Shown here in pieces: positions 1-64,000 of a stretch of 64,000 bases of DNA. Both the position numbers and the translations under genes were made by a program. The stretch is from Alteromonas sp. LMIT006 (GTDB lineage: Bacteria; Pseudomonadota; Gammaproteobacteria; Enterobacterales; Alteromonadaceae). The stretch is taken from positions 1,426,001 to 1,490,000 of the forward strand of contig NZ_CP101291.1 of NCBI RefSeq assembly GCF_024300645.1, written 5' to 3'. The notes beneath the pieces are model-generated. The model was not told where the DNA came from and searched no databases. It was given only the letters and a program-made list of their open reading frames with translations. The first letter of the stretch is position 1. Every line of letters begins with the position of its first letter.

Positions 1-1522
1 GGTTTGCATGGGCAATTGGGATCAGAGGTATTTGTTCTGCGATTAATAGGTTGGCCTGAAAGTATAGCGCTTTTCGTTGCTCTATATTGGTTGTTAATAG
101 TGCTTGTTGGATAATGGCATCGTACTGTGCGTCACAAAACATGGCGCGATTAGTACCAGATTGAATGCCACCGCAGCTAAGAAGTGGTCGATAAAAGTTA
201 TCCGGATCGCCATTATCTGCTGACCAACCAATGAGAACCGAGTCGTGTTCGCCACGATCTAATCCAGCGCGAAAACTATCCCATTCGCTGGTGACAATTT
301 CGACTGTAATGCCTACTTCGGCAAGATAGCCACGAATGAGTTCAGCCATTCTCAATGCGTCAGGGTTATAAGAACGAACCACTGGAAGTGCCCAAAGCGT
401 CATTGAAAAACCATTGCGATAACCCGCTTGAGCAAGCAGTTCACGAGCGCGAACAGGATTGTATTCCGTTTCAGGCGTATCCACACTAAATGCCCAAGAA
501 GTCGGAGGTATCAGTGATCGTGAGCGAGTCGCAGAATCAAAATACACAGCATCTATGATTGTCGTTTTATCAATCGCAGATGCCAATGCCTCGCGCACTA
601 GTACGTTGTCAAAAGGCGCTTTGCTGGTATTAAACGCCCAAAAACCCACATTTAGGCCAGTGGCTTGCTCTAATACAATATCATCACGCCCTTCTACATA
701 AGTAATTTCGGCTTGGCTAGGGTAGGCAATTGAGTCGCATTCCCCTGTCATTAACTTAGCTAAGCGCAAGGAACTTTGTGGAGTAATATCAAAGATTAAC
801 GGGCCATCATGAGCTTGAACACTCCAATACTGAAGGTGGGGGGTGTAGCGAATGTATTGATTTTTGCGGTAGTAAGCCAACTTATATGGACCAGTACCAA
901 TCGGGTAGTGGTCAATGAGTTCAGGTTCACCGAGTTGTAACAATGTATCAGCGTATTCAGCAGATAATATAACCGAGAAGTCGGTGGCAAGGTGCGTGAT
1001 AAACGATGCATCAGGTTGTTTTAAACGTATGGTGAAGCGCAGGTGATTGACTTCCTCAATCTGAATAATGTTTTCACGTAGGTTAAGACTATCAAAATAA
1101 GGATAACGACCACCGTTGACTGAATGATAAGGATGGTTCGGGTCGCTCCAGCGCTTAAAACTAAATATTACATCATCGACATTGAGAGTTCGAGTGGGGA
1201 CAAAATAATCGGTAGTATGAAAGGTGATATTAGGTCTTAATTGAAAAGAATACGTCAATCCATCTCGGCTCACCCGCCATGAGCTAGCTAATCCTGGTAT
1301 AGGCTTGCCAGTAGCAGGGTCAATTTCTAACAAGCGATCATAGAGTTGATGGGCACTGGCATCCACTGTTGTACTAGACGTATCAAGTTGTGGATTGAAC
1401 GAAGAAGGGCTACTTTCGGAACAATAAATGATCCCCGATTGTATCGACGTCGCAGTCTTTGGTTCAGTACAGCCAAACATGGCTGTTACACTTAAGATGA
1501 ATGCGAAGCGCAGATTGCGCAT
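1..1522 (-). CDS. sapA: SapA-type peptide ABC transporter substrate-binding lipoprotein (3' part missing)
   Basis: Extracytoplasmic solute-binding protein of the SBP_bac_5 (DppA/OppA/SapA) family, expected to capture peptides for a SapBCDF-type ABC importer. I translated the reverse complement: it opens with a short hydrophobic signal ending in a lipobox (AMFGC, Cys18) and then shows family blocks such as 'RLLEIDPATGKPIPGLASSW', 'YPIGTGPYKL' and 'EALASAIDKT'. About 507 codons are present with no stop, so the C-terminus and any sapBCDF genes lie left of the window. It starts 3 nt after the pspF stop, so the two are probably co-transcribed. pspF-sapA adjacency is known in Vibrio/Shewanella-type genomes. 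The choice of SapA over DppA rests on this neighbourhood. Confidence 0.85.
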   Translation of the reverse strand, partial: MRNLRFAFILSVTAMFGCTEPKTATSIQSGIIYCSESSPSSFNPQLDTSSTTVDASAHQLYDRLLEIDPATGKPIPGLASSWRVSRDGLTYSFQLRPNITFHTTDYFVPTRTLNVDDVIFSFKRWSDPNHPYHSVNGGRYPYFDSLNLRENIIQIEEVNHLRFTIRLKQPDASFITHLATDFSVILSAEYADTLLQLGEPELIDHYPIGTGPYKLAYYRKNQYIRYTPHLQYWSVQAHDGPLIFDITPQSSLRLAKLMTGECDSIAYPSQAEITYVEGRDDIVLEQATGLNVGFWAFNTSKAPFDNVLVREALASAIDKTTIIDAVYFDSATRSRSLIPPTSWAFSVDTPETEYNPVRARELLAQAGYRNGFSMTLWALPVVRSYNPDALRMAELIRGYLAEVGITVEIVTSEWDSFRAGLDRGEHDSVLIGWSADNGDPDNFYRPLLSCGGIQSGTNRAMFCDAQYDAIIQQALLTTNIEQRKALYFQANLLIAEQIPLIPIAHAN

Positions 1523-1525
1523 AGG

Positions 1526-2611
1526 TTATTTTCCTTCCTCTAAGAGGTTATATTTTTTTAAATACCCTCTGAGTTGGTGATACGTTAATTGTAATTTTTC
1601 AGCAGTTCGACGCTGGTTGAATTGACTATCGGCTAGCGCTTTGCGCAATACATCAATTTCAAACTCTTGACTTGCTTGCTTAAAATCCATCGGGAACTGC
1701 AACGTCTTATTTGCATTGTCCTGCGCTTGAGGCGGTGTTGTCAATACATCCTGTGGCTTAGTCGCTGCCGTTGGAGTAGCAGTATTTTTGTTTTCTGGTG
1801 TAGGGGCTTTGATGCGTTGCTGCGGACGAAAGGCCGATTCAAACGGATCTAACACAATTTCATGGACTGGGACATGCGGGTTATTGTTGCGATAGACGGC
1901 TCGTTCAACGACATTTTTGAGTTCTCGAATGTTACCTGGCCAATCATATTCAAGCAGGGTTTGTTTGGCTTTTTGACTAAAACCTGAAAATAGTTCTAGT
2001 TCCATCTCCCGGGTCATGTTGATGGCAAAATGTTCAGCTAACAGCAAAATATCCTCGCTGCGTTCACGCAACGGTGGGATCGTAATGACATCAAAGGCTA
2101 AGCGATCTAACAAATCAGCTCTAAATTCACCTTGTTCAGCTAATCTAGGCAAGTCTTCGTTCGTTGCAGCAATGAGGCGAACATCGACCTTCACCGTTTT
2201 GTTGCCGCCCACACGTTCAAATTCACCGTATTCGACCACGCGCAATAGCTTCTCTTGGATCATCGCTGAGGTGTTCGCAATTTCATCGAGGAATAACGTA
2301 CCGTCATGGGCAATTTCAAAACGACCTTCACGCCGCTTACTCGCACCGGTAAAAGCCCCAGCTTCATAACCAAACAACTCACTTTCTAGCAGGTTTTCAT
2401 TGAGTGCAGCGCAATTGAGTTTTTGATAATGTTGATCCCAACGGGTGGATAAGTAGTGCAAACGCGCGGCGATCAGCTCTTTACCTGTCCCGCGCTCACC
2501 GATGACCAAAACGGGTTTGTTTAATGGTGCGATTTGTGAAATTTGCTCTAGCACTTCCAAAAATACATTCGCTTGGCCAATTAAATTGTCATTTTGACGA
2601 AGGTGGCGCAT
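1526..2611 (-). CDS. pspF: PspF, sigma-54 enhancer-binding activator of the psp operon
   Basis: Transcriptional activator that remodels sigma-54 RNA polymerase at the psp promoter and is held inactive by PspA. The 361-residue protein has no N-terminal receiver or sensor domain, typical of PspF. The AAA+ domain begins at once: Walker A GERGTGKE at residues 38-45, the sigma-54 contact loop GAFTGA at 85-90, Walker B TLFLDE at 105-110. A Pro/Thr/Ala-rich linker (about 270-310) leads to a Fis-type helix-turn-helix at about 320-358. It is divergent from pspA and 4 nt upstream of sapA. The linker is longer than I expect for the E. coli protein (about 325 residues). Confidence 0.95.
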   Translation of the reverse strand: MRHLRQNDNLIGQANVFLEVLEQISQIAPLNKPVLVIGERGTGKELIAARLHYLSTRWDQHYQKLNCAALNENLLESELFGYEAGAFTGASKRREGRFEIAHDGTLFLDEIANTSAMIQEKLLRVVEYGEFERVGGNKTVKVDVRLIAATNEDLPRLAEQGEFRADLLDRLAFDVITIPPLRERSEDILLLAEHFAINMTREMELELFSGFSQKAKQTLLEYDWPGNIRELKNVVERAVYRNNNPHVPVHEIVLDPFESAFRPQQRIKAPTPENKNTATPTAATKPQDVLTTPPQAQDNANKTLQFPMDFKQASQEFEIDVLRKALADSQFNQRRTAEKLQLTYHQLRGYLKKYNLLEEGK

Positions 2612-2637
2612 AACATTCTCTGCAGTTTGGTCAATTT

Positions 2638-2652
2638 CACTAAATATTAGTG
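2638..2652. promoter_or_regulatory. Palindrome between pspF and pspA, candidate PspF enhancer site
   Basis: A 6-bp perfect inverted repeat (CACTAA...TTAGTG) with a 3-nt spacer, followed by an A/T-rich tract. It lies about 85-100 bp upstream of the sigma-54 promoter element, a sensible distance for an enhancer-binding activator. The enhancer assignment is inferred from position only. It also sits just upstream of pspF and could serve autoregulation. Confidence 0.35.
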
Positions 2653-2736
2653 TTTTTTTTAAAAAGAAGCTAGCCCTGCAAATGTATTAATTTGTAAAAT
2701 ACTATAATTTTCAATGGTTTAGTTGATTTATTCGGG

Positions 2737-2753
2737 TTGGCACAATATTTGGT
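2737..2753 (+). promoter_or_regulatory. Sigma-54 (-24/-12) promoter of pspABC
   Basis: TTGGCAC is followed after the standard spacing by TTGG. The GG of the -24 element (2739-2740) and the GG in place of the consensus GC at -12 (2751-2752) are 12 bp apart. One deviation from TGGCAC-N5-TTGC is visible. It lies about 70 bp upstream of pspA, so transcription should start near 2764. The fit with PspF as neighbour makes this a strong call. Confidence 0.8.
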
Positions 2754-2822
2754 TGTATAACTATGCACAATGAATAACGCGCTGGGTAATGGACCAAGCG
2801 CAATGATATTGAGGAGTCATTC

Positions 2823-3482
2823 ATGAGCATTTTTTCACGTTTTACCGATATTGTTAATTCAAATCTCAACGCACTGCTAGATAAGGCTGAAGATCCTGAA
2901 AAAATGGTGCGTTTAATTATTCAGGAAATGGAAGACACGTTAGTAGAAGTCCGCAGTGCATCAGCGAAAACCATTGCGAACAAAAAAGACATTGCGATGC
3001 AAATGGATAAGCTTCAAGCCCAAGCGAGTGATTGGGAAGCAAAGGCCGAACTAGCCATTGCCAAAGAGCGTGATGATTTGGCGAAGGCCGCCTTGCAAGA
3101 AAAAAGTAAATGCGTGGAAGCAGTCACCATGCTTGAGCGTGAATTACAATTAGTCGAGGAGCAGCTGGACAAATTACAAATCGAAACCGGCCAGTTACAA
3201 GAAAAACTCGCAGACGCCAAAGCGCGCCAAAAGGCTATCATTATGCGTCAAAATACCGCAAGCTCTCGTCTTGATGTACGCAAAACACTGGATAGCAGTA
3301 AGATTGATGATGCGATGTATCGGTTTGAACGCTACGAGAGCAAAATCAACGATTTAGAAGCACAAGTTGAAGCCTATGATTTAGGTAAAAAAACACTTAA
3401 TGATGAATTTGCCGAACTTGCTGCCGATGACAAAATCAATGATGAGTTAGAGGCATTAAAGAAAAAAATGCAGTCGAAGTAG
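2823..3482 (+). CDS. pspA: PspA, phage-shock membrane-maintenance protein (PspA/IM30 family)
   Basis: Peripheral inner-membrane protein of the ESCRT-III-like PspA/IM30/Vipp1 family. It inhibits PspF in resting cells and binds damaged membrane under stress. The 219 residues match the family length. It starts with the amphipathic helix MSIFSRFTDIVNSNLNALL and continues as long coiled coil of heptad-spaced Ala/Leu/Glu/Lys. The ribosome site GAGGAG is about 8 nt before the ATG. It is first in pspABC, behind the sigma-54 promoter and facing pspF. Confidence 0.96.
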   Translation: MSIFSRFTDIVNSNLNALLDKAEDPEKMVRLIIQEMEDTLVEVRSASAKTIANKKDIAMQMDKLQAQASDWEAKAELAIAKERDDLAKAALQEKSKCVEAVTMLERELQLVEEQLDKLQIETGQLQEKLADAKARQKAIIMRQNTASSRLDVRKTLDSSKIDDAMYRFERYESKINDLEAQVEAYDLGKKTLNDEFAELAADDKINDELEALKKKMQSK

Positions 3483-3522
3483 CCTGTCTTAACAAACACC
3501 GAAATTTAAGAGGAGATCCCTG

Positions 3523-3762
3523 ATGGAAGAGTTTTTTATCATAGCCGTTGGCGTACCAATGATTTTGTTTATGTTGTTTGTGGCGCCGACTTGGTTGATC
3601 CTGCATTACCGCAGCAAACGTCAACTCGGTAAAGGGTTATCTGAAAACGATGTCAAGGATCTGCAAATACTCGCCGATCGCGCTGAGCAAATGTCTGAGC
3701 GCATTAAAACGCTCGAATCGATTCTAGATAGTGAACATCCACAGTGGAGAGAAAAAGTATGA
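3523..3762 (+). CDS. pspB: PspB, phage-shock inner-membrane regulator
   Basis: Small membrane protein that, with PspC, relays envelope stress to PspA. The 79 residues show an N-terminal membrane helix (about 5-26, 'IAVGVPMILFMLFVAPTWLI') and a charged helical cytoplasmic tail with 'LADRAEQMSERIKTLESILD', characteristic of PspB. A good AGGAG ribosome site precedes the ATG. Its TGA stop overlaps the pspC ATG (ATGA), indicating translational coupling. Confidence 0.95.
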   Translation: MEEFFIIAVGVPMILFMLFVAPTWLILHYRSKRQLGKGLSENDVKDLQILADRAEQMSERIKTLESILDSEHPQWREKV

Positions 3763-4190
3763 TCAAGCGACAATTGTACCGGAATCCCAAAAACAAACGT
3801 ATAGCGGGCGTGTGTTCAGGAATTGCAGACTACTTTGGTTTGGAAACGTGGTTAGTACGGATCCTCACCGTCACCGCATTCTTCTTAATGGCTGGGCCAT
3901 TTATGTTTGTCGCTTATGTGGTTGCTTGGTTTATCATGGACGAACGCCCCGACCACATTAAGGTGGATTCCGAAAATGTGGTCGACATGGGGGGCAAACC
4001 AACGTGGACTAACACCACGTGTTCTAGAGTAGAAATCAAACAAAAAGTGTGGCAAGCCGGTCAACCGCCACAAAAAGCGTTAGCTGAGGTGCAGGGGATA
4101 TTTGCCGACACGGAACGTCGCTTGAGAGACATCGAGACGTATGTGACCAGCCCCACATTTAAACTCGACCGTGAATTAGGGAAACTCTAA
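3759..4190 (+). CDS. pspC: PspC, phage-shock envelope stress sensor
   Basis: Inner-membrane stress sensor of the PspC family. The start at 3759 gives MIKRQLYRNPKNKRIAGVCSG, the canonical PspC N-terminus. An in-frame ATG 15 nt upstream lies inside pspB and is less likely. The PspC domain (about residues 4-62) contains the family block GVCSGIADYFGLETWLVRI and a hydrophobic stretch 'LTVTAFFLMAGPFMFVAYVVAWFI'. The remaining ~80 residues are soluble, ending in a likely coiled coil ('DTERRLRDIETYVTS'). At 143 residues it is somewhat longer than the E. coli protein. Last gene of the psp operon. No pspD/E follows. Confidence 0.95.
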   Translation: MIKRQLYRNPKNKRIAGVCSGIADYFGLETWLVRILTVTAFFLMAGPFMFVAYVVAWFIMDERPDHIKVDSENVVDMGGKPTWTNTTCSRVEIKQKVWQAGQPPQKALAEVQGIFADTERRLRDIETYVTSPTFKLDRELGKL

Positions 4191-4202
4191 TTTTAAAAAA
4201 AG

Positions 4203-4232
4203 CAAGGATATTCAAGCACTAGAATATCCTTG
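4203..4232 (+). terminator. Hairpin after pspC, probable terminator
   Basis: A perfect 11-bp stem (CAAGGATATTC / GAATATCCTTG) with an 8-nt loop lies 12 nt after the pspC stop. On the plus strand it is not followed directly by a T run; the poly-A tract lies before it (TTTTAAAAAAAG), so as an intrinsic terminator it looks stronger on the minus strand. Position suggests it ends the psp transcript, or protects its 3' end. Confidence 0.6.
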
Positions 4233-4263
4233 AGATGGTCTTTTCAGGCGTGATTGTCACTTT

Positions 4264-4281
4264 GGTAAAGTGAACTTTGTT
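4264..4281 (+). promoter_or_regulatory. Possible weak TyrR box upstream of tyrR
   Basis: GGTAAA-N6-TTTGTT resembles the TyrR box TGTAAA-N6-TTTACA in spacing, with 5 of 6 and 3-4 of 6 matches. It overlaps a perfect dyad at 4257-4273 (TCACTTT-GGT-AAAGTGA). It lies about 50 bp before tyrR, suitable for autorepression. The match is imperfect and the call is inference. Confidence 0.25.
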
Positions 4282-4329
4282 CGGTTCATTCTCGTAAAGA
4301 ATGTACGACATTTATTTTGGCAATAGGGC

Positions 4330-5886
4330 ATGCGTCTAGAAATAAGCTGTGAAGATAGACAGGGGATTACACAAGATGTACTCCGCTTGTTGAATGAAAA
4401 ACAAATTGATTTACGCGGTATCGAAATAGCACAAGAGGGCAAGATATTTTTGTCTTTTCCTACGATTGATTTTGCTGAATTTCAACAAGTTATGGCGAAA
4501 CTCCGTAGAGTTGATGGTATCAAAGATGTAAAAACGACACTCTTTATGCCCATCGAGCGAGAGCGCAATGAGTTACGTGCTATTATCAGAACAATGCCGG
4601 ATCCGGTTTTTTCCATTGATATCAAAGGTCGCATAGTATTGATTAATGATGCGGCTAAAAACAGCGTTGACCATGAAGTTGAACTATTACTCAAAGCAGA
4701 CATTCACGACTGGGTAAAAGGGTTTAGTTTTAGCAAATGGCTCGAAAATAAAGACGCTCTTGCGCAAACGCATAAAGTCAAATACGTCGAACAAGATTAT
4801 ATAGCGGACATTTTACCTGTCACCATCCCCGATGAGGATGAACAACTGATTCTTGCTGGTGGAGTGATTATACTCAAATCCGAGCTCAGATTAGGCCAAC
4901 AGTTTAAAGCATTTCACCGCCCACCAACGGACAGTTTCGACACCTTTTATGCACAATCTCAGAACATGCGCCGTTTGATCCGAGAGGCCAAATCGATGTC
5001 GGATCAAACTAGTCCTTTGTTGATTTTTGGTGAAACAGGGACTGGGAAGGAATTGATTGCAAAAGCTTGTCATGAATCTTCGCAACGCGCTGAAGGACCA
5101 TTTTTGACGCTAAATTGTGCTGCGTTACCTGATGATGTTGCTGAAACTGAGTTATTTGGCTTTGCTCAAGGTGCTTATGGTGTGAATAAAGCCAAAGCAG
5201 GATTATTGGAAGAAGCCAAGGGCGGCACTTTGTTACTGGACGAGGTTGCAGATATGTCTGCACAGTTACAAGGTAAGCTATTGAGAGTTATTGAAGACGG
5301 CGTTTTTCACCGAGTCGGTGATGATGCACCGGTTAATGTGGATGTCAGAATCATCTGTACGACAGGTAAAGATCTTGGACTGTTGGTTGAGTCAGGTAAG
5401 TTCCGTCAAGACTTATACTACCGCTTGAATGTGTTGAGCTTAGTCATGCCGGCTTTGCGTGAGCGCAAACAAGATATCATCCCGTTAGCAGAAGCCTTTA
5501 TCAAACAACATTGCGTTAAACTCGGTCGCCCTGTCGCGAAGTTGAGTAAATCCAGCGTAGATTATTTAACTTCTTACCCTTGGCCAGGTAACGTCAGACA
5601 GTTGCAAAATGCGATTCAACGCGCATTGACTATTTTGGATGGTAATGAGATTTCAAAACAACATATTCATTTGCCATCTTGTGCCACGACAGTCAGTTAT
5701 ATCGATGAAAGTTTTGATGGCACTCTTGATGAAGAAATCAAAAAATTTGAACGAGATTTGTTGCGTAAGCTCTATCCATCATATCCCTCTACGCGGCAGC
5801 TCGCTCGTAAATTAGGGCTGTCCCATACTGCGATTGCGAACAAGTTACGAGAATACGGGATCAATAAAGCCACGATTAAACTATAA
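4330..5886 (+). CDS. tyrR: TyrR, aromatic amino acid-responsive transcriptional regulator
   Basis: Regulator of aromatic amino acid biosynthesis, transport and catabolism. Its 518 residues follow the TyrR plan: ACT domain at about 1-72 (MRLEISCEDRQGITQDVLRL), PAS domain at about 78-190 ('TMPDPVFSIDIKGRIVLIND'), AAA+ domain at about 205-430 with Walker A GETGTGKE near 232-239, and a C-terminal helix-turn-helix at about 489-512. The loop that is GAFTGA in sigma-54 activators reads 'GFAQGAYGVNKAK' here. TyrR proteins are known to lack this motif and to act on sigma-70 promoters, so this is expected. maiA, a Phe/Tyr catabolic gene, follows in the same direction. Confidence 0.95.
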   Translation: MRLEISCEDRQGITQDVLRLLNEKQIDLRGIEIAQEGKIFLSFPTIDFAEFQQVMAKLRRVDGIKDVKTTLFMPIERERNELRAIIRTMPDPVFSIDIKGRIVLINDAAKNSVDHEVELLLKADIHDWVKGFSFSKWLENKDALAQTHKVKYVEQDYIADILPVTIPDEDEQLILAGGVIILKSELRLGQQFKAFHRPPTDSFDTFYAQSQNMRRLIREAKSMSDQTSPLLIFGETGTGKELIAKACHESSQRAEGPFLTLNCAALPDDVAETELFGFAQGAYGVNKAKAGLLEEAKGGTLLLDEVADMSAQLQGKLLRVIEDGVFHRVGDDAPVNVDVRIICTTGKDLGLLVESGKFRQDLYYRLNVLSLVMPALRERKQDIIPLAEAFIKQHCVKLGRPVAKLSKSSVDYLTSYPWPGNVRQLQNAIQRALTILDGNEISKQHIHLPSCATTVSYIDESFDGTLDEEIKKFERDLLRKLYPSYPSTRQLARKLGLSHTAIANKLREYGINKATIKL

Positions 5887-5952
5887 CTTTAGCCTCGCTA
5901 AGGAGCTAATCTCATGCCATACTCAGATAAAGAAAGAAACGGAGATTTGGTC

Positions 5953-6609
5953 ATGAATTTACAATTACATGGGTATTGGCGTTCCTCTGCCAGTTATAGA
6001 GTTCGTATTGCGCTTAACCTGAAAGAACTGGAATACGAATACGTTCCGGTAAGCCTTATCAATGATGGCGGTGAGCAATATTCAGATGACTATTTGAACC
6101 TCAATCCATCGCAAATGGTACCAACTCTGGTGGATTTAGACGCGGATATTCAGCTCAACCAGTCCCTTGCAATCATCGAATATTTGGACGAACGCTTCGA
6201 TACTGGACTGAAACTGATCCCAACTCATCGCATTGAGCGAGCCAGAGCCAGAGCGTTAGCACAAGACCTAGCTTGTGATGTGCAACCACTGTGTAATTTG
6301 CGCGTGCTCAATCAGCTCAAAGACGAGTATGACGCACAACAAGACAAAGTCGTTGCATGGAATCAACATTGGATCCGTTTGGGACTCTCTGTCATGGAGC
6401 GAAAACTCAAAAGACGAGCGGGTAAGTTTTGTTTGGGCTTCGATGTCAGTATTGTAGATGTCGTTTTGGTGCCACAAATATACAGCGCATTGCGATTTGA
6501 CGTTGACGTAGCCAAAGAGTTTCCCTTACTGTATAAGATTTACGAGCACTGCAATGAGCTTGAGCCGTTCATTAAGGCATTGCCAGAACACCAAGTAGAT
6601 GCGCGTTAA
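5953..6609 (+). CDS. maiA: Maleylacetoacetate isomerase (zeta-class glutathione S-transferase)
   Basis: Glutathione-dependent isomerase turning maleylacetoacetate into fumarylacetoacetate in the homogentisate route of Phe/Tyr breakdown. The N-terminus LHGYWRSSASYRVRIALN carries the zeta-class glutathione motif SSxSxR (residues 11-16). A thioredoxin-fold half (1-82, with 'NPSQMVPTLVD' and 'QSLAIIEYLDE') is followed by the all-helical GST C-domain. The start at 5953 has GGAG 8 nt upstream and matches the family N-terminus. An upstream in-frame ATG at 5914 also has AAGGAG and would add 13 residues. Downstream of tyrR, so TyrR control is plausible. hmgA and fahA are not in the window. Confidence 0.92.
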   Translation: MNLQLHGYWRSSASYRVRIALNLKELEYEYVPVSLINDGGEQYSDDYLNLNPSQMVPTLVDLDADIQLNQSLAIIEYLDERFDTGLKLIPTHRIERARARALAQDLACDVQPLCNLRVLNQLKDEYDAQQDKVVAWNQHWIRLGLSVMERKLKRRAGKFCLGFDVSIVDVVLVPQIYSALRFDVDVAKEFPLLYKIYEHCNELEPFIKALPEHQVDAR

Positions 6610-6617
6610 CCGCACAG

Positions 6618-7079
6618 CTACTTTAGGGGGAGTTCTGTAGTATTTTTGACTTGCTTCAGGGCGAACGTTGAACTGAGATGATCGACTAGTGGAAGATGAG
6701 TGAGTTTGCTTTTAAGTAAATGCTCATATTCTTCAATACTCTCCACAATGACTTTTAACAAATAGTCTTTTTCACCGCTTGTCGTATGACACTCTACAAT
6801 CTCATCAATACTCTGTACTGCTGATTCAAATGAGGTGAGTGAATCTCCATCGTGATTCTTCAACGTAACATAAATAAACACAGAAACGCCTAAATTCAGT
6901 TTCTTGCTATTGAGTAACGTCACTTTTGCGAGGATTAGCCCTTCGGCTTCCATCTTTTTTACACGACGCCAACAAGGTGTATGAGATAGGCCTACTTTTT
7001 GACTTAAGTCAGCCATGGAGATGGTGGCGTCTTTTTGCAGAACGCGGAGAATTTCTCGGTCAAATTTGTCCAGTTTCAT
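6618..7079 (-). CDS. Lrp/AsnC-family transcriptional regulator
   Basis: Feast/famine DNA-binding protein of 153 residues: N-terminal winged helix-turn-helix ('LDKFDREILRVLQKDATIS', recognition helix around 'VGLSHTPCWRRVKKME') and a C-terminal RAM/ACT-like domain ('ECHTTSGEKDYLLKV'). It is divergent from an amino acid dehydrogenase gene, an arrangement that usually means the regulator controls that neighbour in response to its amino acid substrate. A near-perfect palindrome at 7118-7133 in the shared upstream region is a candidate operator. BkdR-like, but specificity cannot be read from sequence. Confidence 0.9.
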   Translation of the reverse strand: MKLDKFDREILRVLQKDATISMADLSQKVGLSHTPCWRRVKKMEAEGLILAKVTLLNSKKLNLGVSVFIYVTLKNHDGDSLTSFESAVQSIDEIVECHTTSGEKDYLLKVIVESIEEYEHLLKSKLTHLPLVDHLSSTFALKQVKNTTELPLK

Positions 7080-7117
7080 ATAGGGTCCTGGTTGAGATAT
7101 TGTTATTGTGATTTTTA

Positions 7118-7133
7118 TAGGATATATATCCTA
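7118..7133. promoter_or_regulatory. Candidate Lrp/AsnC operator
   Basis: A perfect 16-bp palindrome (TAGGATATATATCCTA) 39 bp upstream of the Lrp-type gene and 120 bp upstream of the dehydrogenase gene. It has the TAG...CTA ends of the Lrp consensus YAG-N9-CTR, but with a 10-nt centre instead of 9. Position and symmetry support an operator for the divergent regulator. Confidence 0.5.
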
Positions 7134-7253
7134 AAAGATAGTTTGTGACAACTGAATTATTTACTTGTAGGAAAAAAATATCATGTAACTGGCAATATAA
7201 TTTATTCAACTATTCGGTTAGTATGAAGCAATGACAATCAGTTTTAAGTTCTT

Positions 7254-8306
7254 ATGTATTCGAGTATCGCTTTTGCCAATCATGAACAAGTGAGTATTTT
7301 TTATGATGAGGCAACACAGACCAAAGCCATTATTGCTATTCATGACACGACATTAGGGCCAGCCCTCGGCGGTTGTCGGATGTTTCCTTATGCGTCTGAA
7401 CAAGACGCATTAGATGATGTATTGCGTCTTGCAGAAGGCATGAGCTACAAAGCAGCGCTTGCAAATCTACCACAAGGTGGTGGAAAATCCGTCATCATTG
7501 GCGATCCACGCCAAGATAAATCGATCGAAATGATGCTTGCGATGGGACGGTTTGTTGATTCTTGTGGTGGACGTTATATCGTGGCTGAGGATTCTGGCAT
7601 TAGTGTCAGTGACGTCAGAACCATGGCGACAGTGACTGAATACGCTGGTGGGTATTCAGCGCATCATCGATATGATGGGGCTGAGCATGACGGCAATCCA
7701 GCACCAGCAACCGCGTACGGCGTATTTGTCGGTATTCAGGCGGCTGTTCGCTACAAACTCAATTCAGATTTGACTGGTTTAACAATCGCGATCCAAGGTG
7801 CAGGACAAGTTGGGCGCAGACTTGCGCAACATTGTCTCGATGCAGGCGCGCGAGTATTAATCGCTGATGTCTATGCACCCAGTCTTGAAGCTCTAGCTGA
7901 ACACCCCGAAGTTACTCTGTGTGATGTGCATAGCATTCATGCACAAAAATGCGATGTATTTGCCCCATGTGCCTTAGGTGGTGCAATTAATGCCAACACG
8001 ATAGATGATATCGGGGCAAAGATTATTGCCGGCGCGGCGAATAACCAGCTTGCAGCTTCAGAACTTGGTGATGTGTTGCAACGAAAGGGTATTTTGTATG
8101 CGCCAGATTTTGTCATCAATGCTGGTGGCATCATTGATATCCACCACCAGGCTTTACATAGTCCGGCTGGTAACATTAAGGCGCATCTAGAGCAGATTGG
8201 TAACACATTGAACGACATCTTTGCAGAGTCAGACACTACAGGACTGGCGACATCCGGTGTTGCATTGAACATGGCAAAGCGCAAAATTGCAGCAGGTAAG
8301 CGATAG
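7254..8306 (+). CDS. Leucine-type amino acid dehydrogenase (Glu/Leu/Phe/Val dehydrogenase family)
   Basis: NAD-dependent oxidative deamination of a branched-chain or aromatic amino acid to its 2-oxo acid. The 350 residues match leucine and phenylalanine dehydrogenases. Visible: substrate-binding Lys66 in 'GMSYKAALA', catalytic Lys78 in 'PQGGGKSVI', the block 'GNPAPATAYGV' near 147-157, and a Rossmann GAGQVG near 182-187. Substrate is not certain. Leucine is favoured by the divergent Lrp/BkdR-like regulator, while nearby tyrR/maiA would also fit phenylalanine. No strong intrinsic terminator separates it from the 4.5S RNA gene. Confidence 0.88.
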   Translation: MYSSIAFANHEQVSIFYDEATQTKAIIAIHDTTLGPALGGCRMFPYASEQDALDDVLRLAEGMSYKAALANLPQGGGKSVIIGDPRQDKSIEMMLAMGRFVDSCGGRYIVAEDSGISVSDVRTMATVTEYAGGYSAHHRYDGAEHDGNPAPATAYGVFVGIQAAVRYKLNSDLTGLTIAIQGAGQVGRRLAQHCLDAGARVLIADVYAPSLEALAEHPEVTLCDVHSIHAQKCDVFAPCALGGAINANTIDDIGAKIIAGAANNQLAASELGDVLQRKGILYAPDFVINAGGIIDIHHQALHSPAGNIKAHLEQIGNTLNDIFAESDTTGLATSGVALNMAKRKIAAGKR

Positions 8307-8321
8307 AAACTAAAACAGTTT

Positions 8322-8350
8322 TTGCAAATGATTCGAATTATCTGCATAAT
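8322..8350 (+). promoter_or_regulatory. Sigma-70 promoter of the 4.5S RNA gene
   Basis: TTGCAA (8322-8327) and CATAAT (8345-8350) are separated by 17 bp and placed 13 bp before the predicted RNA 5' end at 8363. The spacing and position fit a constitutive sigma-70 promoter. Confidence 0.55.
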
Positions 8351-8362
8351 ACTGGCTTCTGC

Positions 8363-8470
8363 GATGGCTCCTTGGTCCTCTCGCAATACTATTTTGTGAA
8401 TCTGGTCAGGCCCGGAAGGGAGCAGCCACAGCAAAAGACGTATGTGCGCGGATGTGGCTGAGGGGCTGTC
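8363..8470 (+). ncRNA. ffs: 4.5S RNA of the signal recognition particle
   Basis: RNA core of the bacterial SRP, which with Ffh targets membrane proteins to SecYEG. The apical domain GGTCAGGCCCGGAAGGGAGC (about 8400-8419) has the conserved GGTCAGG/GGAAGG tetraloop region that binds Ffh. The ends pair over nine positions (GATGGCTCC at 8363-8371 with GGGGCTGTC at 8462-8470, some G-U), so I set them there. The length of about 108 nt fits the short gammaproteobacterial form. Confidence 0.93.
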
Positions 8471-8749
8471 ACCAAATCTTTACATACTTTCTTACTTATC
8501 CGACCAGTCGAACTTAATCATTTAACCTTAAGGTTTGTTCTGCCAACTTATTTTTGACATGACGTTCAAAAAAATGTCACAAAATACTTTGAACTTTTTG
8601 AAAAAGACGTAAACAGACTGTTGACCCTAGCCTATAATCTTGGTTAATATCCATGTTAGGGGTAAAAATGCCTCTGAGAATATATTCTCTATAAATCATA
8701 ATAATAGTTCGTTATTAATCACATTGATAATGTTCTAGGGAGACAATAC
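8471..8749 (+). other. Upstream region of the TonB receptor, no gene seen
   Basis: 279 bases of A/T-rich DNA between ffs and the receptor gene, with no open frame I would call. TATAAT at 8633-8638 has a weak -35 candidate (TAAACA, 8610-8615) at 17-bp spacing, which would leave a leader of about 105 nt. TTGACA at about 8550 has no matching -10. No Fur box or riboswitch was recognised. Confidence 0.4.
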
Positions 8750-11356
8750 ATGTTTACAAACTCAAAAGTAGCTAAGTCTATTCGTCTAGCTATTGCGTTT
8801 GGTGCAGCTTCGACTATGGCATTTTCTAATGCCGCACTAGCGCAAGAAGAAAATGAAGAAGCAGCCGAGCCTGTTGAAAAAATTCAGGTGACTGGTTCGC
8901 GTATCAAACGTGCTGATTTAGAAGGTGCGTTACCCGTTACTGTTATTGACCGTGAAGCGATTGACTTCTCAGGTCAAACGTCTGTCGCAGACTTATTACG
9001 TAACACGTCTTTCAACTCAACTGGTTCATTCCGTCCACAGTCTGGTTCATCTGCACAAGGTGTTTCTCAGATTAACTTACGTGGTCTTGGTGCGAGTCGC
9101 TCTCTAGTATTGGTTGATGGTCGTCGTTTAGCACGTTCACCATCTACTGGTTCTTCACAAGATTTGAATGGTATTCCTGCAGCAGCAGTTGAGCGTATTG
9201 AAATCCTAACTGACGGTGCATCAGCGGTATATGGTTCTGACGCAATCGGTGGTGTTGTAAACATCATCACTCGTAAAGACTTCAACGGTGTGGAGTTACG
9301 TTTAGGTGCTGCAGAAATTGAACATGAAGGCGGTGACCGTGAAGAAGGTTCTTTGATCTTCGGTGCATCTTCAGACAAAGGTTCGATGCTTGGTGGTATC
9401 TCATGGAACAGTCGTGATATCGTATTTGCGCGTGACTTCCCATGGTACAGCCCAGGCGGTTCATTCTACTCACAGAACTTCCGAGATTATAATCGTTCGG
9501 ACGCTTCATGGACCAGCTTAGGTCCGAACGCATGTGACCAGGGTGAGTTCTACACAATTCCTTACGGTCCAGCAATTCCAAACTCAGACGGCGACTCAGT
9601 ACGTTGCGGATTTAACTTCGCATCAGTATCAGCAGACGAAGCTTCTACAGGAAACGTTGGTTTCTTCATGAATAGCCGTTATGAAATCAATGACGATTGG
9701 TCTGTTTATGCAAATATGAATATGACTAAATCTAAGTCTTTTGGTCGTTATGCTCCATCATTGGCAATGGCATATGTTGGTCCAACTTCACCCAACAACC
9801 CAACTAATCCAGATTCGCCTTACTACGATCCTGCATTCAACCACTCGCTTTACAATCCTGCAGCAGACCCCACTGTTGGTTCTGATGGTGTGTACGTATT
9901 ACACAGATTTGCTGGACTCGGTAATCGTGACAATGACGTCGACAACTATTTACAAGATATTTTGTTCGGTTTTGAAGGGGATATCGATGGTGTTTTAGTT
10001 GATTTTGGTGTTCGTAGAAATAAATCACGTACGTATGACATCGGTCGAAACTATGTTGTTATTCCTATTGCTGAACAATATATGGATCAAGGTGATTACC
10101 TGATGGGTGATGTTGATCGAAACCCAGCTGATGTATTGAATTCAATGAAAGCTACCATCTCTCGTATTGGTGATTATAATCAAGACGAAGTATACGGTAC
10201 TGTTCAATTTGATTTGTTTGATATGGATGGCGGCACTGCTGTGGCTATTGTTGGTGGTGAGTGGCGTGACATTCTTTTCAACGACCAATACGATTCACTT
10301 TCAGAAGGTGGCGTAATTGGTGGTTCTGCTGGTAACTCTGCAGGTGGTGCGCGTCAAGCATCAGCCGTATTTGTTGAAGCAGTATTTCCTGTACAAGATG
10401 ACTTAGAGGTAACTGCAGCTTTACGTCGTGACCGCTACTCTGACTATGGTTCTGATACATCACCAAAAGTTTCTGTACGATATAACCCAACTGATGAGCT
10501 AGTACTTCGTGCATCTTATGGTGAAGGTTTCCGTGCTCCGACGTTGGATATTTTGACTCAGAAAGAATCATTTTCTGCTGACTCTGTCCGAGACGAACAA
10601 CACTGTCTTGCAGTCGGGCTAGCGGCTGATTGTTCTGATCAGATCAATGCATTCGTTATTGCAAACCCATTCTTGGAATCTGAGACTTCTAAGCAATATG
10701 CGTTTGGTGTTGCCTATGAACCAGCTGAATGGTTGGATTTCTCTTTAGATTATTTCAATATTAAGATTGACAATCGTATCAAGTCATTCTCATCTGGTGA
10801 ATTGATTAATCTACAAAACGCAGGCCGTGCATTACCATCAGGTATGTCCGTAGAGCGAAATCAATTTGGTGAAATTGAGAGAGTTGTTCGTGGTTTTGGT
10901 AACCAAGGTACTCTTGAAACTTCAGGTCTTGATTTGAACTTGAACACTCGATTTGATTTAAATGAGTTTGGTGCGTTACGTCAAAACCTAACGTTCTCTT
11001 ACACAAGCAAATACGATGTTGATGGTGTGGATCAAATGCAATTTGATGCATTCCCAGAATATCGTGGTGTACTTGCCAATGTATACTCAATTGGTGACTT
11101 CGATGTTGCTTGGAACGTAAACGTTATCGGTGATACTACTAATCCATCAGGTGACCCAGTTCCACATTGGATTACTAACGACGTTCAAGTTACCTACAAT
11201 GCTAATTGGAATGGTAAGGTAACTGTTGGTGTTCGTAACCTATCTGGCAAAGAACCAATCTTAGGTACGGATCCAAATGGTTCACGTGATTATAACTTCA
11301 ACTTATACGACGGTTATGGCCGCACTGTATACGCACGTTATACTCAATCATTCTAA
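8750..11356 (+). CDS. TonB-dependent outer-membrane receptor
   Basis: Outer-membrane gated beta-barrel importing an unknown ligand with TonB/ExbBD energy. The 868 residues start with a signal peptide ending ALAQ (about 1-32), then a TonB-box-like segment 'VEKIQVTGSRIKR', the plug with 'VADLLRNTSFNS', 'NLRGLGASRSLVLVDGRR' and 'GSDAIGGVVNIITRK', then a barrel ending in aromatic F ('VYARYTQSF'). The AGGGAG ribosome site is well spaced. The family resembles large Alteromonadales receptors for carbohydrates or peptides. The S9 peptidase two genes downstream makes a peptide ligand conceivable, but that is inference. Confidence 0.93.
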   Translation: MFTNSKVAKSIRLAIAFGAASTMAFSNAALAQEENEEAAEPVEKIQVTGSRIKRADLEGALPVTVIDREAIDFSGQTSVADLLRNTSFNSTGSFRPQSGSSAQGVSQINLRGLGASRSLVLVDGRRLARSPSTGSSQDLNGIPAAAVERIEILTDGASAVYGSDAIGGVVNIITRKDFNGVELRLGAAEIEHEGGDREEGSLIFGASSDKGSMLGGISWNSRDIVFARDFPWYSPGGSFYSQNFRDYNRSDASWTSLGPNACDQGEFYTIPYGPAIPNSDGDSVRCGFNFASVSADEASTGNVGFFMNSRYEINDDWSVYANMNMTKSKSFGRYAPSLAMAYVGPTSPNNPTNPDSPYYDPAFNHSLYNPAADPTVGSDGVYVLHRFAGLGNRDNDVDNYLQDILFGFEGDIDGVLVDFGVRRNKSRTYDIGRNYVVIPIAEQYMDQGDYLMGDVDRNPADVLNSMKATISRIGDYNQDEVYGTVQFDLFDMDGGTAVAIVGGEWRDILFNDQYDSLSEGGVIGGSAGNSAGGARQASAVFVEAVFPVQDDLEVTAALRRDRYSDYGSDTSPKVSVRYNPTDELVLRASYGEGFRAPTLDILTQKESFSADSVRDEQHCLAVGLAADCSDQINAFVIANPFLESETSKQYAFGVAYEPAEWLDFSLDYFNIKIDNRIKSFSSGELINLQNAGRALPSGMSVERNQFGEIERVVRGFGNQGTLETSGLDLNLNTRFDLNEFGALRQNLTFSYTSKYDVDGVDQMQFDAFPEYRGVLANVYSIGDFDVAWNVNVIGDTTNPSGDPVPHWITNDVQVTYNANWNGKVTVGVRNLSGKEPILGTDPNGSRDYNFNLYDGYGRTVYARYTQSF

Positions 11357-11375
11357 GCATTTAGCTTAAAATTAG

Positions 11376-11402
11376 AAAGCGGGCCCTGTGTCCGCTTTTT
11401 TG
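11376..11402 (+). terminator. Rho-independent terminator after the TonB receptor
   Basis: Stem AAAGCGG / CCGCTTT with a 9-nt loop, followed by a run of T (CCGCTTTTTTG). It begins 19 nt after the receptor stop and ends shortly before the next ribosome site. Confidence 0.85.
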
Positions 11403-11418
11403 TTTATGGAGATACTCT

Positions 11419-12312
11419 ATGCGGTCTAAGCAATCTGAACAACAGGCATGGAATGCATACTGGCAACAACATAAAACCAGTAACAGCTTTGGTTGTGACT
11501 ACACCGAAAATGAAGGGCCTTATGGCGTTGTGAATCGTCATTGGCTAGAGTGTTTTGATACTTTTGACAGCTCAGAAACCGTGTGCGACCTCGGTGCTGG
11601 AAATGGTGCACTGGCAAAATTGTTTATCGATTCAAGAAAACAACTAAATTGCAAAAAATGGTTTTCTACCGATCTTGCATTAACTCGTCTTGATTTTACC
11701 CATCAAAAAGTTGAAGCTAGACGAATGAATGCTGAACAAATGGAATTAATTGATCAGAGTATCGACGTATTCGTGAGTATGTTTGGGATTGAATATGCTG
11801 ATTTGGATAAAGTTTTTGCTGAAATTAATCGATGTTTGTCACCAACCGGACGTTACCAGTTTTTATTACATCATCAAGATAGCGTTATAACACAGCAGTC
11901 TAGAGTCACTGTAAATGTGGGTCAAAGAATTCTCGATAATGCATTTTGGCAAACGTTATCGAACTTAAACATACATTCTTTTACTGAACTCAAACATCTA
12001 TTACTTCAACAACTTAATATTCAAATGCAACAAGCAAGTGTTGACGAGCAGGACGATGTAAAGATTATCGGTCACAGCATTTTCAGTTTAGTACAGTCTT
12101 CACAATCTACTCATCAAGTTATAATCGGACTGACAGAGCTTGTTGAGCAAATAAAACAGCAAAACAGTCGTCTAATTGCTCAGATCATTGCAGCTGACCA
12201 AACTGAACAATTAACTCAGTTACTTGAAAAATCATCACTTTCTTGCTACAAATTAACCATACTGACATACAATAAAGCAATATTAGGTTGGTCAGTGATT
12301 GGAAAAAAATAA
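11419..12312 (+). CDS. Class I SAM-dependent methyltransferase, substrate unknown
   Basis: Soluble 297-residue protein. Residues about 52-150 have the Rossmann-type methyltransferase signature: motif I 'VCDLGAGNGALAKL', an acidic residue after the second strand ('FSTDLALTRLDF'), and 'FVSMFGIEYADLDKVFAEINRCLSPTGRYQFLLHH' as motifs II-III. The C-terminal ~130 residues are Gln-rich and helical without a recognised domain. The N-terminal block 'WNAYWQQHKTSNSFG' recalls BioC/Tam-like enzymes, but nothing nearby points to biotin. A GGAG ribosome site precedes the ATG. The S9 peptidase starts 21 nt downstream, so they may share a transcript. Confidence 0.75.
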   Translation: MRSKQSEQQAWNAYWQQHKTSNSFGCDYTENEGPYGVVNRHWLECFDTFDSSETVCDLGAGNGALAKLFIDSRKQLNCKKWFSTDLALTRLDFTHQKVEARRMNAEQMELIDQSIDVFVSMFGIEYADLDKVFAEINRCLSPTGRYQFLLHHQDSVITQQSRVTVNVGQRILDNAFWQTLSNLNIHSFTELKHLLLQQLNIQMQQASVDEQDDVKIIGHSIFSLVQSSQSTHQVIIGLTELVEQIKQQNSRLIAQIIAADQTEQLTQLLEKSSLSCYKLTILTYNKAILGWSVIGKK

Positions 12313-12333
12313 CACAGAATTTAAGGAACCATT

Positions 12334-14286
12334 ATGCGCAAACTATTGCTCGTGTTCGTCACAGTTATGTTGACGAGCACATTTGTATTTGCAAAATCAC
12401 CGGCAGATATCCCACTTGAAGCTTTCTTTAAAGATGCCCAATTTACCAATATGGAAATTTCACCTGATGGGAAACACCTAGCAGTAATTTACGACACTGG
12501 TAATTCAAATACCTTAGCCATAATGGATACTGGACTCACTGAAATCAAAGCTAAGATCAACTTTGGCGAATTCATGCGAATCGACGGTAACATTATGTGG
12601 CCTCGCAACGATCGCTTCATTTTGTCCTATTCAAAGTTTGTCGGATACCTCGATACAAAGGGTTCGAACCCAATTTACGTTGCCTATGATTTGGATGGCA
12701 AAAATGGCCGTCAATTAACGGTGCCACAACGTACTTGGTATCGTATTATAAGTATGTTGCCCTCTGATCCAACTAAAATTTTGGTGACGAAGTCTCACTG
12801 GGCTGATCAGGGACAGACAAAGTTATGGACAATCGACGTTGATCGCGGTAAAGAAAGTTATATTGGTGGCGAGCCGCGAGGGGCACAATCCATTATTGCC
12901 GATTCGAATGGTATACCACGTTTTGCTACCGCTTATGAAGAAGAGGAAGACGATGCGATTGGTAAAGGTAAGATCACGTTTTTTGTTAAACAAACACCAA
13001 CGAGCGAATGGCGAAAAGTGTCTTTACCAGATTTGTATCAACAAGGTACCCGCATTAGCTTATTAGGTTTTAACGCAGACAATACCATTGCTTATGTTTC
13101 TTCAGATATCAAAACCAAAGTACCGAGTATTTATGCTGTAGATCTTGCGACGCTCAAATCTACTCTAATACATGAAGAAACGGTCGCAGATATTGGTGGA
13201 CGAGGTGAGTTATACAACGGCGCACTTGAGACAGTCGCGTTCTCACGTGATTATAACCGAATGGTTTTTTTATCAGAAGACAGTGAGATGAAAACCATTA
13301 TGACTCAGCTCTATGCGACATTTGGCATTGATGATACGTCGTCAAATATGCGCATCACCTCGTTTACTGAGGACGGCAATCAGCTCGTTTTCAATATATC
13401 TTCAGATCGAGACCCAGGCGTGTTTTATTTATTCAATCGCGGTTTGGATGGGTCAAGCCCAAGCATTCGTGAACTGGCTGTTGCCAAGCGTGAAATCGAT
13501 CCGAATCTGATGGCACCGATGACACCTATCAAGTTCACATCACGTGATGGCATCGAGCTACGTGGCTATAAGGTGATTCCAATTACGGGTGAGGCACCTT
13601 ATCCAATGGTACAGATTATTCATGGCGGTCCACATGGCCCTCGTGATTATTGGGGTTGGAACCGCGAAGCTCAGTTTTTAGCTTCTCGTGGTTATGCGGT
13701 CGTTATGGTTAACTTCCGTGGCTCAGGTGGTTATGGTGATGCGTTCGAGCGTTCTGGCTATCAAGAATGGGGTGGCAAGATGATCAACGATATGACCGAT
13801 GCCACCATGTGGATGGTCGAAAAAGGTTATGCCGATAAAGACCGCTTATGCGTCTACGGCGGCTCTTACGGTGGTTATGGCACGTTACAGTCACTTGTTC
13901 GTGAACCAGATTTGTATAAATGTGGCATTGGCTACGTGGGCGTTTATGACTTATTTGAAATGAAAAAAGCAGGTGATATTCCAAAGCGCGAATCGGGTCG
14001 CAAGTTTTTAGACCAGGTTTTAGGTACAGATGAAAAGCGTATGCGAGAGTTTTCACCAGCGCTAAATGTTGAAAAAATCAAAGCGGAGCTATTTATTGCA
14101 CATGGTAGTGATGATGTTCGCGTGCCTATGGAACAGTACGAATCTCTTTCGGAAAATTTGAAGCGCATTGGTAAACCCTATATTTCAATGATTCGTGATG
14201 AAGGTCATGGGTATCAAAAAGATAAAAATAAGTATGATTTTTATTCGCAAATGGAGCGTTTTTTAGCTGAACACATTGGTGAATAA
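12334..14286 (+). CDS. Secreted S9-family prolyl oligopeptidase-like peptidase
   Basis: Serine peptidase of the S9 (dipeptidyl/acylaminoacyl peptidase) family, probably periplasmic. A signal peptide occupies residues 1-20 (ends FVFA). An N-terminal beta-propeller-like domain runs to about 390. The alpha/beta-hydrolase domain contains 'QIIHGGPHGPRDYWGW', the nucleophile elbow GGSYGGYG near 508-515, the acid in 'HGSDDVRVP' and the His in 'DEGHGYQKD'. All three catalytic residues are present. The 650-residue length fits the family. An AAGGAACC ribosome site precedes the ATG. It may clip peptides before or after uptake; the flanking TonB genes are suggestive only. Confidence 0.93.
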   Translation: MRKLLLVFVTVMLTSTFVFAKSPADIPLEAFFKDAQFTNMEISPDGKHLAVIYDTGNSNTLAIMDTGLTEIKAKINFGEFMRIDGNIMWPRNDRFILSYSKFVGYLDTKGSNPIYVAYDLDGKNGRQLTVPQRTWYRIISMLPSDPTKILVTKSHWADQGQTKLWTIDVDRGKESYIGGEPRGAQSIIADSNGIPRFATAYEEEEDDAIGKGKITFFVKQTPTSEWRKVSLPDLYQQGTRISLLGFNADNTIAYVSSDIKTKVPSIYAVDLATLKSTLIHEETVADIGGRGELYNGALETVAFSRDYNRMVFLSEDSEMKTIMTQLYATFGIDDTSSNMRITSFTEDGNQLVFNISSDRDPGVFYLFNRGLDGSSPSIRELAVAKREIDPNLMAPMTPIKFTSRDGIELRGYKVIPITGEAPYPMVQIIHGGPHGPRDYWGWNREAQFLASRGYAVVMVNFRGSGGYGDAFERSGYQEWGGKMINDMTDATMWMVEKGYADKDRLCVYGGSYGGYGTLQSLVREPDLYKCGIGYVGVYDLFEMKKAGDIPKRESGRKFLDQVLGTDEKRMREFSPALNVEKIKAELFIAHGSDDVRVPMEQYESLSENLKRIGKPYISMIRDEGHGYQKDKNKYDFYSQMERFLAEHIGE

Positions 14287-14528
14287 CTTAATTGATTAAG
14301 AACCCCGCTATTCCTCAAGCTAGCAAGACATTTGTCAAGTAATTTATTTTGTTTGTAAATGAATTGTTAGCTTGAATTTCAACTCTCTATATGTGATTAT
14401 ACTTAAGTTATGGGTGTAACTTATGCCCGTTATTCATACAAACATATAAAAAAGTTTAACTAGCTACTTCATGCAACTTTTTCTGTTGCGTTTTAGTAAA
14501 ATTAACATTAAACAATTGGTTGGGAATT

Positions 14529-15308
14529 ATGTCCAAGATGAGCAAGAGAACTCTTATTGCATCTACCGTAATCGGCGTATTCGCTATGGGTAGCACTGCT
14601 GTCTCTGCAGATCCACTTGAAAACTTGCACAAAGAAAATGCAAAAACTCATGCGGCTGCAAAAAAATCTCAAGAAAAAATCAACTCGTTATTTGAACAAG
14701 CTCAGGATTTGCTTGTTGAGTATCGCGCAGTAGTTGACGAAACTGAAAACTTGAAAGTTTATAACGATTATGTTGCAAGCCTAGTTGCAGACCAGGAGCG
14801 CAACATTGCATCATTACAATCGCAAATTGATTCGATTGAAGAAACTAAGCAGAACATCGTTCCATTGATGTTCCGCATGATTGATGCGCTTGAAAACTTT
14901 GTTAACTTGGACATTCCGATCAATCTTGATGAGCGTCTTGCTCGCATCGATCGTTTACGTGAAGTAATGACCAATTCTAACGTGACCGTTTCAGAACAAT
15001 TCCGTCAAGTACTAGAAGCGTATCAAATCGAGAACGAATACGGTGCCAAAATCGCATCTTATCAAGGTGATATTGAAGTGGCTGGCACGAATGTAAAAGT
15101 TGATTTCTTCAATCTTGGCCGAACGGCTCTGTTAGCACTTTCTCTTGATCAGAAAAACGCTTGGGTTTGGAATAATGAATCACGCGAGTGGGAAACTTTG
15201 GGTGATGAGTATTTATCATCTGTGGTAACGGCTGTACGTATGGCCAATAACCTCGTCCCGGCTGACCTCATTAAACTGCCAATTCGCGCAGCATCTAAAG
15301 CGGAGTAA
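14529..15308 (+). CDS. DUF3450 family periplasmic protein, first gene of the TonB energy operon
   Basis: Periplasmic coiled-coil protein of the DUF3450 family, which regularly heads TonB2/TtpC-type operons in marine gammaproteobacteria. From the ATG at 14529 it has a signal peptide ('LIASTVIGVFAMGSTAVSA', cleaved near residue 28), a long coiled coil (about 30-115) and a C-terminal domain with 'VDFFNLGRTALLALSLD' and 'ESREWETL'. A TTG at 14520 and an ATG at 14538 are alternative starts. No strong Shine-Dalgarno sequence is visible. Its stop shares a base with an ATG of the next gene. Thought to aid TonB-complex function; the mechanism is not known to me. Confidence 0.85.
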   Translation: MSKMSKRTLIASTVIGVFAMGSTAVSADPLENLHKENAKTHAAAKKSQEKINSLFEQAQDLLVEYRAVVDETENLKVYNDYVASLVADQERNIASLQSQIDSIEETKQNIVPLMFRMIDALENFVNLDIPINLDERLARIDRLREVMTNSNVTVSEQFRQVLEAYQIENEYGAKIASYQGDIEVAGTNVKVDFFNLGRTALLALSLDQKNAWVWNNESREWETLGDEYLSSVVTAVRMANNLVPADLIKLPIRAASKAE

Positions 15309-15313
15309 TGATA

Positions 15314-16672
15314 ATGAGAACAATAATTAAATCACTAATTACCGTTGCGTCTGTTGCTGCATTGTCGTTTGGCGCTCAAGCACAACAAGCACAAACACTT
15401 GAACAATTACTCGAGCAAGTAAAACAAAACCGCGTGTCAGAAGCCCGTCAAAACACTGCACGCGAAAAAGAATTTTTATCAGCACGTGCTGATAAACAAG
15501 CTCTGTTAAACAAAGCTCAACGTGAGTTGAAAGCTGAACAGGACCGTGGTGATCGCTTAGCTAAGCGCTTTGCTGACAATGAAACGACCCTAGCAGAAAA
15601 AGCCGTTGAGCTAGACCAAGCTGTCGGTACTCTTGGCGAAATGTTTGGTGTAGTTCGTCAAGCGTCTTCTGAAGCGTTTGGTCGTATTTCTACCTCAATC
15701 GTATCTGCTCAGTATCCAGGTCGTGATACATTCCTAGCGCGTATGGCTGAAGAATCGAAAGGACTTCCAAACATTCGTGAACTAGAAGACCTTTGGTTTG
15801 CACTCCAAACCGAAATGACTGAGTCTGGCCGCGTAGTTAAATTCAATGCTGACGTAGTCAGTCTAGATGGTGGTGTACAGCAACAAGAAGTCGTTCGTGT
15901 TGGTACGTTTAACTTAATTGGTGAGCAAGGCTACTTGGTCTATGACGATGTAAATAACCAAATCATTCCATTAGGTCGTCAACCAGACGGTCACGTAGTT
16001 TCTTCTGCTACTGACTTGCGCGAAGCCACTTCAGGTTTGATTCCAACGTTTGTTGACCCAGCGCGTGGGCAAATCCTAGGCCTATTAAAAGAAAAAGCAA
16101 CTTTATCAGAGCGCTATCACGCGGGTGGTATCGTTGGTTACATCATTACTGCAATGTTAGCGGTTGGTCTTTTGATTGCGGTTTACAAGCTAGTGACTTT
16201 ATTCTTGATTGGTAACAAGATGAAAGCTCAGTTGAAAAACATCAACAATCCTTCAGATGCTAATCCTCTAGGTCGTATTTTGAATGTGTATGCTCAGAAC
16301 AAAAACACGGACGCTGAGAACTTAGAATTGAAGTTGGATGAAGCTATCTTAAAAGAATTGCCAAGCATTGAGGCCGGTATCAATATCATTAAGATCTTCG
16401 CGGCAATTGCGCCTCTGCTTGGTCTTCTCGGTACAGTACTAGGTATGATCGCGACTTTCCAACAAATTACATTGTTTGGTACTGGCGACCCTCGTATTAT
16501 GGCCGGCTCAATTTCAATGGCACTTGTTACTACTGCTCAAGGTATTATTGCAGCATTACCATTGATTCTTGCTCACAGTATCGTTGCAGCTCGCTCTAAG
16601 TCGATTGTTCATATCTTAGATGAACAAACTGCAGGTATCGTTGCAGCTCACACAGAGTCGGAGAAAGCATAA
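15314..16672 (+). CDS. ExbB2/TtpC-type MotA/TolQ/ExbB proton-channel protein with long periplasmic domain
   Basis: Inner-membrane protein of a TonB2-type system. I start at 15314, where GGAG is 8 nt upstream; an ATG at 15308 overlaps the previous stop and is too close to that site. A signal sequence (to about AQAQ, residue 25) precedes a coiled coil (about 25-110) and a periplasmic beta-rich region (to about 260). Then come the three helices of the MotA/TolQ/ExbB domain (about 275-440), with 'AAIAPLLGLLGTVLGMIATFQ' and 'SMALVTTAQGIIAALPLIL'. At ~452 residues it is twice ExbB length, as in TtpC of Vibrio. It is followed within 1 nt by a second, normal-length ExbB. Confidence 0.9.
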   Translation: MRTIIKSLITVASVAALSFGAQAQQAQTLEQLLEQVKQNRVSEARQNTAREKEFLSARADKQALLNKAQRELKAEQDRGDRLAKRFADNETTLAEKAVELDQAVGTLGEMFGVVRQASSEAFGRISTSIVSAQYPGRDTFLARMAEESKGLPNIRELEDLWFALQTEMTESGRVVKFNADVVSLDGGVQQQEVVRVGTFNLIGEQGYLVYDDVNNQIIPLGRQPDGHVVSSATDLREATSGLIPTFVDPARGQILGLLKEKATLSERYHAGGIVGYIITAMLAVGLLIAVYKLVTLFLIGNKMKAQLKNINNPSDANPLGRILNVYAQNKNTDAENLELKLDEAILKELPSIEAGINIIKIFAAIAPLLGLLGTVLGMIATFQQITLFGTGDPRIMAGSISMALVTTAQGIIAALPLILAHSIVAARSKSIVHILDEQTAGIVAAHTESEKA

Positions 16673-16673
16673 T

Positions 16674-17198
16674 ATGTTATACCTGATTGGATTATGGGAA
16701 TCGGTCAGGGACTTTATCGCTACCGGCGGTGACGTTTTGTATTTCGTTGCTGCCGCGCTCTTCCTCATGTGGGTTTTAATGATAGAGCGTTATTGGTATT
16801 TGACATCGGTATTCCCGAAGGTGAAGCAACAAATCATCGACGATTGGAATGCCCGTGCAGATACGACCTCATGGTATGCGCATAGAATCCGTGACGCATG
16901 GATTTCACAAGCATCAGATGCACTGAATGCGCGAATGTTAATTATTCGTACATTGGTGGCCATGTGTCCGCTCATTGGTCTTCTCGGAACAGTTACAGGT
17001 ATGATTACTGTTTTCGAAACCATGGCGACACAGGGTACTGGTAATGCACGATTGATGGCCGCAGGTATTTCCATGGCAACTATTCCGACCATGGCTGGTA
17101 TGGTTGCTGCACTGTCAGGGTTATTCGTCAGCTCTCGCTTAGAATCAAAAGCGAAGTATGCACGCGAATCGCTCATTGACAGCCTGCCTCATCATTAA
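16674..17198 (+). CDS. exbB: ExbB, TonB-system proton channel subunit
   Basis: Short MotA/TolQ/ExbB-family protein of 174 residues. The ATG at 16674, with GGAG 10 nt upstream, gives MLYLIGLWESVRDFIATGG. A longer frame from 16620 lies inside the preceding gene and is rejected. Three membrane helices: near 20-40 ('VLYFVAAALFLMWVLMIERYW'), near 90-115 ('ALVAMCPLIGLLGTVTGMITVFE'-like region) and 125-150. With ExbD it forms the proton channel that energises TonB. Third gene of the DUF3450-ExbB-ExbB-ExbD-TonB-TPR operon. Confidence 0.92.
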   Translation: MLYLIGLWESVRDFIATGGDVLYFVAAALFLMWVLMIERYWYLTSVFPKVKQQIIDDWNARADTTSWYAHRIRDAWISQASDALNARMLIIRTLVAMCPLIGLLGTVTGMITVFETMATQGTGNARLMAAGISMATIPTMAGMVAALSGLFVSSRLESKAKYARESLIDSLPHH

Positions 17199-17209
17199 GA
17201 GAGGACATT

Positions 17210-17608
17210 ATGAGTCGTAAACAAAGAGTTGAAGAAGAAGATGCAGCGATCGATATGACACCGATGCTAGACATTGTGTTCATCATGCTGATTTTCTTCA
17301 TCGTCACCACTGTATTCGTCAAAGAAGCGGGTATCGAGGTGAACAAACCGGAAGCTAGCGAAGCATTTCGTCCTAAAAACGCCAATATTTTTATTGCGGT
17401 GACTGAAGACGGTGATGTTTGGCTAGACAAGCGCCAAGTTGATCCTGATTCAATTCGCGCAAACGTAGAACGCCTATTAACAGAGCAGCCGACTGATTAC
17501 GTCATCATACAAGCTGATGTGAAGGCGAAACACGGTTTGGTGGTTAAGATAATGGACCAAGTAAAAGACGCAGGGATTGATAAAATTTCTGTCGCATCGA
17601 GGAGTTAA
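17210..17608 (+). CDS. exbD: ExbD, TonB-system proton channel subunit
   Basis: Single-pass inner-membrane protein of the ExbD/TolR family, 132 residues. The cytoplasmic N-terminus is followed by 'IDMTPMLDIVFIMLIFFIVTT', in which the conserved Asp (in 'MLDIVF', residue 23) is the proton-carrying residue. The periplasmic domain ends 'VVKIMDQVKDAGIDKISVAS', typical of the family. Ribosome site GAGAGGA. 11 nt after exbB and 5 nt before tonB. Confidence 0.95.
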   Translation: MSRKQRVEEEDAAIDMTPMLDIVFIMLIFFIVTTVFVKEAGIEVNKPEASEAFRPKNANIFIAVTEDGDVWLDKRQVDPDSIRANVERLLTEQPTDYVIIQADVKAKHGLVVKIMDQVKDAGIDKISVASRS

Positions 17609-17613
17609 TTAGT

Positions 17614-18228
17614 ATGGTTAGATTAATACTTTCTATATTACTTGGCGCTGTCGTTGCATTTACTTTGTTTGTTGTTATGGCAAAGTTAATCGAAAACACC
17701 AATCGCCCAGCGGAAGAGGTTCCACCTACGCCGGTGATTGATATTGTCATGGACGATGTGGAAGAGGATACCAATACGCGTAATCGTGTACCACCTCCGC
17801 CACCGCCACCACCTCAGCAACCGCCCAAGATGCAGCCAACTGAGCCTGAAGAAATTGAACCTGATGCCAATGGTTTCAGTTTGAATGTACCAGGTATTGA
17901 TACCGGCGGCATGAATGTAAGTTTAGGTGGTGTTGGAGCAATGCGTCGTGATGGTGAAGCGACTCCGATCGTACGTATTGAGCCAAAATATCCAGTACAG
18001 GCTGCTCGTGATGGCAAAGAAGGATGGGTTCGCTTATCTTTTACCATCAATGAAGTAGGTGGTGTTGAAGATGTTGACGTGATTGAAGCCGATCCAAAGC
18101 GTATTTTTGACCGTGAGGCGAAACGCGCTTTGCGCAAGTGGAAATACAAACCTAAGATTGTTGATGGCAAGCCGGTTAAACAACCAGGTATGCGTGTTCA
18201 GTTAGACTTTACATTGGATAAATCATGA
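17614..18228 (+). CDS. tonB: TonB, energy transducer (TonB2-like)
   Basis: Couples the ExbB/ExbD proton channel to outer-membrane receptors. 204 residues: N-terminal membrane anchor (about 4-24), a Pro-rich periplasmic spacer with eight consecutive prolines (about 61-68), and the C-terminal TonB domain (about 125-204) containing 'RIEPKYPVQAARDGKEGWVRL' in part and 'ALRKWKYKPKIVDGKPV'. The conserved YP of 'PKYPVQA' is present. Short length and operon fit TonB2-type proteins. Its stop overlaps the start of the TPR gene. Confidence 0.95.
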   Translation: MVRLILSILLGAVVAFTLFVVMAKLIENTNRPAEEVPPTPVIDIVMDDVEEDTNTRNRVPPPPPPPPQQPPKMQPTEPEEIEPDANGFSLNVPGIDTGGMNVSLGGVGAMRRDGEATPIVRIEPKYPVQAARDGKEGWVRLSFTINEVGGVEDVDVIEADPKRIFDREAKRALRKWKYKPKIVDGKPVKQPGMRVQLDFTLDKS

Positions 18229-19520
18229 TGCAGAAACTATTAAAATTTTCAGTAGTTGCAGCCACTATGAGCCTTTCAATGGGGGTGTCTTCATTCGCGC
18301 TTGCGCAAGAAGATAAAGCTGCTAGTCCACCGCCACCTCCAGCGCTTCCAGTAGAGTGTCCAGGCTACAAGCCTGGTACTACGCAAATTGTTGGTGAGCG
18401 CGCGGGTAAACGCGTAGCCAGAGCTTTTGAAGCTTACAACAATGATTTAATTGATGAAGCTTTAGAAATTCTTATTGAGATTGATCCTTCTGATTCATTT
18501 GATGCTGCTTATGTAAACCGTTTTATCGGTAACATCATGGCAACCATTGATGGTCGTGGTCAAGAATCAAAGGGCTATTTGGTAAAAGCAGTTCAACAAA
18601 AAGAACTAAACGATTCTGAACATGCTGGTACCTTGCGCTTACTAGGCGACTTGTCTTTGCAAGAAAAAGACTATCAAGACGCGATCAACTGGTACAATAA
18701 ATGGATGGATTTTACGTGTAAACAAGATCCAGACATTTATACTCGAATTGCTCAGGCTTACTACGAGCTTAAACAACTCGATAAAATCATTGCACCAGCA
18801 GATAAAGCCATTGCCTTATATAAAGAGCCTAACAAAAACCCGTATGTGTTGAAGTTGACCTCTTATTACGAGCGCAAGTTATATCCTGATACAGTTAAAG
18901 TGGCAGAGGAGTTAGTTCGCCAATTTCCTGATAACAAACAATGGTGGTCACAGCTTGGTTTCTTCTATATGTTAGTGGAAGATTACAAGCGTGCCTTATC
19001 AACGTTTGAAATGGCTTATGCACAAGGGTACTTAACTAAAGTTTCAGAAATCAAAGCTTTGGCTCAATTATATTCAACTAGTGATATTCCGCACAAAGCG
19101 GCTCTAATCCTTGAGAAGTATATCGAGTCAGGTTTAATTGAAAAGACTGAAACGAACTACTCACAGTTGGCTAATGCGTTCCATTCAGCTAAGTATCATG
19201 CGACGGCTGCAAAATACTACGGTATTGCTGCAGCAATCAACAATGATGCTGATTTGTGGCGCAAGCAAGGTGTTCTGTTGCTAGCTGCTGAAGATTACAA
19301 GGGCGCTGTTGTTGCTCTAGAAAAATCATTAGAAGCGGGCCCTGAAGATGAAGGCCGTGTGCAATTTGCGTTGATGGAAGCTAACTTCTATCAAAACAAG
19401 TTCCGCACAGCATATAAGCATGCGCTTGAAGCGAAGAAATTCCCTTCAGTTCGTCGTAATGCTAATGCATGGTCACCATACATCAAAGATAAAGCAAAGA
19501 ATCGAGGTATTAAGATTTAA
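18225..19520 (+). CDS. TPR-repeat protein of the TonB operon
   Basis: Secreted or periplasmic tetratricopeptide-repeat protein of 431 residues. A signal peptide (to about 'FALAQ', residue 28) is followed by a Pro-rich stretch and then helical pairs of TPR type, for example 'AGTLRLLGDLSLQEKDYQDAINWYNKW' in part, 'GFFYMLVEDYKRALSTFEMAYAQG' in part, and 'GVLLLAAEDYKGAVVALEKSLEAG' in part. ATG occurs twice in tandem at the start (18225 and 18228), overlapping the tonB stop. The co-transcribed position matches TPR proteins that regularly close TonB2/DUF3450 operons. Probably a scaffold; the exact role is unknown. Confidence 0.88.
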   Translation: MMQKLLKFSVVAATMSLSMGVSSFALAQEDKAASPPPPPALPVECPGYKPGTTQIVGERAGKRVARAFEAYNNDLIDEALEILIEIDPSDSFDAAYVNRFIGNIMATIDGRGQESKGYLVKAVQQKELNDSEHAGTLRLLGDLSLQEKDYQDAINWYNKWMDFTCKQDPDIYTRIAQAYYELKQLDKIIAPADKAIALYKEPNKNPYVLKLTSYYERKLYPDTVKVAEELVRQFPDNKQWWSQLGFFYMLVEDYKRALSTFEMAYAQGYLTKVSEIKALAQLYSTSDIPHKAALILEKYIESGLIEKTETNYSQLANAFHSAKYHATAAKYYGIAAAINNDADLWRKQGVLLLAAEDYKGAVVALEKSLEAGPEDEGRVQFALMEANFYQNKFRTAYKHALEAKKFPSVRRNANAWSPYIKDKAKNRGIKI

Positions 19521-19543
19521 TATCTGATTTCCTAAGTTAGTAA

Positions 19544-19575
19544 AAAGCTGGTCTCATTGAGTCCAGCTTTTTTTT
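19544..19575 (+). terminator. Bidirectional terminator between the TonB operon and tmcA
   Basis: Stem AAAGCTGG / CCAGCTTT with an 11-nt loop, followed by a run of eight T on the plus strand and preceded by five A, so it works for both converging transcripts. It ends at the tmcA stop codon. Confidence 0.88.
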
Positions 19576-21541
19576 ATATTTCTGATTTGATTCGTTTAAC
19601 AAGTTCAGCCTTGCCATGGCAACCTATTTTTTGGTAACGCTGCTCTGTTGTTAGATCCTGATTGTCATACCAAGTTGATAATGTCTTACTTTTAATACCA
19701 CCCATTAAATGTAAGCCCATCAATGCGTAATCGGCGTTATCAAAATGCCTTTTGCCCATTTTGAAGTCGTCCAGCATAGCCATGAGAACGTCTTTGTGTT
19801 TGCCAAGCCTAGCCAACAGTTTGCTACCCAGAGTTTTAGAATTCGCCCACTGTCCTTGCAGTGCAATGAGCGCATCTAGATCATGAAGCAGTTGTTGATC
19901 GTGCCTATGCATGACCATGACATTTTGCATGCCCGAAGCGGTATTAGCTTGCCTACCATATCGTATGACTGCAAAGCCATTACGTTGCCAAAAATGTTGA
20001 GTGTGTTTTTGTAAAGAAAAAGAGCTGGTCACTTTAATGTTATCTTTGCGAGCACGGTTTAACAAATCTTGTACCAATTGTGAACCAATACCTTGTCTTC
20101 GTTTATCATGTGTTACTGCGATACGATTGATGCGCCAATGGGTCTGTTCGAGTATGCCTTGGGCTCGGTAAGTGTGCGCAAGTAGTTGTAGTCCCAGATG
20201 TCCTTGCACTCGTCTTGTGCCAGACATGATCCGCTCTTTAAGTGCATCACTTTCTGCCACAAGGTTTTCTTCAAAATATAGTAAAACGCCATTAATCCGT
20301 GATTTTTCAACATGCACGAGACAATGAGTATTCGGACAATCAAACAATCGTTGTAAATCATCTGGACGTGTTTGGTAGTGGGCTTCACTTAATAGTGAAT
20401 AACAGGAAAGTAATACATCAGAGTCCTTTTTTATCTGATGAATGCCATCATTAAGTGAGACAGTGTTTTGGGTTTCTAGCGCTAAGGCTGATTCAATTGG
20501 ACAGGGGATTTGAAAACGAAATGCAGTTGTTAGCTGAATAAGATGATAAGAGGATAATTGATCTACAAATATTCTTTTAAATCCTTGGCCAGTTCCTTCA
20601 TAGCCATGTGTTGTTGTACTGTACACTTTTGCACCTTGTAGTGCTTGTATTTTTTTAAGTACTAAAAGACTGAAAGATGCTGCTTCATCTACTAGAATTA
20701 CATCCCATAGATTGTGTATCAGCGAATTATCTGGAGAAGTAAGCGCAAGCTCTCCAGTGGCGATAGATGTGCACCTATTTCTTGGAATAGTTTGTTTGGC
20801 AAAGTGCTCAAGCGTCGTTTTGAGAACGTCAATGTTATTGTGATGTTGTTGTATACATAGCACCTTATTTCCAGAGTGTAAAAGCTGAAATGCGAGTCGA
20901 GCAAGCAAATGAGACTTGCCTCGTCCTCGTTGTGCCATGACCACTACATTTTTGTCCTTTTCGTTAGAGCATTCTAGATGGTCGACAATAGATTGCAGTG
21001 CGCTAGTTTGTTCTTGTATTGCAATATTAATTTGTTCTAAAAATTGTTTATTACTATGTACTTCTGCGACGTTATCCGACTTCGAAACATCAATGTCATA
21101 ATTTGGAAAAATAGACGCTATGTGCTGTTTGAGACAGTCCCACAACGATGAACAAACCAGTGATTGATTAAGTGGATAACTCAGAGAAATGCCTGTGTAT
21201 GTTGTATTCGGTTCAATAATACATAATTTGCCATGTGCTTTAACGGTACCGCTAACCGCTAGAAGGGACTGAAATCGAAAACCAGAAACACCTGTCATAT
21301 CAAAAATAACAAGATCAAACTCTTGTCCAAGCGCTTGCGTGTAATGCTTAGGAGAAAGGGAGGTCGTACAATATGCAGCCAAATCCTGATGGTCACCAAG
21401 GTAAAAAACACACGCCGAATGATGACCCCTTGTTTGAAGATGTACATATTCACGGATCTTTGAATAATCCGAAAAAATAATAATTTGTCTAGACACGCGC
21501 TTTTCTTTATTCTGTTCAGTATGCAAATATATCAAAGCCAT
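19574..21541 (-). CDS. tmcA: TmcA, tRNA(Met) cytidine acetyltransferase
   Basis: Makes N4-acetylcytidine at the wobble base of elongator tRNA-Met, using acetyl-CoA and ATP/GTP. From the ATG at 21541 it has 655 residues: an N-terminal DUF1726-like domain, an RNA-helicase-like ATPase with Walker A 'AQRGRGKSHLLARL' near residue 200 and a Walker B-like 'VILVDEAASFS', then a GNAT domain with the acetyl-CoA loop 'HDKRRQGIGSQLVQDLL', and a C-terminal helical domain. A TTG start 18 nt upstream is possible but less likely. No clear Shine-Dalgarno is visible. The gene starts only 34 bp from the divergent histidine kinase gene. Confidence 0.93.
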   Translation of the reverse strand: MALIYLHTEQNKEKRVSRQIIIFSDYSKIREYVHLQTRGHHSACVFYLGDHQDLAAYCTTSLSPKHYTQALGQEFDLVIFDMTGVSGFRFQSLLAVSGTVKAHGKLCIIEPNTTYTGISLSYPLNQSLVCSSLWDCLKQHIASIFPNYDIDVSKSDNVAEVHSNKQFLEQINIAIQEQTSALQSIVDHLECSNEKDKNVVVMAQRGRGKSHLLARLAFQLLHSGNKVLCIQQHHNNIDVLKTTLEHFAKQTIPRNRCTSIATGELALTSPDNSLIHNLWDVILVDEAASFSLLVLKKIQALQGAKVYSTTTHGYEGTGQGFKRIFVDQLSSYHLIQLTTAFRFQIPCPIESALALETQNTVSLNDGIHQIKKDSDVLLSCYSLLSEAHYQTRPDDLQRLFDCPNTHCLVHVEKSRINGVLLYFEENLVAESDALKERIMSGTRRVQGHLGLQLLAHTYRAQGILEQTHWRINRIAVTHDKRRQGIGSQLVQDLLNRARKDNIKVTSSFSLQKHTQHFWQRNGFAVIRYGRQANTASGMQNVMVMHRHDQQLLHDLDALIALQGQWANSKTLGSKLLARLGKHKDVLMAMLDDFKMGKRHFDNADYALMGLHLMGGIKSKTLSTWYDNQDLTTEQRYQKIGCHGKAELVKRIKSEI

Positions 21542-21575
21542 TGTGGATTTTCGAGCCAATAGTCATTGCCGTTAC

Positions 21576-23297
21576 ATGAATAAAACCAATAGCTCAAGTA
21601 GAACACTAAAAAAGCTTCGCTTAGCCCGCAATATTAGTATTGCCATACTGTATGTATTTTTATGTTTTGTTGTGATTCGTAATGAAATCTTGCATATTGA
21701 ATCTCAGCTAGATGTTGAACAAAAACATTTTGTGAATCAAGTTGAGACGTTTGAAACGTCAATCATTCAAGTTATTGATAGTTTTTCGGCATTTATTGCT
21801 CAGACACCGTCCCCAAGTTCACTCCAAAAACACGATTTTGCCAATCGTTTAATCACAACATATCCATATATTTATATGATTGGGCAAATTGAAACACTTG
21901 ACGAGTCCAGAATAGCGTCAATGTTATCGCCAACATTTCAATTAAAACAGATAACGGTTTCAGATAATGGCAAACTGTTATTAAAGCCAAAGCACCCAGA
22001 TGAATTAAATTACGTGATTACTTGGGTGCACCCTGATGTAAGCCCAGTCAACAGTGTTATAGGGCTTGATGTCTCAAACGTTCAAAAATTACAGCCTTTA
22101 TTTGCATCAGCACGCAACTATAAGCAGACACAAATAGGAGAGCCAATAACCCGAGATACATTAACCATGGAAACATTTGAAATGATCCAGGGGGGGTATG
22201 CTTTCTCGATTAACCAAGTTTCAAAGTATGTATCTAACACCGATGATATAGATAATGCTTTGTTGTCAACAATATTGTTTGAACACAAAATGCTTGTTTC
22301 GCATTTGCAGGAGTTCTTGCCAAATATCAACATGCAAGTCACGATTGATTACTTGGATCAGGCACTTGTGTATGGCAGTCCTGAGATTGTTGATAACTCC
22401 ATAATGACGATTCAAAAACGGTTTGATGTTTCCCTGTTTGATTCAAAATTAAACATTGTGCTTGAACAATCAATACAGTATGAAGCCCTAAATTTAGAGC
22501 TCATTGGCCTTATGACGGTTTATTTGATCTTAAATCTTATTGTATTTGAAAAGTTACATAACAATGTGGTTAGAAAACACAGTTATTTGCAAACGGTGAA
22601 CTCAAAGCTTCGCGAAAACATCAAAAACCGCTCGGATTTATTTGGTTTCATAGCACATGAACTTAAAACACCTCTGACCCTCATCTCATCGCCGACTCAG
22701 CAGCTTTTATCAGATGACAGTGTCGATCCTGATATACGTGAAAATTTACAGGTTATTCAGCGCAACACGCAGCGTATTCAAAGTATCATCGATCGGATTT
22801 TGACTATTAAACAGTTTCAGTCTAGAGATTTGGCCCCCGAGAAAATCAATATGGTCAAAGAGTTAAATGCCATTATTGCTCGTTATAGGCCTTTACTGGA
22901 TAGAAAAAACTTAGATTTTGTACTGCAAGGTAATCAGTATGACTTGATTTCTTTAGTAGAAGATTTAGCCTCATATCAAATTGTGTTGGAAAACCTATTC
23001 AGTAACGCCGCGAAATATACCACCGCGAATGGTATTGTGATCGTTGATTGGTATTGTCACGACGGTTTTTTCCAAATCGATGTGCGAAATTCTTGTCCAT
23101 TGATGAATGATGAAGAGCGCAGTAAGTTGTTTACTAAATACGTTCGTTCACATGATAGCGAGCAAGAAGGTGTTGGTCTTGGTCTGGGCTTAGTCAGAGA
23201 AATTTGTGAGAAAAATCAATGGATATTAAATTGTAAAAGCATCATTATCGAAAACGAGCCATTTATAGAATTTAATATTTCGATTCCTATGCGTTAA
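21576..23297 (+). CDS. Orphan membrane sensor histidine kinase
   Basis: Two-component sensor of 573 residues starting at the ATG at 21576 (a GTG at 21543 is less likely). A membrane helix (about 18-38) and a second one (about 315-335, 'LELIGLMTVYLILNLIVF') flank a ~275-residue periplasmic region with no domain I recognise. The HisKA domain has the phospho-His in 'FIAHELKTPLTLIS' (His361), the ATPase has N-box 'NLFSNAAKY' and G-box 'GVGLGLGLVREI'. There is no HAMP domain, only a short helical linker. No response regulator lies next to it; the thiamine operon follows but a functional link is not shown. Confidence 0.9.
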   Translation: MNKTNSSSRTLKKLRLARNISIAILYVFLCFVVIRNEILHIESQLDVEQKHFVNQVETFETSIIQVIDSFSAFIAQTPSPSSLQKHDFANRLITTYPYIYMIGQIETLDESRIASMLSPTFQLKQITVSDNGKLLLKPKHPDELNYVITWVHPDVSPVNSVIGLDVSNVQKLQPLFASARNYKQTQIGEPITRDTLTMETFEMIQGGYAFSINQVSKYVSNTDDIDNALLSTILFEHKMLVSHLQEFLPNINMQVTIDYLDQALVYGSPEIVDNSIMTIQKRFDVSLFDSKLNIVLEQSIQYEALNLELIGLMTVYLILNLIVFEKLHNNVVRKHSYLQTVNSKLRENIKNRSDLFGFIAHELKTPLTLISSPTQQLLSDDSVDPDIRENLQVIQRNTQRIQSIIDRILTIKQFQSRDLAPEKINMVKELNAIIARYRPLLDRKNLDFVLQGNQYDLISLVEDLASYQIVLENLFSNAAKYTTANGIVIVDWYCHDGFFQIDVRNSCPLMNDEERSKLFTKYVRSHDSEQEGVGLGLGLVREICEKNQWILNCKSIIIENEPFIEFNISIPMR

Positions 23298-23359
23298 ACC
23301 ACCCACTTTCTTTTTTAAGATAGCTTGAATTCTGATGTATTCATTGCTATCTTCCTGCC

Positions 23360-23462
23360 TGCCAAGGGGTGCTTTACCTGAATGTTAGTGTTCAGGCTAA
23401 GGCTGAGATCACATGAAACCCTTACACCTGATCCGGATAATGCCGGCGTAGGAATTGGTTGA
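23360..23462 (+). promoter_or_regulatory. TPP (THI-element) riboswitch
   Basis: Thiamine pyrophosphate-sensing leader. The conserved blocks are AAGGGGTGC (about 23364-23372), GGCTGAGATCACA near 23401-23413, ACCC, and ACACCTGATCCGGATAATGC near 23425-23444 followed by CCGGCGTAGGAA. The outer stem pairs GCCAA with TTGG(T). It lies 70 nt before the start of a TonB receptor gene and heads a receptor-carrier-kinase operon. No clear U-tract terminator follows, so translational or other control is possible. Confidence 0.95.
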
Positions 23463-23534
23463 GACCTATCTAATTTAACCTTCCGAAACCGGATCCGTTT
23501 GTTATTAATACATTTAACATAATGAGATCCAATA

Positions 23535-25595
23535 ATGAAAAACACCTTTTTATCTTTAGCCCTCATATCTGCTATTGCCAGTCATGCTCTGGTGTTTGCT
23601 ACCGAGGACAATTTGGTTGAAAAAATCGAAACCATCACCGTAAATGGCGACTTCTCTGCATTAGCTTTGTCAGAACTATCTCAGAGCGCATCCGTGATTG
23701 ATGCATCGACTTTACAGACGCGACAGGCTTTTCACAGTGAAGATATCTTGTCCGGTATTGCCAATGTTAATTTGAGCTCTGGCGCCTCACGGGCTCGTTT
23801 TATTCAAATTCGAGGCATTGGTGAACGCAGTCAATTTGCTGAGCCGATTAATCCATCCGTTGGAATGATGCTGGACGGTCTTGATATAAGTGGTTTGGGC
23901 GCGTTAGCTACGATATTTGACGTAGCGCAGGTTGAGGTTTTACGTGGGCCTCAGGCAACCGCTCATGGTGCTAATGGCCTTGCTGGCGTGGTAAATTTCG
24001 TGTCGATTGCCCCATCTGCAGAGCCACAAGGTTATGTCCGTTTAGGCTTGGCTCAAGACGATACATTATTGGTTGCGGCAGCATATTCGCAAGGGTTATC
24101 TGAATCTCTGAATGCTCGAGTTGCGTTTCAGCAATATCAAAGTAATGGCTTTGTCAAAAACGCCTATTTACAGCGCGATGATACTGATGACATCAAAGAA
24201 ACTAATGCCCGTCTAGCCTTTCACTACCAATCCTCAACACAGCAAGCATTCACTCTGAATCTGTTTCACGGTTACGTCAATAATGGCTATGACGCCTTTT
24301 CATTGGATAACGATAATGTTTCTCGAGCTGATGAACCAGGGCATGACCGGCTCAAAGGGGAAGGGATTACTTTATCGAGTATGACGGATTTTGATTGGGG
24401 AACACTCACACTAAGTGGCGCTGCTCTTTCTTCAAATAGTTTATATAGCTATGATGAGGATTGGACCTATGTTGGCTTTCACCCTTGGGAATACAGTTCA
24501 GTTGATGCCTACTATAGAGATCGAGACAATCGTTCCTTGGCGGTGATTGCGCGTTCAGAACAAGATCTGGAACAAGCCCATTGGACCTTGGGGGTTCAAT
24601 ATAAAGCCAGTGATGAAAATTTACTGAGAGAGTATACTTATGCAGACAATGATTTTACGAGTCGCTATGACCCAGAAACAACCGCATTATTCGGTCAATA
24701 TAACTATCCACTAGCGAACAATTTGTTGGCTGAAGCGGGTGTGCGTCTAGAACGATTCACTGCTGAATACCATGACAATTCTGGTTTTTCCGAACAGCAA
24801 TCGGAAACGTTGCTCGGGGGTAAAATTGGACTGAGCTATCGTCAACCTGGCTTAACCTATTATGGCAGCATTAGCCGTGGATATAAAGCCGGTGGGTTTA
24901 ACCCAAGTGAAGCAGTGAGTAACGCGCAAAGAACTTATGATGCGGAATACAACTGGAATTATGAATTGGGTGTCAAGTATCAAACTAAGCAACTATCGTC
25001 TCGCTTAGCTATTTTCCAAATGGTACGTAAAAATACACAAATCAGTGATTTTGCGGTGGTTCAAGGCCCAGATAATTCTGTACAATTTATCGATATTATT
25101 GATAACGCTGACAATGGCACCAATCGTGGCGTAGAGTTAGAAGTTCGTTGGCAGCCAGACTCTCAGATTGAGTTTGGAGCAGATGTGGGTTATCTGGATG
25201 CGTATTTTAACGGTTTTACCCGAGCAGACGGTACGCAAGTTACCAAGCAACAACAAGCGCAATCACCCCGCGGCAGTTTTCATTTTTTTGCTAATTTAGG
25301 TTTGTCTGAAACGTGGCAAGGATACCTAGTCGTGGAAGGTAAATCATCTCATCGTTTCAGCGACGGGCATGATGAAATTAATCCAGCTTATGTGTTGACC
25401 CATTTAACATTGACCAAAGATGTCGGGCCATACACCATCAGTTTCTGGGGAAAAAATCTCTTTGATACACAATACTACACCAGAGGTTTTGGTGGATTTT
25501 CAAATGACCCTAGAGATTACTATGCGCAACCTGAGCCATACTATCAATTCGGTAATGGTCGTCGTTTTGGTGTGAACTTCAACCTGGAATTCTAA
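23535..25595 (+). CDS. TonB-dependent receptor, probable thiamine/thiamine-phosphate uptake
   Basis: Outer-membrane receptor of 686 residues. Signal peptide about 1-22 (ends LVFA), TonB-box-like 'VEKIETITVNG', plug domain with 'SEDILSGIANVNLSS', 'IQIRGIGERSQFA' and 'VEVLRGPQATAHGANGLAGVVN', then a beta-barrel ending in 'FGVNFNLEF' (C-terminal Phe). The preceding TPP riboswitch and the following PnuC-type carrier and ThiK-like kinase make thiamine or a thiamine precursor the likely ligand. This gene order is known from Alteromonadales. The TAA stop overlaps the ATG of the carrier gene. Confidence 0.93.
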   Translation: MKNTFLSLALISAIASHALVFATEDNLVEKIETITVNGDFSALALSELSQSASVIDASTLQTRQAFHSEDILSGIANVNLSSGASRARFIQIRGIGERSQFAEPINPSVGMMLDGLDISGLGALATIFDVAQVEVLRGPQATAHGANGLAGVVNFVSIAPSAEPQGYVRLGLAQDDTLLVAAAYSQGLSESLNARVAFQQYQSNGFVKNAYLQRDDTDDIKETNARLAFHYQSSTQQAFTLNLFHGYVNNGYDAFSLDNDNVSRADEPGHDRLKGEGITLSSMTDFDWGTLTLSGAALSSNSLYSYDEDWTYVGFHPWEYSSVDAYYRDRDNRSLAVIARSEQDLEQAHWTLGVQYKASDENLLREYTYADNDFTSRYDPETTALFGQYNYPLANNLLAEAGVRLERFTAEYHDNSGFSEQQSETLLGGKIGLSYRQPGLTYYGSISRGYKAGGFNPSEAVSNAQRTYDAEYNWNYELGVKYQTKQLSSRLAIFQMVRKNTQISDFAVVQGPDNSVQFIDIIDNADNGTNRGVELEVRWQPDSQIEFGADVGYLDAYFNGFTRADGTQVTKQQQAQSPRGSFHFFANLGLSETWQGYLVVEGKSSHRFSDGHDEINPAYVLTHLTLTKDVGPYTISFWGKNLFDTQYYTRGFGGFSNDPRDYYAQPEPYYQFGNGRRFGVNFNLEF

Positions 25596-26158
25596 TGGTA
25601 GAATTATTGTCCATCTCTTGGCTCGAAGCCGTCGCAGCATTATTAGGTATACTTTATATTTATGCGGTGAGCCAAGAGTGGCCAATTGCTTGGCCAGCAG
25701 CCTTTGTGAGTACGGCACTTTATACCTATGTATTTGGGGATTCTACCTTGTGGTACAGTGCTGGGTTAAATGTGTATTACATGGGTATGGCGGTATATGG
25801 TTATTGGCAATGGACATATGGGAACAAAGCACAAATTGGAGACATTTCTAGTCGCTCCTCGCAATGGCATGTTACTTATGTCGTAACGGGGTTGGCGATA
25901 GTTTGTACCTTGGTCTTTTGGTCAGAACAGGCTTGGTTGGACTGGGCAACATTAGATGCGTTGATTATGGTATTCTCCGTCATGACGACGGTGTTAGTGG
26001 CACACAAATACCTCTCTAATTGGGTGTATTGGATGATAATTAATACTCTAGCCATGCTCCTATATTGGCAATATGCCTTGTGGTTTACCGTTGGTTTGTA
26101 TTTTGTGTATCTGGTATTTTCAGTTTTTGGATGGCGACAGTGGCGCAAGCGTGCTTAG
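25595..26158 (+). CDS. pnuT: PnuC-family vitamin transporter, probable thiamine carrier PnuT
   Basis: Inner-membrane facilitator of the PnuC (SWEET-like) family, 187 residues with about seven predicted helices. Family features include 'WLEAVAALLGILYIYAVS', 'YGYWQWTYG' and the WxxW-type 'NWVYWMIIN'. Members downstream of TPP riboswitches (PnuT) move thiamine by facilitated diffusion, with trapping by phosphorylation. Here a kinase gene overlaps its 3' end by 28 nt. The start overlaps the stop of the receptor gene (TAATG). The substrate is assigned from the riboswitch. Confidence 0.9.
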   Translation: MVELLSISWLEAVAALLGILYIYAVSQEWPIAWPAAFVSTALYTYVFGDSTLWYSAGLNVYYMGMAVYGYWQWTYGNKAQIGDISSRSSQWHVTYVVTGLAIVCTLVFWSEQAWLDWATLDALIMVFSVMTTVLVAHKYLSNWVYWMIINTLAMLLYWQYALWFTVGLYFVYLVFSVFGWRQWRKRA

Positions 26159-26838
26159 ACATTTTACGTCAAATAACTCACCAGCAACCTGATGCTAAAC
26201 ACATATCGAGTGTTCAGTTAGACGGTACTCATCAAAATTATTGCTATCATTGGGGCGATGAGAAGTTTTTGGTCAAAATACTTCGACCTCATGCTGGAGA
26301 GCTTTTTTCGTGGGATTCTCATTGGCGTTTACAATCTTTATTGGCCGTTCATGGAATCGCCCCTAATGTGTATCATTTTGAACAGGATATCTGGGTAGAG
26401 CAGTGGATATCTAATGCTAATTGTTCTACTGATGATATTTTAGAAACTGCGCGTGCAATGGCTCGAATGCATCACATACCATTATTTGGGCGTGACGCAA
26501 GTTGTGCCAAATGGTACCCAAAATTGAGTGAAAAACTCCCCGAGTGTTGGCAAAACGATCGGGTATTTGGTCACAATGATTTACAAACGACACATATCAT
26601 TGCTCAGAAAGTGGTTGATTGGGAATATGCTGGGACGACGGAAAGGGCTTATGATATCGCAAATTGTGTTGTCATAAATGGTTGGTCATCCGCGCAGCAG
26701 AATGCATTTTTGACGCATTATTGCGCACTAATATCTCCCTTGAACTATGAATTAGCCAGTGCGGTAAATGCCTACATACCCATCGTTCGAGAGATAAATT
26801 CACAATGGGTGAGCAAATTTTCTAACCCGACCATTTAA
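26131..26838 (+). CDS. Thiamine kinase-like aminoglycoside-phosphotransferase-fold protein
   Basis: Probably phosphorylates imported thiamine and so traps it. I start at 26131 (MATVAQACLDILRQ); the longer frame runs inside pnuT. The 235-residue APH-fold protein shows the ATP-site Lys in 'KFLVKILRP', the catalytic loop 'GHNDLQTTH' (His148, Asp150) and the metal-binding 'VVDWEYAG', which is the ThiK/choline-kinase form. The loop consensus HxDxxxxN ends in His155 instead of Asn, a deviation at a Mg-ligand position. The context (riboswitch, receptor, carrier) supports thiamine as substrate. It is the last gene of the operon. Confidence 0.82.
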   Translation: MATVAQACLDILRQITHQQPDAKHISSVQLDGTHQNYCYHWGDEKFLVKILRPHAGELFSWDSHWRLQSLLAVHGIAPNVYHFEQDIWVEQWISNANCSTDDILETARAMARMHHIPLFGRDASCAKWYPKLSEKLPECWQNDRVFGHNDLQTTHIIAQKVVDWEYAGTTERAYDIANCVVINGWSSAQQNAFLTHYCALISPLNYELASAVNAYIPIVREINSQWVSKFSNPTI

Positions 26839-26841
26839 AGC

Positions 26842-26869
26842 TTTACCTTTAGTTTAACCCTTGTATAAT
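26842..26869 (+). promoter_or_regulatory. Sigma-70 promoter of tRNA-Trp
   Basis: TTTACC (26842-26847) and a perfect TATAAT (26864-26869) with 16-bp spacing. The -10 box lies 13 bp before the mature tRNA 5' end. No other promoter is visible before rfaH. Confidence 0.6.
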
Positions 26870-26882
26870 GCACATCCGTTGT

Positions 26883-26959
26883 AGGGGCGTAGTTCCAATT
26901 GGTAGAACAGCGGTCTCCAAAACCGATGGTTGGGGGTTCGAATCCCTCCGCCCCTGCCA
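26883..26959 (+). tRNA. tRNA-Trp (anticodon CCA)
   Basis: Cloverleaf with acceptor stem AGGGGCG / CGCCCCT, D-loop 'AATTGGTAG', anticodon loop CTCCAAA (anticodon CCA) and T-loop GTTCGAATC. A 3' CCA is encoded (26957-26959). The sequence is close to the E. coli tRNA-Trp. The first anticodon-stem pair appears to be G-A. Confidence 0.96.
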
Positions 26960-26981
26960 ACTTTCTTCGAGGTAAACCAAG

Positions 26982-27518
26982 ATGCAAGATAACGAAGAAT
27001 CCAAAGATTTGTTTCCGACAGGCAAATACTGGTTCTTGTTGTATTGCAAAGGCAAAGAAGAAGAACGTGCAGTTATGCACCTCAACAATCAAGGCGTAGA
27101 TGCCTTCTATCCTAAAGCTCAAATCGAAAAGATCGTTCGCGGTAAGCGAACTCAAGTCATCGAAGCTTTGTTTCCTAATTACGTTTTTGCAAAACTTGAT
27201 TATGAACAACACAATTTTACTGCGATCCGTTCCACTCGTGGCGTGATTGGGTTTGTCCGTCGTGGTAAAGAGCCACAGCTGGTACCAGAATTATTGGTGA
27301 CTCAATTTAAGACATTGCATGATGTGGCTCAGGTTAAAGATAAAAATTTACCTAAGCAGGGCGATATCGTATTGATTAATCATCCACAATACAACAATGT
27401 GCGAGCGATTTATCAAGAAGCTAAGGGTGACGCGCGTGCAGTGCTGTTGCTTGAGCTGATCAACAAACCAGTCGAAGTGATTTTCGACAACACAGACTTC
27501 AAAAAAGTTGACGCCTAG
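26982..27518 (+). CDS. rfaH: RfaH, NusG-paralogue transcription antiterminator
   Basis: Operon-specific elongation factor recruited at ops sites, suppressing pausing and polarity in long surface-polysaccharide operons. 178 residues: NGN domain at about 15-115 ('KYWFLLYCKGKEEERAVMHL', 'IEALFPNYVFAKLD', 'IRSTRGVIGFVR') and a C-terminal KOW-type domain at about 125-175 ('KQGDIVLINHPQYNNVRAIYQEAKG' in part). Length and divergence from NusG fit RfaH. It begins 22 nt after the tRNA-Trp CCA and has no visible promoter of its own, so it may be released from a tRNA-mRNA transcript. A natural client would be the long polysaccharide operon at 38813-57051, but I found no ops element there. Confidence 0.92.
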   Translation: MQDNEESKDLFPTGKYWFLLYCKGKEEERAVMHLNNQGVDAFYPKAQIEKIVRGKRTQVIEALFPNYVFAKLDYEQHNFTAIRSTRGVIGFVRRGKEPQLVPELLVTQFKTLHDVAQVKDKNLPKQGDIVLINHPQYNNVRAIYQEAKGDARAVLLLELINKPVEVIFDNTDFKKVDA

Positions 27519-27579
27519 CTATTCATCAAAGTTTAGCGAGAAAATCCCGTATCAGAGCGTAGCGATGTCGCGGGGTAGT

Positions 27580-28368
27580 TCACTTAACGTATCGAATAGT
27601 CATTTCGCCATTTTCCCAAACCAACATCTCTTTGGGGTGCATTTTAGTCCATGTTTCATTGGTGGTTAAGGGTTCGGTGGCTAAAACGGTCACAACGTCA
27701 TTAGGCGTGGTTTCTTCGGCAAAGTCAACGGTCACTGCAATATCTTTCAACAAAGCTGGCCCAAATGGTGCGCGACGCGTGATCCAATGTAGATTGTTTG
27801 AGCAATGTGACACCAGACTATGACCGTCAGAAAGCATAAAATTACACACGCCACTCGCATGCAGAGTATGTGATAATTCGTATACATAGTCCCATATTAC
27901 ACGAGCATTTTGTGGTTTTTGGTCGCCAAATTTTTCGGCTATACAGCCGAGTAACCAGCAAAAAATGAATTCACTATCCGTTGTTCCCACAGGGGTATAG
28001 CGGTTGGATAAAGTCAATTTGTCAAAGATCTCTTCAAGTTGACCATTATGCGCAAATGTCCATGTTTCGCCCCATAGTTCTCGGCTAAATGGATGGGTGT
28101 TTTCTAATACTAATGCCCCAACATTAGCTTGACGGATGTGACCAATGACGACATCACTTTTGATGGATTGTTGTTTTAGAAAGGCGGCTACATCGCAATC
28201 GGAACCGGCGGTGAGATCGCGAAAGGTTTGTGTGCCTTTGCCACGATAGAAAGTGATCCCCCAGCCATCTTTATGCACATCGGTTCTCCCTGCACGCTCG
28301 ACTAATCCTGTAAAACTAAAACAAGCATCTGTAGGCACATTCGCCGACATCCCCATTAATTGACACAT
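27580..28368 (-). CDS. YafJ-type class II glutamine amidotransferase domain protein
   Basis: Ntn-hydrolase of the class II glutamine amidotransferase family, 262 residues, the length of YafJ. Cys2 after the initiator Met (MCQLMGMSAN) is the nucleophile once Met is removed. Conserved blocks 'DGWGITFYRG', 'GHIRQANVG', 'NTHPFSRELWGETWTFAHNGQL' (in part) and 'GTTDSEFIFCWLL' are present. There is no synthase domain, so the physiological amide acceptor is unknown; some YafJ-like proteins act as glutamine or gamma-glutamyl hydrolases. Divergent from the SDR gene. Confidence 0.88.
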   Translation of the reverse strand: MCQLMGMSANVPTDACFSFTGLVERAGRTDVHKDGWGITFYRGKGTQTFRDLTAGSDCDVAAFLKQQSIKSDVVIGHIRQANVGALVLENTHPFSRELWGETWTFAHNGQLEEIFDKLTLSNRYTPVGTTDSEFIFCWLLGCIAEKFGDQKPQNARVIWDYVYELSHTLHASGVCNFMLSDGHSLVSHCSNNLHWITRRAPFGPALLKDIAVTVDFAEETTPNDVVTVLATEPLTTNETWTKMHPKEMLVWENGEMTIRYVK

Positions 28369-28512
28369 ACATCACCTCAAATACAATGATTGGATATATT
28401 ACCAAGGAATATTAAAAGATTAACGTTTTAATTTCGACGCCGATATAAAATAATTAATAAAGGATTGTTTTATATTCCAAATCAAGCTTAACATTTAAGC
28501 CTTCTAGGAGTA

Positions 28513-28522
28513 TCGTTAACGA
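28513..28522. promoter_or_regulatory. Palindrome upstream of the sugar-acid catabolic genes, possible operator
   Basis: TCGTTAACGA is a perfect 10-bp palindrome 28 bp upstream of the SDR start, in the divergent region shared with the amidotransferase gene. An additional imperfectly spaced dyad, ATATAAAA...TTTTATAT, lies at 28443-28475. No regulator gene is adjacent, so this stays a weak candidate. Confidence 0.2.
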
Positions 28523-28550
28523 CACCATACTTTAAAAAATAATAACGAAC

Positions 28551-29276
28551 ATGTCTAACACGATCATTTTAACTGGTGGTAGCTCTGGCATCGGTTTGGC
28601 CATGGCCAAGCGGTTTGTCAGTGATGGTTATCACGTATGTAATTTGGATATCCAGCCTTCAGCCCTTGGTGATCATTACCCGTGCGATATGCGTAACTTT
28701 ACTCAAGTACAACAAATCGTGACTGATATTTGTGCTAAACATAGTGTCTACGCATTAGTGACTAACGCAGGGATTCATTTATCAGCCAACATAGAAGATA
28801 CTGCTGAAGCCACGTTTGATGACTTATTTGCGCTGAATGTCAAAGGGGCTTACGCCGCAGTACAAGCAGTACTCCCCAGTTTAAAAGCGCGTCGTGATGG
28901 CGTAATTTTAGCGGTTGCATCGGACCAAGCCGTTGTCGCCAAATCCAATTCATTTGCCTATAACTTATCCAAACACGCTTTAGCCTCGCTGGTTAAAACC
29001 ACTGCACTTGATTATGCATCTTATAATATCCGAGCCAATGCCCTTTGTCCTGGCACGATTGATACGCCCCTGTACCAAAGTGCCATTGCTAAGTACTGTT
29101 CGCATAGTGGCGCCGATGTTGCAGAGGTGCATCGGGAAGAAGCTGCGGAGCAACCCCTAAATCGACTTGGTACCGCAGAGGAAGTGGCCGGGTATGCGGC
29201 ATTTCTGCTTTCAGACGAGGCGAGCTTTATTACAGGTTCTTTGGCAATGATGGACGGTGGATATACTGTGCGATGA
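28551..29276 (+). CDS. Short-chain dehydrogenase/reductase, probable sugar or sugar-acid dehydrogenase
   Basis: NAD(P)-dependent SDR of 241 residues. Dinucleotide motif TGGSSGIG at about 8-15, 'NAGI' at about 76-79, active-site Ser in 'AVASDQAV', Tyr-x3-Lys in 'FAYNLSKHAL' and the C-terminal 'MMDGGYTVR'. SDRs in such islands oxidise an aldose or a keto-deoxy sugar acid. The next gene, a lactonase-like hydrolase, overlaps by 4 nt (ATGA), suggesting that this enzyme makes a lactone, as in L-fucose-type oxidative routes. The exact substrate is inference. Confidence 0.85.
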   Translation: MSNTIILTGGSSGIGLAMAKRFVSDGYHVCNLDIQPSALGDHYPCDMRNFTQVQQIVTDICAKHSVYALVTNAGIHLSANIEDTAEATFDDLFALNVKGAYAAVQAVLPSLKARRDGVILAVASDQAVVAKSNSFAYNLSKHALASLVKTTALDYASYNIRANALCPGTIDTPLYQSAIAKYCSHSGADVAEVHREEAAEQPLNRLGTAEEVAGYAAFLLSDEASFITGSLAMMDGGYTVR

Positions 29277-30079
29277 ACTTCATCGACCCACATATCCATC
29301 TTTGGGATACAGACCAAGGTGATTATCACTGGCTACACAACACGAATAATTTACCTTTGCACGTCAATGATTCAGCGATAACGTGTGAGGCTTATGTGCA
29401 CGTTGAGGCGGGCTTTGATAATAATCAACCTTGGCGAGAACTGACCTGGCTTGAGTCTGTTGCAACCAAACCAATGCGGGCAGTGGCAACGCTTGATTTG
29501 ACACTGTCCACTGCTTCATTCGTCGAAAGCTTGCGGCATTACGCAAAACATCCTTTTTGCGTAGGAGGTCGACATATTTTGGACAATGATGCGCTAGATT
29601 TATTGCACAACGCTCAAATACTCGACAATCTAGATACATTGGCGCAACATGGATACTTATTTGAGGCGCAATTTGATGTTGCCGATCAAGCGGTGGTTGC
29701 GCGAGTGTGTGAACTATTACTAGCGAACCCGGACTGGCAATGGGTCATCAATCATGCGGGCTATCCAGTGTTATCGGCAGTTGATCAAGAGCAGTGGCGC
29801 GTTGGAATCCATTGGCTATCTAAAATTCCCTCGTTAATGGTAAAGTGTTCTGGTTTTGAAATGCAAGAGAGAGATTTTGCTTGGGAAGATGCCCTGCGAG
29901 TGATTGACCATTGTATTACGAGTTTTGGTGAAAATCGCGTGATGCTGGCAAGTAACTATCCATTATTGACTTGGCGAATGTCTTATAATGAATATTGGGC
30001 GTATTTAACTCAGGCCTATGCCGATAGACCTGAGTTGTTTTATGACAATGCACAGCGCACGTATTTTGCCAACACTTAG
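29273..30079 (+). CDS. Amidohydrolase-2 family protein, probable sugar lactonase
   Basis: 268-residue TIM-barrel metal hydrolase of the COG3618 (L-fuconolactonase-like) group. The N-terminal 'FIDPHIHLWDTD' gives the HxH metal ligands, with later His in 'WVINHAGYP' and Asp/Asn near 'NRVMLASNYPLLTW'. Characterised members hydrolyse L-fucono- or L-rhamnono-lactones. Overlap with the SDR stop indicates coupled translation. The gene converges on a dehydratase and an aldolase that could complete the pathway. Confidence 0.82.
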   Translation: MNFIDPHIHLWDTDQGDYHWLHNTNNLPLHVNDSAITCEAYVHVEAGFDNNQPWRELTWLESVATKPMRAVATLDLTLSTASFVESLRHYAKHPFCVGGRHILDNDALDLLHNAQILDNLDTLAQHGYLFEAQFDVADQAVVARVCELLLANPDWQWVINHAGYPVLSAVDQEQWRVGIHWLSKIPSLMVKCSGFEMQERDFAWEDALRVIDHCITSFGENRVMLASNYPLLTWRMSYNEYWAYLTQAYADRPELFYDNAQRTYFANT

Positions 30080-30095
30080 TTAAGTTGGATTGAGC

Positions 30096-31271
30096 CTATT
30101 TCACTGTCACATGAGGAGAACGTTTCACTACCTCATCATTGAGTTCAATGCCAATCCCAGGTAAATCTGGCACCTTAAATGAGCCATTTTCTGGTTGATA
30201 ATCTTGAATACACAGCTCGCGGTTCCAGTGCTTAATCGCATAGGTGTGGTGCTCGTGAATCAAGAAATTCGGGATCGCGGCCTCAAGCTGTAACGCCGCT
30301 GCCGTTGCCACAGGTCCACCGCACACATGCGCTTGGACGCGAATATCGTAGGTATCAGCGTAATCACAGACTTTTTTCGCTTCAGTAAAGCCACCGCTCA
30401 AGCCCACATCGGGTTGCAGTACATCAATACTTTGGTCCTCAAAGTACGGACGCACATCCCAGCGATGATACAATCGTTCACCACCGGCAATCGGGACCGT
30501 TAACTTGTCTGCAACCTTCTTGTGTACCGCAGAGTTGAGGTAATTCACCGGCTCTTCAAACATCATGCAGCCCACTTCTTCAATGACAGCTCCCATTTGA
30601 ATCGCTGAAGCACAGCCCATTAGCGAGTGCGCTTCAAAGATAATATCGACATCATCACCGACTTCGCTGCGGATTGCTCTTAAACGGTCGCCAAACAGCT
30701 TCATTTGCTTAGGTGTAAACAGCTTGGTGCGGTCAAAGCTCGATTCGCCATGTTCATCATACACAATCGGATCTACTTTCACGGCATCATAGCCCTCGTC
30801 CATGGCTTTGCGAGCCGCGGCTGCATATTCTTCTGGGTGAATGAGTTTGGTGCATTCTTTATCCCAATCAAATTGTAACTGAGAGGCATAAGTGCGTAAA
30901 TTATCGTTGGTCTTGCCGCCGAGTAGTTGATAGACCGGTACATTTAAAGCTTTACCTTTAATATCCCATAAAGCAGTGTCAATGGCTGACATGGCTGAAT
31001 ATAGAATTGGTCCGCCACCTAAGCCCCAAAAGCTTTCGCGTAGCATGCGTGACCATAGTGCTTCAGTCTTGAATGGGTCATAACCAATCAGCACCGCTTC
31101 TGCGATTTCTTTGATCATGGCTGCCGCTGCACTGTGTCCCCAGTCATAAGCAAGACCTGCTTCCCCCACACCATGAATACCTTCATCGGTATGAATACGC
31201 ACAAAAATTGGGTTCCAAGGTGGACGGTCAGGGCAGTGTATATCGAATATCTCAACGTGGGTAATCTTCAT
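30096..31271 (-). CDS. Mandelate racemase/enolase superfamily sugar-acid dehydratase
   Basis: 391-residue acid-sugar dehydratase of the enolase superfamily. The N-terminal capping domain ('HVEIFDIHCPDRPPWNPIFVRI' in part) is followed by the barrel with metal-ligand regions 'DVDIIFEAHS', 'MFEEPVN' and 'AGGERLYHRW', then 'LQPDVGLSGGFTEAKKV' and 'QAHVCGGPVATAAALQLEAAIPNFLIHEH' (in part). The last blocks resemble the galactonate/mannonate dehydratase subgroup. Expected product is a 2-keto-3-deoxy sugar acid, which the downstream class II aldolase (31294-32061, same strand, upstream in transcription) could cleave. Substrate not determined. Confidence 0.87.
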   Translation of the reverse strand: MKITHVEIFDIHCPDRPPWNPIFVRIHTDEGIHGVGEAGLAYDWGHSAAAAMIKEIAEAVLIGYDPFKTEALWSRMLRESFWGLGGGPILYSAMSAIDTALWDIKGKALNVPVYQLLGGKTNDNLRTYASQLQFDWDKECTKLIHPEEYAAAARKAMDEGYDAVKVDPIVYDEHGESSFDRTKLFTPKQMKLFGDRLRAIRSEVGDDVDIIFEAHSLMGCASAIQMGAVIEEVGCMMFEEPVNYLNSAVHKKVADKLTVPIAGGERLYHRWDVRPYFEDQSIDVLQPDVGLSGGFTEAKKVCDYADTYDIRVQAHVCGGPVATAAALQLEAAIPNFLIHEHHTYAIKHWNRELCIQDYQPENGSFKVPDLPGIGIELNDEVVKRSPHVTVK

Positions 31272-31293
31272 TGGGTTCTCTTATATGTGTAAA

Positions 31294-32061
31294 TTATTGA
31301 TCAAAGTCGGGAAAAACCGCCTTGACTCGACGCAACATGGCTGGCCATGCTTTTTGTCCACCGGTCTGGCCTGTATGGACGATATTCGCTTGGGCTTTAA
31401 TGTTAGGGACGATATGTTCTGGCAGGTAGATAAGCTCAGCACCAGATTGTTGCATTTTGAGCTGAATCTGACAGGCGCGGATTAAGTCATACATGTGCAT
31501 AAACGCATCGCCAATCGTTTGTCCAACGGTTAAGGCACCATGATTGGGTAACAGCATAAAATTAGCATCGCCCAAATCCGCTTGCAGGCGCTTACATTCG
31601 CCCTCATCCACGGCAAGCCCTTCGTAATCATGGTATGACATAGATGCGAGCGCAAATGCCGCGTATTGGCTCAAAGGCAGCAATCCGTGTTTTTGTGAGG
31701 CCACCGCGATCGCATCGTCTTGGTGGATGTGAATCACACAGGTAGCGTCATCTCTTGCCGCATGCACCGCACTGTGAATAGTAAATCCAGCAGGGTTAAT
31801 AGCAAAAGGACAATCCTCTTGGATAATATTGCCATCGATATCGATTTTGACCAAATTAGATGCATTGACTTCGCTAAACGTCAGGCCAAAAGGATTAATC
31901 AAAAAGTGCTCCGTCCCAGGGACTTTTGCGCTTACATGGGTATAAATTAAATCGTCCCATTGGTGTAGGACGAGTAATTTATAGCATGCTGCTAAGTCAA
32001 TACGCATTTGCCATTCTTCAGGGCTAATCTTTCCAGCCAAATCGGGTGTTGGTATATCCAT
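31294..32061 (-). CDS. Class II aldolase/adducin family protein
   Basis: 255-residue zinc aldolase-type protein. Metal-ligand blocks 'CVIHIHQDDAIAVAS' and 'FMLLPNHGALTVG' are present, as are 'YTHVSAKVPGTEHFLINPFG' and 'GFTIHSAVHAAR'. Class II aldolases of this type cleave phosphorylated or non-phosphorylated keto sugars or keto-deoxy acids by retro-aldol reaction. It is transcribed first, 22 nt before the dehydratase gene. The four-gene island has no transporter or kinase, consistent with a non-phosphorylative route whose importer lies elsewhere. Confidence 0.85.
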   Translation of the reverse strand: MDIPTPDLAGKISPEEWQMRIDLAACYKLLVLHQWDDLIYTHVSAKVPGTEHFLINPFGLTFSEVNASNLVKIDIDGNIIQEDCPFAINPAGFTIHSAVHAARDDATCVIHIHQDDAIAVASQKHGLLPLSQYAAFALASMSYHDYEGLAVDEGECKRLQADLGDANFMLLPNHGALTVGQTIGDAFMHMYDLIRACQIQLKMQQSGAELIYLPEHIVPNIKAQANIVHTGQTGGQKAWPAMLRRVKAVFPDFDQ

Positions 32062-32121
32062 TATGGTGTTTTATCATTGCTTTGCATGCCGATATTGTTA
32101 CACTGAGAACAAAAATTAACA

Positions 32122-32586
32122 ATGCCGACTATGCTCAAATTCTCGCTTTTTTCCTTCAATCAGCTTGATAATCACATCCTGTACCGCTTGCTACAAATGC
32201 GCGCTGAAGTCTTTGTCGTAGAACAAACCTGTCCGTACCTGGATTTGGATGATAAAGATACTCACCCTGAAGTAGTACATTTATTGGGATATCAAGACGA
32301 GCACTGTGTTGCTTATGCGCGCTGTCTTCCCCCCGGATTAAGTTATGCATCGCCGAGTATCGGGCGAGTGTTAGTGACTGAACTAGCCAGAGGTAAAGGC
32401 TATGCATATACCTTGATGCAAGAAGCGATTGCACAATGCCAGCAACAATGGCCTGGACAGGGGATCACGATTGGGGCGCAAGTGTATCTGCAAGATTTTT
32501 ATCAAAAATTAAACTTTTTACCAATTTCCGACGTCTATCTAGAGGATGACATTGAACACATCGATATGGTTTTACCAGGAGAATAA
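32122..32586 (+). CDS. ElaA-like GNAT acetyltransferase
   Basis: 154-residue protein of the GNAT superfamily, ElaA-like group. It has 'LYRLLQMRAEVFVVEQTCPYLDLDDKD' (in part), the ElaA hallmark, then 'ARCLPPG' and the acetyl-CoA block 'GRVLVTELARGKGYAYTLM'. The substrate is unknown for the family. An alternative ATG nine nt downstream (32131) gives MLKFSLFSF. It is separated by 1 nt from the next gene, so the two are probably co-translated. Divergent from the aldolase. Confidence 0.85.
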   Translation: MPTMLKFSLFSFNQLDNHILYRLLQMRAEVFVVEQTCPYLDLDDKDTHPEVVHLLGYQDEHCVAYARCLPPGLSYASPSIGRVLVTELARGKGYAYTLMQEAIAQCQQQWPGQGITIGAQVYLQDFYQKLNFLPISDVYLEDDIEHIDMVLPGE

Positions 32587-32587
32587 A

Positions 32588-33193
32588 ATGAACCAATCAA
32601 TTTTATTAGGTTTGCTCGTGTTAGCGTTACTTTCGCTTAAGGCAACAGCGCACGAGCACAAAAAAGAAGTAGAAAAAGAAGTCATGGTCAAAACATGGCA
32701 CATGGCGGGTGACACTAAATTTGCTCCTCATGAGATGCCGCAAGCAGAAGGTACTGAAATTAAATACATGGATGGCGATAATGAACTGCATGTAAAATTA
32801 GCACCAGGCACAGAATTAACTGAAGAGGTGATTCGTCGTGCCTTTGGTGACTTACCGGAAGCTGAATTGAACCGTCTTGTGGCGGTATTAACCAAAGTGT
32901 CTTATCCAACGGATAAAGATATGCTGACGGACTCTCAAGGCATCATCGAAAAAGAAGTTGAATTTATGTTCATTGACGAACATGGCAATGAGCAAGAAAT
33001 TGAAGTCAATAAGCAACACAAAATGATCGTCGTGGAAATTGACAAAGAAGGCGAAAAGGTTTCTGTCGAATCTTCGCGATACGAAACCTCTGAGGTCGAG
33101 CTGGATCTGGCAGATGCCATTATAGAGCTTATTCAAGCAGGTAAATTAGACGATGCGCAAAAGGCTCGCATCGCTAAAGCTTTGGCGCAATAA
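32588..33193 (+). CDS. Acidic secreted protein of unknown function
   Basis: 201 residues starting at 32588 with AGGAG 7 nt upstream. A signal peptide (about 1-21, ending KATA, mature N-terminus HEHKKEVEKE) is followed by a soluble, very Glu/Lys/Asp-rich chain without cysteine. Segments such as 'EFMFIDEHGNEQEIEVNKQHKM' (in part) and 'MIVVEIDKEGEKVSVESSRYE' (in part) suggest short beta strands, and the end ('ADAIIELIQAGKLDDAQKARIAKAL') is helical. I recognise no domain. It follows elaA by 1 nt and precedes the polysaccharide locus by 83 nt; it may belong to neither. Confidence 0.7.
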   Translation: MNQSILLGLLVLALLSLKATAHEHKKEVEKEVMVKTWHMAGDTKFAPHEMPQAEGTEIKYMDGDNELHVKLAPGTELTEEVIRRAFGDLPEAELNRLVAVLTKVSYPTDKDMLTDSQGIIEKEVEFMFIDEHGNEQEIEVNKQHKMIVVEIDKEGEKVSVESSRYETSEVELDLADAIIELIQAGKLDDAQKARIAKALAQ

Positions 33194-33276
33194 TCAAACT
33201 CATAATTCATGTTAATTTTCTAAATTTCGAGAAATGGAGGTCGATAGACATATATATTTATTTCTTTGGAGAAAGC

Positions 33277-33630
33277 ATGGACTTCGTAAAAGAACAAACA
33301 CATGAACAATTTCGCCTTGTTATATCAGGTGAACTCGACGCAGAAAGCACAGAACAGATCCGTCCAGAATTTGTTCAGCTTTCTGAGAATCCAGACTTTT
33401 CAACCATCATCATTAACTTGAAAAATGTTTCCTTTATCGATTCTTCCGGAATTGGTCTGATTGTTTTTTTATTTAAAAAAATGCGAGAGCATTCAATCGA
33501 AATGATATTGTCAGACGTGCACAGTCAACCATTGGAACTCATTAAACTCTTGAGAATTGATACGGTTATTACCGTTGAAACATATGAAAGCGAGTCACTA
33601 GACACGTTAGCGAGCTGGTCCATTGAGTAA
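33277..33630 (+). CDS. SypA-like STAS-domain protein (anti-anti-sigma-type)
   Basis: 117-residue single STAS domain of the SpoIIAA/RsbV type. The phosphorylatable Ser lies in 'VSFIDSSGIGLIVFLF' (Ser56), the position equivalent to SpoIIAA Ser58 and, as I recall, to Ser56 of V. fischeri SypA. A TTGGAG ribosome site precedes the ATG. It is the first gene of a run whose domain order equals sypABCDE. By analogy its phosphorylation state would be set by the kinase/phosphatase at 37272-38795 and would control polysaccharide output. The lipoprotein gene overlaps its stop by 8 nt. Confidence 0.88.
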   Translation: MDFVKEQTHEQFRLVISGELDAESTEQIRPEFVQLSENPDFSTIIINLKNVSFIDSSGIGLIVFLFKKMREHSIEMILSDVHSQPLELIKLLRIDTVITVETYESESLDTLASWSIE

Positions 33631-34465
33631 AATCATTGCTGTTTGTTTATCTCTTGTTTTGCTTCAAGGGTGTACCAACTTTCCCGAATATGGCAAAGGC
33701 GGTTTTGCTGAACATCATATTGACTTAATTGATCCATTTTATACCGATGAGCCAATGGGCCCCGAACATGGACTTAAGTTTGAATTTGAGTTGTTGCGTC
33801 AACAACTCGCCGTGTTAATCTTAGAAGGTGCTGAATGGTGTTTTCCAGCAACCGTCAAAGAAGCACAATTGCTGGAAAAGAGAGTGGCGCGAGAAATATT
33901 TGCAAAGTTGCATTTTGATGCAACAAACGATGTGATTGTATTGAGACACCTTTTGCATCGTTTAGAAAGACAGCTTGATTATGTGCTTCAAAAACAAACA
34001 TGCCAACTGCCCTCAGATAAGTTAGATAGTCCCCACAGCGCATCTGTTGCCATGGATATAAACACTGAGAAAGATGAACACGTAAAAGATATTACGACCT
34101 CTCAAGCGATGCAAAATATCCTAGATTTAATCAATGCGGACAATCAGTTTGCGACCGATTCTGCAGTGGTCAATTTGAAATATGTAGCCCGTCTCGCTCG
34201 AGCCGCGGAGATATTAAAAGAGTACCCATCCATAAAAGTAAGGTTGACGGGACACACTGACAAGTATGGTTCTGTAATTGACAATGAGTCACTGGGCTTG
34301 GCGCGAGCAGAGCAAGTTGGACGATATTTAGAAGCGTTCGGTGTAGCAAGAGAGCGTTTAACAATGGAGAGTGCAGGCGAATCGCAACCGTTATTTGATG
34401 GCGATGGAAAGCACATCGATCTTACAAATCGACGAGTAATGGCAAACGTTTACGAGGAACGATAA
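33623..34465 (+). CDS. OmpA-family outer-membrane lipoprotein (SypB-like)
   Basis: 280-residue lipoprotein. It must start at a TTG (33623, inside the STAS gene), because the signal peptide MSKIIAVCLSLVLLQGC (lipobox LQGC, Cys17) begins there and no ATG is near. Middle region is helical, with no assigned domain. The C-terminal OmpA peptidoglycan-binding domain (about 165-280) has 'VRLTGHTDKYGSVIDNESLGLARAEQVGRYL' (in part) and 'NRRVMANVYEER'. Overlap with the STAS stop implies translational coupling. The next gene starts at the last base of its stop. Likely anchors or supports the export machine at the outer membrane. Confidence 0.88.
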   Translation: MSKIIAVCLSLVLLQGCTNFPEYGKGGFAEHHIDLIDPFYTDEPMGPEHGLKFEFELLRQQLAVLILEGAEWCFPATVKEAQLLEKRVAREIFAKLHFDATNDVIVLRHLLHRLERQLDYVLQKQTCQLPSDKLDSPHSASVAMDINTEKDEHVKDITTSQAMQNILDLINADNQFATDSAVVNLKYVARLARAAEILKEYPSIKVRLTGHTDKYGSVIDNESLGLARAEQVGRYLEAFGVARERLTMESAGESQPLFDGDGKHIDLTNRRVMANVYEER

Positions 34466-36570
34466 TGCATTTTTTACGTTGCTTGGGCTTAGCACTCTTT
34501 TACCTCTTTTTTTGTTTCTCTTATGCGGAGGAATACTTGATCCAACCTGGTGACGAATTAACGATCACCATCCCCGGAGAAGAAGCATTTTCAGTGCCTT
34601 TTACGGTTAATCGAGACGGCGATATCCATCTACCTGAAATAGGTAGAGTAAGGGTTGCTGGGGTCTATGAAGAAGAACTACCATTGTTTCTTACAGAGTT
34701 TTTGGCAAACGTTTATCGTGACTTGACTGGATTAGACGCATTTGTCGCCAAAAAACAAATGCTTATTTTTGTCAGTGGGTATGTCAAAGAACCCGGCGAA
34801 TACGTCATCCCGAGAAGTGCAACGATACAAACCGCGTTACAGTATGCAGGAGGACTGCGCTCAGGAGCACAAATTAATAAATTGCAGCTTCGCAGACTGG
34901 ATACGCAAATCTATTTTGACTACAAATCTTATCTCGATTCCGGAGACACATCTCAGCTGCCACGTTTACGTGCAATGGATGAATTGTTTGTACCAGCCTC
35001 TCCAATCATTGGTAATGTCGAGATGGAATTTGATCCAGCCAAAATACCCGATTCAGGCGATGCTGCGCGAGACAATACTGCGATTAAAGTATTTGGTGAA
35101 GTCAAAAGTCCAGGTAGCTTCTCTTTCCGACCTGGAAAAAGCATCATTGACCTTTTAATGCGAGCAGGCGGTGTGACTCGATATGCTGGCGTCGAACAAA
35201 TCCGGTTAATTGCAGATGGTGAGCCTCAATTATTTAATTTGAAACGCTATTTGGAAACAGGTGATGAAGCGTTATTACCGGATATTCAACCAGGTACAAC
35301 TATTTTTATTCCGATCCAAGTGGAAGAAATAAAAACAGGTGGTAACGTGGTATACATCATGGGTGAAGTAAAAAAGCCCGGTGCATTTGAAGGTAAAGAG
35401 GATGCGACGTTTATGGATATCCTCGCAAACGCAGGAGGCCCTACTCGATATGCTGAATCAAGACAAATTCGTGTCATCAAAGCCAATGGTGAAGTGATCC
35501 CATTCGATCTGACTGCATTTACCGAAGGTGGAAATAATATTTTGCCGCCTGAGATCGAAAATGGCGATGCGATCTTCATCCCTGAAAAGACCGATATCAA
35601 CGAAAAGTCTTGGTTAAAAGTGACCCCTAATCGTGCGGTAAGAGTGATTGGTGAAGTCGTCAAGCCTGGACGATTTGAATGGTCGGATGAAATGTCTTTA
35701 CTCGATTTGATAGCCCATACCGGAGGCCCAACATCGCGTGCTGATACCTCTACTATAGAGGTCCTTTCTCCCCAACCTGATGGTAGCACGACCTTCACGG
35801 TTTTCAATTTAGATCATTTTATCAAAACAGGCCAACCAGAATCTGCATTGCCTAAGATTTATGCGGGGGCAACTGTGAGAGTACACGATCTCCCTGTCGA
35901 TCCAACAGATAATAAGTCGCAGTGGGTGAGACAATCATCTGAAAAATCCATTTATATTTTTGGTCAAGTCGGTGCACCAGGACGATATAAATTTGAAGAT
36001 GATATGCATTTTTTAGATATTTTAGCAGCCGCTGATGGGCCGACCGATAAGGCGGATTTGCACAACATTCGAGTCAGTCATCGCGACTTACCATACAGCA
36101 AGGTCAGCAAACTCAACTTAGCACTGTATTTTGAGACTGGTGATGAAAACATGTTACCAGAGGTCAAAACCGGTGATTCAATATATATTCCTGAGAAGGA
36201 GCGTCTGTGGATTGATGAACCAAGTGAAAATACGGTACGTATTCTTGGCGCGATAAATAAGCCTGGGCGGTATCGCTTTACAGATGATATGACAGTCATT
36301 GATTTATTAGCACAAGCTGCTGGCACCAAAGGCGATGCTTATATTGAAAAAATCACTATTGTTAATCTTTCTTGTTGTAAAAACCAAGCACAAACCTTTG
36401 ATTTGCTAGCGTTCAGTCAAACAGCAGACGTGACCAAACTGCCATTGCTCAGAGCTGGGGACACAGTATATGTGCCATATCGTTCAACAAGTGCGTTTCA
36501 AAAATGGCGTCAAGGTTTATCCGATGTCTTCCAGTTTGCATCGATAGCTGCACTTCTGGGAGTCATTTGA
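34465..36570 (+). CDS. Polysaccharide export outer-membrane protein with six SLBB repeats (SypC/Wza-like)
   Basis: 701-residue OPX protein. After a signal peptide (about 1-21) comes the Poly_export domain (about 22-95, 'YLIQPGDELTITIPGEE'). Then six SLBB units begin near residues 100, 208, 295, 391, 495 and 590, each with a G-x-V-x-x-PG-x-[FY] core such as 'GEVKSPGSF', 'GEVKKPGAF', 'GEVVKPGRF', 'GQVGAPGRY', 'GAINKPGRY'. Each is followed by a 'fdL..yl.tGd..lP.i..GD.i.iP' segment. Wza has about 380 residues and far fewer such units. The C-terminus has a hydrophobic stretch (FQFASIAALLGVI) that could insert in the outer membrane. Confidence 0.92.
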   Translation: MHFLRCLGLALFYLFFCFSYAEEYLIQPGDELTITIPGEEAFSVPFTVNRDGDIHLPEIGRVRVAGVYEEELPLFLTEFLANVYRDLTGLDAFVAKKQMLIFVSGYVKEPGEYVIPRSATIQTALQYAGGLRSGAQINKLQLRRLDTQIYFDYKSYLDSGDTSQLPRLRAMDELFVPASPIIGNVEMEFDPAKIPDSGDAARDNTAIKVFGEVKSPGSFSFRPGKSIIDLLMRAGGVTRYAGVEQIRLIADGEPQLFNLKRYLETGDEALLPDIQPGTTIFIPIQVEEIKTGGNVVYIMGEVKKPGAFEGKEDATFMDILANAGGPTRYAESRQIRVIKANGEVIPFDLTAFTEGGNNILPPEIENGDAIFIPEKTDINEKSWLKVTPNRAVRVIGEVVKPGRFEWSDEMSLLDLIAHTGGPTSRADTSTIEVLSPQPDGSTTFTVFNLDHFIKTGQPESALPKIYAGATVRVHDLPVDPTDNKSQWVRQSSEKSIYIFGQVGAPGRYKFEDDMHFLDILAAADGPTDKADLHNIRVSHRDLPYSKVSKLNLALYFETGDENMLPEVKTGDSIYIPEKERLWIDEPSENTVRILGAINKPGRYRFTDDMTVIDLLAQAAGTKGDAYIEKITIVNLSCCKNQAQTFDLLAFSQTADVTKLPLLRAGDTVYVPYRSTSAFQKWRQGLSDVFQFASIAALLGVI

Positions 36571-37271
36571 TGTCTTATATTACCCTGAGTAACGAAATTG
36601 ACTCGGTCTACTCAAAGTTGTTAACAGAACACAAACGCAGTATTGCGGTGGTTGCGACAACGGCTGGGGAAGGGGTTACCTCAATGGTGCTGGCATTGGC
36701 GAGGCGAATACTTCTATCAGGGCAAAGTGTGTTAGTGGTTGACTTTAATAGCCATAATCCATTTTTTTCGTCATCAATCTGTCTACCGCATTTTCAGCAA
36801 CAAGATTTGCCACCGAGGTTGCTGACGGATGAACGTCATCAGCTAGTAATGACCGGTGTACAGGCGCCAACGAGTAAATCTAAACTACTGCACCTTAGAT
36901 GCCCAGGTAAACTCGAACAACAAATTTCACAATGGTTAACTGATTTTGATTTTGTCGTTTTTGATACCACGCCATTCGGGCAAGTGAATCAGCATAATAT
37001 TCCTGCACAACGGGTTGCGGCTGCAGTGGACTCCTGTATTTTGATGGTCCTTTCTGGTGTGACTACGGATGTTATGGTGCAAGAAAGTGTGAATAAACTC
37101 AATAAAGTGGATGCATCGATATTGGGAGTGGTCATTAACGATAAGTATTCGCCCACCTTGCAATCGGAGCTTATTCGGGAAGTGATGCGGTTACCTGATT
37201 TTTGGGGTAAGTTAAGAGCCACTTTCGTAAAAGTGATACGAGAAAATAAATTATTACGCATGGATGTGTAG
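36570..37271 (+). CDS. CpsD/CapB-like P-loop protein with altered Walker A (SypD-like)
   Basis: 233 residues starting at 36570, sharing a base with the previous stop. The fold is that of the cytoplasmic half of bacterial tyrosine kinases/ParA-like ATPases: 'IAVVATTAGEGVTSMVLALARRI' (in part), Walker A' 'SVLVVDFNSHNPF' and Walker B 'FDFVVFDTTPFGQ'. The Walker A lysine, expected in GEGK[ST], is Val36 (codon GTT). The usual acidic pair DAD[LM]R of Walker A' is also changed, and there is no C-terminal Tyr cluster. It is probably a regulatory partner of the chain-length protein (43449-44903) rather than an active kinase. That is inference. Confidence 0.82.
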   Translation: MSYITLSNEIDSVYSKLLTEHKRSIAVVATTAGEGVTSMVLALARRILLSGQSVLVVDFNSHNPFFSSSICLPHFQQQDLPPRLLTDERHQLVMTGVQAPTSKSKLLHLRCPGKLEQQISQWLTDFDFVVFDTTPFGQVNQHNIPAQRVAAAVDSCILMVLSGVTTDVMVQESVNKLNKVDASILGVVINDKYSPTLQSELIREVMRLPDFWGKLRATFVKVIRENKLLRMDV

Positions 37272-38795
37272 ATGAACCAAACATTATTTCAAATTAACCT
37301 AAATAACCACATATCCAGTGCTCGTAAATTCAGAGAATACTTGCAAAAAGCTTTGATGAATGTGGTCAGAGAATCGAGCGTAAAAAATAAAATTTTGCTG
37401 GTAATGAGTGAGGCCGTCAGCAATATTAATAAGCACAATGACTTGCTTGGTGTCACGGTCACCGTCAAATTTGGCAAAAGTGATACGGGGTATTGGCTTG
37501 AAATTTTAGATGATGCCCCTGCGTTTAATCCGTTAGAGGTAGAGACTGCGGAACAAGATGATGACTTTCCGTTACTTGAGAGTCAAAGAGGTATTTATCT
37601 GATCAAGCAACAATGTGATGATATTGTGTATCAATATCTAGAAAAAAGTCGACTAAATTCATTGCGCTGTACTTGGGAATATCAGTTAAAAGAACACAAG
37701 AAATCCATCCTAATTGTTGATGACAGTCACGTCGAAGTGACTATTCTCAAACATCAGCTCAGTGACGAGTATCATGTGATAACGTGTGAAAACACTATTA
37801 TAGCCACACAAATCATTGAGCAAAATACGTTTGACCTGATTTTATGTGATGTGCACATGCCGAGAGTCAGTGGTATCGATTTGTATGTATATCTGCAGAA
37901 AAACAAAAAAGAGATGGTGCCTTTTATTTTTATCACTTGCAGTGAAGATATTGAGATGCTCGAACAAGCTTATCATTTAGGGGCAGACGATGTATTGTGT
38001 AAACCCATTCCAAAAACCATTTTATTAAATACTGTCAAACGAGTTTTGAAGCGCAATCAACACATGTATCGCAGGCTTCAAGACCGTATTGATAAAAAAA
38101 TTTCTCAGTCTTTATTACCATCTATCCCAGAAAATCTAAAGTCTTGGAATATTGCAGTCGGCTATCGCAACACGGGTAAAGGGGGCGGGGATTTTTTATT
38201 ACATCAGCCCAGTATTAGCGGCGATACTATCGTGTTGGTAGACATCATGGGACACGATGATAGTGCTAAATTCTTCTCCTTTGCTTATGCTGGATACATC
38301 AGAGGCTTGTTGTATAACAATCACTTGATTAATAATCCGCATGAACTATTACTCACCTTATCCAACATGGCGTTAAATGATGAACTCTTTTCACGTATAA
38401 ATTTAACATGTTGTTTGTTGCATCTGGGGCAGGAACGGCAATTAAAGTATGTTAGTGCTGGTCATCCTGAGGGCGTTCTGATCACTTCCGATGGCGTAAG
38501 CCCGATTGAGCAAAGTGGTATTATTCCTGGGATCATTCCAAACGCCACTTATGAAACGACGACTTTTATGCTTCCAGAAGACGGCAGAGTCGCGATATTT
38601 ACCGATGGATTATTTGAAGCAGCCATTGATGTTCCCTCTCGAAAAATACTTAAAGAATTGATGTTTGACACCTTGCAAAAAACAAGAGAGTGCGAAGTGC
38701 AAATTGCAATGGATGAACTTTTGTATCAGTTCGACAAATTCACACATGAACGTCCACTAGATGATTTAATCTTGTGCTTAATCGACTTAGATTAA
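37272..38795 (+). CDS. SypE-like RsbW kinase / receiver / PP2C phosphatase fusion
   Basis: 507-residue cytoplasmic switch protein. Residues about 1-135 form an RsbW/SpoIIAB-like HATPase with N-box 'VMSEAVSNINKHND'. Residues about 146-262 form a receiver with 'ILIVDDSHVE', phospho-acceptor Asp193 in 'LILCDVHMPR' and Lys in 'DVLCKPIP'. Residues about 290-507 form a SpoIIE-type phosphatase with 'VLVDIMGHD', 'SAGHPEG' and 'AIFTDGLFEA' metal-binding motifs. Kinase and phosphatase in one chain should respectively phosphorylate and dephosphorylate the STAS protein at 33277, with the receiver choosing. The same layout defines SypE. Starts right after the previous stop. Confidence 0.92.
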   Translation: MNQTLFQINLNNHISSARKFREYLQKALMNVVRESSVKNKILLVMSEAVSNINKHNDLLGVTVTVKFGKSDTGYWLEILDDAPAFNPLEVETAEQDDDFPLLESQRGIYLIKQQCDDIVYQYLEKSRLNSLRCTWEYQLKEHKKSILIVDDSHVEVTILKHQLSDEYHVITCENTIIATQIIEQNTFDLILCDVHMPRVSGIDLYVYLQKNKKEMVPFIFITCSEDIEMLEQAYHLGADDVLCKPIPKTILLNTVKRVLKRNQHMYRRLQDRIDKKISQSLLPSIPENLKSWNIAVGYRNTGKGGGDFLLHQPSISGDTIVLVDIMGHDDSAKFFSFAYAGYIRGLLYNNHLINNPHELLLTLSNMALNDELFSRINLTCCLLHLGQERQLKYVSAGHPEGVLITSDGVSPIEQSGIIPGIIPNATYETTTFMLPEDGRVAIFTDGLFEAAIDVPSRKILKELMFDTLQKTRECEVQIAMDELLYQFDKFTHERPLDDLILCLIDLD

Positions 38796-38812
38796 ACATA
38801 AGATTCATCGTA

Positions 38813-39973
38813 TTATACTTTTTTCCACGGTTTACGACTTCGATATATCATGTAATCGAGGGCGCCAACCAAGCCACTTAAATGTCCTCTAAATAAATAA
38901 GACACCATTTTGACATATCGGTTATGACTTGCGAATTCGTAGCGAAGTTCTAGAAACAGCAATAGATAAAAAAGGTTTTGCAATATAAATTCGTAGACAA
39001 AAATGGGGTGACTATTCAATAACATCGCATTGGATAGATAGGTTATGATCATCAAAAACGGAATAACGACCCTCAGCGCTTTGCCAGATGCAAATAAAAA
39101 GGCAACTTGCTTATATTTGGGACGCAGCAACGACTTTAAGCGCACCACTTGTTGCACATTGCCAGCGGATATTCGTTTGCGGCGTTGTTGGTTCATTGTA
39201 TGACAACTCGCCTCTAACTCTAATGCATGGACGTCTTTGAGTTGTTTGACTTTGAATCCTTGCTTAACAATACGCATAGGCAAAATAAAATCATCGTTGA
39301 TGGTATCGTGTTCTAACTCAGTGAATAGTTTGCTACGGAAAATATAAAAAGCGCCATGTGCTCCAAGTGTAGAGAATAATAGCGATTCTTGTTGTTTGAT
39401 TTTTGACTGATACAACCAATAAGACTGTTCTCCAGCTTGGTTGTTGTATAACTTGTAATGCGAGTTCACAACACCGACTTCTGGGTCCAAAAACATTTGT
39501 GCTGAGAGTTTTAATCCATCAATGGAGATGAGCGCTGACACATCAGACATCGCTACCAACTCAGTTCTAATAAGCTTCATACCTTCATTGATAACAGCAA
39601 TCTTGCCTCGATTTGTGGGAAACTCGATCACTTGGAGGTTTAATTTTTGGCACTCAGGATATGCTTGACATTGTTTGGCAATTTCGACCGTGTTGTCGGT
39701 ACAGCCATCGCACAATATCAATATATTCAACTTGTCTTGCGGATAATCTAGAATCGTAAGATTCAATACTTTATCTGCAATCCACTGTGCTTCATTATAC
39801 GCAGGGATGAGTATGGTAATTCCAGGTAAGTCTTTCTCTGCAATTTCAACGGCATTTTCACCTTCCTGATGTTTACCTTTGGTCAACCATGTCAGCAACA
39901 GGGGATAAATAATATGATGGTATAAAATCAAAAATATAGCTACACCATGGATGAAAAAGAGGGCTGCAGTCAT
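38813..39973 (-). CDS. Membrane glycosyltransferase family 2 (SypQ-like)
   Basis: 386-residue processive-type GT2 enzyme. An N-terminal membrane helix (about 3-30), a GT-A domain (about 48-250) with 'ITILIPAYNEAQWIADKVLNL', 'LILCDGCTDNT', 'LVAMSDVSALIS' and 'INDDFILPMRIVKQG', and C-terminal membrane helices (about 285-360). It probably starts or extends the exopolysaccharide on the cytoplasmic face. It overlaps the GT4 gene by 4 nt (ATGA) and is the last gene of the leftward operon, converging on the sypE-like gene with 17 bp between stops. No hairpin terminator is visible there. Confidence 0.9.
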   Translation of the reverse strand: MTAALFFIHGVAIFLILYHHIIYPLLLTWLTKGKHQEGENAVEIAEKDLPGITILIPAYNEAQWIADKVLNLTILDYPQDKLNILILCDGCTDNTVEIAKQCQAYPECQKLNLQVIEFPTNRGKIAVINEGMKLIRTELVAMSDVSALISIDGLKLSAQMFLDPEVGVVNSHYKLYNNQAGEQSYWLYQSKIKQQESLLFSTLGAHGAFYIFRSKLFTELEHDTINDDFILPMRIVKQGFKVKQLKDVHALELEASCHTMNQQRRKRISAGNVQQVVRLKSLLRPKYKQVAFLFASGKALRVVIPFLMIITYLSNAMLLNSHPIFVYEFILQNLFYLLLFLELRYEFASHNRYVKMVSYLFRGHLSGLVGALDYMIYRSRKPWKKV

Positions 39974-41094
39974 TCATAAGCTCCTTGTGTATAAATGCCA
40001 AAATATTTACTCATGGTGTGGTCAAAATGATTGTGCTCAAAGACGTGCTGGCGGGGATCACATTCAGGTGTATGGTGAAATAAATGTGTGATGGCATTAC
40101 CGAGTAAATCCGGTCTTTGCACAGGAACAGCTGTCCCTGTCAGAGGGCACAAGGTTTCAGTACTGCCACCAGTATCCGTCACAATACATGGAACAGAACA
40201 AGCTTGAGCTTCGAGCGTAGATATGGGGTAGCCTTCCTTTAACGAGGGCAAGCAAAAACAGTCAAGCGCTTGATAAAAGGTTTTCATCTGTTCGACATGC
40301 CCCAAAAATACCACGCGATCTGCAACGCCAAGAGCTTGTGCATATTGCTTCAATGCACTGGCCTGAGAACCATCTCCTGCTATTGCAAGATACACAGTCG
40401 GTGGCGTGTTGATCATAGCGTCTAATAATGTTTTGTGATCTTTTACTAACTCTAAACGCCCAGCATTACCAACCCAAAAACCATATTGACGCAATCCAAA
40501 ATAAGCACGCGCGTAGCTCTTGTTGCCACTGCGAAATTGCGACACATCGACGCCATTAGGAATGACTTTATTGACTTTTATTCCTGTGTTTTTTTCAAAC
40601 GCACGCGCAACAAATTGTGCATCGGCGACGATTGTAGGGCGGACCACTCGCAAGATGGCTTTTTGTAATGTTCTTCTGCGAAAGTTCTCTAGATGCCAAG
40701 CGTCATGCTCTGTATGTACGACATGACATTTGGCCATTTTGGCGGCAATCCCGCCGTACAACAGCGGGCCAATATGATGGGTGTGCACCACATCAATTTT
40801 GTTTTCGAGAAAATAATCTCGAAGTTTTATGATTAATGATGGGGTAACGCCATTTTCTTTGGCAAAGCCTATCCATGGCGTTTTTAGTGTCGATAAACGC
40901 TGCCAATCTCGTAACAATTCTTCTGGCTGACCTTGCAGACTGATGACTCTAGATTGCACAGTGCCTCGCATGGCGTTTGCCATATTCAGCACCATCGTTT
41001 CGATACCACCAGGTTGTAAATGTTGAACAATATGGGCGATGCGTAATATGTTATTCGTTTGTTTTAATTGAGCTGGGCTGCGAGTTGCTTCCAT
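39970..41094 (-). CDS. GT-B glycosyltransferase, group 1/GT4 (SypP-like)
   Basis: 374-residue cytoplasmic GT4 enzyme. N-domain has 'IAHIVQHLQPGGIETMVLNMANAMRG' (in part) and 'VHTHHIGPLLYGGIAAK'. C-domain has 'VIPNGVDVSQF', 'GNAGRLELVKDHKTLLDA', 'LGHVEQMKTFYQALDCFCLPSLKEGYPISTLEAQA' (in part, with EX7E) and 'TDTGGSTETL'. It resembles the sugar transferases of PEP-CTERM/exosortase-linked polysaccharide clusters. The start overlaps the 3' end of the hydrolase-like gene by 44 nt. Confidence 0.92.
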   Translation of the reverse strand: MEATRSPAQLKQTNNILRIAHIVQHLQPGGIETMVLNMANAMRGTVQSRVISLQGQPEELLRDWQRLSTLKTPWIGFAKENGVTPSLIIKLRDYFLENKIDVVHTHHIGPLLYGGIAAKMAKCHVVHTEHDAWHLENFRRRTLQKAILRVVRPTIVADAQFVARAFEKNTGIKVNKVIPNGVDVSQFRSGNKSYARAYFGLRQYGFWVGNAGRLELVKDHKTLLDAMINTPPTVYLAIAGDGSQASALKQYAQALGVADRVVFLGHVEQMKTFYQALDCFCLPSLKEGYPISTLEAQACSVPCIVTDTGGSTETLCPLTGTAVPVQRPDLLGNAITHLFHHTPECDPRQHVFEHNHFDHTMSKYFGIYTQGAYE

Positions 41095-43441
41095 GCGATG
41101 CCTCCGTATGAATATGGTTAGCTAATTGTTTTATCTCAATAAGCCATTGGGTAAGGGTGGAGGTCTCAACATTGAGAGGGGAACCTTGTTGTTTGATAGC
41201 CTTCTGTATAGATGTGATTAATTGAGCTGCGCGTAAGTCGTGTTTGGCAGTGGTCGTTAACCACTGTAGCCACCTCTGGTCATATATGCCCTGACTGATG
41301 GCAAGTAAAGTCCAATCTACATCTGGTTTGGTAGAGCATAATTCTGCGGCTGGGTAGATGAAAAACACATCGTCTTCACGGGCATCCACCGGTGAGAATG
41401 GATAAGCACTTGGCATTCGGGCATGCCATTGAAAATAACCGTCAGTTTGCCAGTGCCAAGTGGCTAACCCGGCAGCATGTCGATGTTGTTCAATATTATA
41501 TAAATACACTTTTGAATCTTCTTGTGCCAACAGGTGGAAGTCGTTGTCGTTTAACTCAACAGATGAATTGACGAGTTTAGCCGAAACAGAATTGAACCAT
41601 TGCGTATCTTCTGGCGCGTTAAAATGCCCTGCTGTGATATCCAGTAGCGAGTCAGTGGTCGTGGTAAAGGGCGGACTTGCGGCATTACTTGGTTCATCTG
41701 CAATCGACCAAAATAATTCAATGTTGGGAAACTCAGTGCGCACTAATGCATCGACTTTTTGGATTTGGGCAATCGCAGCGGATACTCCCATTGTTGCAAC
41801 TAAGCGTTTATATGGCGCGTATGCAAGAATGGTCTGATTCAGCCCCGCTGCATCAACATTTTTTAATCGTTTTAAAAATGCTTTAGTTTCCACGTCGTTT
41901 GACGGTGTAGGCAGTCCAGGTGAAAGCGCATTTAAACCGAAGCTTTTTAATCTATCTAAGTCACAACGGTAAGCTCGATTTGGGGCGAGTGACGAAAACC
42001 ATTCGCGCTGATAAGGCACTTCAAGATACACACCAACACTGGTAGTTAACTTTGGTAATGGCAGGTTTAATACAGTCACTTGAAGCGGAATTGAACGTGG
42101 ATTTCCATGGACTGTGAAGATCATTTCGTAGTGGTACGTTCCAGCAAGTGTATTCGGTAGTGTTGCTACCGAAAGTGTACTGATACTGGGTAATGTCTGT
42201 TGTTCAGATATCGGATGGTGGCTGAGACGTTGCGCGGAAAAGTGCAGTAAATTACCTTGTAATGACTTACGCCGAAGTTGCCAATTTACATGTCTTGGTG
42301 TCACTATTGGGGAAGATGTAAGGGCACTCGTAATTTGTCCCTTATCCTTCTCTGTCACGCGTACAATGTTAAAATCTGCAGCAAACTCATAAGTGAAGGC
42401 CAAATGCTGTTGTTCATCTTGTGCCATCACTAGTGTTAATGGAGAGTTTATGTCTTGAATCGGCATTGGGATGAAAAGCGCATCTGTTATTGGCCAGTTT
42501 TGCCGCCACCATAACGCCTGTTGATGCGTCACGTGGTCGATTGCCTTTTCCTCACCTAATGGCTCAATCAGTAATCCCGCTAGATATTTAGCTGCTGGCT
42601 GGTCTCCGCTGAACGTCAATATATTTTGGGAAGTGTTCGTTTCCAATGTATAAGAATGATGACCATAAAAAGGCACAACGATGTCATTAAATACATCTGG
42701 TTTATCAGAATATGAAGGCTGCCTTAAATAGCGCTGCTTCTGCCAAGTATCTGGTGTCCAGTTTATCTGCTCAAGGAGCGTGTTATTAAAAGTGATGGTT
42801 CGCGTCAAAAAATGCGGGGTATATTCCCAGTCTCCCATGTCTTCAAGCCATAAATGAATACGGTAACGTCCGGGCCCGATAGGGAGTTTTAGGGTATCTA
42901 TCCCTTTAATACCATCGCTGATAAGGCCATCATTGACGCCGTTGTGGCGATCCCTTTGCAGCGGAGTAAGGCGGCCTGACAGCGCAGGGTGTGTTGGGGT
43001 GATACGTTCAAAACCAGGCCAGACTTTACTATTGGGAGCACCAAAATCCCATGCAATAAGTTCTTCGGGCAAGGGCATTATCGGTTTGCTCGTGGTTGCT
43101 GCAAAGTCAATATTTGCATGTGAATTACCGGCAAAAATATAAATGGTTTGAATGTCCTCGGGCTTCATCTGTCGTTTATTACTTGTGTATAACTCACTCG
43201 TACTCAGGTGAAAAGTAAAACTCCCAGGCAGTACAGTACGTTCATAATTGACGCGTTGTGCATAGTTCGGCGACGTTCTATCATCAATTCTAACCACGAC
43301 AATTTGAGGCACATTGGTATGGTTTGTCCCTTTGAATTCTAGGAATTTATTGGTTAGATCGTGTTGACTCACGTGCCAAACATGTTTTGCTTCAACATAT
43401 GATGAAGCCATCATAGCCACCAGGATCAACAGAAAGCGCAT
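41051..43441 (-). CDS. Secreted GH123/DUF4091-like protein of the polysaccharide cluster
   Basis: 796-residue exported protein. I start at 43441, directly at the signal peptide MRFLLILVAMMASSYVEA; a GTG 27 nt upstream lies in the neighbour gene. Residues about 20-450 look beta-rich. The C-terminal ~330 residues resemble the GH123/DUF4091 barrel: 'LKSFGLNALSPGLPTPS', 'LFWSIADEPSNAA' with the adjacent acidic pair Asp582-Glu583 expected for GH123-type catalysis, and 'GLATWHWQTDGYFQWHARM'. It may trim or remodel the polymer in the periplasm. Fold assignment is moderate and the substrate is unknown. Confidence 0.6.
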   Translation of the reverse strand: MRFLLILVAMMASSYVEAKHVWHVSQHDLTNKFLEFKGTNHTNVPQIVVVRIDDRTSPNYAQRVNYERTVLPGSFTFHLSTSELYTSNKRQMKPEDIQTIYIFAGNSHANIDFAATTSKPIMPLPEELIAWDFGAPNSKVWPGFERITPTHPALSGRLTPLQRDRHNGVNDGLISDGIKGIDTLKLPIGPGRYRIHLWLEDMGDWEYTPHFLTRTITFNNTLLEQINWTPDTWQKQRYLRQPSYSDKPDVFNDIVVPFYGHHSYTLETNTSQNILTFSGDQPAAKYLAGLLIEPLGEEKAIDHVTHQQALWWRQNWPITDALFIPMPIQDINSPLTLVMAQDEQQHLAFTYEFAADFNIVRVTEKDKGQITSALTSSPIVTPRHVNWQLRRKSLQGNLLHFSAQRLSHHPISEQQTLPSISTLSVATLPNTLAGTYHYEMIFTVHGNPRSIPLQVTVLNLPLPKLTTSVGVYLEVPYQREWFSSLAPNRAYRCDLDRLKSFGLNALSPGLPTPSNDVETKAFLKRLKNVDAAGLNQTILAYAPYKRLVATMGVSAAIAQIQKVDALVRTEFPNIELFWSIADEPSNAASPPFTTTTDSLLDITAGHFNAPEDTQWFNSVSAKLVNSSVELNDNDFHLLAQEDSKVYLYNIEQHRHAAGLATWHWQTDGYFQWHARMPSAYPFSPVDAREDDVFFIYPAAELCSTKPDVDWTLLAISQGIYDQRWLQWLTTTAKHDLRAAQLITSIQKAIKQQGSPLNVETSTLTQWLIEIKQLANHIHTEASHGSNSQPSSIKTNE

Positions 43442-43448
43442 ATTATGT

Positions 43449-44903
43449 TTACTCAAGTAACCCCCCACGCAAATCTTGCGGAGCCACCCGAGGAATTCGA
43501 GTGAGTACTTCTTGACCTAACTTCAGCTCTACTTGCTTTTTGTAGCGAATGCTATGGTCGTTAATACTTGCAAAGATCGCACAGCCAATACCAAATACAA
43601 CCCCTCCTAGCATGCCGGCGATTAAAAAGAGAATAGCCGATGGATTGTTAGGCACACTCGGAGTAAAGGGGATATCGATGACTTTGATGCGCTTTTCTTT
43701 TTCGAAAAAACCCAAGGCACCGGTCACTCGAGCCAGTTCATAACGTTCTAACAAATCTTCATATAAATTGCGTTTTACTTTTAGATCGCGTTGTAATTCA
43801 TTGAGTTGCTTTTCTAGCTCCCCAAGTTGTGATGTCCTTTCTGCTTGCGAACGGATCATGGTTTTGAGGCTGTTTGTTTCTTCGGTGAGGGCATCCACTT
43901 TGCTACGTGCAAGTTGCAGGTGGTCTAATTGAGCAATCAGTAATAGAGGCTGTTGTGAATCTTTCGAACTATTGGCTTTACTTGCCATACTCCACAGCTG
44001 ATCTACATCGATTTGGTGATCTTGATTTTGTAATGCTTCAAGCCGTTCTTCTTGCAGTCGATTCAACACTCGCATAGCGCCTTGAACCTGACTGTGATTA
44101 TCGGTATAACGCGCTTTTAACAAAGCCAGCTGACTCTGTAATTGGATGATGCGTTCCTCTAGATTGGCTACCACTGGGTTGGATTTTGACAGTTGTTGGT
44201 CAATCGTCCCCAGAGTCTTTATCGCACCGGCTAGTTCGGCTTCTTTCTCAAATAAGGTTTGTTTAAGCTGTGCTAAGCGACTTACATTGCCAAGATGCAG
44301 TTCTGGAAGTTGCTCAGCGTGTTGGTTCTTGAAGGTGGCAAGCGCATTTTCTGCTGCGGCCAGTTCTATCTGACGATTGGTCAAAAGGTCGGCAAGAAAT
44401 GTTGAAGAATCCGTGATAGAGGAGCGCTCTGGCGCGAGTAGTTGTTCAATAAAATGATTGGAAACCGTTTCAAGTAGAGGCACTATGCTATCGGGGTCTG
44501 AGTTTGAATATTCAATCCGAATCAAATCTTTACCCGTCATTTCCATTCTCAACGAACTGGATAACTGATTGATAACCCTCTCTTGCTCTACTTTATTGGT
44601 ATTTTCATTGATCAGTTTTCGATCGATAGCCACTTGACGCAAAATATGTCGACTGTGCAATAGGGTTTGTAAAGCGGATAAGCGCTCCTTGAGCATGGCG
44701 GATACGGCGAAATCCTCCAAAAAGGGGTTCAGTTTTGACGTTTCTTGAATCAACATACTGGTGTGTGCTGTATATGTTTTCGGAGAAAGTGAACCGACCG
44801 TAAAACCAATAATGGGGAATATCAAGATGGGTAAAATGATGACATATCGGTGACGCCACCCCGCATCCAGCCATATATAGAATTGATAGCTAATATGATT
44901 CAT
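43449..44903 (-). CDS. Wzz/GumC-type polysaccharide chain-length determinant (SypO-like)
   Basis: 484-residue inner-membrane PCP protein. Membrane helices near 20-40 ('YVIILPILIFPIIGFTVGSL') and 425-450 ('ILFLIAGMLGGVVFGIGCAIF'), the second preceded by the Pro-rich 'IDIPFTPSVPNNPSA', flank a long periplasmic coiled coil. It has no fused kinase domain. The separate CpsD-like protein at 36570-37271 would supply that part. It resembles the XrtA/PEP-CTERM chain-length group. It overlaps the upstream glycosyltransferase gene by 14 nt. Confidence 0.92.
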   Translation of the reverse strand: MNHISYQFYIWLDAGWRHRYVIILPILIFPIIGFTVGSLSPKTYTAHTSMLIQETSKLNPFLEDFAVSAMLKERLSALQTLLHSRHILRQVAIDRKLINENTNKVEQERVINQLSSSLRMEMTGKDLIRIEYSNSDPDSIVPLLETVSNHFIEQLLAPERSSITDSSTFLADLLTNRQIELAAAENALATFKNQHAEQLPELHLGNVSRLAQLKQTLFEKEAELAGAIKTLGTIDQQLSKSNPVVANLEERIIQLQSQLALLKARYTDNHSQVQGAMRVLNRLQEERLEALQNQDHQIDVDQLWSMASKANSSKDSQQPLLLIAQLDHLQLARSKVDALTEETNSLKTMIRSQAERTSQLGELEKQLNELQRDLKVKRNLYEDLLERYELARVTGALGFFEKEKRIKVIDIPFTPSVPNNPSAILFLIAGMLGGVVFGIGCAIFASINDHSIRYKKQVELKLGQEVLTRIPRVAPQDLRGGLLE

Positions 44904-46017
44904 TGGCCAAAATATCCATCACTTGTTGTGCTTTGACAGCCCAATCCTCACATTCAACCAGTCGTTGTTGTGCTGTCGTTCGGTCTTTCAGTAATACGCT
45001 ATTCAAGGCTTCGCACATTTCTTGTGGAGTATGAATGACATTAATGACATGACGATAGGGGGCTAAGGCCGGAAAATCGGAGCTAATGATTGGTGTGCCA
45101 GTCGCCAAATACTCACGCAATTTTAATGGGTTACACGCTCTTATTTGAGTATTGTCAACAAATGGTAAGATCGACACATTCCAGTGTTGAGAAAACCTTG
45201 GTAATTCATGGTGGGAGACTTCGGGGTAGAAAAAAACATTTGAAAATTGTGTCAGTCGACTCACATCTACAACGACCTTGCCAACAAATACAAAATGCCA
45301 ATGCGGCATTTTGGCAATCACCTTGGATAGCAATGAAAGATCTAGCCAAGCCGATATGCTGCCGTAAAATCCAGCAATCGGTTTGCCTTGTGGCAGTAAT
45401 TCCGAAGCCATCGTTGGATTTGCAAATAACTGAAAATCGACGCCATGAGGAATCAAGAAGGTTTTTGGACTAGACAGTTTTTCGGCTAAAGCCTGGCTTG
45501 AGACGAAAATGACATCCGCTTTATGCAACAGTTCATCTTCTCGTTTAGAAACGATGTCATGATCAACGCCAGCCAGACCAGCAAAATCATCGCCACAGTA
45601 ATACACTACCTTTTTTTCATTTAAATGCCCAACCATATCTACGGCGGTAGGCAGTGATATCCATAGGATAGGAGACTGCAACTGAAGGCGTTCAGTCACA
45701 GGGACGATTTGCTTTTTGAGAAAAATCTGACAAAGTTTCCTCGTCAACGTCCATTTGGGTACAGGTACCGTCATCGGGTTGATGATAGTCATATTTTCTG
45801 GGACGCTAGAAGACGGTTGCTCGGGGTGAGCGTGCCACCGAGCAAAGACTTTTTCTTTTAAACGCAGTAAGTCATGCAAAGTCACTTTGGGTTTGCGCAA
45901 TCCGATTGAGTTTACCCAAATCACCTTTCGTTCTGTTGCGATATGCTTAATTAAATGTTGTGTGCTTGAGGGTAACTTGCCCCAGTCTTCACCAAAAACG
46001 ATTAAATCTTGTCGCAT
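44890..46017 (-). CDS. GT-B glycosyltransferase of the polysaccharide cluster
   Basis: 375-residue GT-B enzyme. N-terminal 'DLIVFGEDWGKLPSSTQHL' and 'ILWISLPTAVDMVGHL', middle 'VVYYCGDDFAGLAG' and 'LIPHGVDFQLF', C-terminal 'GKPIAGFYGSISAWLDLSLL', 'VFVGKV', 'LPFVDNTQIRACNPLKLREYLATGTPIISSDFPAL' (in part, with N-P-L-K and E for nucleotide-sugar binding). It overlaps both neighbours (16 nt with the diguanylate cyclase gene, 14 nt with the chain-length gene), so the three are translationally coupled. Donor sugar unknown. Confidence 0.88.
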   Translation of the reverse strand: MRQDLIVFGEDWGKLPSSTQHLIKHIATERKVIWVNSIGLRKPKVTLHDLLRLKEKVFARWHAHPEQPSSSVPENMTIINPMTVPVPKWTLTRKLCQIFLKKQIVPVTERLQLQSPILWISLPTAVDMVGHLNEKKVVYYCGDDFAGLAGVDHDIVSKREDELLHKADVIFVSSQALAEKLSSPKTFLIPHGVDFQLFANPTMASELLPQGKPIAGFYGSISAWLDLSLLSKVIAKMPHWHFVFVGKVVVDVSRLTQFSNVFFYPEVSHHELPRFSQHWNVSILPFVDNTQIRACNPLKLREYLATGTPIISSDFPALAPYRHVINVIHTPQEMCEALNSVLLKDRTTAQQRLVECEDWAVKAQQVMDILANESY

Positions 46018-47003
46018 GATTTTCCTTGAAAAAAGTCAAAAGTCAGTGCTGTCACACAATTTCGACCGTTCTTTTTTGATTCGTAAAGAGCGTGATCGGC
46101 ATGAGCCAATAATGAAGCAACGTCGTGTTTGAATGCTCTAAACTGAGTTACGCCAAAACTCGCAGTCACTTGAATAGGTTTATTATCATAGGTCAATGCC
46201 ATCGATTCTATGGCAATACGATATCGTTCAATGGGTATTTTGGCCTCTTCCAATGAGGTATCCGGCATACAGATACAAAACTCTTCCCCTCCCATGCGGC
46301 CGATGGAATCTTCATTACGCAGATGTTTTTTCAATGTCTTGCACACTTCTTTGAGCACCATATCTCCGGCATCATGGCTGTGGTTATCATTGATTTGCTT
46401 AAAAAAGTCCAAATCAAAGTAGGCCACGCATAACGCTCGTTGATGACGCTGTGAAACCGTGATGGCTTTTTTGAGAATGTCATTAAAATGCCGGCGGTTC
46501 GGTAAGCCAGTTAATACATCGGTAAGCGACTCGTGTTGCATGGTGAGGTATTTGCTCAGCTGTTTTTTACGCATCAAAAACATTCGTACAATAGCATTGA
46601 CCTTGGCATGGATAAGATCTTTATCCATTGGAGTTAAAATAAAGGCATCCGCTCCTACATTGAGTCCTTGAACAAAATCTTCCCTATTGTTGGCACTGCC
46701 CATTAGCAAAATAGGACGCCAGATTTCTTCAAGTAAATCCTCCATCATTCTGATCATTCTGATCAATTCTATGTTGCCATCACTTTTTTTCTGCATATCA
46801 AGAATGATCAGTGAATATATATCAGGCTGTGCTCGCAGTGCAGCAATAGCTTGCTCGCAGCTTGTAAATGCACTGACCTGATAGTTTAGCTGCTTTAACG
46901 TCGTTTCAATATTTTGTAGTGATTGAACAGAGGCACTGACGAGCAGTACTTGTACTTCTTCATTACTGACGCGATGGGAACTGTGCATATTAATTAAATC
47001 CAT
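46002..47003 (-). CDS. Diguanylate cyclase with N-terminal receiver-like domain
   Basis: 333-residue protein that should make cyclic di-GMP. The GGDEF domain (about 165-325) carries intact GGEEF (about 236-240) and an RxxD product-inhibition site (RNED, five residues before it). The N-terminal receiver-like domain (about 17-135) keeps Asp69 ('LIILDMQKK') but lacks the acidic pair that binds Mg ('VLLVSASVQS' in place of VDD), so normal phosphorylation is doubtful. ATG at 47003 overlaps the lipoprotein gene by 14 nt; an ATG at 46988 is also possible. Its place inside the operon suggests local c-di-GMP control of the polymer. Confidence 0.93.
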   Translation of the reverse strand: MDLINMHSSHRVSNEEVQVLLVSASVQSLQNIETTLKQLNYQVSAFTSCEQAIAALRAQPDIYSLIILDMQKKSDGNIELIRMIRMMEDLLEEIWRPILLMGSANNREDFVQGLNVGADAFILTPMDKDLIHAKVNAIVRMFLMRKKQLSKYLTMQHESLTDVLTGLPNRRHFNDILKKAITVSQRHQRALCVAYFDLDFFKQINDNHSHDAGDMVLKEVCKTLKKHLRNEDSIGRMGGEEFCICMPDTSLEEAKIPIERYRIAIESMALTYDNKPIQVTASFGVTQFRAFKHDVASLLAHADHALYESKKNGRNCVTALTFDFFQGKSCDKI

Positions 47004-47412
47004 TAAAAATAATTGCCTGAGATATATCTACGGTGCTTTTTTCACTAGTATAAGTATCGTCAATACCGCTTTTTCCACTCCATAAAATGTGGGTTTGCGC
47101 ATTGCCTACTGGGATGGGAATGGCGAATGACTTGCTTCCTCCTGGTATCAAGGACGTTTGTATTAATACGGTTTGATTTTCATCCATTATCTGCACATTG
47201 ACTAAGTTTGGACTGGTATTGGTTAATGAAATGTCATGGGCTTTGAACATTGCAAACGTATGCCCAGCTTGTGCAGTGGTGTTTGCTGTGGATGGGGTGA
47301 TGGGTGGATTAGGGGATGGCGACACAGGAACATTCTGTACTGTTTCACCATCTCCTGAACCACCACAGGCACAAAGTAAGAAGCAAGTAGAGATGAATAG
47401 TATTTTATGCAT
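46990..47412 (-). CDS. Small lipoprotein of unknown function
   Basis: 140-residue lipoprotein with signal peptide MHKILFISTCFLLCAC (lipobox LCAC, Cys16), a Gly/Ser and Pro/Thr-rich linker (about 17-48) and a C-terminal beta-rich domain ('NLVNVQIMDENQTVLIQTSL', 'AIPIPVGNAQTHILWSGKSG'). No known family is recognised. It lies 11 nt after the LruC-domain gene and overlaps the diguanylate cyclase gene, so it is expressed with the polysaccharide operon and could help retain secreted matrix at the cell surface. That role is a guess. Confidence 0.75.
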   Translation of the reverse strand: MHKILFISTCFLLCACGGSGDGETVQNVPVSPSPNPPITPSTANTTAQAGHTFAMFKAHDISLTNTSPNLVNVQIMDENQTVLIQTSLIPGGSKSFAIPIPVGNAQTHILWSGKSGIDDTYTSEKSTVDISQAIIFNGFN

Positions 47413-47423
47413 GAGTAAAACCC

Positions 47424-49367
47424 TTATTCCGCATTGAAGATGAATTGAGAATTGATGTTTTGCTTATACCAATCAGCATATTGCTCAGGTGAGTTGAGCC
47501 AGTTGATAAACTCTGGATACGCTTTGGCAATGTCTTGTGATTCCAATGGATGGCGCCAATGACTTGGCAAGTCCAACACCCATGGCAGTGCTTTGTCAGT
47601 GACGTTAAAGGGGCGATCTAGGCTGGCGTCAACCTCATAAGACAAAGGCACGGTAAATAGTTGACCATCACGGTAAGACCCTTCCGCTTCAAAAAAATCA
47701 GTTCCAGAAAATTCTGAAAGATGGATTTCGAGGCAGCGTCCTGGTCCGTTTAAATCACTATAAGTTGGGTTGCCTGCTAACCATTGATTGAACCATGGAT
47801 AGCTTTCTTGGTATCGCTCAAAGCGGAAGTGCGATATGTCATGTGCAGGATTCCCTTTTTCACTGGCAAACATAAAGTGATCATAGTTGGTTTCATTCAA
47901 TGCATTAGTACTGTTGAGCCAAACCTCACGTTGTTCATCAGAATGCTTAAATTCAATGGTGAGTTGCCAAGTATTGGTCGTGGTGCCTGACGGACAAGAC
48001 ACGCCGTTATCAAGACTTGTGCGATACATACAGCGCACAGAATCAAACAGATTACCAGCTTGATAATGCGATAATTCCTCAAAGAGATTTTCGGATAGGG
48101 TAACCACTAAACGGTCTGATTGTGTCTCTAGAGCAAGAGGATATGGGTAATTACTAAAGCCATTGATGGCTACATCATTGCGTTTAAACTCCCCGTTCGC
48201 ATATTGATATTGAGCGACATTACGACCTGCTGCATCCGTTTTTTGCAGAGTTAAGCTTGCAATATTTTCAAGTTTAATATTCGGTAAAGATAAAGCCAGG
48301 CCGTTGCGATATGTTGCACCAATAGCTTCAATCCCATAGTCAATCGTCAGTGATTTTAGTACTTCTACTTGGGTGACTTGATTATTGCGCTCAATTTCTT
48401 TTGTGCTAATGATCTTATTCGCATCATACGCAATCACCGCATCATTAAAGTCATAATCACCTTGCATAGGCCAGTTATCTTCAAAAGCCACTTTACCGGC
48501 TTTTTTATACTCAGTTTCCCGCACTGACTTCACATGGATCACATTTTCTAATCCAGCAATAGCGGCTAAAGGCGTGACCTCAACATTAAAAATAAGATCA
48601 TTAAAATCTTTATCACCCATATCAGTTCGGATATCTTCAAAGCCATAAGCAAAAAAGCCAATGTCAGTTATATCGTCACTGCCGGATAAGGTATCTCTAA
48701 ACAGGACGTGGTATTTATTGCCTAAACCTACCGTTGGGTTTAGTGCGGGTAAACTATAAAAAGGCTGTCCGAATTGAAAATTGGTTTTTTGTCCGCCATA
48801 CCATCCGTCCCAATTATTTGAAGCAATGAAGAAACCAATGCTATGGCCAGCAGGGAGTGTGATTTTTAAATCGACTTGATCGCCTTGTACTAGCTCACCA
48901 CCAGAGCCTGCTTTAGAGCTGTTAGGAAAGATCAATACATGTTCAACATCCGCAATGGTCGATGATGTAGGTGGGTTATTGGATTCATAGATAAAGTAGC
49001 CAAGGGCGTTTTTGTAGCCTGCTCCTTCGTTTAAAAAGGCCACTTTGACCGTAGCGGTCCCTTCGAAGTCATCTTTCACTCCGATGTTATTGAACGTATT
49101 TTCGAGTAAGGTTGGATCAACAGGTTGGCCCTCAGGAACTAATGCATAAAACCCATCCAATAGAAATTCATCCAGTTGATCATTGATATTGGTTAGGCGC
49201 ACAGGGGTGCCCATACGGGTAAAGTGGTCTTGATGATTTTGGGTGGTCGATACATTTGGATCTAATGATGAATCCAACCAAAGCCAAGAAGAGGGATCCG
49301 TTGTCGCACTAATATTTAGGCTATAGCTTGCAGCGATGATTAAAGATAGCGAAGGAATAAGACGCAT
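47424..49367 (-). CDS. LruC-domain secreted protein, candidate matrix protein
   Basis: 647-residue exported protein with signal peptide (about 1-22). It matches the LruC-domain (DUF4842) type in association with a DUF4114-like segment: 'FEDIRTDMGDKDFNDLIFNVEV' (in part, near 245-265) and 'WPMQGDYDFNDAVIAYD' (near 300-316). These Asp/Asn-rich DxDxND motifs look like metal, probably Ca, sites. There is no membrane anchor or PEP-CTERM tail. Located between Wzy and a lipoprotein in the operon, it may be a matrix or adhesin component bound to the polymer. The function is inferred only. Confidence 0.8.
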   Translation of the reverse strand: MRLIPSLSLIIAASYSLNISATTDPSSWLWLDSSLDPNVSTTQNHQDHFTRMGTPVRLTNINDQLDEFLLDGFYALVPEGQPVDPTLLENTFNNIGVKDDFEGTATVKVAFLNEGAGYKNALGYFIYESNNPPTSSTIADVEHVLIFPNSSKAGSGGELVQGDQVDLKITLPAGHSIGFFIASNNWDGWYGGQKTNFQFGQPFYSLPALNPTVGLGNKYHVLFRDTLSGSDDITDIGFFAYGFEDIRTDMGDKDFNDLIFNVEVTPLAAIAGLENVIHVKSVRETEYKKAGKVAFEDNWPMQGDYDFNDAVIAYDANKIISTKEIERNNQVTQVEVLKSLTIDYGIEAIGATYRNGLALSLPNIKLENIASLTLQKTDAAGRNVAQYQYANGEFKRNDVAINGFSNYPYPLALETQSDRLVVTLSENLFEELSHYQAGNLFDSVRCMYRTSLDNGVSCPSGTTTNTWQLTIEFKHSDEQREVWLNSTNALNETNYDHFMFASEKGNPAHDISHFRFERYQESYPWFNQWLAGNPTYSDLNGPGRCLEIHLSEFSGTDFFEAEGSYRDGQLFTVPLSYEVDASLDRPFNVTDKALPWVLDLPSHWRHPLESQDIAKAYPEFINWLNSPEQYADWYKQNINSQFIFNAE

Positions 49368-49369
49368 GA

Positions 49370-50758
49370 TTAATAATCCTTTTGTTGTACAGTGTGAGGT
49401 AACAATTGTTGCTCAGTCCAATGCGCTAGACTGATAGTCATTGCCCCGAGGATGTATATTGGCCAACTAAAGCCAAACGTTAAAAAGGTGCCTGCTGCCA
49501 GGGTGCCTATGAGACCGGCTAAAAGTGCTTCGGCGGTCGTATTGATTGCCGGTGAAAATCTATCTGGAAAAGACTCAATGAGTTCCAATGTTCGTATATT
49601 GGTTTTGACAAGCATCACAATTAAGGTGATAAAAATGATCAGACCTAAATAACCTGTTTCAGCTAAGACACCAAACCAAGTGGAGTGAACGGCATGATTC
49701 AAGCCATCCCAATGCGGCGAATAAAAAAAGTAATTTGAGTAGAAGTTATCGATCCCAACGCCGGTTAGAGGGTTATCGTTGGCCATACCGATGGCGGCTT
49801 CCCATGCATAAATCCGACCCATTGCCGACGCATCTATACCTGCCTCGGCAGCGCCGCCTGAGGCGCGCCCTGAAATACCCGCGACTTGATATAGAATGAG
49901 TGCTGCGATAGCGCCACCACCCAAAAACAACAGCTTATTCTGGATTCTGCGATACGCATAAATGCCAAAAACAGCCAAAATCCCTAATAATCCGCCTCGA
50001 CTTTGTGTGGCTAGAATGGCCGAAAATAATGTACAGATGCTGATAAGGCCGAATACTTTTAAGCCGTTGCTCAAGCCTTTGGTCAAAATAAAACCCACAG
50101 CAAAGGCCGATGGGAACATGAGGACTAATGACAAATCATTTGGATCACCTAGAACCGAACCAAATACCCGACCTATGGTGACGCGCGTTTCTTCAACCAG
50201 TCCAATACCATTTGCTTTGTTATGCAGTGCTTTGATGCCCACTACACAACCGGCCAACACAATCGCTTTTGCAGCAAACGTAAAATCCGTTTCTCGAGTG
50301 GTTAACCACGTGATGGCAAAACACATAATGGCAATTTTGACAAAAATATTAAGGTAATATTGAATCGCGATTGGCATGTTACTCGCCATCACGACGCCCA
50401 CACTGACCGCAACAAAAAAGGCACTTAATGCCGTCAATTCTGGTCGCCACCACAGGTCGAATCTCTTCTTGTAAAAAACATTCCACCCCAGCGTGGCAAA
50501 GCTTGCCAAAGAAAGCAGCAGTGGAATTTTGAAGTTATAGAGTTGTGGTATGACTTCATGAATTCTGAAAAATGAAAAAATGACAAACAGTAATACCATC
50601 AGAAATGGATAGTGCAGCATGACCAAAATGGCTATCGGCAAGACACTGATGCCAATCACTACCAAAGGATGCGGGATGACACTCCAAGCAAGGCCTAAAA
50701 TGAATATCCATAGGAGCATTAGGTAGTGTTTGGTCAGAAGGTTCGCCATGCTATTCAT
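49370..50758 (-). CDS. Wzy-type O-antigen polymerase/ligase family protein
   Basis: 462-residue polytopic membrane protein with about 11-12 helices. The Wzy_C/WaaL-type block lies in the second half: 'ATQSRGGLLGILAVFGIYAY', a periplasmic loop with 'AWEAAIGMANDNPLTGVGIDNFYSNYFFYSP' (in part) and 'HAVHSTWFGVLAETGYLGLIIFI'. The RGG and the H-x3-[FW]-x4-E pattern are typical of polymerases that join repeat units in the periplasm. It overlaps the flippase gene by 4 nt (ATGA) and fits a Wzx/Wzy-dependent pathway. Confidence 0.9.
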   Translation of the reverse strand: MNSMANLLTKHYLMLLWIFILGLAWSVIPHPLVVIGISVLPIAILVMLHYPFLMVLLFVIFSFFRIHEVIPQLYNFKIPLLLSLASFATLGWNVFYKKRFDLWWRPELTALSAFFVAVSVGVVMASNMPIAIQYYLNIFVKIAIMCFAITWLTTRETDFTFAAKAIVLAGCVVGIKALHNKANGIGLVEETRVTIGRVFGSVLGDPNDLSLVLMFPSAFAVGFILTKGLSNGLKVFGLISICTLFSAILATQSRGGLLGILAVFGIYAYRRIQNKLLFLGGGAIAALILYQVAGISGRASGGAAEAGIDASAMGRIYAWEAAIGMANDNPLTGVGIDNFYSNYFFYSPHWDGLNHAVHSTWFGVLAETGYLGLIIFITLIVMLVKTNIRTLELIESFPDRFSPAINTTAEALLAGLIGTLAAGTFLTFGFSWPIYILGAMTISLAHWTEQQLLPHTVQQKDY

Positions 50759-52167
50759 AATTTTCCTAGGTGAGTCTTAGACAACATCTCAACCTTGCGT
50801 GACCAGAATAAGGCAAGTAATAGCAAACACAGTAAGCCAATACATAAGAGAAGTTGATAAAGGGCACTAAGAGAAAGGTGAATAGCAAGGCCAGATAGAA
50901 CGATAACCGTTGGGATCCCGAAAAGGGCTTGATATGAATAAGGTAAGGGCAGGCGTTTTTGGCTGAGCAAAAATAAACTACCCGCTTTTACTATAAAAGC
51001 CACACACATGGAGATTGCCGCACCCAAGGCGCCATAAAGTGGCACTAAACCTAACAATAAGCCTACTCCGATTATCGAAATAATGCAGTTAATGTAAAAT
51101 TGCTCATGTGTATTGCGCCCGGTAAATGCACCAATATTCAGTAATTCAGCCGCTTCTTTAGCTAGCATTGCACAGGCCAGGACGAGCAAACAGTGTATGG
51201 CATCTTGATAAGTTACCGGCATCACTGTCGCGATTATGTACTCACTGGTGGTCACGATGATAAACGTCGCGATGGCAACATATAACATTCCATAAGTGGT
51301 AAATTTCGCAACCTCAGATGCGCCGTTGGTTTGGGCTAATGTGGTGAATCGTTTCGGAGCCCACCACATGGTGTAAGGTTGCAGAAGTAATACAACCCCG
51401 ATTGCAAATTTGGCTGCCACCCCATACAGACCGACTTGTTCTAGTGAGGTGTAATGGGCCACGAACAAACGGTCTGCACCCATCAGCGCGAACCCAACTA
51501 AACCAGTGCCAAGAAGTGGAAATGAGTAGATTATGATTTTTTTGAATGTTTTGGGTAACCATACCCATTTAGTCGTTTGCCATTGCCAAAATGTTAGATA
51601 GACAAGCTGGATAACGACTGCAATCAAACCAGCTGCAAAAATACTGGTGACAGTAGGCGAGAATTGAATAAACCAAAGCGTGAGCCCTGCTTGGATAAAT
51701 ACTCGCCCAACGGTGGCAATACAAAACACCCCCGCTTTATCGTTCATTCGCAACCAGCCAAGCGGCACTGCAATCATTGCTTCGAATGAGACAATGACCA
51801 ACGCTAAAATCACGGCTTCAGTTGGGATATTGCCAGGTATATATGCTTGTATTTGGGTTATAGTCAAGCTGATAAATAACAATGAAACCAAAGTCATTAA
51901 GCTGGCAAGGGTAAATACGGCACTTGCCATTACCTTCTGTCTTTGTCTATTGCGAGCGAGTCCAGCAAAGCGATATAAACTGTCTTCTAAACCAAAACCC
52001 ACTATGACACTGGCAATTATGGTAATACTACTTAGCACTTCAACGCGCCCAAATTCATCAGGTGCTAGGGTGTGTGCGACAAACGGTAGCATGATCAGCG
52101 ACAAGCCTTTCATAAGTGCTAAGCTGAAACCATACAATAGTGTGTGAGGTATTTTAGCGAATATCAT
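50755..52167 (-). CDS. Wzx-type oligosaccharide flippase (polysaccharide biosynthesis protein)
   Basis: 470-residue MOP-superfamily membrane protein with about 12-14 helices, beginning 'TLLYGFSLALMKGLSLIMLPFVAHTLAPDEFG' (in part), the hallmark of Wzx/RfbX proteins. It should flip undecaprenol-linked repeat units to the periplasm for the polymerase encoded next. Both gene borders are 4-nt ATGA overlaps, with the three-module glycosyltransferase upstream and the polymerase downstream. Confidence 0.92.
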   Translation of the reverse strand: MIFAKIPHTLLYGFSLALMKGLSLIMLPFVAHTLAPDEFGRVEVLSSITIIASVIVGFGLEDSLYRFAGLARNRQRQKVMASAVFTLASLMTLVSLLFISLTITQIQAYIPGNIPTEAVILALVIVSFEAMIAVPLGWLRMNDKAGVFCIATVGRVFIQAGLTLWFIQFSPTVTSIFAAGLIAVVIQLVYLTFWQWQTTKWVWLPKTFKKIIIYSFPLLGTGLVGFALMGADRLFVAHYTSLEQVGLYGVAAKFAIGVVLLLQPYTMWWAPKRFTTLAQTNGASEVAKFTTYGMLYVAIATFIIVTTSEYIIATVMPVTYQDAIHCLLVLACAMLAKEAAELLNIGAFTGRNTHEQFYINCIISIIGVGLLLGLVPLYGALGAAISMCVAFIVKAGSLFLLSQKRLPLPYSYQALFGIPTVIVLSGLAIHLSLSALYQLLLCIGLLCLLLLALFWSRKVEMLSKTHLGKL

Positions 52168-55100
52168 GTGAGGTGTTTCTCTATGTGATATTTAATGTCT
52201 GCATAACTTTCTTGAGCAGAATATTGTTTGGCAAAAACAAACCCGTTTTCGGCAAGCTTTTGAGTCAGAGCTGGTTGTTCCAGTAAAACCAGCAGTTGCT
52301 CATATAAATCATTTGCATCATTAGGCTGATATTTCCAACAGTTGTTACCGTGTTCTAAGTGTTTGTCCCAATAGGCGTTATCCTTTGGAATTAAGACGCA
52401 AAGGCCTGCCGCGAGGGCTTCTAATATCGATAATCCAAACGGTTCTTTCTCACTTGTCGAAACAAAGATGGAATGCGCAAGGCGCAACTCTGATAAGTTT
52501 TCAGGTGCTTCATACCAGTTCACGTTAGTGAGTGGAATATTGACCTCTGAGGCAAAAAGATTGGGATCGTTTGCGCGGATAAAACAAATTGAGCATCTGG
52601 GGCGTGTCTTATCATCAAATTGCTTTAACGCAGCTAAAAATGTGTCTAACCCTTTCCACTTTAGGTTAGACGCTGCCCACAACACTTTTGTGTGTGTCTG
52701 TTTATTGGGCTTGTTAAAAGCGTTTTCGGATAAACCGTTAACAAAGGTTTTGCAGGTTTTAGTTACTGCAATCGTATCTAAATCAGCGTCGCATCTAGCG
52801 AGCGTCAATTCAATCGATTCTCGTGCTGAATCTAAATAGAACAAGGAATCGGTTTGCAACAGTAATTTTGCATTTAAGCGACTGGCAAAGACTGGACCAT
52901 GAATAAACTGTACCCATTGCACGCGACATAGCTGTTTACATAACCAAAGTGCCATGTCATTACTCGGGAGAGAGCAACCTAAAACAGTTTTGATTTGACT
53001 GTGTCTGAAGATGACTAATAGTAGTTGAAGCGCATAGACTCCGTGCTTTAATATATATTTGTAACCATTCTCACTACCTTTTAACAAGGGAAAATGTTTC
53101 AGGCGGATGACATGATAGGTGCTGTTTTGCCATGAATCAGGATCGACAGATAAGACATACACATCTATATTTTTGTCTAAGGTTTCTAAGAAGCGCTGAG
53201 TGGCAATTTTTGAACCACCATTAAACTCAATTGTATCAATAATTAAGATGGCAGACGTTTGCTTTTGCCTGGATAGTTTTTTGCGAAAATATCCAGTTGC
53301 CATGTGTAATAGTGATTTGATCTGTAACCACAAAGACTGTGGCTTTCTTCCTTGTTTAAGTGCCTCTGTATAGATCTCACTCATTTGCTTGACATTTTGA
53401 GTGATCGTAAAGTTCTGCTGGACTCTGTGGTAACCTTCCTCGCCCATTTTCCTGGCAATATGACGTTCAGCGTATAATGTTTTACTTGCCTCGTATAGGC
53501 TGATATGAGACTCAGGCGCACACAATAACCCCGTCATCTTGTGTTGAATGACGGAGCTGATCCCGCCGACATCCGGAGCAATGCAGGGAAGTTTTGCTAA
53601 GCCAGCTTCAGCGAAGACTAAACCAAAAACTTCTTCTCGAGCACCTGAAATAAATACATCCACACCTTCTTTGATCATGCCAAAGGCATGCTTTTGCTCA
53701 CCCAAGAGAAAAATATGGTCTTGCATTTTAAGTGCAACAATCAGCTGCTCTAAAGTGACTTTTTCGGGGCCATCCCCTATGATAAATAACGTTGTCTGTA
53801 TGCCAGATTGATTGAGCTTATGACAGGCTCTAATGACCAAATCCATCCCTTTGCGATGGATCAGCGAGCCAATACTCGCCATCACAAAATGATCTCTGCG
53901 CAAATTGTAAGACCAGCGAAGATTGACGGTCGGTTGTGCGAAGAGTCTATGCGTATCGATGCCATTAGCGACCACATGATAGTGTGGTCTTTGGCCGCTA
54001 TCACCTTGGCATTGCTCGATGATAGGTAGACTGACCCCAACCACATGATCCGCACTGTTTACGCGACATCTTACTCTTTCACTAAAAACATAGCGTGCGT
54101 GTAACTGAGTGATTAATGGGATCTGTTTATGATTGGCAACGGATACCATCCATTGAGAAGGCGCAGCACTATTACAATGAATAAGTTGTATTTGATGCAA
54201 ATCAACGAGCTCTTTACCGCGCTTATAGAGAAAGCGTGTATTATTCAGCGCAAATCGAGGCGGTTCCCAATCGCCTAGAATAGTAAAATGATCTCGATAA
54301 ACGATCACATTTTGTTGTCTGAATGAGTGTTCCAATAGCTTGGTATCACACCACACAATAGGTTCAAATCGTGTACGGTCCAAATTGGATACCAAGTCAA
54401 TTAAGCATCTTTCACTGCCACGGATCCACTCATGTTTTGCATAATGTACAAAAAGGATTGGTACTCTAGATGAAGATTGCACAGGTAATTGTCTACCTAT
54501 TGCATTGGCGTCTGATTCATCAAGTGTTGAACAGTAAATCCGTATTAACTTATTAATGTATTCCACCATACTAAATTGCTTTAATATGGTTAAGCGCGCG
54601 TTATTCCGAATACGGTTTTGCGCGTCTGTTGAAAGCGTTTGCCAATGCTCTATGGTCTTGATGTAATCAGAATGAGAATACTCAGCTAATAAAAATCCAT
54701 TTTGTTCATCGACAATGAGTTGATCTAAACTACCTAAGTGATGAGTGATGACTGGAATGCCTCTCGCCATTGCCTCTAAGCATACCATCGGCATTCCTTC
54801 TTTCTTAGAAGGTAGTACCAAAATATCTAATTCTTTCCATTGCGCGTCCATAGCGTTGCAATGCCCAGTAAAGAGAATATTATGGCTAGCAGTTGTACTT
54901 AGCTCTGCAAATAATGGCCCATCTCCAACCATAATGAAGGGGTGCTCAATCAAAGTGCGTGCGATATCAATAAAGCGCTCTGGGGCTTTTTCACAGCTGA
55001 AGCGACCAACAAAGCCAATCTTGTTACCATAAGTCATAGAAATATGAGTGCAATCTAATGCATTAAACATCACTGTAGCACGGCTATTTAGTGATTTTGC

Positions 55101-55526
55101 GATAGGGTGACTGACCGCAATATTGTGGTCACTTAGACAGGATGATAAGCGGTCAAGAAAATCGTAATAAAAGAGCTTTCCTGTGCCTTGGTCTCCAGAA
55201 TGGTAGGTAGCAACATGTTTGCTTGTGCAGAAAATTGATGCAAGGCGACACCATAAATTGGCTTTATATCCGTGTGAATGTAGGACATGAAATTTATTTT
55301 CTCTAATAAAATTAAAGAAATCACGAAAGCCGTCGTTAACTGTATATGTACGAATATTCTTACATTCTAATTTGGGTATCAGAATGTGTTCGCCGTAGTG
55401 TTTGAGGCGGATGAAGCATACTTCTAATGGTATTGCTTCACTTACATTTAGTGCAGTTGCGACACCATAGACATGAGACTCGATACCCGCATAGGTACGG
55501 GTATCTAAAACGATCCCTATTTTCAC
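52164..55526 (-). CDS. Three-module GT-B (GT4-like) glycosyltransferase
   Basis: 1120-residue single chain that reads as three consecutive GT-B units. Module 1 (about 1-345): 'YAGIESHVYGVATALN', 'GFVGRFSCEKAPERFIDIA', 'KKEGMPMVCLEAMARG'. Module 2 (about 350-735): 'WIRGSERCLIDLVSNL', 'VVANGIDTHRLF', 'REEVFGLVFAEAGLAK'. Module 3 (about 765-1120): 'IEFNGGSKIATQRFLE', 'AASNLKWKGLDTFLAAL', 'KEPFGLSILEALAAG'. Each retains the EX7E motif, so all may be active, adding up to three sugars in turn. The start is GTG at 55526; the in-frame codons upstream contain a stop. First gene after a 103-nt gap, so it may have its own promoter. Confidence 0.9.
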   Translation of the reverse strand: MKIGIVLDTRTYAGIESHVYGVATALNVSEAIPLEVCFIRLKHYGEHILIPKLECKNIRTYTVNDGFRDFFNFIRENKFHVLHSHGYKANLWCRLASIFCTSKHVATYHSGDQGTGKLFYYDFLDRLSSCLSDHNIAVSHPIAKSLNSRATVMFNALDCTHISMTYGNKIGFVGRFSCEKAPERFIDIARTLIEHPFIMVGDGPLFAELSTTASHNILFTGHCNAMDAQWKELDILVLPSKKEGMPMVCLEAMARGIPVITHHLGSLDQLIVDEQNGFLLAEYSHSDYIKTIEHWQTLSTDAQNRIRNNARLTILKQFSMVEYINKLIRIYCSTLDESDANAIGRQLPVQSSSRVPILFVHYAKHEWIRGSERCLIDLVSNLDRTRFEPIVWCDTKLLEHSFRQQNVIVYRDHFTILGDWEPPRFALNNTRFLYKRGKELVDLHQIQLIHCNSAAPSQWMVSVANHKQIPLITQLHARYVFSERVRCRVNSADHVVGVSLPIIEQCQGDSGQRPHYHVVANGIDTHRLFAQPTVNLRWSYNLRRDHFVMASIGSLIHRKGMDLVIRACHKLNQSGIQTTLFIIGDGPEKVTLEQLIVALKMQDHIFLLGEQKHAFGMIKEGVDVFISGAREEVFGLVFAEAGLAKLPCIAPDVGGISSVIQHKMTGLLCAPESHISLYEASKTLYAERHIARKMGEEGYHRVQQNFTITQNVKQMSEIYTEALKQGRKPQSLWLQIKSLLHMATGYFRKKLSRQKQTSAILIIDTIEFNGGSKIATQRFLETLDKNIDVYVLSVDPDSWQNSTYHVIRLKHFPLLKGSENGYKYILKHGVYALQLLLVIFRHSQIKTVLGCSLPSNDMALWLCKQLCRVQWVQFIHGPVFASRLNAKLLLQTDSLFYLDSARESIELTLARCDADLDTIAVTKTCKTFVNGLSENAFNKPNKQTHTKVLWAASNLKWKGLDTFLAALKQFDDKTRPRCSICFIRANDPNLFASEVNIPLTNVNWYEAPENLSELRLAHSIFVSTSEKEPFGLSILEALAAGLCVLIPKDNAYWDKHLEHGNNCWKYQPNDANDLYEQLLVLLEQPALTQKLAENGFVFAKQYSAQESYADIKYHIEKHLT

Positions 55527-55629
55527 TAGTAATCTTCATTGATAAAAGGTTACTTTCTTTATCGTATGCAACTTTTCTGATTTGAGTATTTCAAAAATTT
55601 ATTTTGATAATTTATGCTTTAATATAGGT

Positions 55630-57051
55630 TTACAAACTTTGAACTGTGCATAGTGCAGTCAGCACTAATTGCTTAGCCAGATCTTGACTGTTACTCTCTG
55701 CATAACAGCGCAGTTCGGGCGAATTACCACTGGGACGAAGGTGCACAATATCCCCAGTATTCAACGTAATGCGCAGTCCATCCACAGTATTGATTTGTTC
55801 AACTTCGGCACTCACGCCCATTGCAGTAATAAGTTGCCTAGGATGAGCACTGAGTTGTTTGATGAGTTCTTGCGAACGCTCGGTGGCAAATTCTTTGATT
55901 CGATCCGAGTCGGTGAAGCGCTGGGGGAGGGCGGCAACCAACTGACTGATCGTGGTTTGTTGAGCACACGCCTCTGCTAATATAACGATCCCAGGTAATA
56001 ATGCATCGCGAGTCGGTAAGGCATGGATAGTGTGATCATTAAAGTTTACATCGGAACCTAATAAGAACCCACCATTCGCCTCAAAGCCGGCCACGGAGCG
56101 ATAATCAAAATCGAGTGACGCAAAGGCCTCAATGACATAAGGAGAGCCAACCTTGGTGCGTGTGACGTGGCTAAATGCTTGACTCGCTTCAATCGCGGTA
56201 TTACAGCTCACTGGCACCGCTAAGGCTTCAATCTGCAATGCTTTGGCCGTTAATAGACCAACGATATCACCGCGTAACCATACCCCTTTTTCATCACCAA
56301 TTAAAGGACGGTCGCCATCCCCATCTGTCGAAAAGATCATATCGAACTGATGCGCCTCAGACCAAGCTCTCGCTTTTGCTTTATCTTCTTCACTGACTGC
56401 TTCGGTGTCGATAGGAACAAATTCATCTGAACGTTCCAAAGCAATAACTTCGGCTCCCAAGGCTTTGAATATCGGCGCGTAGAGTTCACGACCAGCACTG
56501 GAATGCTCATAAATTCCAATGCGCTTGCCGGCAAATACATCTGGGGCAAATAATCTAGTCGCTCGCTCAATGTATCTTGCAGTTGCAGCCGTTTCGATAT
56601 CCGGGAGTGCGATTGCAGGACAACCAGCAAACTCAGTAGTGCAGGATAAAATAGCCTGTTCATGTGCCTTAGTAATTTCTCCCTCAGGGGTATAGAACTT
56701 AAGGCCGTTGCGGTCAAAAGGAATGTGCGAACCGGTGACCATGATACATGGGACATTTTCTTGTAGTGACGCTAAAGCTAATGCTGGGGTAGGTAATACA
56801 CCACAATATACCGCTTGAATACCTAATACTTTCAGCGCGCTGATACAATAACGGGCGATGTCAGGAGAGCTTGGACGATTGTCAATACCCACTAAGACGC
56901 GATTAAATGCGTAGTCTTGTTGCATCGACTTAATAAACGCAAAAGTAAACGCATGGCATGCGAGGGGAGTAAAGTCCGCGACTAAACCTCGGGCGCCTGA
57001 TGTGCCAAATTTTATGCCACTCTCGGCGATGGTTTGACTGCAAGTCGGCAT
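55630..57051 (-). CDS. Phosphomannomutase/phosphoglucomutase family enzyme
   Basis: Alpha-D-phosphohexomutase of 473 residues converting hexose 6-phosphate to 1-phosphate, the precursor for nucleotide sugars. Motifs: 'IKFGTSGARGLV' (about 12-23), phospho-Ser loop 'MVTGSHIPFDRNGLKF' with Ser near 107, metal site 'FSTDGDGDRPLI' with DGDGD, substrate loop 'FEANGGFLLGSD' and phosphate site 'RPSGNSPELRCYAE'. It is upstream of and co-directional with the polysaccharide genes and likely supplies their sugar donors. Man versus Glc preference cannot be told from sequence. Confidence 0.9.
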   Translation of the reverse strand: MPTCSQTIAESGIKFGTSGARGLVADFTPLACHAFTFAFIKSMQQDYAFNRVLVGIDNRPSSPDIARYCISALKVLGIQAVYCGVLPTPALALASLQENVPCIMVTGSHIPFDRNGLKFYTPEGEITKAHEQAILSCTTEFAGCPAIALPDIETAATARYIERATRLFAPDVFAGKRIGIYEHSSAGRELYAPIFKALGAEVIALERSDEFVPIDTEAVSEEDKAKARAWSEAHQFDMIFSTDGDGDRPLIGDEKGVWLRGDIVGLLTAKALQIEALAVPVSCNTAIEASQAFSHVTRTKVGSPYVIEAFASLDFDYRSVAGFEANGGFLLGSDVNFNDHTIHALPTRDALLPGIVILAEACAQQTTISQLVAALPQRFTDSDRIKEFATERSQELIKQLSAHPRQLITAMGVSAEVEQINTVDGLRITLNTGDIVHLRPSGNSPELRCYAESNSQDLAKQLVLTALCTVQSL

Positions 57052-57098
57052 ATCTCATCCTTGTATATTGAACATAAACAACAAGTATTGTAAACGAG

Positions 57099-57142
57099 AA
57101 AAGCCGAATCTCAAGGGCAAAACCCATGTGATTCGGCTTTTT
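57099..57142 (-). terminator. Rho-independent terminator after acuI
   Basis: An 11-bp stem (AAAGCCGAATC / GATTCGGCTTT) with a 19-nt loop; on the minus strand it is followed by TTTTCTC, and on the plus strand by TTTTTG, so it can act both ways. It separates the prpE-acuI transcript from the phosphomutase gene. Confidence 0.85.
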
Positions 57143-57170
57143 GTTATAGTGCATTAGTCCTAGTGACTGC

Positions 57171-58136
57171 TCATAGCTTCACTAAATAACGTCCTGTTAC
57201 AGAGCCCGCCATCATATTTTGCGCAGCTTCAACACAGTCATCTAAGCCAATTTCGTGAGTAATTTGTTGAATGACACTCGGGTCGAGTTCATTGGCTAAA
57301 TCATCCCAAGCGCGTTGTCGCTTGTTTTGTGGACAATAGACAGAATCGATACCGAGCAAAGAAACTCCACGTAAAATAAATGGCGCTACAGAGCTAGGTA
57401 AATCCATACCTTGTGCTAGACCACATGCTGTCACCACACCACCATATTGGGTGTTGGCAATAATATTCGCCAAAGTGTGTGAGCCAACGACATCCACCGC
57501 TCCTGCCCAATCTTGACCACCTAAAATTCGCGCTTTGCCTTCGTATTCTTTCCGATCTTTGATAGCCGTCGCTCCAAGACCGGTTAAATAATCCGCTTGC
57601 TGGGCTTTGCCACTTAACGCCGTTACAGAGTAACCTCGCTTAGCCAAGATAGCCACAGCGACAGAGCCCACACCACCGGTTGCGCCAGAGACTAAAATAT
57701 TACCGGATGCTGGGCTAACGCCTGCATCACGTAAGGCATTGCAACACAGCATAGCTGTGTAACCTGCCGTGCCAATGCCCATTGCATCCTGTGGCGACAT
57801 GTTTTCAGGTAATTTGATCAACCACTTGCTTTTGACACGCGCGTATTCAGCTAGGCCACCCCAGTGTTTTTCACCGACGCCCCAACCGTTCAAGACAACG
57901 GTGTCACCCACTGCAAATTCGGTGGAATCGGATTCTTCTACGACACCAACAAAATCAATCCCTGGTACCATAGGATACGATTTCGCAATGGGCGCACTGG
58001 CGGTCAATGCCAATGCGTCTTTGTAGTTAAGCGTCGAATAGGCAACTTTAACAAGTACATCGCCTTCGGGTAAATCGGTTACATTGCATTGTTCTATCGC
58101 AACTTGTTTATCTTCACGTAACACTATCGCGCGCAT
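57171..58136 (-). CDS. acuI: AcuI/YhdH-type acrylyl-CoA reductase (zinc-free MDR)
   Basis: NADPH-dependent medium-chain reductase of the YhdH/AcuI group, 321 residues. It has 'STLNYKDALALTASAPIAKSYPMVPGIDFVG' (in part), 'GDTVVLNGWGVGEKHWGGLAEYARV' (in part), the nucleotide loop 'VSGATGGVGSVAVAILAKRG', and 'GVSLLGIDSVYCP', all typical. No structural zinc cysteines are seen. AcuI reduces acrylyl-CoA to propionyl-CoA, a step in DMSP/acrylate and 3-hydroxypropionate metabolism, and protects from acrylyl-CoA toxicity. It is 20 nt downstream of prpE, which makes CoA esters of the same C3 acids. Confidence 0.9.
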   Translation of the reverse strand: MRAIVLREDKQVAIEQCNVTDLPEGDVLVKVAYSTLNYKDALALTASAPIAKSYPMVPGIDFVGVVEESDSTEFAVGDTVVLNGWGVGEKHWGGLAEYARVKSKWLIKLPENMSPQDAMGIGTAGYTAMLCCNALRDAGVSPASGNILVSGATGGVGSVAVAILAKRGYSVTALSGKAQQADYLTGLGATAIKDRKEYEGKARILGGQDWAGAVDVVGSHTLANIIANTQYGGVVTACGLAQGMDLPSSVAPFILRGVSLLGIDSVYCPQNKRQRAWDDLANELDPSVIQQITHEIGLDDCVEAAQNMMAGSVTGRYLVKL

Positions 58137-58156
58137 GAATATTCCTTTTTGTTCTT

Positions 58157-60043
58157 TTAGATTAGAGATTTATCTTTCATTACTGATGATATTTCATCAA
58201 GGCTTGCAGGGTCATCAATAGTTGAAGGCACCGTATAGCTTTGTCCGTCGGCAATTTGGCGTAATATTTTACGCAAAATCTTACCAGAACGCGTCTTTGG
58301 CAAACGATTCACGATTAACGCTTCTTTAAAGCAAGCGATGGGGCCAATTTGTTTGACCATACTGGCTTTTAACTCAGTAAATAAGGTCGCTTCGTCGATC
58401 TCAACGCCGTCTTTTAAGATCACCAGTCCCACAGGGAGTTGACCTTTTAACTCATCTTTGACGCCAATCACAGAACACTCTGCGACGGCAGGGTGAGCGG
58501 CAACCACTTCTTCCATTTCACCAGTGCTCAAGCGATGTCCTGCAATATTGATGACATCATCGGTGCGTCCCATAATAAAGACATAGCCGTCTTCATCGAT
58601 ATATCCACCATCGCCACTGCAATAGTAGCCAGGGAATTCAGTTAAATAGCTTTCTTTGAAACGTTCAAAATTCCCCCAGATGGATGGAAGGCAACTGGGT
58701 GGTAAAGGTAATTTTATCGCAATTGAGCCTTGGCTATTGGGTGGTAAAACATTGCCATCATCATCCAAAACTTCGACTTTAAAGCCAGGGGTTGGCAAGG
58801 TCGCCGAACCGGGTTTTGGCGCTTTGGCTTCTACCCCTAGTAAATTGCCACAGATCGCCCAGCCCGTTTCAGTTTGCCACCAGTGATCAATCACTGGCTT
58901 ACCGGTTTTGTCGACGGTCCAGTCGTAAGTGGGTGGGTCTAGGCGTTCACCGGCCATGAAGATGTTTTTGAGAGCAGACAAATCGTATTGCTCAATCAGT
59001 TTGCCATCTGGATCTTCTTTTTTGATGGCACGAAATGCCGTCGGTGCAGCAAACAAGGTTGAAATTTTGTATTCTTCACACATACGCCAAAAACCACCCG
59101 CATCCGGTGTGCGGACTGGTTTTCCTTCGTATACGACCGTCGTGCATCCTTTTAAGAGTGGGCCATACACAATATATGAATGACCGACCACCCAACCCAC
59201 ATCCGATGCGGCCCAATACACATCCCCAGCTTCGACATTGTAAATTGCTTTCATAGAATAAAATAATGCAGCTGCGTGACCGCCATTATCTCTGACCACA
59301 CCCTTAGGGGTGCCTGTAGTGCCAGAAGTGTACAGTATGTACAAAGGGTCTGTGCCATGCACAGGAACGGGTTCAGCAGGTGTTGCACTGGCTACGGCAT
59401 CATTCCAATCAATATCTCGTGGGGCATTGATTTCTGCTGTGACTTGCTCACGTTGAAATACAATTACGCTATCGGGTTTGTGCGAAGCTTGGTCAATGGC
59501 GGCATCCACCAGTGGTTTGTACGGAATGATTTTACTGATTTCAATACCACAAGATGCGGTAACAATCACTTTGGGTGTTGCATCGTCAATGCGTACGGCT
59601 AATTCGTTTGGTGCGAAACCACCAAACACCACCGAATGAATGGCGCCTAATCGGGCTACGGCGAGCATGGCGATCACCGCTTCAGGGATCATCGGCATAT
59701 AAATGACTACTCGGTCGCCTTTCGCTACCCCTTTTTCTGCTAATGCCCCTGCAAAGGTGGCTACTTTGTCTTGTAATTGCGCAAAAGTCAGCGTGTATTT
59801 GGTGTTAGAAACCGGCGAATCGAAGATAATGGCATTTTGCTCACCACGTCCAGAATTAACATGATGATCGACCGCCATATAGCAAGTATTCATTACGCCA
59901 TCGGCAAACCAGCGGTCCATGCCATTGTCGTCTTTAGACAGAATTTCAGTAGGTGCCGTGTACCAAGGTAATTGATTGGCTTGTTCAGCCCAAAATGTTT
60001 CAGGTGATTCAATGGAAGCAGTGTATTCAGTTTGATATGACAT
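58157..60043 (-). CDS. prpE: Propionyl-CoA synthetase PrpE (acetyl-CoA synthetase family)
   Basis: 628-residue AMP-forming acyl-CoA ligase. Visible: 'LYILYTSGTTGTPKGVVRD' (P-loop A3), 'VYWAASDVGWVVGHSYIVYGP', 'WWQTETGW' (A5), 'YYCSGDGGYIDEDGYVFIMGRTDDVINIAGHRLSTGEME' (in part, A7-A8) and the acylation-target Lys in 'PKTRSGKILRK'. PrpE-type residues around the acyl pocket and the pairing with acuI favour propionate, or acrylate, over acetate. A divergent SPFH gene lies 233 bp away. Together with acuI it suggests assimilation of C3 acids from algal DMSP. Confidence 0.88.
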   Translation of the reverse strand: MSYQTEYTASIESPETFWAEQANQLPWYTAPTEILSKDDNGMDRWFADGVMNTCYMAVDHHVNSGRGEQNAIIFDSPVSNTKYTLTFAQLQDKVATFAGALAEKGVAKGDRVVIYMPMIPEAVIAMLAVARLGAIHSVVFGGFAPNELAVRIDDATPKVIVTASCGIEISKIIPYKPLVDAAIDQASHKPDSVIVFQREQVTAEINAPRDIDWNDAVASATPAEPVPVHGTDPLYILYTSGTTGTPKGVVRDNGGHAAALFYSMKAIYNVEAGDVYWAASDVGWVVGHSYIVYGPLLKGCTTVVYEGKPVRTPDAGGFWRMCEEYKISTLFAAPTAFRAIKKEDPDGKLIEQYDLSALKNIFMAGERLDPPTYDWTVDKTGKPVIDHWWQTETGWAICGNLLGVEAKAPKPGSATLPTPGFKVEVLDDDGNVLPPNSQGSIAIKLPLPPSCLPSIWGNFERFKESYLTEFPGYYCSGDGGYIDEDGYVFIMGRTDDVINIAGHRLSTGEMEEVVAAHPAVAECSVIGVKDELKGQLPVGLVILKDGVEIDEATLFTELKASMVKQIGPIACFKEALIVNRLPKTRSGKILRKILRQIADGQSYTVPSTIDDPASLDEISSVMKDKSLI

Positions 60044-60276
60044 GGAGTGTAGGGTCCTTGTTATGTATGTATGTGTATTATTCGTTAATCACATTATTTA
60101 TACTGTAATGGATTTGTAAAAAATAGACTTCTCCGACTAAAGGAGGAGACACTTCTCTAATCACTAACGATATTGCCATTGGATTCGTTACATTTTGATA
60201 CAGCACAAATATTGCGCAGTTCATGCTTATCTTTATACTTAATTATTGAATATGGTTGGTTTTATTAGGATGAAAC

Positions 60277-61224
60277 ATGAATACCTCTTTTATCGAAATG
60301 TTTTTTACTGTCCCAGTGTTTGTCATCATTTTGGTGCTACTGGTCATCAAATTTTCGGTTAAGTTTGTCCCGCAAAATCGCGCATTCATCGTTGAGCGTT
60401 TTGGTAAGTATCAATCAACCAGAGAGGCAGGGATCAATTTTTTAGTCCCGTTTATCGATCGCGTGGCAGCCGATCGCAGTCTAAAAGAACAAGCGGTCGA
60501 TGTGCCTGAGCAATCTGCGATCACCCGAGATAACATTTCTTTGGCCGTGGATGGCGTGTTGTATTTCCGCGTATTGGATCCCAAAAAAGCCACGTATGGT
60601 GTTGAAGACTACGTGTTTGCCGTAACGCAACTTGCGCAAACGACCATGCGTTCAGAAATCGGTAAAATTGAATTGGATAAAACATTTGAAGAGCGTGATA
60701 TGCTCAACGCAAATATTGTGTCTTCTATCAATGAAGCCTCCAGTCCATGGGGTATTCAAGTGCTTCGCTATGAAATCAAAGACATTACTCCACCAGCGTC
60801 AGTCATGGAAGCCATGGAAGCGCAGATGAAGGCGGAGCGGGTGAAACGCGCGCAAATCTTAGAGTCAGAAGGCGATAGACAAGCAGCGATTAACCGTGCT
60901 GAGGGTGACAAGCAAGCCATTGTTCTTGCAGCCGAAGCGGAACGCTCTGAACAAATTTTAAAAGCAGAAGGTGAGGCTCAGGCGATTCTGGCTGTTGCTG
61001 AAGCGCAAGCGGCAGCACTCAAAATGATTGGTGAGCAAGCCAATACAGAAGAAGGGCAAAAAGCCATCCAGTTGGATTTGGCCACTAAAGCCATTGAAGC
61101 TAAGCAAGCAATTGCCAAAGATTCTTCTGTGGTCCTGTTACCGGATAATGCAACCGATGCGGCAAGTTTAGTCGCTCAAGCAACTACGATCATCAACAAA
61201 CTCAATTCAGGTCAGACCGCATGA
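60277..61224 (+). CDS. SPFH/band-7 (stomatin-like, QmcA-type) membrane protein
   Basis: 315-residue inner-membrane protein of the SPFH superfamily. An N-terminal helix (about 6-28) anchors it. The band-7 domain (about 32-190) has 'VPQNRAFIVERFGKYQ', 'EAGINFLVPFIDRVA', 'SLKEQAVDVPEQSAITRDN' and 'WGIQVLRYEIKDITPP'. The rest is an Ala/Glu-rich coiled coil (about 190-285), used for ring or raft-like assembly. It is co-transcribed with an NfeD-like gene (ATGA overlap), a classical STOMATIN/NfeD pair in membrane quality control. Confidence 0.93.
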   Translation: MNTSFIEMFFTVPVFVIILVLLVIKFSVKFVPQNRAFIVERFGKYQSTREAGINFLVPFIDRVAADRSLKEQAVDVPEQSAITRDNISLAVDGVLYFRVLDPKKATYGVEDYVFAVTQLAQTTMRSEIGKIELDKTFEERDMLNANIVSSINEASSPWGIQVLRYEIKDITPPASVMEAMEAQMKAERVKRAQILESEGDRQAAINRAEGDKQAIVLAAEAERSEQILKAEGEAQAILAVAEAQAAALKMIGEQANTEEGQKAIQLDLATKAIEAKQAIAKDSSVVLLPDNATDAASLVAQATTIINKLNSGQTA

Positions 61225-61673
61225 ATATATTGACTGAAAACTTAGCTGAAACACTGTTTATTTTGGGTATCGCGATGCTCATTATTGAGGTCGTAGTACT
61301 GAGTTTATCCACAATCATTTTATTCATGCTTGGTAGTGCGCTGATTTTGACTGCAATCGGTGTGTATATCGGCTTGCTATCTCCTGATATTTTGGATGCG
61401 GTACTGGCTGTGGCGATTTTGACCGCTATTCTGACTGCAGGCCTTTGGAAGCCATTCAAAAACTTGCAAGAACAACGCGATGATTCACCTGTGACCTCAG
61501 ATTTGGTTGGGTTTACCTTTGTATTAGCTCAAGATGTGTCTCCAGAGAGTCAAGTGACATACAAATATTCTGGCATAGAGTGGCGTTTGGTATCAGCCGT
61601 GCCGCTCTCTTCCGGCACCAAAGTGAGGGTAAGTGAAGTGGCTGTGGGTGAATGGTTCATCGAAGCATTTTGA
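61221..61673 (+). CDS. NfeD-like membrane protein (short NfeD1b type)
   Basis: 150-residue protein with two to three membrane helices in the first 80 residues ('ETLFILGIAMLIIEVVVLSLSTIILFMLG' in part, 'LDAVLAVAILTAILTAGLW') and a C-terminal OB-fold domain ('VGFTFVLAQDVSPESQVTYKYSGIEW' in part, 'LSSGTKVRVSEVAVGEWFIEA'). No ClpP-like protease domain, so it is the short partner type. It overlaps the SPFH gene by 4 nt. The pair is expected to form a membrane complex. Confidence 0.9.
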   Translation: MNILTENLAETLFILGIAMLIIEVVVLSLSTIILFMLGSALILTAIGVYIGLLSPDILDAVLAVAILTAILTAGLWKPFKNLQEQRDDSPVTSDLVGFTFVLAQDVSPESQVTYKYSGIEWRLVSAVPLSSGTKVRVSEVAVGEWFIEAF

Positions 61674-61744
61674 TGAATCGATTGTTTGTGGTGTAGATAT
61701 TTTGCTATGATTTTATCATCAAACATCTGAGTAGATAAAAGGTT

Positions 61745-61996
61745 ATGGATTCTTATCAAACGGCCATTTTAGATGCGATGGGCATTGCTCGTCATTCTTA
61801 CAAAGATCCTTCTGTGCAAGCCTTTGCCACTCAGCCTATGCTCACGGATCTGCAAGTGGCTATGCCGCACCTGCGTTTTGTGGTGTCCGATCAGGTTGCA
61901 CTAGAAGAGGGGATTGTCAAACTTCCTGCCTCTCCGTCTGCCCAACACAAACGCGATATTTGGTTAGCGTATTGTCAACACACTCATGCACAGTAG
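61745..61996 (+). CDS. Short HolD-like protein (DNA polymerase III psi subunit, putative)
   Basis: 83 residues. The N-terminus 'YQTAILDAMGIARHSYKDP' recalls the chi-binding N-terminus of E. coli psi (W-x-L-Q-x-L-G-I-T-x-W-x-L-R-R-P), and the C-terminus 'SPSAQHKRDIWLAYCQHTH' resembles its 'PTARAALWQQICTYE' segment. E. coli psi has 137 residues; the central part here is much shorter. The following rimI gene overlaps by 11 nt, and prfC lies close by, as in the E. coli holD-rimI-yjjG-prfC order. The call rests mainly on this synteny. Confidence 0.55.
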   Translation: MDSYQTAILDAMGIARHSYKDPSVQAFATQPMLTDLQVAMPHLRFVVSDQVALEEGIVKLPASPSAQHKRDIWLAYCQHTHAQ

Positions 61997-62480
61997 GCAA
62001 TGTCTATATTTAGGTGAGCAAGACGCCATCAGGGCCTACCAAATCATGCGCGATGCTCAGCCTCATGCGTGGTCATTTGATACGTTTCAATCTTGTTTAT
62101 CACACCCTTATCAAGCCATTGGCTTATTTGACCACAGCGAACTGCAAGGTTTCTATATTATCCATGAGGTCACAACTGCAGAGCACAAAGAATGGTCGCT
62201 TATGGAAATCGTGGTAAATCCATTGCAACAAGGGCAAGGCTTGGGAACCTTGTTGTTAAATGACCTTCTGAGTCGGGCACGCAGAGTTGATGTGAATGAA
62301 ATATGGTTGGAGGTCAGAGCATCGAATCACAACGCGATCCATCTCTATCGCAAAACCGGTTTTGTGCAAATTGATGTGCGCAAAAACTATTACCCAACCG
62401 ATGATAATCGGGAAGATGGTTTGGTTATGTGTCACTACCCACTTTCAACATCTAATCGCAATACAACCACGATCGATTAA
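61986..62480 (+). CDS. rimI: RimI, ribosomal protein S18 alanine N-acetyltransferase
   Basis: GNAT-family N-alpha-acetyltransferase that modifies S18. The 164 residues start at the ATG at 61986, inside the HolD-like gene. 'HAWSFDTFQSCLSHPYQAIGLFD' (in part) matches the RimI N-terminal substrate region. The acetyl-CoA loop is 'MEIVVNPLQQGQGLGTLLLNDLL', followed by 'IWLEVRASNHNAIHLYRKTGFVQIDVRKNYY' (in part) and 'EDGLVMCHYPL', all RimI hallmarks. The C-terminus is slightly extended. Confidence 0.93.
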   Translation: MHSRQCLYLGEQDAIRAYQIMRDAQPHAWSFDTFQSCLSHPYQAIGLFDHSELQGFYIIHEVTTAEHKEWSLMEIVVNPLQQGQGLGTLLLNDLLSRARRVDVNEIWLEVRASNHNAIHLYRKTGFVQIDVRKNYYPTDDNREDGLVMCHYPLSTSNRNTTTID

Positions 62481-62527
62481 ATCGTATATTGTACATTTCA
62501 CGATCAGCTTATTTTCTTAAGGCATGG

Positions 62528-62533
62528 TATAAT
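62528..62533 (+). promoter_or_regulatory. -10 element upstream of yjdM
   Basis: A perfect TATAAT 30 bp before the yjdM ATG. No good -35 box lies 16-18 bp upstream. Probably a separate promoter after rimI. Confidence 0.35.
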
Positions 62534-62563
62534 TTTTGTTTTACATCGTGAGAATATTCAATC

Positions 62564-62911
62564 ATGTCGTCTACTTCAGAACTTCCGCCCTGTCCACAAT
62601 GTCACTCTGAATATACCTACAACGACCGCAATCTTGTTGTGTGTTCTATGTGTGGTTTTGAATGGGATCCACAGTCACTTGCTGATGAAGACAACATCAC
62701 AGCAACGGACGCAAATGGCACTGTGTTGCAGGAGGGGGATAAAGCCACAGTGGTCAAAGATCTCAAAATCAAAGGCAGTTCACAGGTAATAAAAGTCGGA
62801 ACAAAGCTCGTGATTCGTCGTATTAAAGACGCCAAAGACCACGAATTAGACTGCCGTGTCGATGGAGTAGGCGAAATGATGGTGACGGCGAAGTTTGTGA
62901 AGAAGGCATAG
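62564..62911 (+). CDS. yjdM: YjdM/PhnA-family zinc-ribbon protein
   Basis: 115-residue soluble protein. An N-terminal zinc ribbon with two CxxC pairs (Cys10, Cys13, Cys27, Cys30: 'PPCPQCHSEYTY', 'LVVCSMCGFEW') is followed by the PhnA C-terminal beta domain ('DANGTVLQEGDKATVVKDLKIKG' in part, 'LDCRVDGVGEMMVTAKFVKK'). Formerly called alkylphosphonate utilisation protein PhnA, but it is not a phosphonate enzyme; its role is unclear. Possibly transcribed alone. Confidence 0.92.
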   Translation: MSSTSELPPCPQCHSEYTYNDRNLVVCSMCGFEWDPQSLADEDNITATDANGTVLQEGDKATVVKDLKIKGSSQVIKVGTKLVIRRIKDAKDHELDCRVDGVGEMMVTAKFVKKA

Positions 62912-63007
62912 TGAGAGAGAAGAATCATTCACTGCATAGACTATTTTTGGTAAGATATTGCGAATGAATGATGCGTTATAACTTGCGCTAGATAGGAACA
63001 AAAATAC

Positions 63008-64000
63008 ATGGCAAATGCCGATTTTTTAAACGAAATAAACAAGCGAAAAACGTTCGCAATTATTTCGCACCCGGATGCGGGTAAAACCACCATCACTGAA
63101 AAAGTCTTGTTATTCGGAAACGCCTTACAAAAAGCGGGTACCGTAAAGGGTAAGAAATCTGGCCAGCACGCCAAGTCAGACTGGATGGAAATGGAAAAAG
63201 AGCGTGGGATCTCCGTTTCAACCTCGGTGATGCAATTCCCTTACGGTGAACATTTGGTCAATCTTCTCGATACCCCAGGGCACGAGGATTTCTCAGAAGA
63301 TACATATCGGACTCTGACCGCAGTGGATTCGTGTTTAATGGTAATTGATGCGGCGAAAGGGGTTGAAGATCGCACCCGTAAGCTGATGGAAGTCACCCGT
63401 CTGCGCGATACGCCTATCATCACGTTTATGAACAAGCTTGACCGTGATATCCGTGACCCGATGGAGCTACTTGATGAAGTCGAGAATGAGTTAAACATTG
63501 CCTGTGCCCCAATTACTTGGCCTATCGGCTGCGGTAAGTTGTTTAAAGGGGTGTACCACTTACAACGCGACGAAACGATTTTGTATGCGACTGGCCAAGG
63601 CCACACCATACAAGATGTGCGCATCATCAAAGGATTGGATAACCCCGAATTGGATGAGGCAGTAACCAACGACCTGGCAACGCAATTGCGCGAAGAACTG
63701 GAGTTGGTGATGGGGGCATCCAACGAATTTGATCAAGAACTGTTTTTAGACGGTCAGCTTACGCCTGTCTTCTTTGGTACTGCGTTAGGTAATTTTGGTG
63801 TCGATCATATGTTGGATGGCCTCACTGCGTGGGCGCCTGAGCCACAGCCTCGTGAAACGGACAAAGATACCAAAATTGGCGCAGATAATACCAAATTCAG
63901 TGGATTTGTGTTTAAAATTCAAGCCAATATGGATCCCAAGCATCGTGACCGCATTGCGTTTTGTCGAATCGTATCTGGCAAATATGAAAAAGGCATGAAA
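63008..64000 (+). CDS. prfC: Peptide chain release factor 3 (3' part missing)
   Basis: GTPase that removes RF1/RF2 from the ribosome after termination. 331 codons from the ATG at 63008 are open to the window edge. G1 '[14 protein letters not shown]', G2 region '[14 protein letters not shown]', G3 '[18 protein letters not shown]', G4 '[14 protein letters not shown]', then the RF3-specific '[17 protein letters not shown]' and '[25 protein letters not shown]' (in part). E. coli RF3 has 529 residues, so about 200 remain outside. The close holD-rimI order supports the call. Confidence 0.97.

Follow-up and report, generated by a model that had tools for sequence, protein, structure and literature searches.

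A syp/scv-type five-gene module lying tail to tail with an exopolysaccharide operon in Alteromonas sp. LMIT006

How might a Syp-like partner switch govern polysaccharide export where the regulators known from Vibrio fischeri are not encoded beside it? This question is raised by a locus within the window, the 64,000-nt stretch of DNA analysed here. The first-pass annotation had described five plus-strand genes with named domain types at 33277-38795, and the open reading frames (ORFs) and Pfam matches at these coordinates agree with it:

33194..33276, plus strand: 83-bp gap 5' of A, with neither a sigma-54 site nor a sigma-70-like match
33277..33630, plus strand: A, STAS protein of the SypA/ScvA type, 117 aa, with S56 and the output helix F64 L65 F66 K67 K68
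33623..34465, plus strand: B, OmpA-domain lipoprotein of the SypB type, 280 aa, lipobox LQGC read from the sequence
34465..36570, plus strand: C, SLBB-rich polysaccharide export protein of the SypC type, 701 aa
36570..37271, plus strand: D, BY-kinase-like protein of the SypD type, with Val in place of the P-loop Lys (GEGVTS) and no C-terminal Tyr cluster
37272..38795, plus strand: E, SypE-type protein of 507 aa, consisting of an RsbW-type kinase (N51), a receiver (D193) and a PP2C domain (D307, D324, D445, D497)

All five ORFs share the strand, and neighbours abut or overlap by no more than 8 bp. The ATG at 36570 was taken as the start of D, the longest ORF opening at 36504. Pfam assigned STAS to A (63 bits), OmpA to B (58 bits), Poly_export and SLBB in six stretches to C (184 bits), and HATPase_c_2, Response_reg and SpoIIE to E; the AAA_31 match of D (21 bits) is below the family cut-off. 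The module had also been described as heading an exopolysaccharide locus, which proved incorrect: the operon concerned is read in the opposite direction and stops 17 bp short of E, module and operon being convergent, tail to tail. The operon includes:

38813..39973, minus strand: GT2 glycosyltransferase, related to the GT2 adjoining other syp-type loci
43449..44903, minus strand: Wzz/GNVR co-polymerase that has no kinase domain, the presumed partner of D
46002..47003, minus strand: REC-GGDEF protein within the operon
49370-50758, minus strand: Wzy_C-domain protein
50755-52167, minus strand: Wzx-type flippase

Because a GT2-R fusion occurs in Photobacterium, we equate the GT2, by inference, with the SypQ/ScvN type. 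With this equation, the locus contains the linked SypQ-like GT2 and the Wzz, Wzx and Wzy genes by which syp/scv loci are recognised.

The gene order and domain set had been likened to sypA-E, and this was upheld by similarity, synteny and the E tree. Identity to the proteins of a V. fischeri-type locus (L220) was 41% for A, 43% for B, 60% for C (over 703 columns), 34% for D and 35% for E. To place the arrangement among relatives, 71 loci were scanned, namely the window, 30 of the 79 loci in a first set, and 20 plus 20 from two further sets; among the other 49 of the first 79, L056 alone was scanned. All five genes were found in 62 of the 71, the remaining loci being L029, L030, L038, L040, L043, L048, L049, L050 and L052, and removal of nine duplicates left 53 distinct loci, for which possession of all five genes is the entry condition, not a result. 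The order A-B-C-D-E on one strand held in 53/53, which implies that the arrangement is not due to chance. D adjoins E in 49 of these loci, and F sits between them in the other four. In a tree of whole E proteins, the clade of the Glaciecola-type loci, the present one among them, fell within the SypE clade (24 rows) with support 99/94. As to a possible clustering away from SypA and SypE, E thus stays with SypE, and the STAS tree (115 columns) gave no resolved placement of A. Judged by their sequences, the five genes are a syp/scv-type sypABCDE set.

Such loci have been published before from outside Vibrio, Glaciecola included, and the present one adds to a known kind. The excerpted text of the survey concerned reports scv loci, which belong to the same locus family, in 148 species of 28 genera, among them Glaciecola sp. 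HTCC2999, with gene content differing between loci; that text does not discuss SypE distribution, the P-loop of D or the sigma-54 site (PMC8941931). The HTCC2999 record (L028/L023) holds the same five genes at 49-79% identity. The likeness to the syp locus of V. fischeri extends to the A-E homologues, their order, the catalytic residues and the phosphosite, and by inference to the SypQ-like GT2. The locus differs in that SypF and SypG do not adjoin it, a sigma-54 site is missing 5' of A, the exopolysaccharide operon is convergent on the other strand, and no priming transferase was found among the operon ORFs.

Alignment with SypA and SypE confirmed that the predicted switch residues occupy the Syp positions, S56 of A aligning with S56 and D193 of E with D192 of the V. 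fischeri-type proteins. A carries K68 where SypA has R68, a conservative change, and S56 and K67 are kept. Across the 53 loci, D55, S56, K67 and Q84 of A are invariant and position 68 is R or K in all but one; equally invariant are N51, D193, D307, D324, D445 and D497 of E, which we take, from the GHKL, REC and PP2C families, to be catalytic. In V. fischeri, SypE works below syp transcription, via SypA (PMC12369376), and the substitutions K67A and R68A in SypA abolished biofilm formation while leaving the protein stable (PMC4517449). The module is thus very probably one of the syp/scv type that controls Wzx/Wzy polysaccharide export after transcription. By analogy with V. fischeri, the kinase domain of E would phosphorylate A at S56 and switch it off, the PP2C domain would strip the phosphate from A, and D193 would choose between the two activities. 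Unphosphorylated A may then act on the export machinery through helix alpha-2 (K67, K68), most likely on D. One residue counts against a V. fischeri-type explanation for A and E: R27 of SypA is required for control by SypE in V. fischeri, yet this position is R in only 17/53 loci, with E26 at the equivalent site here.

A and E resemble SpoIIAA/SpoIIAB and RsbV/RsbW of B. subtilis in combining a STAS substrate with a GHKL serine kinase, and might form a classical partner switch that governs a sigma factor, the polysaccharide genes being mere neighbours. A is indeed like SpoIIAA/RsbV (PDB match, E 1e-10; TIGR00377 above cut-off). Moreover, in the stretches read of L029, L030, L048, L049 and L050, some of which lie at contig ends or are only distantly related, a STAS gene and an E-like gene are present but B, C and D are not; L043 has both with only a distant B-like match. 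A and E are therefore not always tied to export genes, and we raised our estimate for a sigma-factor switch slightly, to a level at which it is still improbable. Here, however, the kinase is fused to REC and PP2C domains and no sigma factor gene was seen in the locus. Each of the 66 Vibrionaceae-like genomes that encode E has A and a strong D as well, and in the genus itself six genomes lack E. Position 64 of A is aromatic in 53/53 loci (F64 here) and position 93 is R in 42/53 (R93 here), where SpoIIAA and RsbV are described as having glycines (PMC10120452), and the authors of the V. fischeri work, in the portion cited, regard SypA as no anti-anti-sigma factor (PMC4517449).

The input side appears to have been rewired. 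The claim that the rightward start has no -24/-12 promoter was borne out by a sigma-54 site scan, with a threshold of 0.84 chosen after the scores were known. As had been stated, the window likewise encodes nothing like SypF or SypG: its two sigma-54-type AAA+ proteins are TyrR and PspF, and its plain histidine kinase (21543-23297) has HisKA and HATPase only, with 22% identity to F in the kinase core. A further hallmark of syp/scv loci, a SypG/ScvE activator with a -24/-12 site 5' of A, is therefore lacking here; G is not universal in these loci, being missing within the stretch read in 30/53.

The suggestion that the input differs or lies elsewhere, the first part of which was upheld, was followed genome-wide with F and G profiles that superseded initial one-sequence versions. 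Six sigma-54-type activators were found, four of which are PrsR, NtrC, TyrR and PspF by NCBIfam cut-off; the remaining two (472 and 456 aa) passed no equivalog cut-off among the listed families. A SypG acting in trans was rejected, since the best of the six scored 364 bits compared with 643-748 bits for G proteins outside the training set. For SypF the outcome was mixed. No F-like gene adjoins the module, and two hybrid kinases elsewhere, L111 (426 bits) and L112 (351 bits), score in the same range as the weakest F proteins not used for training (320 bits in L181, 369-437 bits in Aeromonas). D193 may receive its phosphate from a donor in trans, perhaps from an Hpt protein, of which the genome has few: PF01627 matched three, and the two outside ArcB, a REC-Hpt protein (C1:338076 region) and an Hpt protein of 183 aa (C1:1497642 region), are candidate donors.

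With F, G and the sigma-54 site missing, the locus could be a decaying syp remnant whose switch is deaf to any signal. We consider this very improbable, as the catalytic residues of E are intact in 4/4 Glaciecola loci and C is 92% identical to that of the nearest relative. Slighter still is the chance that the module belongs to an XrtA/PEP-CTERM exopolysaccharide system driven by PrsK/PrsR. C passes TIGR03027 by a mere 2 bits (182.3 vs 180), and PrsK, PrsR and an exosortase are encoded in the genome, yet all three lie elsewhere; the sole exosortase match (C1:1262292) is outside the window, about 200 kb off, with its own export-like gene. Besides, the five genes match syp loci, and a -24/-12 site is missing at A.

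Returning to a syp/scv-type switch on export, D is a relative of BY-kinases, with a family profile match to the CapB chimera (E 9e-16) and a predicted fold matching Wzc (E 1e-8). It has neither the P-loop GxGK[ST] nor the C-terminal Tyr cluster of active Wzc/CapB-type proteins: the P-loop lysine is missing in 52/53 loci, and the last 35 residues are without Tyr in 41/53. Because this lysine of bacterial tyrosine kinases is missing so widely, D is probably a pseudokinase; a literature search found no report of its loss in D of syp/scv loci. A BY-kinase fold without the catalytic Lys also characterises EcpK of Myxococcus xanthus, a BY pseudokinase that, like HfsB with HfsA, is paired with a kinase-less co-polymerase (EpsV). 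D is likewise stand-alone, mostly has no C-terminal Tyr, and is accompanied by a kinase-less Wzz. EcpK differs in having no Walker motif at all, whereas the A' and B motifs of D retain their Asp, and the excerpted account of EcpK/EpsV and HfsB/HfsA mentions no STAS/serine-kinase switch (PMC12004946).

D may scaffold the kinase-less Wzz protein, and our proposal is that the targets of the switch are D and the co-polymerase. Correlating distances beyond C lends this no support: no correlation was seen for A-D (r -0.05, p 0.73, 53 loci), and D-Wzz gave r -0.26 (19 loci, r alone), whereas that of D and E was strong (0.56, p 0.001). More broadly, a serine partner switch may in syp/scv loci have replaced the tyrosine-phosphorylation cycle of Wzc-type co-polymerases, D scaffolding a Wzz (SypO) octamer and the state of SypA, set by SypE, deciding whether D engages. 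We hold this general reading to be unlikely, though worth stating, and slightly lowered our estimate of it on account of the loci with A and E without B-D and the lack of D-Wzz correlation. Somewhat less likely again, A might target SypR, the initiating phosphoglycosyl transferase; a precedent has been described in Myxococcus, where an enzyme of this kind, EpsZ, is the target of the small regulator EpsW (PMC12802240). Against this, no priming-transferase domain turned up in a scan of 14 ORFs from 38813 to 60043, and the R profile, which stayed at one sequence, found no match within about 10 kb in the Glaciecola loci L026-L028.

The target of SypA has been described as unknown in 2015 (PMC4517449) and again in 2023 (PMC10120452), in the portions cited, and D, its P-loop lysine lost across the family, is a concrete candidate. 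If the serine switch does work through a D scaffold, this would provide the long-sought target and reveal another mode of operating a Wzx/Wzy exporter. The Glaciecola loci are among the smallest natural forms in this set with the whole switch, the stretch read having A-E but neither F nor G in 9/53 loci, and they set the switch proper apart from the transcriptional layer. K67 and K/R68 of the STAS protein persist in loci without E, of which a literature search found no report.

Open reading frames and domain searches recovered the five plus-strand genes listed in the first-pass annotation, within a window that spans G000:C1:1426001-1490000 of the single-contig, 2.53 Mb genome. The proposal that they head an exopolysaccharide locus was not upheld, because the exopolysaccharide operon is encoded by the other strand and converges on E.

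33277-38795, + strand: A (STAS protein), B (OmpA lipoprotein), C (SLBB export protein), D (CpsD-like, BY-kinase-like protein), E (kinase/REC/PP2C fusion)
38813 to about 57051, opposite strand to A-E: exopolysaccharide operon, from ORFs and domains

A and B overlap by 8 bp, B and C as well as C and D by 1 bp each (ATG of D at 36570), and the gap between D and E is 0. The operon encodes GT2 and GT4 enzymes, a Wzz co-polymerase in which the domain search found no kinase domain, a REC-GGDEF protein, a Wzy_C protein, Wzx and a phosphohexomutase-type enzyme. A 1120-aa protein (52164-55526) has three GT4 glycosyltransferase matches within a single chain, and a small lipoprotein-like ORF adjoins a LruC-domain/DUF4842/DUF4114 protein at 46990-49367 inside the operon. 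Its 805-aa protein (41051-43468) has no Pfam match and is about 35% identical in loci L022 and L023, compared to 49-68% for the operon neighbours. No priming phosphoglycosyl transferase domain was detected among the operon ORFs (38813-57051); in related syp/scv loci this enzyme adjoins GT2 or is fused with it. A second exopolysaccharide-type locus, with exosortase, is located at G000:C1:1258000-1276000 (L320), and PrsK/PrsR at C1:1205587-1209011, about 53 kb away from it.

Conserved synteny, proposed beforehand as a check, was found in every locus with the full set: among 71 scanned loci all five genes were present in 62, or 53 once nine duplicates were removed, and in 53/53 they are arranged A-B-C-D-E on one strand. 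D is the direct neighbour of E in 49 of these; a SypF-like kinase gene (F) separates them in four (L031, L046, L051, L180). The set includes Glaciecola, Moritella, Aeromonas, Motilimonas, Hahella, Lamprocystis and Photobacterium. The remaining nine scanned loci miss some of the five genes; in the available stretch of L029, L030, L048, L049 and L050, some of them at contig ends, STAS and E-like genes occur but B, C and D do not. The order in L029 (uncultured Lamprocystis) is A-F-E-G, G being a SypG-like sigma-54 activator, with B, C and D not found, in contrast to L031 of L. purpurea; gene loss or a gap in the assembly may explain this. Three Glaciecola genomes of the window's genus, HTCC2999 among them, carry the module, and E was found in 4/10 genomes of the genus. 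At order level 54/394 sampled genomes match the E protein (E-value <= 1e-30); 30 rows score at least 254 bits, 29 of them beginning within residues 1-9, and the G210 row spans only residues 184-503. PMC8941931 describes scv loci in 148 species of 28 genera and mentions Glaciecola sp. HTCC2999 by name; the window locus is a further member of this published family.

Identity between the window and the V. fischeri-type reference locus L220 was 41% over 87 columns for A, 43% over 273 for B, 60% over 703 for C, 34% over 223 for D and 35% over 506 for E. L220 E has D192, presumably the SypE residue of that number. It also has N52, in agreement with PMC3610818, and the 105-aa SypA of L220, compared by eye, has the residues named in the accessible text of PMC4517449 and PMC10120452 with one exception, position 84, given as Asn in PMC10120452 vs Gln in PMC4517449 and Gln in L220. 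Rather than clustering away from SypE, Glaciecola E falls inside a 24-row clade with V. fischeri-type proteins (support 99/94). Long-branch joins are flagged in other parts of this tree, and one of them, L235 with the rest, affects a split to which the window belongs. The tree of STAS proteins, built from 115 columns, did not resolve. The window locus resembles syp of V. fischeri in its five homologues, gene order and conserved active sites, but differs in having neither F, G nor a sigma-54 site at A.

As first noticed, F and G are absent from the locus, and the genome search returned nothing SypG-like (best score 364 bits vs 643-748 for SypG proteins). Six sigma-54-type proteins were found in the genome, PrsR, NtrC, TyrR and PspF at curated cut-offs and two that pass none of those listed. 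The reported lack of a -24/-12 promoter at A extends to all four Glaciecola loci (0/4). Such a site occurs within 120 bp of A in 19/23 loci with G, in 6/30 without G in the stretch covered, and in 34/5300 shuffles. Besides L239, the six are Aeromonas L034, L036, L037, L039 and L042, in which SypG is possibly encoded elsewhere in the genome. Between 33000 and 33300 no sigma-70-like match was found. The flanks of the 53 loci hold F and G in 18, F alone in 14, G alone in one, neither in nine, and a short F match with G in four and without G in seven. Only short F-matching proteins occupy the SypF place in L176, L222, L225 and Moritella L033, L035, L054, L163-L165 and L167. The two of these checked with Pfam, in L164 (after E) and L176 (between E and G), are Hpt-only proteins; SypF is possibly reduced to the Hpt domain in such loci. 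The window's genome has three PF01627 Hpt matches: ArcB, a REC-Hpt protein and a 183-aa protein. A plain 584-aa histidine kinase (21543-23297; HisKA and HATPase, without receiver) is encoded some 10 kb upstream of A, and the genes after it specify a TonB-dependent receptor and an NMN transporter family protein. Nothing was seen that connects the kinase with the module.

D is a probable pseudokinase. At the P-loop Lys position, located by aligning D to CapB, BceF, Etk and VpsO with profiles, the 53 loci have V (32), T (13), S (3), G (2), C, A and K (one each). The Walker A' Asp is present in 52/53 and the Walker B Asp in 53/53, and Tyr is absent from the last 35 residues in 41/53. The predicted fold (mean pLDDT 76.5, pTM 0.69) matched best the kinase domains of Wzc, Etk and BceF (TM about 0.6 to the query). 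EcpK/EpsV is described as a pair in which a separate pseudokinase works with a co-polymerase that has no kinase domain (PMC12004946), and the window likewise has a stand-alone D without P-loop Lys and a Wzz without kinase domain. SypD was not found named as a pseudokinase in the literature searched, which covered few subscription papers and not the co-polymerase sequence survey cited in PMC12004946.

N51, D151, D193, K244, D307, D324, D445 and D497 of E, and D55, S56, G58, G60, K67, Q84 and P85 of A, are present in 53/53 loci. Position 68 of A is R in 48, K in four and N in one; R93 occurs in 42/53. In V. fischeri SypA, K67A and R68A leave the protein stable but inactive, and R27A escapes SypE (PMC4517449). 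Since K67 is invariant, position 68 is R or K in 52/53 and R27 is found in only 17/53, the output residues are fixed across the loci and the R27 contact with E is not. In the accessible portions of published accounts of syp/scv loci we did not meet the P-loop loss, the conservation of output residues outside Vibrio or the joint absence of SypG and promoter site.

Sequence comparison establishes homology, order, active sites, the lack of F and G in the locus and of a sigma-54 site before A, and the lysine loss in D; the mechanism is drawn from V. fischeri, where SypE acts on SypA below transcription (PMC3610818, PMC12369376). By analogy, E would act on A via S56 at that level, and A might act on the D-Wzz pair as proposed target. 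Counting against this target are the little A-D distance correlation beyond C (53 loci, r -0.05, p 0.73; 45 loci, 0.18, p 0.01; 25 representatives, 0.05, p 0.32) and the D-Wzz value of -0.26, computed over 19 loci of which two have an incomplete Wzz ORF. The A-E correlation beyond C varied (0.22, 0.58 and 0.06 for 53, 45 and 25 loci), and that of D-E was steady (0.56, 0.37 and 0.61; p 0.001 each): E itself could touch D, or neighbour genes could merely travel together. None of the proposed explanations accounts for the D-E correlation in all three subsets.

E is optional, and A and D are not, in the Vibrionaceae-like family of G279. Among its 329 genomes, A matched in 228 (E-value <= 1e-12), D in 259 (223 strong, 36 weak with E-value > 1e-40) and E in 66 (E-value <= 1e-55). 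A is present in 223/223 genomes with strong D, and both in 66/66 with E; 157 genomes combine A with strong D but lack E, and five have A without strong D. V. parahaemolyticus and V. vulnificus are published as lacking sypE (PMC4517449). In loci read by eye from 16 genomes without E, K67-R68 was kept in 16/16, the phosphosite Ser in 15/16, and the P-loop Lys of D was missing in 15/15 that include D. In one of these, L301, the STAS phosphosite Ser is replaced by Pro and the K67-R68 helix is intact.
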